Shown here in pieces: positions 1 through 37,921 of a DNA stretch of 37,921 nt. The notes below the pieces were generated by a model. The model had not been told where the DNA came from. It searched no databases and saw only the letters and a list, made by a program, of their open reading frames with translations. Positions within the stretch are counted from its first letter, which is position 1; each line of letters starts with the position of its first letter. The translations under genes were made by a program, and so were the position numbers. The stretch comes from Litorilinea aerophila (lineage in GTDB: Bacteria; Chloroflexota; Anaerolineae; Caldilineales; Caldilineaceae). The stretch covers positions 1 to 37,921 of the forward strand of contig CAMDEX010000023.1 in the NCBI GenBank assembly GCA_945897075.1. Direction: 5' to 3'.

Positions 1-4
1 AGCG

Positions 5-28
5 CCCCTACTATTGCCCCTACCATTG
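5..28. repeat. Two tandem copies of a 12-bp sequence
   Basis: CCCCTACTATTG is followed directly by CCCCTACCATTG, which differs at one base. The pair lies upstream of the first promoter. It may be the edge of a longer repeat to the left of the window; no function is evident. Confidence 0.4.
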
Positions 29-53
29 ACGGTTGACGCGATAGGAGGGTGGT

Positions 54-83
54 TTGGCTGTGGGGCGTTCTTTCCGCTACAAT
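54..83 (+). promoter_or_regulatory. Sigma70-like promoter for the glycan locus
   Basis: TTGGCT (54-59) and TACAAT (78-83) are separated by 18 bp, matching the consensus at 4 of 6 and 5 of 6 bases. Transcription would begin near 90, about 35 bases before the first glycosyltransferase start. The same TTGGC-N18-TAYAAT layout occurs at 14793-14822, which raises confidence in both. Confidence 0.5.
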
Positions 84-124
84 AGGGACTTGAGTTGCTG
101 TACGGCGCGAAAGGAAAGATGGCG

Positions 125-1456
125 ATGGCTTGCGAAGCGGTGGAGAACCCTCTGGCGACGGCGGAGGGGGAAGGCACAGACGAAAAGCGCAGCTTCCGGG
201 TCTTGATGATCGCCCCGACCAGCTTTTTTGCCGATTATGGCTGTCATGTGCGCATTCTGGAAGAAGCGCGCATCCTGCAAAAACTGGGCCATCGCGTCAC
301 AATTGTGACCTATCGCAACGGCCACGATGTGCCGGGGTTGGACATCCGGCGCACATTGCCGATCCCCTGGCGGCGGGATTACGAGGTTGGCTCGAGCCGT
401 CACAAGATCGCCTTTGACGCGCTGCTGGGCCTGAAGACGCTGGAGGTGCTGCTGCGGGAACGTTTCGATGTCATCCACGCCCATTTGCACGAGGGGGCGC
501 TGATCGGGCTGGTGTTGGGACGTCTGTTTGGTCTGCCAGTGGTTTTTGATTTTCAGGGCAGCCTGACCGGGGAGATGGTGGATCACAAGTTTCTGGGTGA
601 AACAAGCCGTTTCTTTGCGCCCCTGTTGCGTCTGGAAACGTGGATCAGCCGCTCCGCCCACGCGGTATTTACCAGCACATCCAACGCCGAGCGTCTGTTG
701 GTGGAGCGTTTTGGCTGCGATCCGGGGCGGGTGCAGACCCTGCCCGATTCGGTCAACGCCGATGTCTTTCGCCCGGCAGAAACATACCCGGCAGGTGAAT
801 TGGCTGAACTGCGTCGTGGGTTGGGCATCCCCGCCGACCGTCGCCTGATCGTCTATTTGGGTCTGCTGGCCGAGCATCAGGGGACCAGCCACCTGCTGCG
901 TGCGCTGCAATTGATTGTCCAACAGAGGCAGGATCTCCACCTGTTGTTGATGGGTTTTCCTGGTGTCCCTCTCTACCAGCAATTGGCCCACGAATTGGGC
1001 GTCGCCGATTTTGTCACCTTCACCGGGCGGATTCCGTATCCAGATGCGCCCAAATACCTGGCCCTGGGCGATGTGGCGGTGGCCCCCAAACTGAGTGCGA
1101 CCGAAGGCGCAGGCAAACTACTCAATTATATGGCGGTGGGTTTGCCAACAGTGGCTTTCGATACACCGGTGGCGCGCGAGTATTTGGGGCTGGACGGGGT
1201 GCTGGCGCGGCGGGGGGATGTGGGGAGTCTGGCCGAGGAACTGGCCCGTTGTCTCTACCCCGCTGAATTTTGCACGCCTGTGGCTGAGATGAAGCGACAA
1301 TTGCGTCAACGGGCATCCCGTCTGTTCAGATGGGAATTGGCGGGCCGACTCATTTTTTCAACATACGAGGCTGTCACGCGCCAGAGTGTGAGAGCCAATA
1401 GAGAGCGTGTGCAGAGTGAAGGCCGGGCGACATCGCCGCAAGCCCGGCACGGTTAG
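125..1456 (+). CDS. Glycosyltransferase family 4 (GT-B)
   Basis: This is a cytoplasmic retaining glycosyltransferase of the GT4 type that should add one sugar to the growing surface glycan. The N-terminal Rossmann half has the usual start (strand, Gly-rich turn near FFADYGCHVR, helix, then RVTIVTY). The C-terminal half carries the donor-binding segment EGAGKLLNYMAVGLPTVAFD, the GT4 counterpart of the E-x7-E region. The length, about 443 residues, is normal. TTG (95) and ATG (119) are also in frame. ATG at 125 is preferred because AAGGA at 111-115 is 9 bases from it but only 3 from 119. The gene follows a promoter at 54-83 and is first in a long same-strand run. Donor and acceptor cannot be read from the sequence. 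Confidence 0.85.
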   Translation: MACEAVENPLATAEGEGTDEKRSFRVLMIAPTSFFADYGCHVRILEEARILQKLGHRVTIVTYRNGHDVPGLDIRRTLPIPWRRDYEVGSSRHKIAFDALLGLKTLEVLLRERFDVIHAHLHEGALIGLVLGRLFGLPVVFDFQGSLTGEMVDHKFLGETSRFFAPLLRLETWISRSAHAVFTSTSNAERLLVERFGCDPGRVQTLPDSVNADVFRPAETYPAGELAELRRGLGIPADRRLIVYLGLLAEHQGTSHLLRALQLIVQQRQDLHLLLMGFPGVPLYQQLAHELGVADFVTFTGRIPYPDAPKYLALGDVAVAPKLSATEGAGKLLNYMAVGLPTVAFDTPVAREYLGLDGVLARRGDVGSLAEELARCLYPAEFCTPVAEMKRQLRQRASRLFRWELAGRLIFSTYEAVTRQSVRANRERVQSEGRATSPQARHG

Positions 1457-1483
1457 GTCTTGAAGACCAGAAAAGGTGAATCC

Positions 1484-2818
1484 ATGCTACATCCGCCAAA
1501 CAACCATCGTCCAAACTGGGCAGCCTATTTTCGTCTGTTGGGTAAATGCGTCGTCTACGGCGCAAGCGTTTTGCTGCTCGTTGCCTGCTCGACAGCACTG
1601 GCATCCATGCCAGCTCCCCAGGCGACAACCCAGCCGACGAAGAGCAGCGTTGTGACCCAAACAGTCCAATTGCCGCTCATTTCCTCCGGCCAGCAAGTCG
1701 CGCCCTCGCCAATCTTCTTACCGCTCGTTTCCAATCTACCCCAAATTGCCACCCGCCTGGGCTTTGGCATGACGAGCGGTTCGCTAAACGATTTCCCCGA
1801 GATCAATTCTCTTAAAGCGGGTTGGTATCTCAATTGGGGTGTAAACGCTGCCCCGGCGCAACCCAATGGCATGGAATATGCCCAGATGATCCGTATCCAT
1901 CAGGACTTGACCTGTCCTCTTGGTTCGGCCAACGCCCACAACCGGACGCTTTGCCCCTACGTCGTGCCCCACTCCTATACTTACCAGCCAAATGCAGCAA
2001 AAATCCAACAGGTGGCCCAGGCCCGTCCCGGCTCGTTGTGGATGATTGGCAACGAAATCGAGCGGCGCGATTGGTATGGCGGTGGACGCCAAGATGAAAT
2101 TCTGCCTGAACTTTACGCAGTGGCCTATCACGAACTGTACACACTGATCAAGACCGCGGACCCGCTTGCCAAGATTGCCATTGGTGGTGTGATTCAGGCT
2201 ACCCCGCTGCGCATAAAATATCTGGATCGTATTCTGGATCACTACCAGCTTACCTACGGCGTGGCGATGCCTGTGGATGTCTGGAATATCCACACTTTCA
2301 TCCTGCCGGAAAAGAGTGGTTCGTGGGGTGCGGATATTCCGGTCGGCTTCAGCGAGACGACAGGTGCCTATCTGTTTCATCTGGGAAGCAACGGTGAGGT
2401 CTTGCCTATTATGCCCGAACACATAGACGGGAATCTGATCGCGCAGCAGATTCGCGACTTTCGCCAATGGATGAAAGATCGGGGGGAACAGGAAAAACCG
2501 CTTATTATCAGCGAGTACAGCGTCCTGCTACCCAATTGGGTACTCGGTCTGCCCGGCGATGATTCCCAATCAATCATTGATTTTATGCTCTGGTCCTTTG
2601 ATCATTTCCTCACCGCCAAGGATTGCTCCCTCGGATATAGCGCCGACGAGTGCCGTCTTGTCCAGCGCTGGGTTTGGTACAGCCTGAACGATGTAACGGG
2701 CTTCAACGAACACCAGGCCTATTTCGATCCGGTGTCTAAAGCCATGACGGCCACAGGCCAGGCTGCGCGTCAATTTGTGCAGGATCGTATACAGGAATTG
2801 GCAAAACGGCCCTACTAA
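1484..2818 (+). CDS. Lipoprotein with clan GH-A-like glycoside hydrolase fold
   Basis: The N-terminus has a hydrophobic stretch ending in the lipobox LVAC with the lipidated cysteine near residue 35, so the protein should be membrane-anchored outside the cytoplasm. A Thr/Pro-rich linker containing IFLPLVSN follows. The rest resembles a TIM-barrel glycosidase: GNE with the putative acid/base Glu near residue 191, and ISEYS with the putative nucleophile Glu near 344. This arrangement is typical of clan GH-A, where Asn-Glu ends strand 4 and a Glu ends strand 7. The start at 1484 follows AGGTGA (1474-1479); an upstream TTG at 1460 is unlikely. The role may be trimming or remodelling of the exported glycan. 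Family and substrate are not identifiable from sequence alone. Confidence 0.7.
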   Translation: MLHPPNNHRPNWAAYFRLLGKCVVYGASVLLLVACSTALASMPAPQATTQPTKSSVVTQTVQLPLISSGQQVAPSPIFLPLVSNLPQIATRLGFGMTSGSLNDFPEINSLKAGWYLNWGVNAAPAQPNGMEYAQMIRIHQDLTCPLGSANAHNRTLCPYVVPHSYTYQPNAAKIQQVAQARPGSLWMIGNEIERRDWYGGGRQDEILPELYAVAYHELYTLIKTADPLAKIAIGGVIQATPLRIKYLDRILDHYQLTYGVAMPVDVWNIHTFILPEKSGSWGADIPVGFSETTGAYLFHLGSNGEVLPIMPEHIDGNLIAQQIRDFRQWMKDRGEQEKPLIISEYSVLLPNWVLGLPGDDSQSIIDFMLWSFDHFLTAKDCSLGYSADECRLVQRWVWYSLNDVTGFNEHQAYFDPVSKAMTATGQAARQFVQDRIQELAKRPY

Positions 2819-2832
2819 GAGGAGTAAGATTC

Positions 2833-3705
2833 TTGCAAAGCAATGTGTTTCCCCAGCCAGCGGTCTTGAGCCGCCGGTTGCGTGGGCGGATCTCTTTGTG
2901 GCAGCGGGTCGCGGAGTTGTACCGATTCCGCGATCTGCTCTACTATCTGGTGGTACGCGAATTAAAAGCCCGCTACAAAGGCAGTCTGCTCGGCTTTCTG
3001 TGGACACTGGTGAATCCATTGCTGATGATGCTAGTCTTTACAGCCGTCTTTACGATCATCACACCGAACGCGACCGTACCCCAATACCCCGTTTTCCTCC
3101 TGTGCGGTCTACTGCCCTGGAACTTTTTCAGTGCCGGTGTCATGACAAGTATCGGCAGTGTGGTCGGCAACGCCAATCTCGTCAAAAAAGTCTACTTCCC
3201 GCGCGAAGTTTTACCGATTGCCTCGGTTCTGGCCCAGTTGGTCAATTTTCTGTTGGCTTTGGTGGTTCTTTTTGCGCTGCTCTTTGTCTTCCAGGCCGAT
3301 ATTAGCCCCTACGTCTTTCTGTTGCCTCTCGTTATAGCGATTCAGACTATTTTTATCGTTGGACTGGCACTTTTATTGAGTGCCGTGAATGTCTATTATC
3401 GTGACACGATGATGATCATGGATGTCGTGATTTTGGCCTGGTTTTTCCTGACGCCCATCTTCTATCCCCTGAACATTCTGCCCCAAAGCTACGTAGCCTT
3501 TGGCGTTACCCTCAATATCCACCGGCTGATGTACATACTAAACCCGATGGCCTCCATCATCAATGCCTATCGCGATCTGCTTTATCTGGGGACGTACACG
3601 GAGATTGACTTCCTCCTGCGCACGGCGCTCACATCTCTGGGGGTGCTGCTCTTTGGCTACTGGCTTTTCACACGGGTCAGCGGCAACTTTGGCGAGGAGG
3701 TCTGA
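2833..3705 (+). CDS. wzm: ABC-2 polysaccharide export permease (Wzm type)
   Basis: This is the transmembrane half of an ABC-2 glycan exporter, which passes lipid-linked polysaccharide across the cytoplasmic membrane. The 290-residue length is typical. An amphipathic N-terminus (RFRDLLYYLVVRELKARYKG) leads into the first helix at LLGFLWTLVNPLLMMLV, and about six membrane segments follow. The start is TTG at 2833: AGAGGAG (2818-2824) sits 8 bases upstream and the next in-frame Met lies inside the first membrane segment. The stop codon overlaps the start of the ATPase gene (TGATG), so the two are probably translationally coupled. Confidence 0.93.
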   Translation: MQSNVFPQPAVLSRRLRGRISLWQRVAELYRFRDLLYYLVVRELKARYKGSLLGFLWTLVNPLLMMLVFTAVFTIITPNATVPQYPVFLLCGLLPWNFFSAGVMTSIGSVVGNANLVKKVYFPREVLPIASVLAQLVNFLLALVVLFALLFVFQADISPYVFLLPLVIAIQTIFIVGLALLLSAVNVYYRDTMMIMDVVILAWFFLTPIFYPLNILPQSYVAFGVTLNIHRLMYILNPMASIINAYRDLLYLGTYTEIDFLLRTALTSLGVLLFGYWLFTRVSGNFGEEV

Positions 3706-5051
3706 TGTTTACCTCTGCCAAGCGTACCGGCAGCGTCAGCGCCCCGGACCAGCCATTGCTGGATGTGCGCAGCGTCTCCAAGCGCTTTCGCCTGCACAAC
3801 GAACAGCAGCGCTCCTTTCAGGAGATGTTTGTCAACCTCTTCCGGCGCAAAGCGGGCAATCCAAGCAAAGAGTTCTGGGCGTTGCGCGATGTATCGTTTC
3901 AGGTGATGGCGGGCGAAAGCCTGGGCGTGATCGGACCCAACGGCTCCGGCAAGAGCACACTGCTCAAACTGCTGGCCGGGATTTTGGAGCCAACCAGCGG
4001 CGAAATTGTCGTCAATGGGCGCATCTCTGCCCTGCTGGAATTGGGCGCGGGTTTTCACCCGGACTTGAGCGGGCGGGAGAATATCTTTCTGAATGGCACG
4101 CTCTACGGGTTGAGCCGCCAGGAGATGCAGCGGCAGGTGGAGAGCATCATCGAATTTTCCGAACTGGGCGAATTTATTGACATGCCCATCAAGCACTATT
4201 CGTCTGGGATGTATGTGCGTCTGGGTTTTGCCGTCGCCATCCACACAGAACCGGACCTGCTGCTGGTGGACGAAGTGCTGGCTGTGGGGGACGCCAACTT
4301 CCAGCACAAATGTATGGACGCCATCCAACGCTACCGGCAGCGGGGCGGCACGCTTCTCCTCGTCTCCCACGATCTGGGATCTATCGAGTCTATCTGTGAC
4401 CGGGCCATCTGGTATGAACACGGCCAGGTGCAAGCGTTGGGCCACCCTACCGATGTGGTGATGCAATACCTGAACAATGTGGCTGCCAAAGAGGAGGCTG
4501 TGCGTTCAGCTGCGGGCAAGAGCCGCTCGGTGGACCAGTTGGCAGAAGGCCAACGCTGGGGCACGGGCCGGGTGCAGATCACCGATGTGAAGCTGTGCGA
4601 CGCCGACGGCGTGGAACGCTCCATCTTCGTGACCGGCGCGCCGATGCAGATTCATCTGCGCTACCGGGCCGATGAACGCATCCAAGACCCCATTTTTGGG
4701 ATTGCGCTGCACCACCACAACGGCACGTGGGTGGCTGGGCCAAATACTGATTTTGGCGATCTCTCCATTCCCTACGTGGAGGGCGAAGGCGAAGTCATCT
4801 ATCGCATACCCGCTCTCTCTCTCCTGGCCGGCGGCTACAGTATTTCAGCGGCAGCGGTCAACCGTTCCGATACGGAAATGTATGACTATCACGACCGGGC
4901 CTACCAATTTCGGGTGCATACGGGCAACACACGCGAGCGCTACGGCGTTGTAACGCTGGGCGGCCAGTGGAGCGTCCCTGCTATCACCACCCCTCGCAAC
5001 CATTTTCGGCAAGCCAGGAGCGCGCCGGTGGAGAAAGTCTTGCAGGTGTAA
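3705..5051 (+). CDS. wzt: ABC transporter ATPase with C-terminal glycan-recognition domain (Wzt type)
   Basis: This is the ATPase half of the exporter. Walker A (GPNGSGKST) is near residues 77-85, the signature is a degenerate SSGM near 166-169, Walker B (LLLVDEVLAVGD) has the catalytic Glu near 190, and the switch His (VSHD) is near 222. The protein is 448 residues, longer than a bare ATPase. The extra part (about 285-440) reads as a Wzt_C beta-sandwich (IFGIALHHHNG, YRIPALSLLAGGYSISAAA). In E. coli O8/O9a this domain binds the modified non-reducing end of the glycan before export. ATG at 3705 has GGCGAGGAGG just upstream. The next gene is a methyltransferase, consistent with recognition of a methyl cap. 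Confidence 0.95.
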   Translation: MFTSAKRTGSVSAPDQPLLDVRSVSKRFRLHNEQQRSFQEMFVNLFRRKAGNPSKEFWALRDVSFQVMAGESLGVIGPNGSGKSTLLKLLAGILEPTSGEIVVNGRISALLELGAGFHPDLSGRENIFLNGTLYGLSRQEMQRQVESIIEFSELGEFIDMPIKHYSSGMYVRLGFAVAIHTEPDLLLVDEVLAVGDANFQHKCMDAIQRYRQRGGTLLLVSHDLGSIESICDRAIWYEHGQVQALGHPTDVVMQYLNNVAAKEEAVRSAAGKSRSVDQLAEGQRWGTGRVQITDVKLCDADGVERSIFVTGAPMQIHLRYRADERIQDPIFGIALHHHNGTWVAGPNTDFGDLSIPYVEGEGEVIYRIPALSLLAGGYSISAAAVNRSDTEMYDYHDRAYQFRVHTGNTRERYGVVTLGGQWSVPAITTPRNHFRQARSAPVEKVLQV

Positions 5052-5054
5052 GTG

Positions 5055-6350
5055 ATGGAAACCCAATTCCCCGGCATGGATTACGACTTTTTGCGTTATA
5101 TGGGTGTCTTCCCGGAAAACCAGCGGCGCATCCAGAGCCACTATACGCCCTATTTCGAGCGTTGTCAGCGGGTGGTGGACCTGGCCTGCGGCGACGCGGA
5201 TTTTGTGGGTATGTTGGTGGAGCGGGGCATTGAAGTAATCGGCGTGGATTCTGACGACAAAGCCTTTGCGGCGGCAGCATCCAAGGGGCTGCCGGTGGTT
5301 CAGGCGGATGTCTTCGACTGGCTGGCTGCCCAACCGGACAACAGCTTTGATGGCGTCTTCAGCGCCCATTTGATCGAGCATCTGCCCTATCCGAAGGTAG
5401 TCGAACTGATCGAACAGTCCTACCGGATTCTGCAGCCGGGCGGGGTGATTCTGCTGGTGACGCCCAATGCCCGCTCGCTCTTCTCCCACCTGGAGATGTT
5501 CTACACCCACTTTGGCCACGTCACCTTTTATCATCCGCGCCTAGTCAGCTTCTTTTTGGATCGGGCGGGGTTTGTCAATCTGCACACCGACGAAAACCCC
5601 ATCACCGCGTCCCCTCTGCTCCCCGACCTGCGTCGGCTTTTGCAAGAACCCATGCCGCCTGCTATCGCTGGGCAGAACGCTTCATCCAGCGCCGAGGTAA
5701 CGCTGCCCAATTGGGTCTGGCCCACAGAGTCACCCACGCCTCTCCCTTCTTTGCCCCCGGCTGAGAAAGCGGACGAATTTGACCAAAAAGTCCAGATTCT
5801 TTATCGCAACGAAGTACCTCTACAGGGGCGAACGCCCTTTCATTACCTGAGCTATTGGGCGAAAAAGCTGTTGACCGGCTGGTTGGTGCGGCCATTGACC
5901 GATTCACTGGCTGAATCACTGGCTGAAAATGCCCAAGCGCAAGCCTGCAGTGCCCAGGCGCAGGTCAGCAGAATGCAGGAAGAGATGGCGGCGAACAACC
6001 GTCGCCTTGCGGAATTGTTCCGCCAAATGTTGGAGCAGCAGCAAGCCCTGGCCGAGGCGCGCCAGCAGATGGTAGGGGAACGGATCGATCTCTTGTGTCA
6101 ATCGCTCCAACAGCTACACGGACTGCTACAACAGGAGCAAACCATCCGCCACGATCAGGTATCACATCTGGAGAGTGCCGAACGGGAAATCCACCAGCAA
6201 TTGCGCGCTTTTGCGGCGGATATACAGCGGCTGAATGGCCCCTTTGAAGCATTTATATGGGCCTATAAGCCCGTAGAGGTGAACGAAGTAGAGGTGAACG
6301 AAGTAGAGGTGAACGAAATAAATTTGGAAACCAATGAGGAGCAGCCGTAG
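5055..6350 (+). CDS. SAM-dependent methyltransferase with coiled-coil tail, candidate chain terminator
   Basis: Residues 1-240 form a class I methyltransferase: motif I VVDLACGDADF with the acidic GVDSDD strand after it, then HLIEHLPYP and ILQPGGVILLVTPN. Residues about 285-400 are rich in Gln, Glu, Ala and Leu in heptad-like spacing (QEEMAANNRRLAELFRQML), a probable coiled coil. The C-terminus carries three exact VEVNE repeats. The gene directly follows wzt. In O8/O9a systems a methyl-adding terminator with a coiled coil sets chain length and the Wzt C-terminal domain reads the cap; this protein fits that role but lacks a kinase domain. The start is ATG 5055, preceded by AGGTG; GTG at 5052 also works. 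The target sugar is unknown. Confidence 0.8.
   Translation: METQFPGMDYDFLRYMGVFPENQRRIQSHYTPYFERCQRVVDLACGDADFVGMLVERGIEVIGVDSDDKAFAAAASKGLPVVQADVFDWLAAQPDNSFDGVFSAHLIEHLPYPKVVELIEQSYRILQPGGVILLVTPNARSLFSHLEMFYTHFGHVTFYHPRLVSFFLDRAGFVNLHTDENPITASPLLPDLRRLLQEPMPPAIAGQNASSSAEVTLPNWVWPTESPTPLPSLPPAEKADEFDQKVQILYRNEVPLQGRTPFHYLSYWAKKLLTGWLVRPLTDSLAESLAENAQAQACSAQAQVSRMQEEMAANNRRLAELFRQMLEQQQALAEARQQMVGERIDLLCQSLQQLHGLLQQEQTIRHDQVSHLESAEREIHQQLRAFAADIQRLNGPFEAFIWAYKPVEVNEVEVNEVEVNEINLETNEEQP
6273..6317 (+). repeat. Three perfect 15-bp tandem copies inside the methyltransferase gene
   Basis: GTAGAGGTGAACGAA occurs three times with no mismatch and encodes VEVNE three times just before the stop codon. 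The copy number is a multiple of codons, so slippage would lengthen or shorten the tail without a frameshift. Confidence 0.9.
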
Positions 6351-6353
6351 ACA

Positions 6354-8153
6354 ATGGAATGGCCGAAAGTCAGTGTCGTCGTATTGAATTATAACGGGAA
6401 ACAGCATCTGGCCGATTGTCTCAGCTCTTTGCTGGAATTGGACTATCCCACCGAGAAACTCGAACTCCTGCTGGTGGACAACGCCTCGGCAGACGATTCG
6501 GTTGCCTTTGTCCGCCAGAATTTTCCCCGGGTGCGGGTGGTGCAGAATCCGGACAATCTGGGCTTTGCCGCGGGCAACAACCGGGGCGCAGAGGCAGCTA
6601 CCGGCGAGTATGTCGCCCTCCTTAACAACGACACCCGCGTCGATCCCCAATGGGTGAAAGAGTTGGTGCGTCCCTGTCTGGAAGAAGAAGATGTGGTCTG
6701 TACCGCATCCAAAATGCTCTCTTGGGACGGCAAGATGGTTGATTTTGCCTGTTCCGCCATGAACTTTCACGCCTTCGCATTTCAACCAGACCACGGCCTC
6801 CCCGACACCTTTCACGAACGCATCCCGCTGCTTTTTGCCTGTGGCGGCGCGATGTTGATCAGACGGGATGTCTTTTTGGATGTGGGCGGGTTTGATGAGG
6901 ACTATTTTATCTATTTTGAGGATATGGACCTGGGCTGGCGTCTCTGGATCGAGGGATATCGCGTGCTCTTTTCTCCTGCCGCCGTTGTTTATCACCGGCT
7001 GCACGCCACGATGGACGCCTTCACCGGTTTTCGTAAGTGGGTTTTGTTTGAACGCAATGCCCTGATGACGCTGCTCAAAAACTATGCCGATGACGACTTG
7101 CACAAAATGCTCTCGGCATCTCTGCTGCTGATGTTCCGTCGCTCAGGCCGATTGATGCAGGAACACGGATGGGATGTGCGTCCTTACTATATCCGCAACT
7201 CGCAAGCAGCCGATCTGCATGAGAACGTAAGCCGTGCCGGGCTTTCTGTGCTGGTTGCAGCTAACGAGGTTATTGACCAATTGCCGCGTATCTTTGAGAA
7301 GCGGGCACAAATCCAGGCGCGGCGCAAACGTAGCGATAGCGAGGTCTTTCAGCACTTCGCATTGCCGCTCTTCGTTCACCCCATTCTGCACCGGGACGCC
7401 CAGGCCCACTACGACGTCGTACACTATCTGGGGGTCAGCCAACTCTTTCGGGATGTTCCCCGCCGCGTTCTGTTGGTCAGCCAACGCAACCAGAGCGCAT
7501 TGGGTTCTGTTGCCCCGCACAGCGGGATCGGCTTTTCGTCCATCGGCGACAGTCTGGCCGCGGCCGGGCACAGCGTCTTCTATGGATTCAAGGGCGACGA
7601 TGGCAGCGCATCCCCAGCCGCAGAAAACAGCCGTCAACGGGTCTATCAGTGGGGGCGGACTGGTTTGAACAGTCTGGTCAACAGTATCAATCCTGAACTA
7701 ATCATTGCCCTCGATTCAGAGGTGCTGGCCGAGCTGGGCAATTGTCCCGTTCCTCTGGTCTTTGTGCCGCTGGGCGATGATGATTTCCCCACGGCGCAGG
7801 CGAGGGGTGAACTCGTCGGGGAACGGAACAGCATCGATCTGCGCCTGGATAGCAGAGAAAATGTAGCCGATACAGGCCGGGTTGACGATACGCGACGGCT
7901 TCTACTCGATCCCAACGGGCTGGACGAGCTGGAGCAGTTTTGCCGGATGCCCCGTAAATTCCAGCGACAAGGATACGAATCCACCACACAGGAGGCGGGC
8001 GCTGGCGACAGTGCCTTTTCCGCGCCGCCGCCGCCCAAGTCTTTGCGTCAGTTGGCACAAGAGGCCGCTCTTCACTTCCGGCAAAGAGGAGCCAAAGGCT
8101 TTCTCTATGAGTTTTTCGGCTTTTTGCAGAAACAGGTCGAGCGGCGGCTTTAG
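6354..8153 (+). CDS. Glycosyltransferase family 2 with extra GT4-N-like domain
   Basis: Residues 1-260 are an inverting GT-A domain: VSVVVLNYNG at the start, metal-binding LLNNDT with Asp near 93, GGAMLIRRDVF, and the ED-x-D-x-x-W-R helix (FEDMDLGWR) near 189. This subtype is common among rhamnosyltransferases. Residues about 368-560 look like the N-terminal half of a GT4 enzyme (RRVLLVS, then GDSLAAAGHSVFYGF, then NPELIIALDSEVL) without its donor-binding half. The last 40 residues match the tail of the next gene's product (LRQLAQEAALHFRQRGAKG). ATG 6354 has GAGGAG at 6336-6341, a slightly long 12-base spacing. Donor and linkage are not known. Confidence 0.85.
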   Translation: MEWPKVSVVVLNYNGKQHLADCLSSLLELDYPTEKLELLLVDNASADDSVAFVRQNFPRVRVVQNPDNLGFAAGNNRGAEAATGEYVALLNNDTRVDPQWVKELVRPCLEEEDVVCTASKMLSWDGKMVDFACSAMNFHAFAFQPDHGLPDTFHERIPLLFACGGAMLIRRDVFLDVGGFDEDYFIYFEDMDLGWRLWIEGYRVLFSPAAVVYHRLHATMDAFTGFRKWVLFERNALMTLLKNYADDDLHKMLSASLLLMFRRSGRLMQEHGWDVRPYYIRNSQAADLHENVSRAGLSVLVAANEVIDQLPRIFEKRAQIQARRKRSDSEVFQHFALPLFVHPILHRDAQAHYDVVHYLGVSQLFRDVPRRVLLVSQRNQSALGSVAPHSGIGFSSIGDSLAAAGHSVFYGFKGDDGSASPAAENSRQRVYQWGRTGLNSLVNSINPELIIALDSEVLAELGNCPVPLVFVPLGDDDFPTAQARGELVGERNSIDLRLDSRENVADTGRVDDTRRLLLDPNGLDELEQFCRMPRKFQRQGYESTTQEAGAGDSAFSAPPPPKSLRQLAQEAALHFRQRGAKGFLYEFFGFLQKQVERRL

Positions 8154-8162
8154 TTCGATTGC

Positions 8163-8243
8163 CGCCCCACCCTAACCCTCCCCAGATTGGGGAGGGGACT
8201 GTAACGACTCCTCCCCCAATCTGGGGGAGGCTGGGTGGGGGTG
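8163..8243. repeat. MITE-like double palindrome between glycosyltransferase genes
   Basis: Two hairpins, CCCTCCCC-AGATT-GGGGAGGG (8176-8196) and CCTCCCCC-AATCT-GGGGGAGG (8210-8230), are also inverted copies of each other. The match extends outward (CCCCACCC at left, GGGTGGGG at right). It starts about 10 bases after a stop codon and has no U-tract. It looks like a dispersed non-coding palindrome and could stabilise or attenuate the mRNA. Confidence 0.8.
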
Positions 8244-8292
8244 AGCAGTTACTGATTTTGAACAATTTGACCAGCAATGCAACGAGAATAGA

Positions 8293-9600
8293 ATGTCTAC
8301 AGCCAAACGTATTCTGCTCATCAGTTCTGATATTCTTCCCTTCCCCGGTCTTCCCACTACGGGAGCGGGTCTGCGTGCCTGGTCGTTGGGCAAGGGACTC
8401 GAACACTACGGCCATTCTGTCCACTACTCGATGCCTTCCCGCTCGTTGCAGTCAGAGTGGAAAGAGCAAATCCCAGAGGATGTAGCTGCAATCGCCTGGG
8501 AGGTGGGATCGATTCAGCCAATCCTGGACAGGGTGCAACCGGATGTTTTGATTGTGTGTAACTGGCCTGTCCTGGCGATGATCCCCGACAGATTGGAAAT
8601 GCCGGTCGTTCTGGATCAACACGGACCGCACCTGCTGGAAAGACACTTTCAACAGTATGGCAACGTTGCCAACAATATCCGGGACAAGTTACACGCTTTT
8701 TCAAAGGCTGATTTCTTCACCTGCGCGGGCAGCCAACAGATGCTCTATTTTTATCCCTGGCTGGTGCAGGCTGGGTTTGACATCTCCGCAAATGCTTATG
8801 CTTTTATTCCAATCTCCCTCTCCCCGGAGATTCAGGAACATTCGACAGCCAAGAATGACGAGACAACTTTTGTCTACGGTGGCGTGTTTTTGCCCTGGCA
8901 GAATCCCACGCTTTCCCTCTCCATTCTGGTGGAAGAAATGGAAAGAAGTGGCCGGGGGCGGCTGCTCTTCTTTGGGGGCAAGCATCCACTCTATCCTGTT
9001 GATACGGGCGTCTTCGAATCGTTAAAGGCGCAGTTGGAAAAAAGTAGTCATGTGTACTTTCAGCCTATGCGCCCGCGTGATGAGATTGTCGAAATATATG
9101 CGCACGCAGATGTTGCCATCGATCTGATGGATCGCAACCCGGAGCGTGAACTTGCCTTTACCACCCGCACTGTCGAGTATTTGTGGTGTGGTCTGCCCGT
9201 TATCTACAACAATTACGCAGAGTTGGCACCGCTGATTCGCGAGTATAATGCAGGCTGGGCTTTGGATCCCCAGAACAAGGACGCAATCCGAGAGGTAATT
9301 CGGAGTATTTTGGAAGATCCGCAACAGCTAAAAGTATGCGGCCGGAACGCTCATACACTGGTCAATGAAAAGTTGACCTGGGATCGCACAATCACACCGC
9401 TCGAAAATTTTGTACGGAATCCAATCTATCGCCCAAATCGGCACGCCCGCTTCCGCTCTGAAAACCCAGAACCCTCGATTGCAAGTAAATCTTTGGGGCA
9501 ATTGGTAGACGAAGCTGTCTATCATTATCGCCAGCGCGGCGTCAGTGGATTGCTGCAGGAGAGTTATGGCTTTGCAAAGCGGAGAATAAAAGGAATGTAA
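8293..9600 (+). CDS. Glycosyltransferase, GT4-like (GT-B)
   Basis: This is a 435-residue GT-B enzyme, probably cytoplasmic. The N-terminus reads RILLISSDILPFPG, then GLEHYGHSVHYSMP and QPDVLIVCNW. The C-terminal half has VYGGVFLPWQNP at its first strand and the donor-binding segment FTTRTVEYLWCGLPVIYNN. The last 36 residues (SLGQLVDEAVYHYRQRGVSG and onward) match the tail of the preceding GT2, although the two enzymes belong to different folds. ATG at 8293 lies after the palindromic element and lacks a clear Shine-Dalgarno, so translation may be weak or depend on structure upstream. The acceptor is not known. Confidence 0.8.
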   Translation: MSTAKRILLISSDILPFPGLPTTGAGLRAWSLGKGLEHYGHSVHYSMPSRSLQSEWKEQIPEDVAAIAWEVGSIQPILDRVQPDVLIVCNWPVLAMIPDRLEMPVVLDQHGPHLLERHFQQYGNVANNIRDKLHAFSKADFFTCAGSQQMLYFYPWLVQAGFDISANAYAFIPISLSPEIQEHSTAKNDETTFVYGGVFLPWQNPTLSLSILVEEMERSGRGRLLFFGGKHPLYPVDTGVFESLKAQLEKSSHVYFQPMRPRDEIVEIYAHADVAIDLMDRNPERELAFTTRTVEYLWCGLPVIYNNYAELAPLIREYNAGWALDPQNKDAIREVIRSILEDPQQLKVCGRNAHTLVNEKLTWDRTITPLENFVRNPIYRPNRHARFRSENPEPSIASKSLGQLVDEAVYHYRQRGVSGLLQESYGFAKRRIKGM

Positions 9601-9603
9601 AAG

Positions 9604-12600
9604 ATGAAAAAGATAACCATTCTTCTGGCATTCGTCATTTTTGTAGGCGTATCAGTTGCTTACTCTTTCCAGACGGCAAAAGCCGAAACAGATGTAACCT
9701 TTGATCTGATCACCCCTCTTGCCGGCGGTACGTTGATTGGCGAGACCCCTGAGTATCGAACCCTCGTCTGGCAAGACCCCTGGGATATGAATAACACAGG
9801 GGATCTGACCCAGTTGGATTCGCCTTGCACAGAAGCAAACCAATTCAGTGATTCCCAGTTCAGTGGCGGCATCTGGACCGGCACCCCCAATGCCTCTCAA
9901 GCCGAAAATCATTGGATCACCCTTCTCTCGCCGGAATTTCCCAGCACGCTACCCCTGGGGACGGATGGGCGTCTGCAACCCGTCGATCCCGCTCTCTATA
10001 CCCAATTGACGATCAAAATGTATGTAAGCGCCGTCGATCCGGTCACCAATCCTGGCGCGCGCCTGACCTGGACGCGCAGGGATGGCAGGGACGGCAACAA
10101 TGGATCGGAGACAAAAGACTGGGGTGACTCCAACTATTTTCGCACCTATGCGGGTTGGCATATCTATTCCATCGATCTGACCAAAATTGGGCTGCTCTCC
10201 TTTAGCAACCGCAAAATGAATTGGACTGACGCCGATCGCATCACCGGTCTCACCCTCTATCCGGATCAAAAATCGGGCGGAAAGAGCATCAAAATTGATT
10301 GGGCGCGGCTTTCGCCCCGCGCCAATTATGCCGTCGGTTGGAATACACAAGGGACGATCCCCAGCGACGCCGTGACCTTTGATTTGGATTCTGGCGACGG
10401 GCTGGGCAATGCGCCGATTCACTTCTACGAAAATCAGATCAGTTTTAATGTGGCGCAACCGGTGAAAGTATTGGCCAGCGCAGGCGCATTCACCTTTCCC
10501 GCCTCGCTGCCACCCGGTCAACATACTTTGCGCGCATCCACAGCCGGTCTCTCCGATTCTGGTATCTGGCAGATCGACGCCGCCCCGCTGCTGACCTTTT
10601 CCAATCCCACTTTTTTCTCCGGCGAGGAATATGCAACGACTGAGCTGGGCGACCCCTGGGATTTTAGTACACTGGGCGATGTGGAACGGACGCAGAATAT
10701 CCAGTCGGCTGTGATTGAAAACGGGACATACAAAGCCAGCCATGCCGCAACAGGAGCGAACTGTTCCCAGCAGTGGTCCGATTCTGCGATCTTCCTGCGT
10801 ATGGGCGCGCCCATTGACCCGAACAAATACCGCTATCTCTCCTTTGATGTGCGTCTTGCCGGCACAACGGACATTCTCAATGGCTGGATGTCCCGTCTCC
10901 TCTGGTACGACGCGACCGGCTTTCCCAATATTGGCTCGACCAATGACATTATCAACCGCGCTGGTTGGAACAGACATATCCTGGATATGTGGCGCAGCGA
11001 TCTGCAGGACGATGGCGATCCCGGTCTGCGCGGCTGGCGACAAGCCCCTGTCACCCAATTGCGTATTGATCTGGATACTGTGCCCCAGGCGCAGACCTTC
11101 TATCTGGATAACGTAAAACTGCACGCGCTGCCTGTGGCAACCGGCCTTTTCAACATAAGCTGGACGTTGACAGAACAACAGAATGTGACCATCACAGTGG
11201 GCTACGACAGCGATCAGAGCGGCTACAATGGCACTGTGATCGCAAGCGGTCTTACGGGCGCATCCTACCAGTGGAATACCAGCGGCATTGCGGATGGGCT
11301 TTACTATCTTTATGCGCTGGTGACCGATGGCCTCAACCAGACCCGTTTCTATAGCGAGACACCCGTGCAGGTAGCGAAAACGGTTACCAACGCTGCCTTT
11401 CTCCAACCCGACGGCACAAACGATCTGGTTGCGCTGGGCACCGAATACGCCCGCGATGTGCTGCTGAACGCCTGGGATATGGGCGGCGCGGACGATATTG
11501 ACCGCAGCGCGCCGGATCGCTACAATGGCATGACGGATCCCGTTTTTGACGGCCAGACGATGAGCGTCCGCTCATCCAGCCACGATCCCTACTTCTGGCT
11601 GGCGTGGGATGTCACCAAACCGATTAACGCAGCCAAATTCAACCGAATCGCCCTGCGCATCTATTCAGAGCGGGCCGGCCAGGGGCAGCTCTGGTGGTTT
11701 ACCGATGCCAACCAGAGCCAATTGATCGAAGGGCCCTCCTTTACGGTTGAGCCTGGGTGGCAGGTCTATTCGATTGACCTTTCTGCCCATTCAGGCTGGA
11801 AGGGATCCATTCGCTTATTGCGCCTAGACCCGCTGGACAAAACCGATGCGGAGATTAAGATTGATTGGGTGCGGCTGACTCCCAAGAACGAACGCACCTT
11901 TTCTGTCCAGTGGACTGGGGACAACCGGCAGAATTCTACACTCGCTCTCTATTATGCCGACAACAAAAATGGCCTGAACAAAGAGCGGATCGCGGCGGGG
12001 TTGGACGGAAGCACCGGCGTCTATAACTGGGACACCAGCCATCTGACCAACGGAATCTACTACCTTTTTGGCTATATTTCGGTGCAAAACGCGCCCGGCA
12101 TCTGGTTCTCCTCGACGAATGGGGTGACGGTGCCGCAGCCGCTGATCGAGGTGACCAAACCGGCCCAGACGGGGACTCTTATCGGCGAGACGCCCGACTA
12201 TCGAACTCTGGCCTGGCGCGACCCCTGGGATATGAGCAACGTGGGCGATATGGTGCAGTTGGATTCGCCCTGCTTGCAGCCCAACCAATTCGATACCTTT
12301 GATTTTGCCAATGGAATCTGGAGCGGGACCCCCAGCCCGGCTTACAACGAAAGTCACTGGATCTCTCTGCTCTCGCCGGGCTACCGCGGCGCTTTGCCCG
12401 TGGACATTGATGGACGGCTGCGCCCGATTGATCCAAAAGTCTACACACAATTGACGGTCAAAATGTACGTGAGTGCCATTGATGCTCAGACCGATCCGGG
12501 GGCGCGTATCCTGTGGACGCGCCGGGACCTCAAAGCCTACGGCGATGGCGCGGAAGGCGCGGACTGGGGTGAATCCAACTATTTCCGCACCTATCCCGGC

Positions 12601-14637
12601 TGGCATATCTACTCGATCGATCTGACCAAAATCGGGTTGCTGGACCCCGGCCTGAGCCGTCTGGAGTGGACGAAAGCAGAGAAGATCACCGGTCTACGCA
12701 TCGATCCGGATCAGAAGTCCAGCGGCAAAACCTTCAAAATTGATTGGATTCGCCTTTCGCCCCGCTCCAATCAGCAGATCAACTGGAACAGCCAGGGTGT
12801 CAGTGATCTGGCCGCCATCAACTTTGCCATAGACTCTGGCGATGGCATGGGCGTTGTGCCGATTCATTTCTATGAAAACCAGAGCTTGTATGATGTCACC
12901 CAGCCGGTTGTGGTGTTGGCCAAAAATGGTACTTTCTCATTCCCGGCCTCCCTTCCCCCCGGCAATCAGACCCTGCGCGCGGCTGTGGGGGGCGCATCCG
13001 CCAGCGGTTTTTGGCAAATCGATGCGGCCCCTCTGTTAACTTTTACCAGCCCCAGTCCATTTTCGGGAGAGGAATATGCCGCCAGCGTTCTGGGCGATCC
13101 CTGGGATTTCAATAGCATTTCCGACCTGGATTCCACCCAGAATGTCATCGCCCCAGAGGTTGCCAACGGCGTATATAAAGGAAGGCATGAAGCTACCGGG
13201 AGCGAGTGTTCCCAGCAGTGGTCGGATTCGGGCGTCTTCCTGCGTATGGGCACGCCCATCGATCCGGAGCAATATCGCTACCTGACCTTCAAACTGCGTA
13301 TGGAAGGCGCAGCCGCAGACATCAGCAATGGCTGGATCACACGCATCATCTGGTACGATGCCCAAGGTTTCCCCGTTGTGGGTACGTCGGAGGACATTAT
13401 CAACCGGGTGGGCTGGAACACCCATACGATCGATCTCTGGCGCGGCGATCTGCGCGACGACGAAGACCCCGGTCTGCGCGACTGGCGTCAGGACCTGGTG
13501 ACAGAACTGCGTATTGATTTGGATGAGGTGCCCCAGGCCCAGACCTCTTATTTGGATAGTGTTGCCCTGCATGCCGTGCCCGTCGCCAGCGGCAATCTTC
13601 TGGTGAGCTGGGAACTCAGCGAACAGGCGGGGATATCGATCACACTGGGCTATGACACGGATGCCGCTGGTTATGATGGCGTGAAGATCAGCAGCGGGGT
13701 GACGGGCACGAGCTATCTGTGGCAGAGCAGCGCCCCCCCCGATGGACTCTATTACCTCTATGCGCTGGTCAGCGATGGCGTCAACCAGAGCCGTTTCTAC
13801 AGCGATGCCCCTGTGCGGGTGGTCACTTCACCATCCGAGGTCATATTTACCCAACCCAACGGCGTGCCCGGCTATGTTCCGCTGGGCGAGGAATTTGGCC
13901 GCGATCTTCTGCAAAACGCCTGGGATATGAACGGCGCGGATGACATTGACCGCAGCGAAGCGGGACGCTACAATGGCTTGAGCGATCCTGTCTTTGACAA
14001 GGGCAAAATGAGTGTGCGCTCCACCAACCACGATCCCTACCTCTGGCTTTCCTGGAATATCAACAAGCCGATCGACGCCACCCGCTTCAAACGGGTTTCT
14101 CTCCATCTCTACTCGGAGCGGGCGGGGCAGGGGCAACTCTGGTGGTTTACCAACGAAGCCAACAGCCAGTTCATTGAAGGACCCAAATTCACTGTTGTGC
14201 CCGGTTGGCGCGTCTACTACTTCGATCTCTCGGCGCAGCCCGGATGGGGCGGTTCCATTCGCCTGCTGCGTCTCGATCCACTGGACAAGGCGGATGCGAA
14301 TATCACAATTGACTGGGTTCGCCTGACCCCGAAAAACGAGCGTCTCTTTACAGTCAAGTGGCAAGGACAAAATCTGGCTGGCTCGTCCCTGGCTCTCTAT
14401 TACGCCATTGATAAGCAGGGCACAGAGAAGCACGTCATCGCTGAGAATATCCCCGCCGACGCCGGTCAGTATATCTGGGACACAGCAGACCTGCCCTTTG
14501 GCGTCTACTATATCTTCGGCCATTTGAAGAATGGCTCTGGGAGCGGTCTATGGACCTATTCGACGTCTCCGCTTGGCGTCGGGATCGATCTCTCAAACCT
14601 GACGTTGAAACTCTTTGTGCCTATCATCAGAAGGTAA
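9604..14637 (+). CDS. Giant secreted repeat protein, (A-B-C)x2 jelly-roll-like modules
   Basis: I do not recognise a named family for this 1677-residue protein. A Sec signal peptide ends at AKA (residues 25-27). The rest is two copies of a block of about 815 residues. Each block has module A (W-D-M Trp at 60 and 875; ends KIDWARLSP), an Ig-like linker, module B (W-D-F Trp at 352 and 1167; ends YLDNVKLHA), another linker, module C (W-D-M Trp at 624 and 1440; ends IDWVRLTPKNER), and a third linker. The I-D-W-V-R-L and L-D-N-V endings recall the last strand of carbohydrate-binding jelly rolls. No catalytic motif is visible. The C-terminus is LKLFVPIIRR. It is probably a surface scaffold or glycan binder, possibly the acceptor of the exported glycan; this role is inferred. 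Confidence 0.85.
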   Translation: MKKITILLAFVIFVGVSVAYSFQTAKAETDVTFDLITPLAGGTLIGETPEYRTLVWQDPWDMNNTGDLTQLDSPCTEANQFSDSQFSGGIWTGTPNASQAENHWITLLSPEFPSTLPLGTDGRLQPVDPALYTQLTIKMYVSAVDPVTNPGARLTWTRRDGRDGNNGSETKDWGDSNYFRTYAGWHIYSIDLTKIGLLSFSNRKMNWTDADRITGLTLYPDQKSGGKSIKIDWARLSPRANYAVGWNTQGTIPSDAVTFDLDSGDGLGNAPIHFYENQISFNVAQPVKVLASAGAFTFPASLPPGQHTLRASTAGLSDSGIWQIDAAPLLTFSNPTFFSGEEYATTELGDPWDFSTLGDVERTQNIQSAVIENGTYKASHAATGANCSQQWSDSAIFLRMGAPIDPNKYRYLSFDVRLAGTTDILNGWMSRLLWYDATGFPNIGSTNDIINRAGWNRHILDMWRSDLQDDGDPGLRGWRQAPVTQLRIDLDTVPQAQTFYLDNVKLHALPVATGLFNISWTLTEQQNVTITVGYDSDQSGYNGTVIASGLTGASYQWNTSGIADGLYYLYALVTDGLNQTRFYSETPVQVAKTVTNAAFLQPDGTNDLVALGTEYARDVLLNAWDMGGADDIDRSAPDRYNGMTDPVFDGQTMSVRSSSHDPYFWLAWDVTKPINAAKFNRIALRIYSERAGQGQLWWFTDANQSQLIEGPSFTVEPGWQVYSIDLSAHSGWKGSIRLLRLDPLDKTDAEIKIDWVRLTPKNERTFSVQWTGDNRQNSTLALYYADNKNGLNKERIAAGLDGSTGVYNWDTSHLTNGIYYLFGYISVQNAPGIWFSSTNGVTVPQPLIEVTKPAQTGTLIGETPDYRTLAWRDPWDMSNVGDMVQLDSPCLQPNQFDTFDFANGIWSGTPSPAYNESHWISLLSPGYRGALPVDIDGRLRPIDPKVYTQLTVKMYVSAIDAQTDPGARILWTRRDLKAYGDGAEGADWGESNYFRTYPGWHIYSIDLTKIGLLDPGLSRLEWTKAEKITGLRIDPDQKSSGKTFKIDWIRLSPRSNQQINWNSQGVSDLAAINFAIDSGDGMGVVPIHFYENQSLYDVTQPVVVLAKNGTFSFPASLPPGNQTLRAAVGGASASGFWQIDAAPLLTFTSPSPFSGEEYAASVLGDPWDFNSISDLDSTQNVIAPEVANGVYKGRHEATGSECSQQWSDSGVFLRMGTPIDPEQYRYLTFKLRMEGAAADISNGWITRIIWYDAQGFPVVGTSEDIINRVGWNTHTIDLWRGDLRDDEDPGLRDWRQDLVTELRIDLDEVPQAQTSYLDSVALHAVPVASGNLLVSWELSEQAGISITLGYDTDAAGYDGVKISSGVTGTSYLWQSSAPPDGLYYLYALVSDGVNQSRFYSDAPVRVVTSPSEVIFTQPNGVPGYVPLGEEFGRDLLQNAWDMNGADDIDRSEAGRYNGLSDPVFDKGKMSVRSTNHDPYLWLSWNINKPIDATRFKRVSLHLYSERAGQGQLWWFTNEANSQFIEGPKFTVVPGWRVYYFDLSAQPGWGGSIRLLRLDPLDKADANITIDWVRLTPKNERLFTVKWQGQNLAGSSLALYYAIDKQGTEKHVIAENIPADAGQYIWDTADLPFGVYYIFGHLKNGSGSGLWTYSTSPLGVGIDLSNLTLKLFVPIIRR
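9720..14600 (+). repeat. Tandem duplication of about 2445 bp inside the giant gene
   Basis: The hallmark Trp codons recur at a constant offset: 9781 to 12226, 10657 to 13102 and 11473 to 13921, i.e. 2445, 2445 and 2448 bp. The two units are clearly diverged at the protein level, so the duplication is old and is being kept. Confidence 0.85.
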
Positions 14638-14641
14638 ATTT

Positions 14642-14705
14642 GAAAAACCGAGTTTCTGTTATGCCGCTACCAGACTAGATTTGTCCACGAGAAACTCGGT
14701 TTTTC
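14642..14705. terminator. Long-loop inverted repeat, possible bidirectional terminator
   Basis: GAAAAACCGAGTTTCT (14642-14657) is exactly complementary to AGAAACTCGGTTTTTC (14690-14705) across a 32-base loop. It begins 4 bases after the stop codon of the giant gene, and the right arm ends in five T residues. It could terminate transcription or be a dispersed MITE-like repeat. Confidence 0.5.
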
Positions 14706-14719
14706 TCGCCCTGACATCC

Positions 14720-14768
14720 AAAGTCCCCGGCGCTTGCGGTCCCAACAACCGCAAGCGCCGGGGACTTT
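14720..14768. terminator. Perfect 21-bp GC-rich hairpin, likely terminator or insulator
   Basis: The arms 14720-14740 and 14748-14768 are fully complementary over 21 bp with a 7-base loop (CCCAACA). The arms start AAAGTCCCCGG and end CCGGGGACTTT. The long GC-rich stem followed by TTT suits a terminator. It stands between the two secreted-protein genes and just upstream of a promoter. Confidence 0.6.
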
Positions 14769-14792
14769 GCTATAATCCAAATAGCACTTTGT

Positions 14793-14822
14793 TTGGCAAT
14801 AGGAGAGATGGAAAGGTATAAT
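14793..14822 (+). promoter_or_regulatory. Strong sigma70-like promoter for the second secreted protein
   Basis: TTGGCA (14793-14798) and TATAAT (14817-14822) are separated by 18 bp, 5 of 6 and 6 of 6 matches. The start would be near 14829, giving a leader of about 105 bases. Another TATAAT at 14771-14776 has no matching -35 box. Together with the two hairpins upstream this makes the following gene a separate transcription unit. Confidence 0.7.
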
Positions 14823-14935
14823 CCATTTAACCTCTGTGACAAATTCAGGCAATTTCTGCGCCCTATTGGTCTGGAAATAGGATTTTTTAGACTTAACACC
14901 CTTATCCCACCCCAAAATCTTTCAGGAGAATCGCC

Positions 14936-16795
14936 ATGAAAATTGCTGATCGAGTGTTTCAACTTGTTTTCATCGTAGGATTGGCTTATCTCTTTTCGGG
15001 CAGTGCATTCATTCCAACTGTGGAAGCCAAAAGCCAGGGCACGATTACGCTGACTTCTCCGGCCCCCAATGGAACAGAAGTCGGGGAGACGGGCGATTAC
15101 CGCAGTCTGATCTGGAAAGACGCCTGGGATATGAACAACGTCGGGGATGTGGTTCAACTTGACTCCCCTTGCGTTCAGGCCAATCAATACAGCTCCTCCA
15201 ATTTTTCGGGCGGCGTGTGGACGGGTACACCGAACCCGGCCTACGGCGAAGATCATTGGGTCTTTTTGCTCTCCCCCGGTTATCGCGGTGCGCTTGCCAC
15301 GGATCTCGATGGCCGCCTGCAACCCATCGATCCAAAAGTCTACACACAACTGACGATCAAGATGTTCATTAGCAGCGTCGATCCAGTTTCGGATCCCGGC
15401 GCGCGCTTGATGTGGACACGCACTGACGTCAAGGCATTCGGCAATGCCCAGGAACCCAATGATTGGGGTGAGTCCAATTACTTCCGCACCTACAGTGGCT
15501 GGCATATCTATTCGATTGATTTGACCCAAATCGGGCTTCTCAGCTTCAGCCCGGCCAAACTCAATTGGACGGCTGCGGACATCATCACCGGTCTGCGTCT
15601 CGATCCGGATCAGAAGTCCGGGGGCAAAAGCATCAAAATTGATTGGGTGCGTCTCTCGGCCAAATCCAATTATCCGGTTACATGGACGGCCTCGGGTGTT
15701 GGCGGCAGCACAGAAGTGCAGTTTGCAGTGAATTCTGGCGACGCCGGGGGGGCAACCCCCATCCATTTCTACGCCGGCAATGTGCAATTTAACGTGGCCC
15801 AGGAAGAGAAAGTATTAGCAAATGCCCAGTCATTCGTCTTCCCCGCCTCTTTGCCTCCTGGCGATCAGGAGCTGCGGGCTACGGTGGATGGCAACCCAGA
15901 CACGGGCCTCTGGACTGTCAATGCCGATCCCATCCTCACCTTCACCAATCCCAGTATAGCCTCCGGCGAAGAGTATGCCCAGAGTACACTCAACGATCCC
16001 TGGGATTTCAATGTCATGGGGGATGTGGCTTCGACACAGAATGTCATCTCTTCATCCATTGACAACGAGACGTTCAAGGGTTCTCATGCGGCAACCGGGG
16101 TTGGCTGTTCACAGGATTGGTCCGATTCCGGCGTCCTCCTGCGGATGGGCGCGCCGATTGATTCGTCAAAGTATCGCTTTCTCACATTCAAGACCCGGCT
16201 GGAGGGAACAGCCGATATCAGTTTTGGCTGGATGTCGCGCATCATCTGGTACGACGGCACAGGTTTCCCGAATGTGGGCACGTCGAACGACATCATCAAC
16301 CGGGATGGCTGGAATACACACATCATCGATCTGTGGCGCAGTGACTTGCGTGACGATGAGGATCCCGGTGTGCGCGGTTGGCAAGAAGGGGCCGTGCATC
16401 AATTGAGAATTGACGTGGATGAAGTTCCCGCAGAACAGACCTTCTATCTGGATGATGTGCAACTTCATGCAGAACCTGTAGGTGCAGGGGTTTTCACCGC
16501 CACCTGGTCTCTCTCCGGGGATGCCCGCTCGTCAGCCGAAGCAGATGCAGCCACGATTACTCTGGGCTACGACACGGACGCCCAGGGCTATAACGGAACA
16601 GTCATTGCCACTGGCATCACAGGCAATCAATACGTTTGGGACACATCAAACATAGCATCTGGTCGCTATTATCTCTACGCAATTGTGAACGATGGCGTCA
16701 ATGAGACGCGTTTCTACAGCGATGTGCCTGTGCGCATCGTGCTGGATCCGTCAACTCTGACCAACAAAACTTACATTCCTCTGGTAAAACGATAG
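14936..16795 (+). CDS. Secreted A-B repeat protein, companion of the giant repeat protein
   Basis: This 619-residue protein is a paralogue of about three quarters of one block of the preceding gene product. A signal peptide ends at VEA (residues 29-31). Module A follows (Trp of D-A-W-D-M at 64; ends KIDWVRLSA), then an Ig-like linker, module B (Trp of D-P-W-D-F at 356; ends YLDDVQLHA), and a final Ig-like domain (ITLGYDTDAQGYNG). Module C is absent. The C-terminus is NKTYIPLVKR, matching in pattern the end of the larger protein. ATG 14936 has AGGAG (14924-14928) 7 bases upstream. Its own promoter and leader suggest it is made in larger amounts than its neighbours. The function is unknown; carbohydrate binding or cell-wall assembly is inferred. 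Confidence 0.85.
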   Translation: MKIADRVFQLVFIVGLAYLFSGSAFIPTVEAKSQGTITLTSPAPNGTEVGETGDYRSLIWKDAWDMNNVGDVVQLDSPCVQANQYSSSNFSGGVWTGTPNPAYGEDHWVFLLSPGYRGALATDLDGRLQPIDPKVYTQLTIKMFISSVDPVSDPGARLMWTRTDVKAFGNAQEPNDWGESNYFRTYSGWHIYSIDLTQIGLLSFSPAKLNWTAADIITGLRLDPDQKSGGKSIKIDWVRLSAKSNYPVTWTASGVGGSTEVQFAVNSGDAGGATPIHFYAGNVQFNVAQEEKVLANAQSFVFPASLPPGDQELRATVDGNPDTGLWTVNADPILTFTNPSIASGEEYAQSTLNDPWDFNVMGDVASTQNVISSSIDNETFKGSHAATGVGCSQDWSDSGVLLRMGAPIDSSKYRFLTFKTRLEGTADISFGWMSRIIWYDGTGFPNVGTSNDIINRDGWNTHIIDLWRSDLRDDEDPGVRGWQEGAVHQLRIDVDEVPAEQTFYLDDVQLHAEPVGAGVFTATWSLSGDARSSAEADAATITLGYDTDAQGYNGTVIATGITGNQYVWDTSNIASGRYYLYAIVNDGVNETRFYSDVPVRIVLDPSTLTNKTYIPLVKR

Positions 16796-16802
16796 GACTC
16801 TT

Positions 16803-17939
16803 ATGACTGCAAACACATCTCGTCGCGTTCTCGTCACCGGCGGGGCCGGCTTCATCGGCTCCCACATCGTAGACGCCCTGTTGGAGCGGGGCTACGACGT
16901 GACGGTCTACGACAACCTGGACGCCCAGGTTCACGGCGCAGAACGCAAACGACCCGACTATCTGAACCCCGCCGCGGCGCTGATTGTGGGCGATGTGTGC
17001 GACCGGGAAGCGCTGAAAAACGCACTGGCCGGTATCGAAATCGTCTACCACCAGGCCGCGGCTGTGGGCGTCGGCCAGTCCATGTACGACATTTTGCGCT
17101 ACACCCGCATCAACACAATGGGCGCTGCCACCCTGCTGGATATCATCGCCAACGAAAAGCACAGCGTGCGTAAGATGATCGTCGCCTCGTCTATGTCCAT
17201 CTATGGCGAAGGGGAATATCGATGCACGACCCACGGCGTCGTCTACCCCAAACTGCGGACAGTCGAACAATTTGAAGCCCACGATTGGGAGGTACGCTGC
17301 CCCGTCTGCGGCGAAGCTGTTGAGCGGGAAGGCACATCCGAGGAGAAGCCCCTCTTCCCCACCTCCGTCTACGCCATCAACAAACGCGATCACGAAGAGA
17401 TGTTCCTCAGCGTGGGCCGAGCCTACGGCATCCCGACGGTTGCCCTGCGCTATTTCAACGTCTATGGCCCACGCCAGGCCCTCTCCAACCCCTACACCGG
17501 CGTAGCGGCCATCTTTTCCAGCCGCCTGCTCAACGGCAACGCGCCGTTGATCTACGAGGACGGTTTACAGACCCGGGATTTCACCCACGTTTCCGATATT
17601 GTGCAGGCCAATATGCTTGCCCTGGAAAAGGAGGAGGCCAACTACGAAGTCTTCAATGTAGGCACAGGCCGCCCCTTTTCCATTCGCGACATGGCCGACG
17701 CCCTGGCCGAACACCTGGGCGTGGACGTGCAGCCGGAGATCGCCAACAAATTCCGCGAGGGCGACATCCGCCACTGCTACGCCGACATCAGCAAAGCCCG
17801 CCGGCTGTTGGGCTACGAGCCGAAAATGCGCTTTGAAGATGGCGTGCCGGAATTGGTCAATTGGGTGCGCCACCAAAAGGCCGTGGACAATGTGGCCCAA
17901 GCCGCCAGCGAATTGGAACGGCGCGGTCTGACGCGATAA
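16803..17939 (+). CDS. NAD-dependent sugar epimerase, dTDP-L-rhamnose 4-epimerase-like
   Basis: This is an extended short-chain dehydrogenase/reductase. The cofactor motif TGGAGFIG is near residues 12-19, and the catalytic Y-x3-K is Tyr190/Lys194 (YAINK) after the SSMSIYG serine segment. An insert between them carries C-x2-H (Cys141, His144) and C-x2-C (Cys166, Cys169), a possible zinc knuckle. This insert, with GxVYPxLRTVEQ around it, is typical of proteins annotated as dTDP-L-rhamnose 4-epimerase, which make dTDP-6-deoxy-L-talose; UDP-sugar epimerases lack it. The length (378) fits. It is the only nucleotide-sugar enzyme of the locus, so dTDP-rhamnose must come from elsewhere. Substrate assignment is by family resemblance only. 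AGGA at 16795-16798 precedes ATG 16803. Confidence 0.8.
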   Translation: MTANTSRRVLVTGGAGFIGSHIVDALLERGYDVTVYDNLDAQVHGAERKRPDYLNPAAALIVGDVCDREALKNALAGIEIVYHQAAAVGVGQSMYDILRYTRINTMGAATLLDIIANEKHSVRKMIVASSMSIYGEGEYRCTTHGVVYPKLRTVEQFEAHDWEVRCPVCGEAVEREGTSEEKPLFPTSVYAINKRDHEEMFLSVGRAYGIPTVALRYFNVYGPRQALSNPYTGVAAIFSSRLLNGNAPLIYEDGLQTRDFTHVSDIVQANMLALEKEEANYEVFNVGTGRPFSIRDMADALAEHLGVDVQPEIANKFREGDIRHCYADISKARRLLGYEPKMRFEDGVPELVNWVRHQKAVDNVAQAASELERRGLTR

Positions 17940-17962
17940 CGAACGGTTGGAATAGACTTCTC

Positions 17963-18952
17963 ATGCGTATCAGCGTCGTGGTCATCAACTACAATGGAGA
18001 GCGCCATCTGGCGCAGCTTATCGACGCGCTGCAGGCCCAAACCTTGCGCGATTTCGAGTTTATTTTCATTGACAACGCGTCTGTAGATGGCTCGGTTGCG
18101 TTGGTAGAAAGGCTGTGCGCGCAAGGGGAGACCACCTTTACCCTCATCGCCAACCCGAAGAACGTGGGCTTTGCGCCCGCCTGCAACCAGGGCTTCCGTC
18201 TGGCGCAAGGAAGCTGGGTAGCGCTGCTCAACAACGACGCCTTCCCGGAGCCAGACTGGCTGGAGCATTTGTGGGCAGCGACGCAGGGCGGCTCCCGTCT
18301 GGGTATGATCGCTGCCAAGATGCTCTTCGCCCACGCCCCGGATCGCATCAACTCGGCAGGCATCGCGATTGACCGGGTTGGCATTGCCTGGGATTGGCGC
18401 GGAGGCGAAAAGGATACCCCCAACGAGCAGGCACCCATCGAGATTTTCGGCCCCTGCGGCGGCGCTGCCCTCTATTCCGCAGAGATGCTGGACGAGATCG
18501 GTCTCTTTGACGAAGATTTCTTTCTCTATCTGGAAGATGTAGACTTGGCCTGGCGCGCCCAACTGGCCGGTTGGCGCTGTGTGCTGGAGCCGAAAGCACG
18601 GGTCTACCACGTCCATTCCGCCACATTTGGCAATGCGTCGCCCTTCAAGAGCTACCTCTTGGGGCGTAACAAAGTCTGGCTGATCATAAAAAACTATCCC
18701 AGCCCGTGGCTGCTCGTCTATCTGCCTGTCATCCTCGGCTACGATCTGATGTCTGTGATTGTGGGCACGATCCGCAGCCGCAACTTCTCTGCGCTGCAAG
18801 GGCGGCTGGCCGCGCTGCGCCAACTGCCCCATTTTCTGCGCAAGCGGCGACAGATTCAGGCCCAGCCCCGTAGCGGCGACAACTGGCAAACGCTGATGGC
18901 TCCGTTGGCGTTGCCCAGTGCCGTGCTAAAGCGCTACGCCCACCTGCGATGA
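17963..18952 (+). CDS. Glycosyltransferase family 2
   Basis: This is an inverting GT-A enzyme of 329 residues. It starts with ISVVVINYNGERHL, has LLNNDA with the metal-binding Asp near 92, GPCGGAALYSAEML, and the YLEDVDLAWR helix near 190. These are features of the rhamnosyltransferase-like GT2 subgroup. ATG 17963 is chosen because the conserved first strand begins there; an upstream extension would run into the epimerase gene. No clear Shine-Dalgarno is present. The stop overlaps the next start as ATGA, so it is coupled to the membrane protein that follows. Donor sugar is not readable from sequence. Confidence 0.88.
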   Translation: MRISVVVINYNGERHLAQLIDALQAQTLRDFEFIFIDNASVDGSVALVERLCAQGETTFTLIANPKNVGFAPACNQGFRLAQGSWVALLNNDAFPEPDWLEHLWAATQGGSRLGMIAAKMLFAHAPDRINSAGIAIDRVGIAWDWRGGEKDTPNEQAPIEIFGPCGGAALYSAEMLDEIGLFDEDFFLYLEDVDLAWRAQLAGWRCVLEPKARVYHVHSATFGNASPFKSYLLGRNKVWLIIKNYPSPWLLVYLPVILGYDLMSVIVGTIRSRNFSALQGRLAALRQLPHFLRKRRQIQAQPRSGDNWQTLMAPLALPSAVLKRYAHLR

Positions 18953-20961
18953 GTATCAATTCTGCGTTCGCCTTCGGTCTGGACTTGGCGCGTATTCTCG
19001 CGGCCACCGCTTTTCTCTACATTCTGCCCGGCCTCGGTTTCACCGTCTGGCTAAGTCGTTCCTACCCTTTGCGCTGGAGCGAACACCTGGCCCTGGCACC
19101 AAGTATCAGTATTGCCCTCTATACCATCATCTTCCTCTGGGCCTACACACTTGGAATCGCCCCTGGCCCTGTCTTGGTCTGGATATTGCCCTTGCTAGGG
19201 GTCGCTTTGGCCCTTTGGCAGAACAGAGAGTGGTTGTCTGGATTTTCCAACGCGCTGGGCAATATAAAAAAAGGAGTGCATCGGGAAAATATGCCCGATC
19301 TGATCCTGCTCTTTCTGATCGGACTGCTCTTTGCCAGCCGCTTCTCGCCCATTCGCCTGCTCACCGAACCCTTCTGGGGCGATTCCGTCCACCACACCTT
19401 CATCACCCAACTGATTGTAGACAACGGCGGCCTCTTTCAGTCCTGGGATCCCTACTCGTCTATCCGCAGCCTGACCTATCACTTCGGCTTTCATGTGGTC
19501 GCGGCCCAGTGGGTCTGGTTGACCGGCGCGCCTGCGCCCGAGGCGGTTCTGATCTTCGGGCAGATCTGCAACGGGCTGGCTGTGCTGGCGCTCTACCCCC
19601 TGGCGCTGCGTCTGAGCGACGGCCCTTCGACCCTTCGACAGGCTCAGGACACCACAAGCTCAGGACACCGCAACCGCTGGGCAGCCATCGGAACCGTCGT
19701 CGTCGCCGGCTTTCTGCTGACAATGCCCGCCTATTATGTCAACTGGGGACGCTACACCCAACTCATCGGTCAGGTGATTTTGCCAGTTCTCATCTGGCTT
19801 TTCGTGGTGGTATGGGACAAAAGTAGCCGCCCCAACCGGGCCTTCTGGGTTGTTGCCGTTTTGCTGGCTGCCGGGTTGGCATTGACCCACTACCGGGTGG
19901 CTTTTTTGGCTGTGACGGCCGGCCTGGGTTGGGGGGTATGGGGGATATGGAAGTTGCGCCGCCAGCCGGGAGAGATCGGTTATCGGCTGCTCTGGTTGGC
20001 AGCGGCAGGTGTCGTCTCTGGTGGACTGATTCTGCCCTGGGTGGTCATCATCCGTGGCGGCGCGATGCAGGACCTCTTTGCGCGGGTAGCTCAGCGCCCG
20101 GCCAGCAACCCGGCACTCGTCCTCGATATGGCGCTCTGGTTGAAAGACGTACCCCGCTTCTATCCAATTTTTTTCTGGGTGGGGGCAATCCTACTCCTCC
20201 TGCTTGCCCTGTGGAAAAAGCGTTCTCTGGCTCTGCCCCTCCTCTTGTGGGCTTGCTTTACCTTTTTCGTCGCCAATCCATTTCTTCTCCGTCTGCCCGG
20301 CACAGGCTGGGTAAGCAACTTTCTGGTCATTATCGCCATTTATATACCCCTGGCCCTGCTCTGGGGCTGGGCGGGTGGATCGGTCGCTGCCTGGCTTTGG
20401 GAACAACGCTTTGGCCCCTGGCTGGTGGGGATTCTTCTGGTTGGGATACTAAGTTGGGGCACGCTTCAACAGGTACGGGTCGTCGATTTTTTTCACCGTA
20501 TGGTCTGGCCCTCCGATCGGATTGCTTTCCAGTGGATCGAAGAAAACACGCCTGCTGACAGCCGCTTTCTGATCAACGGTTTTTCTATTTATACCGGTGT
20601 ACTGGTGGTTGGTTCCGACGCCGGCTGGTGGCTGCCATTCTTTACCCAACGGGCCGCTACCATTCCCCCGGCTTCTTACTTTACCGAACACAACGCCGAG
20701 GGCGGGACGATAGCAGATGTGGACAAGGTTGAAGAAGATGTGCGGGCCAGCAACGGTGACCCTGCACTGCTCCAATCCGTCCTCTGCCGAGACGAAATCA
20801 CCCACGTCTACCTGGGCCAACGACGGGGCGAAGTGGGATTTGGTGCAACCCAGCTTGTGCCGGAGGAGTGGCTGACGCGCAACCCGGTCTTTACGCTGCT
20901 CTTTCAAGAGGAAAAAGCCCAGGTCTGGTCCTTCGACCGCGGCGTCTGTGCCGGAGGATAA
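18949..20961 (+). CDS. Polytopic membrane protein, GT-C-type glycosyltransferase (DUF6541-like)
   Basis: This is a 670-residue protein with many hydrophobic helices, starting with an N-terminal segment of the ILAATAFLYILPGLGFTVWL type. The first long external loop carries FWGDSVHHTFITQLI and a Tyr/His-rich stretch (SLTYHFGFH), where GT-C enzymes keep their catalytic Asp. GT-C proteins use polyprenyl-phosphate sugars on the outer face of the membrane. The last 130 residues are soluble. The closest type I can name is the DUF6541 group; the activity is inferred. ATG 18949 overlaps the previous stop. A repeat-derived stretch of about 16 residues (19623-19669) interrupts the sequence near residue 230. 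Confidence 0.65.
   Translation: MSINSAFAFGLDLARILAATAFLYILPGLGFTVWLSRSYPLRWSEHLALAPSISIALYTIIFLWAYTLGIAPGPVLVWILPLLGVALALWQNREWLSGFSNALGNIKKGVHRENMPDLILLFLIGLLFASRFSPIRLLTEPFWGDSVHHTFITQLIVDNGGLFQSWDPYSSIRSLTYHFGFHVVAAQWVWLTGAPAPEAVLIFGQICNGLAVLALYPLALRLSDGPSTLRQAQDTTSSGHRNRWAAIGTVVVAGFLLTMPAYYVNWGRYTQLIGQVILPVLIWLFVVVWDKSSRPNRAFWVVAVLLAAGLALTHYRVAFLAVTAGLGWGVWGIWKLRRQPGEIGYRLLWLAAAGVVSGGLILPWVVIIRGGAMQDLFARVAQRPASNPALVLDMALWLKDVPRFYPIFFWVGAILLLLLALWKKRSLALPLLLWACFTFFVANPFLLRLPGTGWVSNFLVIIAIYIPLALLWGWAGGSVAAWLWEQRFGPWLVGILLVGILSWGTLQQVRVVDFFHRMVWPSDRIAFQWIEENTPADSRFLINGFSIYTGVLVVGSDAGWWLPFFTQRAATIPPASYFTEHNAEGGTIADVDKVEEDVRASNGDPALLQSVLCRDEITHVYLGQRRGEVGFGATQLVPEEWLTRNPVFTLLFQEEKAQVWSFDRGVCAGG
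19623..19669. repeat. Dispersed palindromic repeat inserted in frame
   Basis: CCCTTCGA occurs twice in a row, then AGGCTCAGGACACC (19640-19653) and AAGCTCAGGACACC (19656-19669). The core CCCTTCGACAGGCTCAGGAC is a repeat type seen in very many copies in some bacterial genomes. Here it adds about 16 residues (PSTLRQAQDTTSSG region) without breaking the frame. Confidence 0.75.
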
Positions 20962-20964
20962 CCC

Positions 20965-22296
20965 GTGTCCAAAAGCCTGCTGCTGATTGCCGCACTCTAT
21001 TTTGGTTTAACCCTTTCCTATCTTTTCGCGGTGCCTGTAGGCGAAGCGCCCGACGAACCGGCCCACTTTCTCTACGCCCAACAGATGGCCGACACCGGCG
21101 CGCCGCCTGCGAAACCTCCGCCGCAACGAGACTCCTTCTGGAAAAACGGCTTTGTCACCTCCAACTACGAATGGCATCAGCCCCCCCTCTACTACGCTTT
21201 GAGCGCCGTTGTTCTGCGCGTGGGACGGCTGCTCGCCCTCAGCCCCCGCTACGCGGCATTTCCCGCCATCAACCCGGATTTTCCCGGCTTACAGCGACCG
21301 CTTTTTGTCCCCGTGCCGCTTGTCTTCAGCGAAGTACATCTGGCGCGGCTGCTTTCCACCCTTCTCGGCCTGGGCAGCGTCTACGCCACCTTTGCGCTGG
21401 CCCGCCGCTTCTTGCCTGGCGAACGCTGGCTGCCCGAATTGGCCGCGGGGTTTGTCGCCTTCATCCCCCAGTTCACCTTTCTGCACGCCTACGTGACCAA
21501 CGATACCTTGGCGATTTTCGGCAGCGCTTGGGGGCTGCTGGCGTTGGTCGCCGTCGCCCGCGCCGATCCGTCCCAGCAGCGGCGGGGCTGGCTGCTGGCC
21601 GGTTGCGCCGTCGCCCTAGCGCTGGCAGCCAAGATGACCACCTGGTTTTTGATTCCGCTGGGGCTGCTCTTGGCCGCTCTCCACCTGCTGACCCGACGCC
21701 GCAACCTGACCGACAGCCTTGTCGATCTGCTCATCTTCGGCGCAGCCTCCCTCTGCGGTCTGCTCCTCAGCCGTCTGCTCTGGCCCGATCTGATCCAGCG
21801 CCTGCTCAGTTCGCCCCAATCCAGAGGCATCAACCCGGATTTTGTAACGCTGCAACACATCCGTACCATTTTCCCGATGGCCCACACCTCCTTCTGGGGG
21901 ATGTTTGGCTGGGTGAATATGCCGCTTGCGCCCCAACTGCTCTCGCTGCTGGATGGGGTTCTGTTGATCGGGTTGGTTGGGGCGATTTTTTGGCTGTTGC
22001 GGCGCGGGCGCGGGCTGTTGCCGGGACAGCGGACAGCCATTGCCCTGCTGATCAGCGCCAGCGGCGCGGTACTCGTCGCCTTCTGGTATTTCAATTTGAC
22101 GATTGTGCAGCCGCAGGGACGGCTTCTCTTCCCCGCCTTGCCCGCCATCGGTTTGGGTGTGGCGCTGGGATGGTTGCATTGGGCCGGGCGTTACCAGGGC
22201 GCAGCGACATTCTTGATCCTCGCTCTGCTGTTCGCCGTCAATGTAACGAGCCTGATCACTGTGATTTTTCCCGCTTTTGGGCTTCTGGCCGGTTGA
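20965..22296 (+). CDS. Polytopic membrane protein, GT-C fold (DUF2142-like)
   Basis: This 443-residue protein has about ten hydrophobic segments. After the first helix comes VGEAPDEPAHFLYAQQM, the P-D-E-x-x-H signature of DUF2142/GT-C membrane proteins, in which the acidic pair is the likely catalytic site on the external face. Later helices include FVAFIPQFTFLHAYVTNDTLA. The start is GTG at 20965, chosen because GGAGG (20953-20957) lies 7 bases upstream and the hydrophobic N-terminus starts at once. It sits 3 bases after the preceding membrane-protein gene, so the two are probably made together. A polyprenyl-phosphate sugar donor is expected for the fold; the acceptor is unknown. Confidence 0.7.
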   Translation: MSKSLLLIAALYFGLTLSYLFAVPVGEAPDEPAHFLYAQQMADTGAPPAKPPPQRDSFWKNGFVTSNYEWHQPPLYYALSAVVLRVGRLLALSPRYAAFPAINPDFPGLQRPLFVPVPLVFSEVHLARLLSTLLGLGSVYATFALARRFLPGERWLPELAAGFVAFIPQFTFLHAYVTNDTLAIFGSAWGLLALVAVARADPSQQRRGWLLAGCAVALALAAKMTTWFLIPLGLLLAALHLLTRRRNLTDSLVDLLIFGAASLCGLLLSRLLWPDLIQRLLSSPQSRGINPDFVTLQHIRTIFPMAHTSFWGMFGWVNMPLAPQLLSLLDGVLLIGLVGAIFWLLRRGRGLLPGQRTAIALLISASGAVLVAFWYFNLTIVQPQGRLLFPALPAIGLGVALGWLHWAGRYQGAATFLILALLFAVNVTSLITVIFPAFGLLAG

Positions 22297-22302
22297 CACG
22301 CT

Positions 22303-24855
22303 GTGGATACTCTGCCCGCACTCCCCCCCAACCCGCCCCCGGGCCACGACACCAGTAGCGGTTTCGACAGACTCAACCCAAGCAGCACCGGGCAACAGGA
22401 GATCGCCGCGCTGCGCCTGGCCGCCCGCCAACAGGACACACGTCTGGCCCAGCTTACCCATCTGGCCCTGGCCCTGGAAAAAGAGCTGCTGGCCGCGCAA
22501 CAGAGTCAAAAGAGTTGGGAAGCAAAATACCACGCAGAACTGGCCGAATGGGAGAGTCTGCGCCACAGCCCCGGCTTTGCCCTGCTGCGTTTATTGCAAC
22601 GGCTGCGCGCCCGCACAGTGCCGCCCGCTTCCCGTCGCGAACATCTGTTGGGGATGGCCGCAGGCTGGCTGCGCATCGCCAACGTGCGGGGCATCGGCGG
22701 TCTGCTTGTCCACCTGCGCGGCGAAGCGCGCTGGCGCTGGAAAGCCTTTGCCCGACGCATCCCAGGCCCAGGCCGCCGCTACCGCAACGCGAATGTCGAG
22801 ATTGCTCTAGCGCCGCCCCGCCCGCCTATCACGCCCCACCGGGAAGCGGTGGATATCGTCATCTGCGTCCACAATGCGCTGGAAGACGTACAGCGCTGCC
22901 TGGCTTCTGTCCTGCGCCATACCGCTCAGCCCTACGCCCTTCTTCTGGTGGACGACGGCAGCGATCCGCCCACGCGGGACTTTCTGGCCGACTTTGCCAG
23001 CCAACAGAGCCACACAACACGCCTGCGCCGCGACGAAGCCAGCGGTTATACCTTCGCCGCCAACCGGGGACTACGCCACAGCCGCGCGTCTTTCGTCGTG
23101 CTGCTCAACAGCGACACAATCGTCACCCCCGGCTGGCTGGACAGACTGATCGCCTGCGCCGAATCAGACTCCAACATTGGGATTGTTGGCCCACTCTCCA
23201 ACACCGCCTCCTACCAGTCGATCCCGGCTCTCAGCGCGGGGGGCGACTGGGCCGAAAACCCCCTGCCCGCTGGCTACGACGTTGACCGTTGGGCCGAGGA
23301 AATTGCCGCACGGTCTCCCCGTCTCTATCCGGCTATGCCCCTGCTCAACGGCTTCTGCCTGCTCATTCGCCGCGCCGTCATTGAAGCTATCGGCTACTTC
23401 GACGAGGATGCCTTCGGCGCGGGCTACGGCGAGGAGAACGACTACTGCCTGCGCGCCCGTGCCGCGGGCTGGGGGCTGGCCCTGGCCGATGATGCCTACG
23501 TCTTCCACGCCCAATCGCGCAGCTATTCCCACAGCCGCCGACTGGAGTTGAGTGAACGGGCCGCCCGCATTTTGACCGAACGTTACGGGCGTACACCCAT
23601 CGCAGCGGCCGAGGAGACGATGCGCAACGGGCCGCTGCTTCTGGGCATCCGGGCGCGGGCGGGGGTGCTGGCCGAACGCTCCGCGCTGATGGAAGAAGGG
23701 CGGCGACGCTTTGCGGGTAAACGGCTGCTCTTTCTGTTGCCGGTGGACGCGCCCGGCGGCGGGGCCAACGTCGTCCTGGCCGAGGCAGCGGCAATGCAAG
23801 CGATGGGTGTGGAGGTCCATCTCTTCAATTTGGCGAAAAATCGTCAACTCTTCGCGGCGGCCTACCCCAACAACCGGCTGCCTGTCCATTTTGGCAGCCC
23901 GCAGGATGCGTCGACGTTGGGGCAATCCTTTGCTGCTGTCATTGCCACCTGGCACGAGACCGTCGCTTGGCTGCCCGCGGCTGGCCGCGCGTTGGGCTAC
24001 TACGTCCAGGATTTTGAAGCCAGCTTTTTCGCAAACGACAGCGACGAATACCGCCGGGCCGCGGCCAGCTACAGCGTCCGGCCCGGTCTGCGCTGCTTCA
24101 CCAAAACCGACTGGAACCGGCAGGAGGTTCTCACCCAGACCGGCGTCGAATGCGCGGTCATCGGCCCCTCGGTGGACATTGACCGCTTTCACCCACTACC
24201 GAAAACTGTAACCACGAAGACACAAAGACACAAAGAAGAAAAAGAAGAAAATCCGCGTCAATCCGCCCAATCCGCTACATCCGCGTTCTATTCTTCTTCC
24301 GCTCCCGTGCGTATAACCGCGATGATTCGGCCCAGTTCGCCCCGGCGCAGCCCGCGCCTGACGATGGAGTTGTTACGCCGTCTCTCCCACCACTACGGCG
24401 AACGGGTCGCCATCACCCTTTTTGGCGTCTCCCCGGCAGACCCCGGCTTTGCCGAGTTGCCCCAGGATTTTGACTGGGAGCTGGCCGGGATGCTGGAAAG
24501 CGGGCGGGTGGCCGCGCTGCTGGGCCGCACAGACGTTTTTGTGGACTTTTCTACCTGGCAGGCGATGGGGCTGACTGCGCTGGAGGCGATGGCCGCGGGC
24601 GCGGCAGTGATCGTCCCGCAGAGCGGCGGCGCGGCCAGCTTTGCCCGTCACGGCGAGAACGCACTGGTGGTGGACACTACTTCCGCCGAAGCCTGCTGGC
24701 GCGCCCTGCGCAGTACGGTGGAGGACGAAGAAGTGCGCGCCCGGCTGCGCGCCAACGCCATCCGCGACGCCTGCGCCTTCTTCCCGGAGCGGGCCGCGCT
24801 GAATATCCTGACTCTCCTCTTCGCTCCACCCCCAGAGAGCGGGGAGGCGTTGTGA
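22303..24855 (+). CDS. Bifunctional glycosyltransferase: coiled coil, GT2, WsaF-like GT4
   Basis: Three parts are visible in 850 residues. Residues about 25-85 are a probable coiled coil (LAARQQDTRLAQLTHLALAL). Residues 182-400 are a GT2 domain with VDIVICVHNA, LLNSDT (Asp near 271) and YGEENDYCLRARAAGW near 377. Residues 474-850 resemble WsaF, a rhamnosyltransferase of the Geobacillus S-layer glycan: RLLFLLPVDAPGGGANVVLA, the hallmark YYVQDFEASFF near 567, then MIRPSSPRRSPRL and GLTALEAMAAGAAVIVP. Rhamnose transfer is likely for the second domain by family. The start is GTG 22303 with no strong ribosome site. Residues about 635-668 are repeat-derived filler between the two halves of the WsaF-like domain. 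Confidence 0.85.
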   Translation: MDTLPALPPNPPPGHDTSSGFDRLNPSSTGQQEIAALRLAARQQDTRLAQLTHLALALEKELLAAQQSQKSWEAKYHAELAEWESLRHSPGFALLRLLQRLRARTVPPASRREHLLGMAAGWLRIANVRGIGGLLVHLRGEARWRWKAFARRIPGPGRRYRNANVEIALAPPRPPITPHREAVDIVICVHNALEDVQRCLASVLRHTAQPYALLLVDDGSDPPTRDFLADFASQQSHTTRLRRDEASGYTFAANRGLRHSRASFVVLLNSDTIVTPGWLDRLIACAESDSNIGIVGPLSNTASYQSIPALSAGGDWAENPLPAGYDVDRWAEEIAARSPRLYPAMPLLNGFCLLIRRAVIEAIGYFDEDAFGAGYGEENDYCLRARAAGWGLALADDAYVFHAQSRSYSHSRRLELSERAARILTERYGRTPIAAAEETMRNGPLLLGIRARAGVLAERSALMEEGRRRFAGKRLLFLLPVDAPGGGANVVLAEAAAMQAMGVEVHLFNLAKNRQLFAAAYPNNRLPVHFGSPQDASTLGQSFAAVIATWHETVAWLPAAGRALGYYVQDFEASFFANDSDEYRRAAASYSVRPGLRCFTKTDWNRQEVLTQTGVECAVIGPSVDIDRFHPLPKTVTTKTQRHKEEKEENPRQSAQSATSAFYSSSAPVRITAMIRPSSPRRSPRLTMELLRRLSHHYGERVAITLFGVSPADPGFAELPQDFDWELAGMLESGRVAALLGRTDVFVDFSTWQAMGLTALEAMAAGAAVIVPQSGGAASFARHGENALVVDTTSAEACWRALRSTVEDEEVRARLRANAIRDACAFFPERAALNILTLLFAPPPESGEAL
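24205..24303. repeat. Dispersed repeats inserted in frame in the WsaF-like domain
   Basis: A 27-base stretch at 24209-24235 (TAACCACGAAGACACAAAGA at its start) matches 36695-36721 at 25 of 27 positions. Further on, ATCCGCGTTCTATTCT (24279-24294) matches ATCCGTGTTCTATTCT (25995-26010) at 15 of 16. The encoded Lys/Glu/Ser-rich stretch is unlike any glycosyltransferase sequence, but the frame is kept. Confidence 0.8.
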
Positions 24856-25901
24856 TCATTCCCCGCGTCCTCGCCCTCTACGAATACAGCGCGGTCGGTC
24901 TGCCCCACGGCAGCGCCTACATCCGACTGCTGCAACCCCTGACCCACCCATCCATCAGCGGGCGATTCTACGTCACGCCGTCGCCCGTCTACTACGGCCA
25001 GGCCGCGGAAATCGTCGTTGTGGACCGCTGCTGGCGGCCCGATTGCACAGCGCAGATGGCGGCGGCATTGGTGGCGGATCTCCGGCGCAACGCGGCCAAA
25101 CTCGTCTATCAGATTGACGACGACCTGTTGGCCCTGCCCGGCGACGATCCGGCGGCCCAGGCCAAACGGGAAATTGTGGCGACTTTCCTGGGCGAGGCAG
25201 ACGGCGTAATCGTCTCCACAGCGGCCCTGCGCGCCCGCTATGCCGCGCACACTGCCCGCATCGCCGTCGTCGCCAACGCGCTGGACGAACGTTTGCTGGT
25301 GCAGGCCGAAATTGCTCTCCCCGCTGTCACGCAGCGCGTCGTCCTGGGCTATATGGGCACGCACACCCACGACGCCGACCTGCTGCTGCTGCTGTCCGCC
25401 CTGACCGAGTTGGCCCACACCATCAATCTGCCCTTAGAATTGCAGATCGTCGGCGCAACGGCCAACCCGGCCACGCTTGCCAGAATCAGCCAACTGCCCT
25501 TTCCCGTGACCCACCTGACGCCGCCCGCCATCGAATACCCCCAATTCCTGCCCTGGTTCACCGGCAACGTCCGCTGGGATATCGCCCTGGCCCCGCTGGC
25601 TGACACGCCCTTCAACCGGGCCAAGTCGGACATCAAATTTCTGGACTACGCCGCGCTGGGCGCGCCGGGGGTCTACAGCGATCTGCCCGTCTACGCCGCG
25701 ACAGTGCGTCACGGGCAGACCGGTCTGCTGGCGGCCAACGACACGGCCAGTTGGGTGAAGGCCATCCGCTCCCTCATCGAACAACCCGACCTGCGCCGGG
25801 AACTGGCCGCCAACGCCCGGCGCTATCTATACAGCGAACGCATCCTGGCCGTGCGCGCCACCGCCTGGGCCGACGCGCTGGAAGCGATTTGGAGAGGGTA
25901 A
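24852..25901 (+). CDS. Glycosyltransferase-like protein with DDD motif
   Basis: This 349-residue protein has a GT-B-like layout. The early part carries HGSAYIRLLQPL and VYQIDDDLLALPG (Asp 89-91), a motif found in a GT4-related group of surface-glycan enzymes. The later part has VLGYMGTHTHDADLLLL at the start of the second domain, then FNRAKSDIKFLDYAALGAPGVYSD, which is the donor-binding helix. The start is GTG 24852, overlapping the previous stop as GTGA, with GGGGAGG a few bases upstream. It probably transfers a sugar, but no specific family member is recognised and the substrate is unknown. Confidence 0.75.
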   Translation: MIIPRVLALYEYSAVGLPHGSAYIRLLQPLTHPSISGRFYVTPSPVYYGQAAEIVVVDRCWRPDCTAQMAAALVADLRRNAAKLVYQIDDDLLALPGDDPAAQAKREIVATFLGEADGVIVSTAALRARYAAHTARIAVVANALDERLLVQAEIALPAVTQRVVLGYMGTHTHDADLLLLLSALTELAHTINLPLELQIVGATANPATLARISQLPFPVTHLTPPAIEYPQFLPWFTGNVRWDIALAPLADTPFNRAKSDIKFLDYAALGAPGVYSDLPVYAATVRHGQTGLLAANDTASWVKAIRSLIEQPDLRRELAANARRYLYSERILAVRATAWADALEAIWRG

Positions 25902-25907
25902 GGGAGA

Positions 25908-26012
25908 ACACGGATTTCAGAATTGATGGATTCGCGTTCTGTGCGGTTCAAAAGACTTTTTCCAGTAGACTCAAACAAATCCGTAAATTCCGTCATCCGT
26001 GTTCTATTCTCT
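25908..26012. repeat. Imperfect inverted-repeat element between glycosyltransferase genes
   Basis: AGAACACGGATTTCAGAATT (from 25908) is an imperfect inverted copy of the sequence ending CATCCGTGTTCTATTCT near 26010; the arms are about 28 bp with a spacer of about 50. It fills the gap before the next gene. An open frame crosses it but resembles nothing, so it is treated as non-coding. Confidence 0.65.
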
Positions 26013-26021
26013 GGTTTACCT

Positions 26022-27194
26022 ATGCCTACTGTCTCGGTGATTATCCCCCTCTGGAACGGCGAGAAGTGGATTCGCCCCTGTCTGGTCGCCTTGACCGGGC
26101 AGTATGAGAGCGCGCCATTTGCCCTGGAACTGGTTGTGGTGGACAATGGCTCACAGGACAATTCACCTGCTATCGTCGAAAACGAATTCCCCGCGGCCCG
26201 GCTGATCCGCAACGGGCGCAATCTGGGCTTTGCCGGCGGCTGCAATGTCGGATTGGCCGCGGCCAGCGGCGACGCGCTGGTGCTGCTCAACCAGGACACG
26301 CGTGTCCTGGCGGGCTGGTTGGCCGGGCTGCTGGCTGCATTGAACGAACCGGGCGTGGGTGTGGCCGGTTCTTTGGCGCTGTTGAGCGATGGCGCAACCG
26401 TCCAGCACGCCGGCGGGGTGGTGGACTGGCCATTGGGCATCGCCCGCCATCGGGGATATGGGGATGCGCTGGATGAGCGCTGGCGGCAACCCGGTGACGC
26501 GCAATTTGTCACTGGCGCATCTCTGGCCCTGCGCCGGGAGGTGCTGGAACGCATCGGCCCGCTGGACGAGGGCTTCTGGCCCGGCTACTACGAGGATGTG
26601 GACTTCTGCTGGCGGGCGCGGGACGCGGGTTACAGCATCCGCTATGCGCCCGCCTCTATACTGATTCACGCCGAGAGCAGCTCTTTCAGCGAACCCGTCT
26701 ACACGGCCTGGGCGCGGCTGCGCGGACGGCTGCGCTTCTGCCTGAAGCATCTGCCCGCCCAGCGTTTTGTGGACGAGTTTCTGGTGGCCGAAGCCGCCTA
26801 CCAACCGACTGTGCTGGCTGGAGATCGGCACGGCCAGATTGCCAGGGCCTATTTGGAGGCGATTCCAATGGCGTTTGAAATGTGGCAGGCACGCGGTGAA
26901 AGCAATGATTTGATTGCGCAAGCCAGCGCCGGGCTGGCTCGCCTATGTCCTCCTCTACAAGCGGCGGAGAGGGGGAGCGCAGACATTCCCGCGCCCAGTC
27001 AACCGCTGCTTGTGCCCTCCGCGCTGGATCGATTGCCGCTCTGGGGACGACTGCGCCGATCGCTGCACCAACTGGCGATTTTTTACAGCGAACGGCGGCA
27101 ACGGGAATTGCTCTCCCTTATCCAGAAAGATCGGGAATATATCCGGCGCTTGGAAGCCGAAATCGCCCTGCTGCAAAGGAAGTTGTCCGCCTAA
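26022..27194 (+). CDS. Glycosyltransferase family 2 with C-terminal coiled coil
   Basis: This is a 390-residue inverting GT-A enzyme. It starts with TVSVIIPLWNGEKWI, has LLNQDT (metal-binding Asp near 92), TGASLALRREVLERIGPLDE and the YYEDVDFCWRARDAGY helix. The C-terminal 60 residues are highly charged and heptad-like (LLSLIQKDREYIRRLEAEIA), a probable coiled coil that could tie the enzyme to partners. ATG 26022 is chosen because the conserved first strand starts there; the frame upstream reads through an inverted-repeat element. No clear Shine-Dalgarno is seen. The stop codon shares a base with the next start. Confidence 0.87.
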   Translation: MPTVSVIIPLWNGEKWIRPCLVALTGQYESAPFALELVVVDNGSQDNSPAIVENEFPAARLIRNGRNLGFAGGCNVGLAAASGDALVLLNQDTRVLAGWLAGLLAALNEPGVGVAGSLALLSDGATVQHAGGVVDWPLGIARHRGYGDALDERWRQPGDAQFVTGASLALRREVLERIGPLDEGFWPGYYEDVDFCWRARDAGYSIRYAPASILIHAESSSFSEPVYTAWARLRGRLRFCLKHLPAQRFVDEFLVAEAAYQPTVLAGDRHGQIARAYLEAIPMAFEMWQARGESNDLIAQASAGLARLCPPLQAAERGSADIPAPSQPLLVPSALDRLPLWGRLRRSLHQLAIFYSERRQRELLSLIQKDREYIRRLEAEIALLQRKLSA

Positions 27195-28534
27195 TGCGCC
27201 TGCTTCTCGTTCTCCCAGCCTATATGCCCTTTGTGGGCGGCGCACAGACCTTTGGCCGCGCCATCAGCCGACGGCTGACGGCGGACGGTCATCGGGTGAC
27301 GATTTTGACGACCGCTGCCCAGCAGGCCGACGATTTCTGGCAGCCGCCCCCAGCGGGCCGGACAGCCCTGCCCCAGCGCGAGGAGATGGAGGGCGCACAG
27401 GTCATCCGCTTGCCCCTCGTCTACCCCTGGCCCGCACCCTACCGCTTTGGGCTGGCGCGCCGGCTGACGCACCTCTTTGCCCGTTTGCCCCTGCCCGCTC
27501 TCTGGCAGCGCTACTTACTAAGACATTTCACCCGTTCCATGCCGCCGCTTTTGGGGTTACAATCAGAACTGCCCCCGTTGATAGCCGCCGCCGATCTTGT
27601 GCTGGTTGTGGATGCGAGTTGGGATGGACTCTTTGTCGGCGCAGCCCAGGCCGCCTTGGCCCAGACCAAACCGCTGGTCGTCGTCCCGCTCATCCACACG
27701 GGCAGCCCGGCCATCACCGCCCGTTTTCGTATGGCCCATCAAGTGGCGGTCTACCGGCAGGCAGACGCGGTGATCGCCCTTTCCCCGTCCGAACAGGAAC
27801 TGTTGGCCGGGTGGGGCGTGGAGCAGGCCCGCCTCCACTGTCTGCCGCTGGGCGTGGAGGCGGTGGACGTCGCCGCAGCCCAGAAACAGAGCGAAGATGT
27901 GCGCCGCCGCTATCGGCTGCCAGAATGCTTTGTACTCTTTCTGGGCGCGACCACCTACGACAAAGGCGCGTTCACCCTAGCCCAGATGGTGGCGGAGTTG
28001 TTTCTGCAGGGTCAGGAGATGCACGTCGTCTACGCGGGCCCGTCACAACACCAATTGGTTATGTTCCGCGACATATTCCCACCCCGGGTGCGTGCTATTC
28101 TACAGGAAAGGCTGCACCTGCTGGGTGTAGTAAACGAGAGGACGAAGCAGGCGCTGCTGGCCGGCTGTGCGGTTTTGGCCCTGCCCAGCCGGGTGGATTC
28201 CTTTGGCATTGTCCTGTTGGAAGCCTGGCAGCACAGCAAGCCGGTGGTGGCAGCGGCGATTGGCGGTCCGGCATCGATCATTGCCGACGAAGAAACGGGG
28301 CTGCTTGTGCCTTTTGATGCACCAGCCGCGCTGGCTGCTGCGCTCCAACGCATTCTCAATCAACCTGGTCTGGCTGCTCGCTTGGGGGCCGCTGGCCGCC
28401 AGGTCGTGACGAACCAGTACACAGGGGACAAATGCTATGACGATCTTTACCAAATTTTCAACCACATCCGCTCTGTTGCCGACGCCGAGGACGCAAAGTC
28501 AAATCGTATGGGAAGACGTGATGAGCGTCTCTAA
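27194..28534 (+). CDS. Glycosyltransferase family 4 (GT-B)
   Basis: This is a retaining GT-B enzyme of 446 residues. The N-terminal domain starts RLLLVLPAYMPFVGGAQTFG, with the Gly-Gly of the acceptor-side loop. The C-terminal domain has VLFLGATTYDKGAFTLAQMV and the donor site SRVDSFGIVLLEAWQHSKPV with the E-x7-E type pattern (Asp/Ser-Phe-Gly-x-x-x-x-Glu). ATG 27194 overlaps the preceding stop (TAATG); an in-frame extension upstream lies wholly inside the previous gene. The 3' end overlaps the following gene by 14 bases. Sugar specificity cannot be given. Confidence 0.9.
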   Translation: MRLLLVLPAYMPFVGGAQTFGRAISRRLTADGHRVTILTTAAQQADDFWQPPPAGRTALPQREEMEGAQVIRLPLVYPWPAPYRFGLARRLTHLFARLPLPALWQRYLLRHFTRSMPPLLGLQSELPPLIAAADLVLVVDASWDGLFVGAAQAALAQTKPLVVVPLIHTGSPAITARFRMAHQVAVYRQADAVIALSPSEQELLAGWGVEQARLHCLPLGVEAVDVAAAQKQSEDVRRRYRLPECFVLFLGATTYDKGAFTLAQMVAELFLQGQEMHVVYAGPSQHQLVMFRDIFPPRVRAILQERLHLLGVVNERTKQALLAGCAVLALPSRVDSFGIVLLEAWQHSKPVVAAAIGGPASIIADEETGLLVPFDAPAALAAALQRILNQPGLAARLGAAGRQVVTNQYTGDKCYDDLYQIFNHIRSVADAEDAKSNRMGRRDERL

Positions 28535-29888
28535 GACTCCTTTTGCCCCCGGCGCACAGGTGGCCGGGTGGACGGTGAGTCTGCCGCCCACGCCGCCGGA
28601 GGAGCGGCGGCGCATCGCGTTTGTAGTACACAAATTCCCGCCAGAGAGTGTGGGCGGCACAGAAATTTACACCTGGGGTCTGGCCCGCGAACTGGCCCAC
28701 GCCGGCCACGACGTACACATCTTCTACCCCACACCCGATCTGCTGGCGGGCGATGAACGCATCACACGCGAGGGTGTCCATCTCTGGCGGGTTGCCCTGC
28801 CCGACAGCCGCACCCACGAAGACCCGGTGCGCCAATACTGGCATACCTTCCGCGACACGGCCTTCGAGCGCGCTTTTGTCACATTTCTGGCACACGTGCA
28901 GCCGGATGTCGTCCATTTTCAGCATGTGCAGGGCGTCTCGGCCCGGCTGATCGAGCTGGCGCAGGGTTATCCGCGCGTTGTCACCCTCCACGACTACTGG
29001 TATTTCTGCGCCAACAGCCAGTTGATCCGGCCCGACCGCACGCCCTGCAATGGGCCGTCTACCGGCTGTATGAACTGTGTGGATTGCGCCACCGAGCGCG
29101 CTGACCTGAATTGGATGCGTGTGTTGCGACCACTGGTCGCCGCGCCTTTTGTCTACCGCAACCGTTATCTGCGCCGCATCACCGAAGAGGTCGATCTCTT
29201 TATTGCCCCCAGCTCTTTTCTGCGTGACCAGTACGTGCGCCACGGATTCCCCGCCGAACGCATCGCCGTATTGGAAAACGGGCTGGACGACCGCAAGCTG
29301 GTGCAGCGAGCGACGATTCCCCTGCCAGAGCCGCCTGCCCGCCCACACTTCGGCTTCCTCGGCTCTCTGGCCTGGCAAAAGGGTGTACACGTACTGGTGG
29401 AAGCCTTCAACCGGCTGGGCAACAATGCGTCGCTGACCATCTACGGCAGCGAAGAGACCTTCCCAGAGTATGTGGAAGAACTCAAAAAGCTGGCCCGCCA
29501 TCCCAACATCCGCTTTGCTGGGCTGTTGCAGCCGCAACAGGTGGGTGCGGCCCTGCGCCAGATGGATTGTCTGGTTGTGCCCTCGCTCTGGTACGAGAAT
29601 TCGCCGCTGGTGATCCAGGAAGCCTTTGGCGTCGGCACGCCGGTGGTGGCCAGCCGTCTGGGTGCGCTGACCGAGAAGGTGGAGGAGGGGCGCACGGGGC
29701 GTCTCTTCACCGCGGGGGATGTGGGCGCGCTGGCGGCTGTGCTGGGCGAGATTGCCGCGGCCCCCGGCTGTCTGCGCGAGATGTCCCGGATGATTCATTC
29801 CGCCCCAGTGATGGCGGAACACGCAGCCCGCCTGCTCGAAATCTACGCGCACATCCGGGAGCGCGCGCCAGTCGCTGTTTTGGCGTAA
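28521..29888 (+). CDS. Glycosyltransferase family 4 (GT-B), last gene of the locus
   Basis: This is a 455-residue GT-B enzyme. The N-terminal domain contains IAFVVHKFPPESVGGTEIYT and the helix LARELAHAGHDVHIFYP; VVTLHDYWYFCANSQL is the typical H-D-Y-W loop of this subgroup. A Cys-rich loop follows (C-N-G-P-x5-C-x2-C-x2-C), possibly a structural metal or disulfide site. The C-terminal domain shows FGFLGSLAWQKGVHVLVEAF and SLWYENSPLVIQEAFGVGTP with the E-x7-E pattern. ATG 28521 has GGGAAG 5 bases before it; the longer frame back to 28437 lies inside the preceding gene. A terminator follows within 2 bases of the stop. Confidence 0.9.
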   Translation: MSVSKTPFAPGAQVAGWTVSLPPTPPEERRRIAFVVHKFPPESVGGTEIYTWGLARELAHAGHDVHIFYPTPDLLAGDERITREGVHLWRVALPDSRTHEDPVRQYWHTFRDTAFERAFVTFLAHVQPDVVHFQHVQGVSARLIELAQGYPRVVTLHDYWYFCANSQLIRPDRTPCNGPSTGCMNCVDCATERADLNWMRVLRPLVAAPFVYRNRYLRRITEEVDLFIAPSSFLRDQYVRHGFPAERIAVLENGLDDRKLVQRATIPLPEPPARPHFGFLGSLAWQKGVHVLVEAFNRLGNNASLTIYGSEETFPEYVEELKKLARHPNIRFAGLLQPQQVGAALRQMDCLVVPSLWYENSPLVIQEAFGVGTPVVASRLGALTEKVEEGRTGRLFTAGDVGALAAVLGEIAAAPGCLREMSRMIHSAPVMAEHAARLLEIYAHIRERAPVAVLA

Positions 29889-29889
29889 T

Positions 29890-29927
29890 AAAAAGAGGGG
29901 CGCTCCGTCCAGAGCGCCCCTCTTTTT
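29890..29927 (+). terminator. Rho-independent terminator of the glycan locus
   Basis: A perfect stem GAGGGGCGCTC (29895-29905) and GAGCGCCCCTC (29912-29922) with a 6-base loop is flanked by five A and five T residues. It begins one base after the stop codon. It can also serve the minus-strand gene that ends at 29949. Confidence 0.95.
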
Positions 29928-29948
29928 GTTTTTATGACAGCCTCTCAA

Positions 29949-30569
29949 CTAAACGCCAAAGTCTTTCGGTCGAAAGTTCTGCCCGTTCTTAATTTTGACC
30001 ATCCCTTCGCCGGAAAGCGCCAATACGAAAAGCCCCCGGCGAAAGGCGTATGCGTCAGCGCCTTCGGCAAATTCCAGGCCAGCGATTGCGCCGTAGACGT
30101 GACGTCCGGCAAAGCGGGCAAAATAGGTCGGGAGCTTTGACAGATCGGTGAGCAGGTCGTCCACATCCGGGACTTTGACCAGACTTTTGACTTCGATCAC
30201 AACGGTGTCTACGTCGTTCTCCAGCACAATGTCCAATTCCATGTGATGGCCGTTGACTTGACTTTCCACACGCCGGGAAGTGTGGTGAACCTCGATTCCC
30301 CACGTCCGGAACAGTTGCAGAGCCGCCGGTTGTACCAGCGCCTCCATCATCCGTCCCCACTGGATGCCAAACATGCCTTCCAGACGGCGCAAAGCCGCGT
30401 CGGTCTCCCGGAAGCGGCGATCCAGACGCGCGTCCGTCTCGCGGAATTGGGCGCTCAATCGTTCGTCCGCTTTCTGAGACTGCTCTCTCATCTCGCGGAG
30501 CTGCTCTCTATCCTCTCGAAATAACTTCCAAATCTCTGCCACTTCATCTGCGGTTGATTGGGTACTCAT
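29949..30569 (-). CDS. Coiled-coil protein with PD-(D/E)XK nuclease-like domain (DUF3782-like)
   Basis: This is a 206-residue cytoplasmic protein. Residues about 8-66 are a charged coiled coil (REDREQLREMREQSQKADER). The C-terminal part carries MELDIV with Asp113, then VVIEVKS with Glu126 and Lys128, the D...E-x-K core of PD-(D/E)XK enzymes. This layout is that of a family common in thermophiles, cyanobacteria and Chloroflexota (DUF3782 type), of unknown role. The start is at 30569 because GAGAGGTGA lies just upstream of it on the minus strand; the frame extends further but into a promoter. It converges on the glycan locus and shares its terminator. Confidence 0.8.
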   Translation of the reverse strand: MSTQSTADEVAEIWKLFREDREQLREMREQSQKADERLSAQFRETDARLDRRFRETDAALRRLEGMFGIQWGRMMEALVQPAALQLFRTWGIEVHHTSRRVESQVNGHHMELDIVLENDVDTVVIEVKSLVKVPDVDDLLTDLSKLPTYFARFAGRHVYGAIAGLEFAEGADAYAFRRGLFVLALSGEGMVKIKNGQNFRPKDFGV

Positions 30570-30611
30570 TCGATCACCTCTCGCATAGACGCATTGAATT
30601 CTATGGCCGCG

Positions 30612-30640
30612 AGTATACCACCAAACCAGCCAAGTCACAA
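30612..30640 (-). promoter_or_regulatory. Promoter of the PD-(D/E)XK-like gene
   Basis: On the minus strand TTGTGA (30640-30635) and TATACT (30617-30612) are separated by 17 bp. A leader of roughly 35 bases leads to the start at 30569. Confidence 0.55.
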
Positions 30641-30717
30641 GCCAAAGTTTTACCTGACAAACCCTTCCAACGCTTTGGTTTATAAACGCGAACCCGTTTC
30701 TGTCTGGGCTGATTTGC

Positions 30718-30726
30718 TGGTATGAT
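30718..30726 (+). promoter_or_regulatory. Extended -10 promoter for the small membrane proteins
   Basis: TGGTATGAT is an extended -10 element (TG-N-TATGAT). No good -35 box is visible 16-19 bases upstream. It lies about 37 bases before the start codon at 30763 and faces away from the promoter at 30612-30640. Confidence 0.45.
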
Positions 30727-30762
30727 AGATGGATACTGAACCAAAGAGGTGGGGTCTGTTTT

Positions 30763-31113
30763 ATGGACGTTCTTAGCAAAATCGCCGCCGTACTTCTCCT
30801 TCTGGCCGGGGCTGTCTACCCTTTGGCCGCCATTCTGGGATTGATGCAGCGGCTGAATCGCAAGCCCGGCCCTTTGCCCGCACCAGCCCAGGTGATGGTA
30901 CGGATGGCGCTGATTGCCAGTGTGCCGCTGGCCGCCATTCTGGGCGGTTTTGCCGGGCTGAGTCCGGCGGTTTGGAACAGCGTTGTGCTGCGTGGGGTTA
31001 TTCTCATCGCAGCGCTTGCATCGGTCATCGGTTTTGTTGTCCTGGCACTGTTGATTCAGGCCGACAAGCGCGCGCTGGAGAAAGAGATCGCACAGAGACT
31101 TCCGCCGTCGTAG
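30763..31113 (+). CDS. Small membrane protein of unknown function
   Basis: This is a 116-residue protein with three hydrophobic stretches: about 7-27 (AAVLLLLAGAVYPLAAILGL), 47-67, and 75-97 (VVLRGVILIAALASVIGFVV), ending in a charged tail. No motif points to a function. ATG 30763 is preceded by AGAGGTGGGG about 9 bases upstream. It is the first of a plus-strand run with another small membrane protein and an acetyltransferase. Confidence 0.7.
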   Translation: MDVLSKIAAVLLLLAGAVYPLAAILGLMQRLNRKPGPLPAPAQVMVRMALIASVPLAAILGGFAGLSPAVWNSVVLRGVILIAALASVIGFVVLALLIQADKRALEKEIAQRLPPS

Positions 31114-31177
31114 GTGATTCCAAAGCATAGAGTGTACGGCCACAGGCCGCGCTGTTTGGTGGAGATTGTTGACGAAA

Positions 31178-31600
31178 ATGTCTGAAGCCTCGTTGTACCA
31201 GCCCCGGCGCTCCTATACACTGCTGGCATACGCGGGGGCGCTGGTTGCTCTGCTCTTCGCCTGGGAAGTGGGCCGCACTTTTGCCTGGCCGACTCTCTTT
31301 TTCTGCGTCATCGCCCTGGCCTATGCCCTGACCAACCTGCGCTCGGCCACCACACAGGTGGAACTGACGCCGACCGGTCTGACCTGCCACCGGCGTTTTT
31401 TCGCGCCTCTTCACATCGCCTTCGGCCAGATTGTCACTGCCACAGAAGCGGGCCGTATGACAACGGGCATCGCTCTCGTCTACTATCCGCTGGCCGCCAA
31501 TGGGCTGATCGATCTGGACGATCCCCGCTCGCTCTTCCTGCCTGCGCTGGAACGCCAGGACGAATTGCTGGCGATTGTGCAACGGGAAATTGTCGAGTAG
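31178..31600 (+). CDS. Membrane protein with PH-like cytoplasmic domain, unknown function
   Basis: This is about 140 residues long. Two close membrane segments (YTLLAYAGALVALLFAWEVG and PTLFFCVIALAYALTNL) form a hairpin. They are followed by a soluble part (VELTPTGLTCHRRFFAPLHI, then VYYPLAANGLIDLDDP) that resembles bacterial PH-like domains attached to membrane hairpins. ATG 31178 is taken as the start; TTG at 31166 or 31169 is possible because GGTGGAG at 31158-31164 suits 31169 better. Three bases separate it from the next gene. Confidence 0.6.
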   Translation: MSEASLYQPRRSYTLLAYAGALVALLFAWEVGRTFAWPTLFFCVIALAYALTNLRSATTQVELTPTGLTCHRRFFAPLHIAFGQIVTATEAGRMTTGIALVYYPLAANGLIDLDDPRSLFLPALERQDELLAIVQREIVE

Positions 31601-31603
31601 CCG

Positions 31604-32530
31604 ATGGCCGCCGAACGCCTCTACGCCCGCATCCTCTACCCGCCCGACAGCCATCAGATGCAGGAATTGTTGGCCGCGGCTTTGGCCCAGGCTGCCTACA
31701 CCTCTCCTATGGACGATGCCGCGATTCAGGCGAACTGCTTTCAGCCGGAACCACCCACGCTCCATTCCGTGCGTTGGATGCGCCACCAGCTTTTTGGTGT
31801 GCTGGCCGAGGAGCGGTTGTTGGGTTTTATTGATGTGGGGGTGGGTTTTGATCACGCCACCCAACATCTGATGGCGGATCGCCCGTTGGGGCTGCTGCGT
31901 TTTCTGGCCCTGCCACAGGATTATACTTTCTCTGGGCGGGTAGCGCGCCTGCTTTTGCAGACAGCTGAGGAGTTTTGGCGCGAGCAGAGTATCCGCCGCG
32001 TGCGGGCTTTCTCCTACAGCACGGGCTATCCTGCCTATCAACTGGGTGTGGGTATTCTGCCCAGCACCTGGGAGGATCACCACCGCTGGCTGAACCAGGC
32101 AGACTACCGACCGGTGGAGCGCTTCTACTGTCTCTCCTATCCTTTGCAGCGCCCGGCACGCGAGGAAGTCCCTGCCGGCGGTTATACGCTCTATCCCCAA
32201 TACGACGCGATCGGTCTGCGTTATCAACTCTATGAGAAAGATGAGGTACGCATCGCGGCGACCCGGATGGTGGAGCGGCAGGTCAATGAACCCCAGATCG
32301 CCAACCCGGTGGCGGGGCTGGCTGAGTTGATTGTGGCTTCGGCCTGGCGGCGCAGGGGGATTGGGCGCTGGCTGCTGCGCCGGATGATCAACGACGCCCA
32401 TCTGCACGGCAACCGCACGCTGGTTGCTTTTATCAGCCACACCAACCAGGCTGGGCTGGGGCTGTGCCGCCAGGTCGGCTTCGAGGAGATGGATTACAGG
32501 GGTTATACGCTGGAAAAGCAATTGATTTGA
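31604..32530 (+). CDS. GNAT-family N-acetyltransferase, tandem-domain type
   Basis: This is a 308-residue protein built like two GNAT units. The second unit carries the acetyl-CoA loop RRRGIG at residues 249-254 inside ASAWRRRGIGRWLLRRMI, followed by NQAGLGLCRQVGFEEM, the usual strand-6/7 region. The first unit (about 1-170) has a matching strand pattern (LFGVLAEERLLGFIDVGVGF) but no clear Q/R-x-x-G-x-G/A loop, so only the second is likely to bind acetyl-CoA. It follows the membrane protein by 3 bases. The substrate is unknown; nothing ties it to the glycan genes beyond proximity. Confidence 0.82.
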   Translation: MAAERLYARILYPPDSHQMQELLAAALAQAAYTSPMDDAAIQANCFQPEPPTLHSVRWMRHQLFGVLAEERLLGFIDVGVGFDHATQHLMADRPLGLLRFLALPQDYTFSGRVARLLLQTAEEFWREQSIRRVRAFSYSTGYPAYQLGVGILPSTWEDHHRWLNQADYRPVERFYCLSYPLQRPAREEVPAGGYTLYPQYDAIGLRYQLYEKDEVRIAATRMVERQVNEPQIANPVAGLAELIVASAWRRRGIGRWLLRRMINDAHLHGNRTLVAFISHTNQAGLGLCRQVGFEEMDYRGYTLEKQLI

Positions 32531-32596
32531 GAGTGGGGAGTGGGGAGTGGCGAGTGGCGACGGGGGATTGGTGATTGGGGAGCGGAGAGTGGGGAA
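32531..32596. repeat. Degenerate GAGTGGG-type tandem repeat
   Basis: Units such as GAGTGGG, GAGTGGC and GATTGG repeat through the gap between the acetyltransferase and the next gene. The open frame across it gives only Gly/Trp/Glu-rich sequence. Such filler repeats are common in Chloroflexota intergenic regions. The end (GTGGGGAAG) may also supply the ribosome site of the next gene. Confidence 0.7.
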
Positions 32597-32599
32597 GTG

Positions 32600-33829
32600 A
32601 TGCGCGTTTTGATGGTGACGGGTGAATATCCGCCGATGCAAGGCGGCGTGGGGGCCTATAGTGCGGCGTTGGCCCAGGCGCTGCACGCGCTGGGGGTGCA
32701 GGTGTCGGTTCTCACGGACCGCCGTGCAAAGCCCGCACCGGGAAAATCCGCACCGGGAGCGTCAGCGACCGGTTCAGCGACCGGTCTCCCCGTTTCCCCC
32801 ACTTATCCCCAGACTTATCCACAGATCGACAGGTGGGGATGGGGAAGTCTGGGGAAAATTGCTGACTGCGCCCATTCAGTCGGCGCGGATTGGATTCACG
32901 TCCAATACCAGACCGCGGCATTTAGGATGCACCCGGCCATCAATTTTGGCCCGCTGTACTGGCGACGGCGGGGGCTGCGCGTGGCGTGGACATATCACGA
33001 CCTGCTTGTGCCCTATCTATTCCCCAAAGCTGGGGCGCGGCTGCGCCGCTGGGTGACAGAACGGCCCGCGTTCAGCGCCGACGTGACAATTGTCACCAAC
33101 GGGCAGGACCGTCGCCAACTGGCCGGACGGATCGTTAATCTCGCAGAGATTCCCATCGGCAGTAACATACACGGCGTGGAAATCAGCGCAGCAGAACGCC
33201 GCGCCCTGCGCACCGGCTGGGGTTACAATGACGGCGATCTGCTGCTGGCCTATTTTGGCTTTCTCAACCGCTCCAAAGGTGGGATGACTCTCGTGGAGAC
33301 GCTGGATCGGCTGGTCACACAGGGACGCAACGCCCATCTGTTGATGATCGGCGAACGGGTGGGGGCCAGCGATCCCACCAACTTTGCCTATTTGCAGGAA
33401 GTGGAGGCGCGTATCACAGAATTGGGGCTGACGGAGCGGGTCAAGTGGACCGGGCGGCTGACCGACGGGGAGGTGGCCGCCAGCCTCAACGCTGTGGACG
33501 TGCTGGTAATGCCCTACAGCGACGGGGCCAGCCTGCGCCGGGGTACGCTGATGGCCGGGCTGGCCAACGGCTGCGCGATTGTGACGACCGCGCCGCAGAC
33601 GCCGCTGCCCGACTTCCAGGATGATCGGGATTGGCTGGCTGTGCCGCCCAACGACGCCGAGGCCACCGCCCAGGCCGTGCTGCGCATCGCCGACGACCCG
33701 CTGTTGGCGGCAACATTGCGCGCCAATGCACGCCAGCGCAGCCGTCTCTACGGCTGGGAGGGTATCGCGGCCCGCCATTTGGCTCTCTATGGCTTCGCCA
33801 CCGGTTTGGCCGACCCCGACTGCTTGTAG
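32600..33829 (+). CDS. Glycosyltransferase family 4 (GT-B) with repeat-derived insert
   Basis: This is a 409-residue GT4 enzyme. The N-terminus is RVLMVTGEYPPMQGGVGAYS, with the Gly-Gly loop after the first strand. The C-terminal half starts LLLAYFGFLNRSKGGMTLVE, has WTGRLTDGEVAASLNAVDVL and the donor-side PYSDGASLRRGTLMAGLANG. ATG 32600 is chosen over the longer frame because upstream lies in tandem repeats. Residues about 42-78 are a Pro/Ala/Ser/Thr-rich stretch (32725-32840) built of short direct repeats, placed in the loop after the second strand, where it should be tolerated. A fragment of a paralogue's 3' end lies at 36755-36853. Confidence 0.85.
   Translation: MRVLMVTGEYPPMQGGVGAYSAALAQALHALGVQVSVLTDRRAKPAPGKSAPGASATGSATGLPVSPTYPQTYPQIDRWGWGSLGKIADCAHSVGADWIHVQYQTAAFRMHPAINFGPLYWRRRGLRVAWTYHDLLVPYLFPKAGARLRRWVTERPAFSADVTIVTNGQDRRQLAGRIVNLAEIPIGSNIHGVEISAAERRALRTGWGYNDGDLLLAYFGFLNRSKGGMTLVETLDRLVTQGRNAHLLMIGERVGASDPTNFAYLQEVEARITELGLTERVKWTGRLTDGEVAASLNAVDVLVMPYSDGASLRRGTLMAGLANGCAIVTTAPQTPLPDFQDDRDWLAVPPNDAEATAQAVLRIADDPLLAATLRANARQRSRLYGWEGIAARHLALYGFATGLADPDCL
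32734..32785 (+). repeat. Short direct repeats inside the GT4 coding sequence
   Basis: CGCACCGGGA occurs at 32734-32743 and 32749-32758, and TCAGCGACCGGT occurs twice in tandem at 32762-32773 and 32774-32785. They encode a Pro/Ala/Ser/Thr-rich linker. A 10-bp inverted repeat, CCCCAGACTT (32807-32816) with AAGTCTGGGG (32845-32854), follows. Confidence 0.8.
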
Positions 33830-33920
33830 GATGAGGGGAAGGAGTGCTAATAGAAAAAATCCCGTTTTACAGAAATCGCCGTGATTCCCAGGAGTGAGAT
33901 GGTCTCAAACTCGGTTTAGC

Positions 33921-36311
33921 CTACGGAATAACAATTTTTCCCAGCGGCACACGACCATCGGGCAGACGCACGCCGTCGAGCGTCACCGGCAAACGTTCCC
34001 CTGTATCCCACCGATACCAGCCGACAAACAATTGATATTCCCCCGGCGGCACAGGCAGATCGCGTTCATCCATCACCCGCTCACCCACCGCCCACAACGA
34101 AGTAGGATAGCGCCCCCCGTAGGGTTCGCCATCGGCCTGCGCGCTGAGATTGCCTTGCGCATCGTTCAGATGGAGAAAGAAGGTGTAATCAAAATCGGGA
34201 GCGTGCGTCGCGCGCCAGAAAAACTGCGCGCGCAACTGGCCTGGGCCAGGCACAAGCGTATAGCCTTCCAGCACCAGTACACCCACCGCCGCAGCACTTG
34301 CGCGGGCAGGCGTGGCAACGGTGGCGGGCAGCGGAATCTTCAAACGCGCGGCCACGCCCAAATCGTCACCGCGCACCGTCGGCACATTTTTTCCCGTCTC
34401 AATATCCGTCACGCCCACCACCAACCGGTAACCGCCGGGAGCCGCATCGCTGGGGATGGCGAAGCGATACGTTAGGGGGATGACTTCACCTGTGCGCCAG
34501 GCCCTGGCCCGATAGACACCGTGCAACACCCAATCGTGGATACCCGCCAACTTCCCGCCATCTTTGTCCAACAATTGCGTAAAAATCTGAACATCCACCG
34601 GCAGAGGACGGCGCGCCCGCCAGAAAAGATTCACATCCAGGGCTGTGCCTGCTGAAAGTTCGGTCACATTGTAACCGACAAGTTCCAAGCCGTTGTCGAA
34701 ACCGATTGTGCTTGCGCTGAACGGCGCGCTTTTGCCACGCCACACCCCCTCCATCACGCGCGCCGCGGGTAGGCCGTTGTGGGCATACAACACCTCGGCG
34801 GAATCCCCCAATGCCACGCCGTCTGGGATGGTTGGCAAAAAATAGATCACACCGCCTTTGGCCAATACCCACGTATCCGGCACGTAATTGGCGGGCTGTC
34901 CGTCGGTGGTCGGGCGATTGGGCGCATCGGGGAGGATCACTTTGACACGCTCCCCTACACCCAATGGCGGGTTCAGCCCGCTGGCGCGTTCGGGGTACTC
35001 TTCTGCCAGCAAAAAGGCGAGGGGGGCGCGCTGGTATTCGCTGGAAGCGAGCAAAATCGCTTCGTCGCTGTGTTGGTTGATATAGGCGGCTTCGGCGTTG
35101 TCCACCAGACTGGCCTGCCACTCCACACCGGGGCTGCCCAGATAGGCGGGGATGACACGCGTCAGCATATCCACGTGGCGTTCCACACCGAAGACGACGA
35201 CCAGGCCAATCGCCAGCCAGCCGAGTTTGGGCGAAATCTGTTCCAACCAGCCCCACAGCCTGGCCACGCCGTATCCGCTGAGAAGCAGCAGAAACGGAAT
35301 CGCACCCATCAAGCGCGTGGCCGAGACAGTAACACTTTCATAGGTAATCAGTTCTAAACCCAAAAAGGCCAGCGCCATCACCCCTGTAAAGAAGCAGGCG
35401 GGACGACGCCGGATCGCCAGCAGCAGACCAATCAGGAGTGGCGGCGTGAGCAACGCCCGGCCCGAAAGATTGTAGCCATTCTCCCACGCCCAGCCCAGCA
35501 TGCGCAGTTGGTTGATGAATTTTGCCCCGATCAGCGGGAGAAAATCGGGTTGGTTCAGAATAAACTGCCCGGCATTTTGACCGGTGCGCGCAAAAAAGGC
35601 AGCCGGCGCGTGGATGAAGAAGACCCATTGGGGCGCGGCCACGAGCGCGCAGATGCCAAAGAGAAGCAATACCCCGCGCCAGCGCTGGCGATAGGACGGG
35701 TAGAAGATCGCCAGCAGCCCCAACGCGGCGAGGAGGGCCACGGGCAGTGCCCGCGCCACAATATACGAGTATTGGCTCAACCCAAGCAGTGCGCCAGCGA
35801 TGGCAAAATGGGAGGATTGCCCGCTGCGCAGGCCACGCCAGAGCGCAGCGACGACTGCCAACGCAAAAAGCGGCAAGAGCGTATGCTCAGTGCCACCCAT
35901 CATAAAGGCAACGACAATCGTTGTGAGCGGAAAACTGATCCCGGCAATCAGCCCGGCGCGATAGGCCGTGGTCAAATCGTCGTCGCGGAAGAGGCTATAG
36001 CCGGCCTGATAGGCCGTCACACCGGTCAGGACGCCGATGCCGACGGTCACGCCGTTGAGCGCATCCAGGGTGACGCCGAAGACCGCAAAGGCGAGGGTAT
36101 GCAGAAAGACGATCAGCGGGTTGGGCGCGTAGAGATGATAGATGTAGAAAGACCAGACCTGGCGCGTCAGAAAATCCCAGGCGTGTATGCCAAGCCGTGC
36201 CGCATCGCCGCCTGTGAGCAGATGGGGCGACAGCCAGCGGAGAATGGCGTAGACGCTGAGGTTGTAGAAGAAGAGAAGAATGGGTGTCCAACGAAGCGCT
36301 ATTGTCCCCAT
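33921..36311 (-). CDS. GT-C (PMT-like) membrane glycosyltransferase with two C-terminal beta-sandwich modules
   Basis: This is a 796-residue protein. Residues 1-400 are about ten membrane segments. The first external loop has LLTGGDAARLG, the position of the catalytic Asp in GT39/ArnT-type GT-C enzymes, and is followed by HLYAPNPLIVFL. Residues 400-796 are outside the membrane and include two beta-sandwich units of similar pattern (LDVNLFWRARRPLPVDVQIF and LRAQFFWRATHAPDFDYTFF, each ending in P-G-x-Y-x-L-x-V-G). This tail is common on Chloroflexota GT-C proteins. ATG 36311 has GGGAG about 7 bases upstream. It should transfer a sugar from polyprenyl phosphate on the outer face. It converges on the preceding GT4 gene with a 91-base gap in which I see nothing definite. 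Confidence 0.8.
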   Translation of the reverse strand: MGTIALRWTPILLFFYNLSVYAILRWLSPHLLTGGDAARLGIHAWDFLTRQVWSFYIYHLYAPNPLIVFLHTLAFAVFGVTLDALNGVTVGIGVLTGVTAYQAGYSLFRDDDLTTAYRAGLIAGISFPLTTIVVAFMMGGTEHTLLPLFALAVVAALWRGLRSGQSSHFAIAGALLGLSQYSYIVARALPVALLAALGLLAIFYPSYRQRWRGVLLLFGICALVAAPQWVFFIHAPAAFFARTGQNAGQFILNQPDFLPLIGAKFINQLRMLGWAWENGYNLSGRALLTPPLLIGLLLAIRRRPACFFTGVMALAFLGLELITYESVTVSATRLMGAIPFLLLLSGYGVARLWGWLEQISPKLGWLAIGLVVVFGVERHVDMLTRVIPAYLGSPGVEWQASLVDNAEAAYINQHSDEAILLASSEYQRAPLAFLLAEEYPERASGLNPPLGVGERVKVILPDAPNRPTTDGQPANYVPDTWVLAKGGVIYFLPTIPDGVALGDSAEVLYAHNGLPAARVMEGVWRGKSAPFSASTIGFDNGLELVGYNVTELSAGTALDVNLFWRARRPLPVDVQIFTQLLDKDGGKLAGIHDWVLHGVYRARAWRTGEVIPLTYRFAIPSDAAPGGYRLVVGVTDIETGKNVPTVRGDDLGVAARLKIPLPATVATPARASAAAVGVLVLEGYTLVPGPGQLRAQFFWRATHAPDFDYTFFLHLNDAQGNLSAQADGEPYGGRYPTSLWAVGERVMDERDLPVPPGEYQLFVGWYRWDTGERLPVTLDGVRLPDGRVPLGKIVIP

Positions 36312-36312
36312 T

Positions 36313-36603
36313 CTATTCTCCCAGGCTCTCTGCGATCAGATCCGCCACATCTTTCAGCGCCACATCTTTCAGCGCCACATCTTTCACCGTCACATCTTTC
36401 ACCGCTACACCCACTGTGGGGATTGCCAGATCGCCCGCCCACTTCATACGCTCGCGCCGGCTCAGATTCCAGGGGTTGCCGTTGCGCTCCATCCCCCGGC
36501 AGCCGCTCTGCAACTCGTGGGGAAAGGAGTTCTCCATCAGCACCTGATGACGGCGCCTATATAAGACGACGAGAAAGAGCAGTTTTTCGATGGTTGTCAG
36601 CAT
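36313..36603 (-). pseudogene. Fragment of an Fe-S oxidoreductase (HdrD/FadF type) with repeat-expanded end
   Basis: The stretch encoded at 36561-36415 (YRRRHQVLMENSFPHELQSG, then GMERNGNPWNLSRRERMKWA) matches the segment after the ferredoxin motifs in heterodisulfide-reductase-like Fe-S oxidoreductases, where R-N-x-E-x-x-G-N-P-W is characteristic. The cysteine clusters before it and the CCG domains after it are missing, so only about 50 of several hundred residues remain. It ends in four VKDVA-like repeats and stops 1 base before the start of the GT-C gene. A short frame from ATG 36603, with AGGAA 10 bases upstream, could still be translated as a coupled leader. Remnant status is the better reading. 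Confidence 0.6.
36344..36403. repeat. Four 15-bp tandem copies
   Basis: GCCACATCTTTCAGC occurs twice, followed by GCCACATCTTTCACC and GTCACATCTTTCACC, then a partial unit. On the minus strand they encode V/L-K-D-V-A/T units at the end of the Fe-S oxidoreductase fragment. Confidence 0.9.
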
Positions 36604-36694
36604 CCGTAGGGTTTCCTTGCGAGAGGTGATGGCAGTGCCGGTCAGTCTATGTGGCCGGGGTTTTGACGCCGTTGCCAAACGGTTTGGTATAGAA

Positions 36695-36721
36695 TAACCA
36701 CAAAGAGACAAAGACACAAAG
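36695..36721. repeat. Dispersed repeat, second copy of the 24209-24235 sequence
   Basis: A 27-base stretch beginning TAACCACAAAGAGACAAAGA differs at two positions from the copy inside the WsaF-like gene. Here it lies between two gene fragments, in non-coding sequence. Confidence 0.8.
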
Positions 36722-36754
36722 GGGAATTTACCCCAGTTGATTTTCGGGCTGGTG

Positions 36755-36853
36755 CCGCTCTACGGCTGGGAGAGCAGCGCGGCCCGCCATCTGTCCGTTT
36801 ACGGGCTGCCCGGCGGTTTGGTCGATTCTGTCCATCTGCCGGATAATCGGTAG
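36755..36853 (+). pseudogene. 3'-terminal fragment of a duplicated GT4 gene
   Basis: The frame reads PLYGWESSAARHLSVYGLPG and on to a TAG stop. The intact GT4 gene ending at 33829 finishes with RLYGWEGIAARHLALYGFAT and its stop. At the DNA level 30 of the first 33 bases from CTCTACGGC match. Only the last 30 or so codons survive, with no start and no glycosyltransferase core upstream, so this is the relic of a paralogue 3 kb away. Confidence 0.75.
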
Positions 36854-36882
36854 TTGGGTGGTCTGTGACAACAGATGATCGG

Positions 36883-37305
36883 CTAGGAAGCAAAGGGCAG
36901 AAGCAGACAAGTTTGCGCGCCTGGTCCATCCAACACAATCTTGAAGCGGCGGAGAAAGGCACGTCCCAACAAAAAGCGATTGTTGCTGGCGAATGTTTGG
37001 GCCATCACACGATGTTGTTCACCGGCGTCGGGAATCAAAATATCCACCGGGGCTTCTTGAAACTGGATTACTTGTCCGGTAACCGTTGTCGCTTGGGCCG
37101 CAATGGAATCGGGCAACTGCCAATAAGCCAAGTTCAAATCGTCAAATAATGCTTGCGGAATGAGTAGTTCTTCGCTGTAACCGGTGTCGATTTGCACCAA
37201 TTCCGCAGTCAAACGATGAGCTTGACCTGCTAAATTCCGAACCTGAAGCCCAATGCCGAGGCGATCTGGGGTAGTCCAGCAAACTAAACGAATGTTGCTT
37301 GCCAT
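36883..37305 (-). CDS. Retropepsin-like (clan AA) aspartic protease
   Basis: This is a 140-residue protein with a single D-T-G catalytic motif (VQIDTGYSEELLIP, Asp40) and, near residues 112-127, LLGRAFLRRFKIVLDG, the hydrophobic-hydrophobic-Gly segment that closes the active site in clan AA peptidases. It has no signal peptide, so it should act in the cytoplasm as a homodimer. ATG 37305 lies 22 bases inside the preceding gene, so the two are translationally coupled. Small bacterial retropepsins of this kind are mostly uncharacterised; a partner or substrate may be the upstream product. Confidence 0.8.
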   Translation of the reverse strand: MASNIRLVCWTTPDRLGIGLQVRNLAGQAHRLTAELVQIDTGYSEELLIPQALFDDLNLAYWQLPDSIAAQATTVTGQVIQFQEAPVDILIPDAGEQHRVMAQTFASNNRFLLGRAFLRRFKIVLDGPGAQTCLLLPFAS

Positions 37306-37655
37306 CCTAATTCAATCTGTTGGGGACGAGTTTGACCTATTTGGAGAACAATTCTATGTCTGGCTGCGGGCGCAAAATGATTTAGTTCCTCGACTGAATT
37401 GGCTGCACCTTGAAACTTACCGTTGGCAATGACGATCCATTGACCAGGGTACGTTTGTTCCAGTTCATCCCGTAAATTGTCAAAGACTCGATTATTGACC
37501 GTTGCTTCGGTCTGCGTTAATTTTAGGTGTTGCTGAGAAAGCCATAATTCAATTGCTTCAATCAATGCCTGGCGAATACTGTCCTGCCCGTGCAGTAGAT
37601 GAGCCGTGTACTCGAATTCTTCTTGTAATTTTTGCGGTAACTCAGTGACCAACAT
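37284..37655 (-). CDS. Ribbon-helix-helix-like protein with DUF5678-like C-terminus
   Basis: This is a 123-residue protein. The N-terminal 45 residues (LVTELPQKLQEEFEYTAHLL then SIRQALIEAIELWLSQQ) have the strand-helix-helix pattern of CopG/Arc-type DNA-binding domains. The C-terminal half (YPGQWIVIANGKFQGAANSV and onward) fits the DUF5678 pattern. The start is placed at 37655, where AGGGAG lies 7 bases upstream; ATG 37688 has no ribosome site and is only 10 bases from the -10 box. Its end overlaps the aspartic protease gene. The pair resembles a toxin-antitoxin layout with an autoregulatory first gene, but that is inference. Confidence 0.7.
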   Translation of the reverse strand: MLVTELPQKLQEEFEYTAHLLHGQDSIRQALIEAIELWLSQQHLKLTQTEATVNNRVFDNLRDELEQTYPGQWIVIANGKFQGAANSVEELNHFAPAARHRIVLQIGQTRPQQIELGWQATFV

Positions 37656-37697
37656 TTCGTTCTCCCTTACAAGATTTATCTCGCGCATTGACTGCTA

Positions 37698-37726
37698 ATT
37701 ATACTGTTTCTGCGTGTAAGCGACAA
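37698..37726 (-). promoter_or_regulatory. Promoter of the RHH/protease operon
   Basis: On the minus strand TTGTCG (37726-37721) and TATAAT (37703-37698) are separated by 17 bp. Transcription would start near 37691, giving a 36-base leader to the ATG at 37655 and arguing against the ATG at 37688. Confidence 0.65.
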
Positions 37727-37921
37727 AATGGGTGGTTTCAAACGGGTGCATCCTACATTTCGGGAATCAGACCTGCTAGCAGCCTGTCGGAGAAAGGCTA
37801 GATTTGGGTAAGTTTATGTTAATTGTGTCTTGTTTTCGAGTTGATGTAAGGTTTCTAAATTGTCATAATGTGGTTTTAGACGCCAAAGCACAAGCATTCA
37901 AGCCCTCTGACCCGTTTCTGG
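37727..37921. other. Window edge with no recognisable gene
   Basis: A weak open frame starts at ATG 37816 (MLIVSCFRVDV) and runs off the window after about 35 codons; it has no clear ribosome site and resembles nothing I know. The segment AGCCTGTCGGAGAAAGGCT (near 37780-37800) contains a short inverted repeat, AGCCT/AGGCT, and could be an insertion-sequence end. I cannot support either. Confidence 0.3.

Follow-up and report, generated by a model that had tools for sequence, protein, structure and literature searches.

Secreted jelly-roll and Ig-like module proteins in a Wzm/Wzt polysaccharide locus of Litorilinea aerophila: candidate glycan-binding scaffolds

What do two long, repetitive secreted proteins do in the middle of a gene cluster for polysaccharide export? 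The question arises from a 37,921-nucleotide stretch of Litorilinea aerophila DNA, analysed here as a whole and called the window. Chloroflexota are mostly monoderm, often filamentous, and believed to contribute to the structure of flocs and granules in wastewater; how they build and retain their surface coats is poorly known.

Two secreted repeat proteins in the glycan locus

All features described below lie on the forward strand. A secreted glycoside-hydrolase-like (GH-like) protein with a lipobox-like LVAC (1460-2818) precedes Wzm, the ABC-2 membrane subunit (PF01061; 2833-3705), the Wzt ATPase with its C-terminal carbohydrate-binding Wzt_C domain (PF14524; 3705-5051), a methyltransferase (5052-6350) and two conserved upstream neighbours of the repeat proteins: the GT2 glycosyltransferase GT2a (6354-8153) and the GT4-type glycosyltransferase GT4a (8293-9600). 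The repeat proteins P1 and P2 are flanked by GT4a and, on the other side, an NAD-dependent sugar epimerase (16803-17939), followed by the conserved downstream GT2 glycosyltransferase GT2b (17861-18952 as the longest frame, the true start being probably further in) and a DUF6541 polytopic membrane protein (18949-20961), homologues of which are present in the loci of genomes G029, G031, G170 and G567. The flanking genes and Pfam matches thus uphold the sequence-only reading, which had placed both proteins within a Wzm/Wzt glycosyltransferase cluster. The GH-like protein is the second secreted member of the locus and is found again in G029 (orthologue, 1e-216) and G170 (homologue, 1e-57).

P1 (9604-14637, 1677 aa) and P2 (14936-16795, 619 aa) are the two open reading frames reported earlier, and their limits and the period of about 815 aa are confirmed from the sequence. 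Both open with typical signal peptides, previously claimed and here judged by eye: MKKITILLAFVIFVGVSVAYSFQTAKA in P1 (9604-9684, cut after AKA) and MKIADRVFQLVFIVGLAYLFSGSAFIPTVEA in P2 (14936-15028, cut after VEA). P1 then consists of six modules of jelly-roll and Ig-like domains, types A (9703-10578), B (10579-11394), C (11395-12147), A (12148-13023), B (13024-13842) and C (13843-14598), and P2 of two, A (15047-15922) and B (15923-16678, the aligned part ending within its Ig domain), each module spanning about 250-290 aa. W-D-[MF] motifs recur in P1 at residues 60, 352, 624, 875, 1167 and 1440, copies 1 and 4 being spaced by 815 aa; P2 is 58% identical to P1 residues 1-600 and 60% identical to residues 845-1413. 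A promoter-like site 5' of P2, TTGGCA-18-TATAAT (14793-14822; 11/12, a consensus match only), may give P2 its own promoter. The two proteins end in the short tails FVPIIRR (14614-14634) and YIPLVKR (16772-16792), which the sequence-only reading did not mention.

A composite module with a predicted carbohydrate-binding-type fold

Twenty-four modules, drawn from three genomes, can be aligned over their whole length and have the same invariant residues (W27, D34, G121, W135 and D157), so types A, B and C represent variants of a single module. Of the A-B-C-A-B-C layout described earlier, the repeat period of 815 aa therefore stands, while the three types are not unrelated units. Most of the aligned modules combine a jelly roll with an Ig-like domain, a pairing that short copies lack, and tryptophan or tyrosine is conserved at W27, W101, W122, Y125 and W135.

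The AlphaFold2 model of the third P1 module (pLDDT 95.1, pTM 0.88) predicts a jelly roll with an Ig-like domain C-terminal to it. Foldseek matched the model to CBM29, CBM4, CBM11 and other CBM-type beta-sandwiches in the PDB with a probability of 1.00, and this fold search, suggested earlier as a check, bears out at the level of predicted fold the idea of carbohydrate-binding-type jelly rolls. Among the best single-domain PDB matches the jelly-roll half reaches target-normalised TM scores of at most 0.59 at 10-14% identity, which denotes fold similarity and not membership of a CBM family. For the two-module P2, AlphaFold2 gave a poor model (pLDDT 63.8, from seven sequences), which was kept out of the fold search; BFVD matches, mostly generic jelly rolls of phage tails and fibres, were set aside. 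CBM-like jelly rolls can also be purely structural, a counterpoint to any glycan-binding scaffold.

By sequence, the only known family reached is Kre9_KNH (PF10342), and the match is limited to the Ig part: whole P1 scores 46.4 bits over two stretches, above the cut-off of 24.6, a single C module scores 23.0 bits, slightly under it, and 10 of the 24 modules match at E<=0.01. For the jelly roll, the earlier statement that no named family applies holds in Pfam and NCBIfam, neither of which gave a match. There was no CBM Pfam match among the 24 modules, nothing relevant and no CBM in a PDB sequence search with P1 and the module profile as queries, no PF00754 (F5/8 type C) match in the own genome, and no description of the module in the literature searched.

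These data bear on the proposal that the modules are structural beta-sandwich units of a stalk or sheath that bind no sugar, their link to the locus reflecting co-regulated envelope assembly. Tandem jelly-roll and Ig strings do resemble many surface stalks, and the likeness to CBMs is one of fold only; the invariant aromatic positions and the specific linkage to a glycan locus speak against it, and we judge it quite improbable.

Linkage to glycan loci and the YLP-type tag

Proteins with at least two full modules occur in 12 genomes of seven GTDB families. Each of the 12 has one such gene within a glycan locus, beside homologues of GT2a, GT4a or GT2b, and Wzm and/or Wzt are seen at the locus in nine, the contigs of the other three being short; the co-occurrence with wzm/wzt that had been put forward for checking is thus real. 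Gene order relative to GT2a, GT4a and GT2b is maintained over the seven families. A scan of the genome contigs returned three loci only, all in G029 and G031. In G571 an LCP (LytR_cpsA_psr) gene adjoins Wzm, which fits a wall-attached glycan there. Two further module proteins of G031 (L024 and L063) lie away from glycan genes, and many other genomes have single-Ig or single-jelly-roll matches outside glycan loci; both observations are a counterpoint to a scaffold belonging to the locus.

Could the proteins bind foreign polysaccharide, as adhesins or nutrient-capture scaffolds, in a locus that is a mere hotspot of surface variation? CBM folds are known mostly from polysaccharide-degrading enzymes, and GH-like secreted proteins are encoded nearby. 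However, a gene order kept across seven families is not what one would expect of a hotspot, and Pfam finds no catalytic domain in P1 or P2; we consider this improbable.

A stronger contender, still unlikely in our view, is that the module proteins are covalent glycan acceptors: S-layer-like glycoproteins to which a methyl-capped chain exported by Wzm/Wzt is ligated, as proposed for the Geobacillus slg system. The combination of Wzm/Wzt, glycosyltransferases and methyltransferase matches the slg layout, in which an S-layer gene is sometimes close (PMC2943079), the proteins are long, repetitive and secreted, and candidate Wzy_C-type ligases are present elsewhere in the same genome. Within the window, in which some membrane proteins carry no family assignment, there is no Pfam match to a Wzy_C/WaaL-type ligase or OTase family; the CBM-type fold suggests binding over acceptor function, Pfam shows no SLH domain in P1 or P2, and the wide variation in length (521 to 1853 aa) and module number is unlike a lattice protein.

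We lean, with some reserve, towards P1 and P2 being secreted, surface-held scaffolds of tandem CBM-like jelly-roll and Ig modules that form a conserved part of a Wzm/Wzt polysaccharide locus and bind the co-encoded glycan. The aromatic-rich jelly rolls would do so non-covalently and multivalently, so that the scaffolds would retain, cross-link or organise the glycan on the cell, or the glycan would retain the scaffolds, while the YLP-type tag described below would dock them to a common surface partner. Module proteins probably help to keep the sugar coat on the cell.

A short [YF]LP-type motif recurs in nearly all module proteins, either C-terminally or within the last Ig domain: a relaxed YLP motif is present in 15 of 17, one of the others ending in MIPLLLR and one being cut by a contig end. 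Many unrelated secreted proteins of Chloroflexota end in the same motif (201 genomes gave 103 matches, and 17 for a permuted motif), which also occurs near the N-terminus of the GH-like partner, as IFLPLV. A literature search found no description of such a tag, and a plasmid search aimed at a named relative with such a tail yielded propeller-repeat type matches only. The motif is apparently an undescribed peptide common to many secreted proteins of the phylum, and it resembles a surface-docking tag that tolerates different positions.

More specifically, we regard it as possible, just short of probable, that throughout the Chloroflexota [YF][LIV]P[LIV][LIV]x[RK] serves as a sorting or docking peptide, tolerant of position, which attaches unrelated secreted proteins to one common surface receptor and here couples dedicated glycan-binding scaffolds to their polysaccharide locus. 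Such a peptide would work whether it stood C-terminally, in a loop or behind the signal peptide; its putative cargo comprises glycosidases, peptidases, lipases, propellers, module proteins and the GH-like partner. Two other roles were rejected: tyrosine O-glycosylation, since phenylalanine frequently replaces tyrosine, and cleavable sortase-type sorting, since the motif also occurs within the last Ig domain. Nothing follows the terminal FVPIIRR and YIPLVKR, and P1 and P2 lack an LPXTG motif with transmembrane helix and positive tail.

A conserved gene set in which an exported polysaccharide is paired with a CBM-type scaffold of its own and with a GH-like partner offers a concrete, testable model. 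The common YLP tag would in addition allow surface proteomes to be predicted across much of the phylum, and a receptor to be sought.

Comparison with known surface-glycan systems

The slg clusters of Geobacillus and Paenibacillus combine Wzm, Wzt, glycosyltransferases and methyltransferase activity, their glycan is presumed to be ABC-exported, and wsfB can stand apart from the cluster (PMC2943079). The window likewise holds Wzm, Wzt, glycosyltransferase and methyltransferase genes in one cluster; unlike slg, it shows no detected ligase or priming transferase, its secreted protein is built of CBM-type modules, and a GH-like protein is present as a secreted partner. The C-terminal domain of Wzt in Aquifex recognises the exported chain by its methyl cap (PMC9445017). 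Wzt_C is, like the modules, a jelly roll encoded in the same locus, and a sugar binder; it is cytoplasmic and fused to the ATPase, whereas the modules are secreted and have no Pfam match to PF14524.

With CBM29, CBM4 and CBM11 the jelly-roll half shares its predicted fold and its richness in aromatics, yet the modules are not attached to enzymes, have no Pfam CBM match and bear an Ig partner in all but the short copies. The Ig part matches the Ig-like N-terminal domain of Kre9/KNH by sequence; that family extends over just the C-terminal third of a module, leaving the jelly roll outside.

LPXTG/sortase, PEP-CTERM/exosortase and the T9SS CTD are C-terminal sorting signals. The YLP tag resembles them as a short conserved C-terminal motif of many unrelated secreted proteins, and differs in lacking TG and a transmembrane helix, in having about 4-5 residues after the proline, and in its ability to be internal or directly after the signal peptide. 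SLH and CWB2 repeats bind cell-wall polymers in monoderm bacteria. Their fold is different, and P1 and P2 have no SLH or CWB2 Pfam match; as a working analogy, both systems would use repeated modules to hold surface proteins via a wall polysaccharide.

One repeated module in P1 and P2

The secreted proteins P1 (1677 residues, 9604-14637) and P2 (619 residues, 14936-16795) match their earlier description in our ORF check, as does the period of about 815 residues: in P1, copy 4 lies 815 residues from copy 1. P2 shares 58% and 60% identity with P1 residues 1-600 and 845-1413, respectively. The sequence-only reading had divided these proteins into three separate modules, A, B and C. The repeats exist, but because an alignment of 24 copies, taken from three genomes, covers them over their full length (mean column identity 30%; W27, D34, G121, W135 and D157 invariant), they are variants of one module, found six times in P1 (spacing 292, 272, 251, 292 and 273 residues) and twice in P2. 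A short form of 184-189 residues, without the Ig-like half, is present in the genus relative G029 and the family relative G031.

The AlphaFold2 model of module C, computed from the 24-module alignment (pLDDT 95.1, pTM 0.88), predicts a jelly roll at approximately residues 1-162 and an Ig-like domain at approximately 168-246. Compared with PDB folds, it gave the lowest E-values (down to 6e-7) with multi-domain glycosidases bearing beta-sandwich domains; the top single-domain matches were CBM29 (target-normalised TM 0.51-0.59), CBM4 and CBM11, each with 10-14% identity at a probability of 1.00. Among the aromatic positions conserved in the jelly roll are W27, W101, W122, Y125 and W135, which may belong to a putative binding cleft; in the Ig-like domain, W173 and W212 are conserved. 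The Pfam family Kre9_KNH matches the Ig-like part alone (46.4 bits in P1, cut-off 24.6; 10 of 24 modules at E≤0.01), no jelly-roll half among the 24 modules has a Pfam match, and an NCBIfam search returned none for the module proteins: the jelly-roll module lies outside both collections.

The glycan locus and its relatives

The window spans one entire contig (C23) of the 6.38-Mb draft genome. Its cluster comprises the ABC glycan exporter, Wzm (2833-3705) and Wzt with a Wzt_C cap-binding domain (3705-5051), a methyltransferase, the glycosyltransferases GT2a and GT4a, P1, P2, an epimerase, the glycosyltransferase GT2b, DUF6541 and PMT-like membrane proteins and further glycosyltransferases. Upstream lies a secreted glycoside-hydrolase-like (GH-like) protein (1460-2818), probably lipid-anchored; it has no Pfam match itself, and its homologue in G170 (E 1e-57) scores on Glyco_hydro_cc. 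The DUF6541-type protein (18949-20961; also in loci L021, L023, L067 and L113) repeatedly neighbours module genes and might transfer or modify the glycan. Between P1 and P2, a 58-bp palindromic element (14645-14702), near-identical at four places in the genome, is an interspersed repeat; a second long hairpin (14720-14768, AAAGTCCCCGGCGCTTGCGGT...ACCGCAAGCGCCGGGGACTTT) stands immediately upstream of the P2 promoter-like site.

Across 396 genomes of the class, the module profile matches in 33 (E≤1e-5), many with a single Ig or a single jelly roll. Twelve genomes, from seven GTDB families, encode proteins with at least two full modules, and in all 12 one multi-module gene adjoins homologues of GT2a, GT4a or GT2b: f1 (G000, G029, G031), f12 (G091), f26 (G104, G070), f22 (G170), f39 (G432), f36 (G571, G567, G391) and f4 (G510). 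Wzm and/or Wzt share the contig in nine of them; the three contigs where neither was seen are short (G091 6.7, G070 6.9, G510 14.9 kb). GT2a and GT4a homologues stand immediately 5' of the module gene in f1, f12 (reversed, GT4a preceding GT2a), f26 and f39 (with one methyltransferase-sized gene intervening); in f36, f4 and f22 the module gene adjoins or sits near GT2b. Two module genes are neighbours in G432, as in the window. The link between module gene and glycan locus is strong but not absolute, since the G031 module proteins at L024 and L063 lie away from glycan genes.

At L022 of the same genome (15899-19957), a module protein ending in YLPALLR appears, by eye, fused to a two-component-regulator-type beta-propeller. 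In G571 (L112, minus strand), a LytR_cpsA_psr (LCP) gene (5078-6712) adjoins Wzm close to the module gene, and an NB-ARC/STAND-type NTPase gene (313-1860) is close to the glycan locus. LCP enzymes attach glycopolymers to peptidoglycan, and the gene is in keeping with a monoderm whose glycan is anchored to the wall.

A shared short motif

P1 ends in LKLFVPIIRR (tag 14614-14634) and P2 in NKTYIPLVKR (16772-16792), the P2 tail having a pLDDT of about 30 in a poor model; relatives end in YNVYTPTIQR, SIVYLPALLR, NTVMIPLLLR, NKVYLPSALK, KIYLPLLLR, KTYLPLILR and NLYLPLILR. In f4, f22, f26 and f36 the module proteins have no such tail; their motif sits in the last Ig-like domain, 43-58 residues from the end (YKVFLPLIRG, FIYLPLVMNN, FLYLPMILNN, FAYLPIAMAR, RRTYLPIVPQ, RRAYLPLVAL, YKVFLPLVTG). 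In the GH-like protein it directly follows the signal peptide in the window (IFLPLV, 1715-1729) and G029 (IFIPVIER, LYLPMISKR), and is C-terminal in the G170 homologue (HQVYLPALFR). Mere presence in any single protein is weak evidence, since a shuffled copy contains the relaxed motif somewhere with a chance of 0.16-0.49; consistent placement is the stronger argument.

At C-terminal ends, [YF][LIV]P[LIVM][LIVM] occurred 10 times in 379 ORFs, while four motifs made by reversal or permutation gave 0, 1, 0 and 0; the set is biased by loci fetched partly for their module proteins. Less biased is the strict DNA pattern of tail plus stop in 201 genomes of the phylum: it matched 103 times, spread over 41 genomes, whereas a permuted control matched 17 times in 15 genomes. 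Among 30 loci fetched from this search, 19 have the motif ending a long, secreted-type ORF. In the window's own genome the relaxed pattern gave 31 matches (reversed control, 12); of the 27 that were read back, 20 lie at the end of long ORFs. Carriers include GH16+CBM11, GH44, C13 and M14 peptidases, a GDSL lipase, invasin-type Ig proteins and NHL propellers; a YLP[LIV][LIV]x[RK]-type motif closes many unrelated secreted Chloroflexota proteins (loci L079-L103, L121-L147). We found no mention of it in the literature, and it is apparently undescribed.

Proposed pathway and known systems

Wzm/Wzt exports a chain that probably bears a terminal methyl cap, given Wzt_C and the methyltransferase, by analogy with the Aquifex system (PMC9445017). 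The module proteins presumably exit via Sec. All that follows secretion we infer: the module proteins most likely engage the chain multivalently through their CBM-like jelly-roll repeats, which would retain or organise it, the tag probably docks the proteins to a common envelope partner, and trimming of the chain may fall to the GH-like protein. The main rival, a less probable one, has the module proteins covalently glycosylated as in slg clusters (PMC2943079); the window yielded no ligase, but seven Wzy_C matches elsewhere in the genome could supply one. The system as a whole varies a known theme, in which a surface glycan exported by an ABC transporter is paired with surface proteins of its own. 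The more surprising reading concerns the tag, which may represent a novel signal for sorting or docking.
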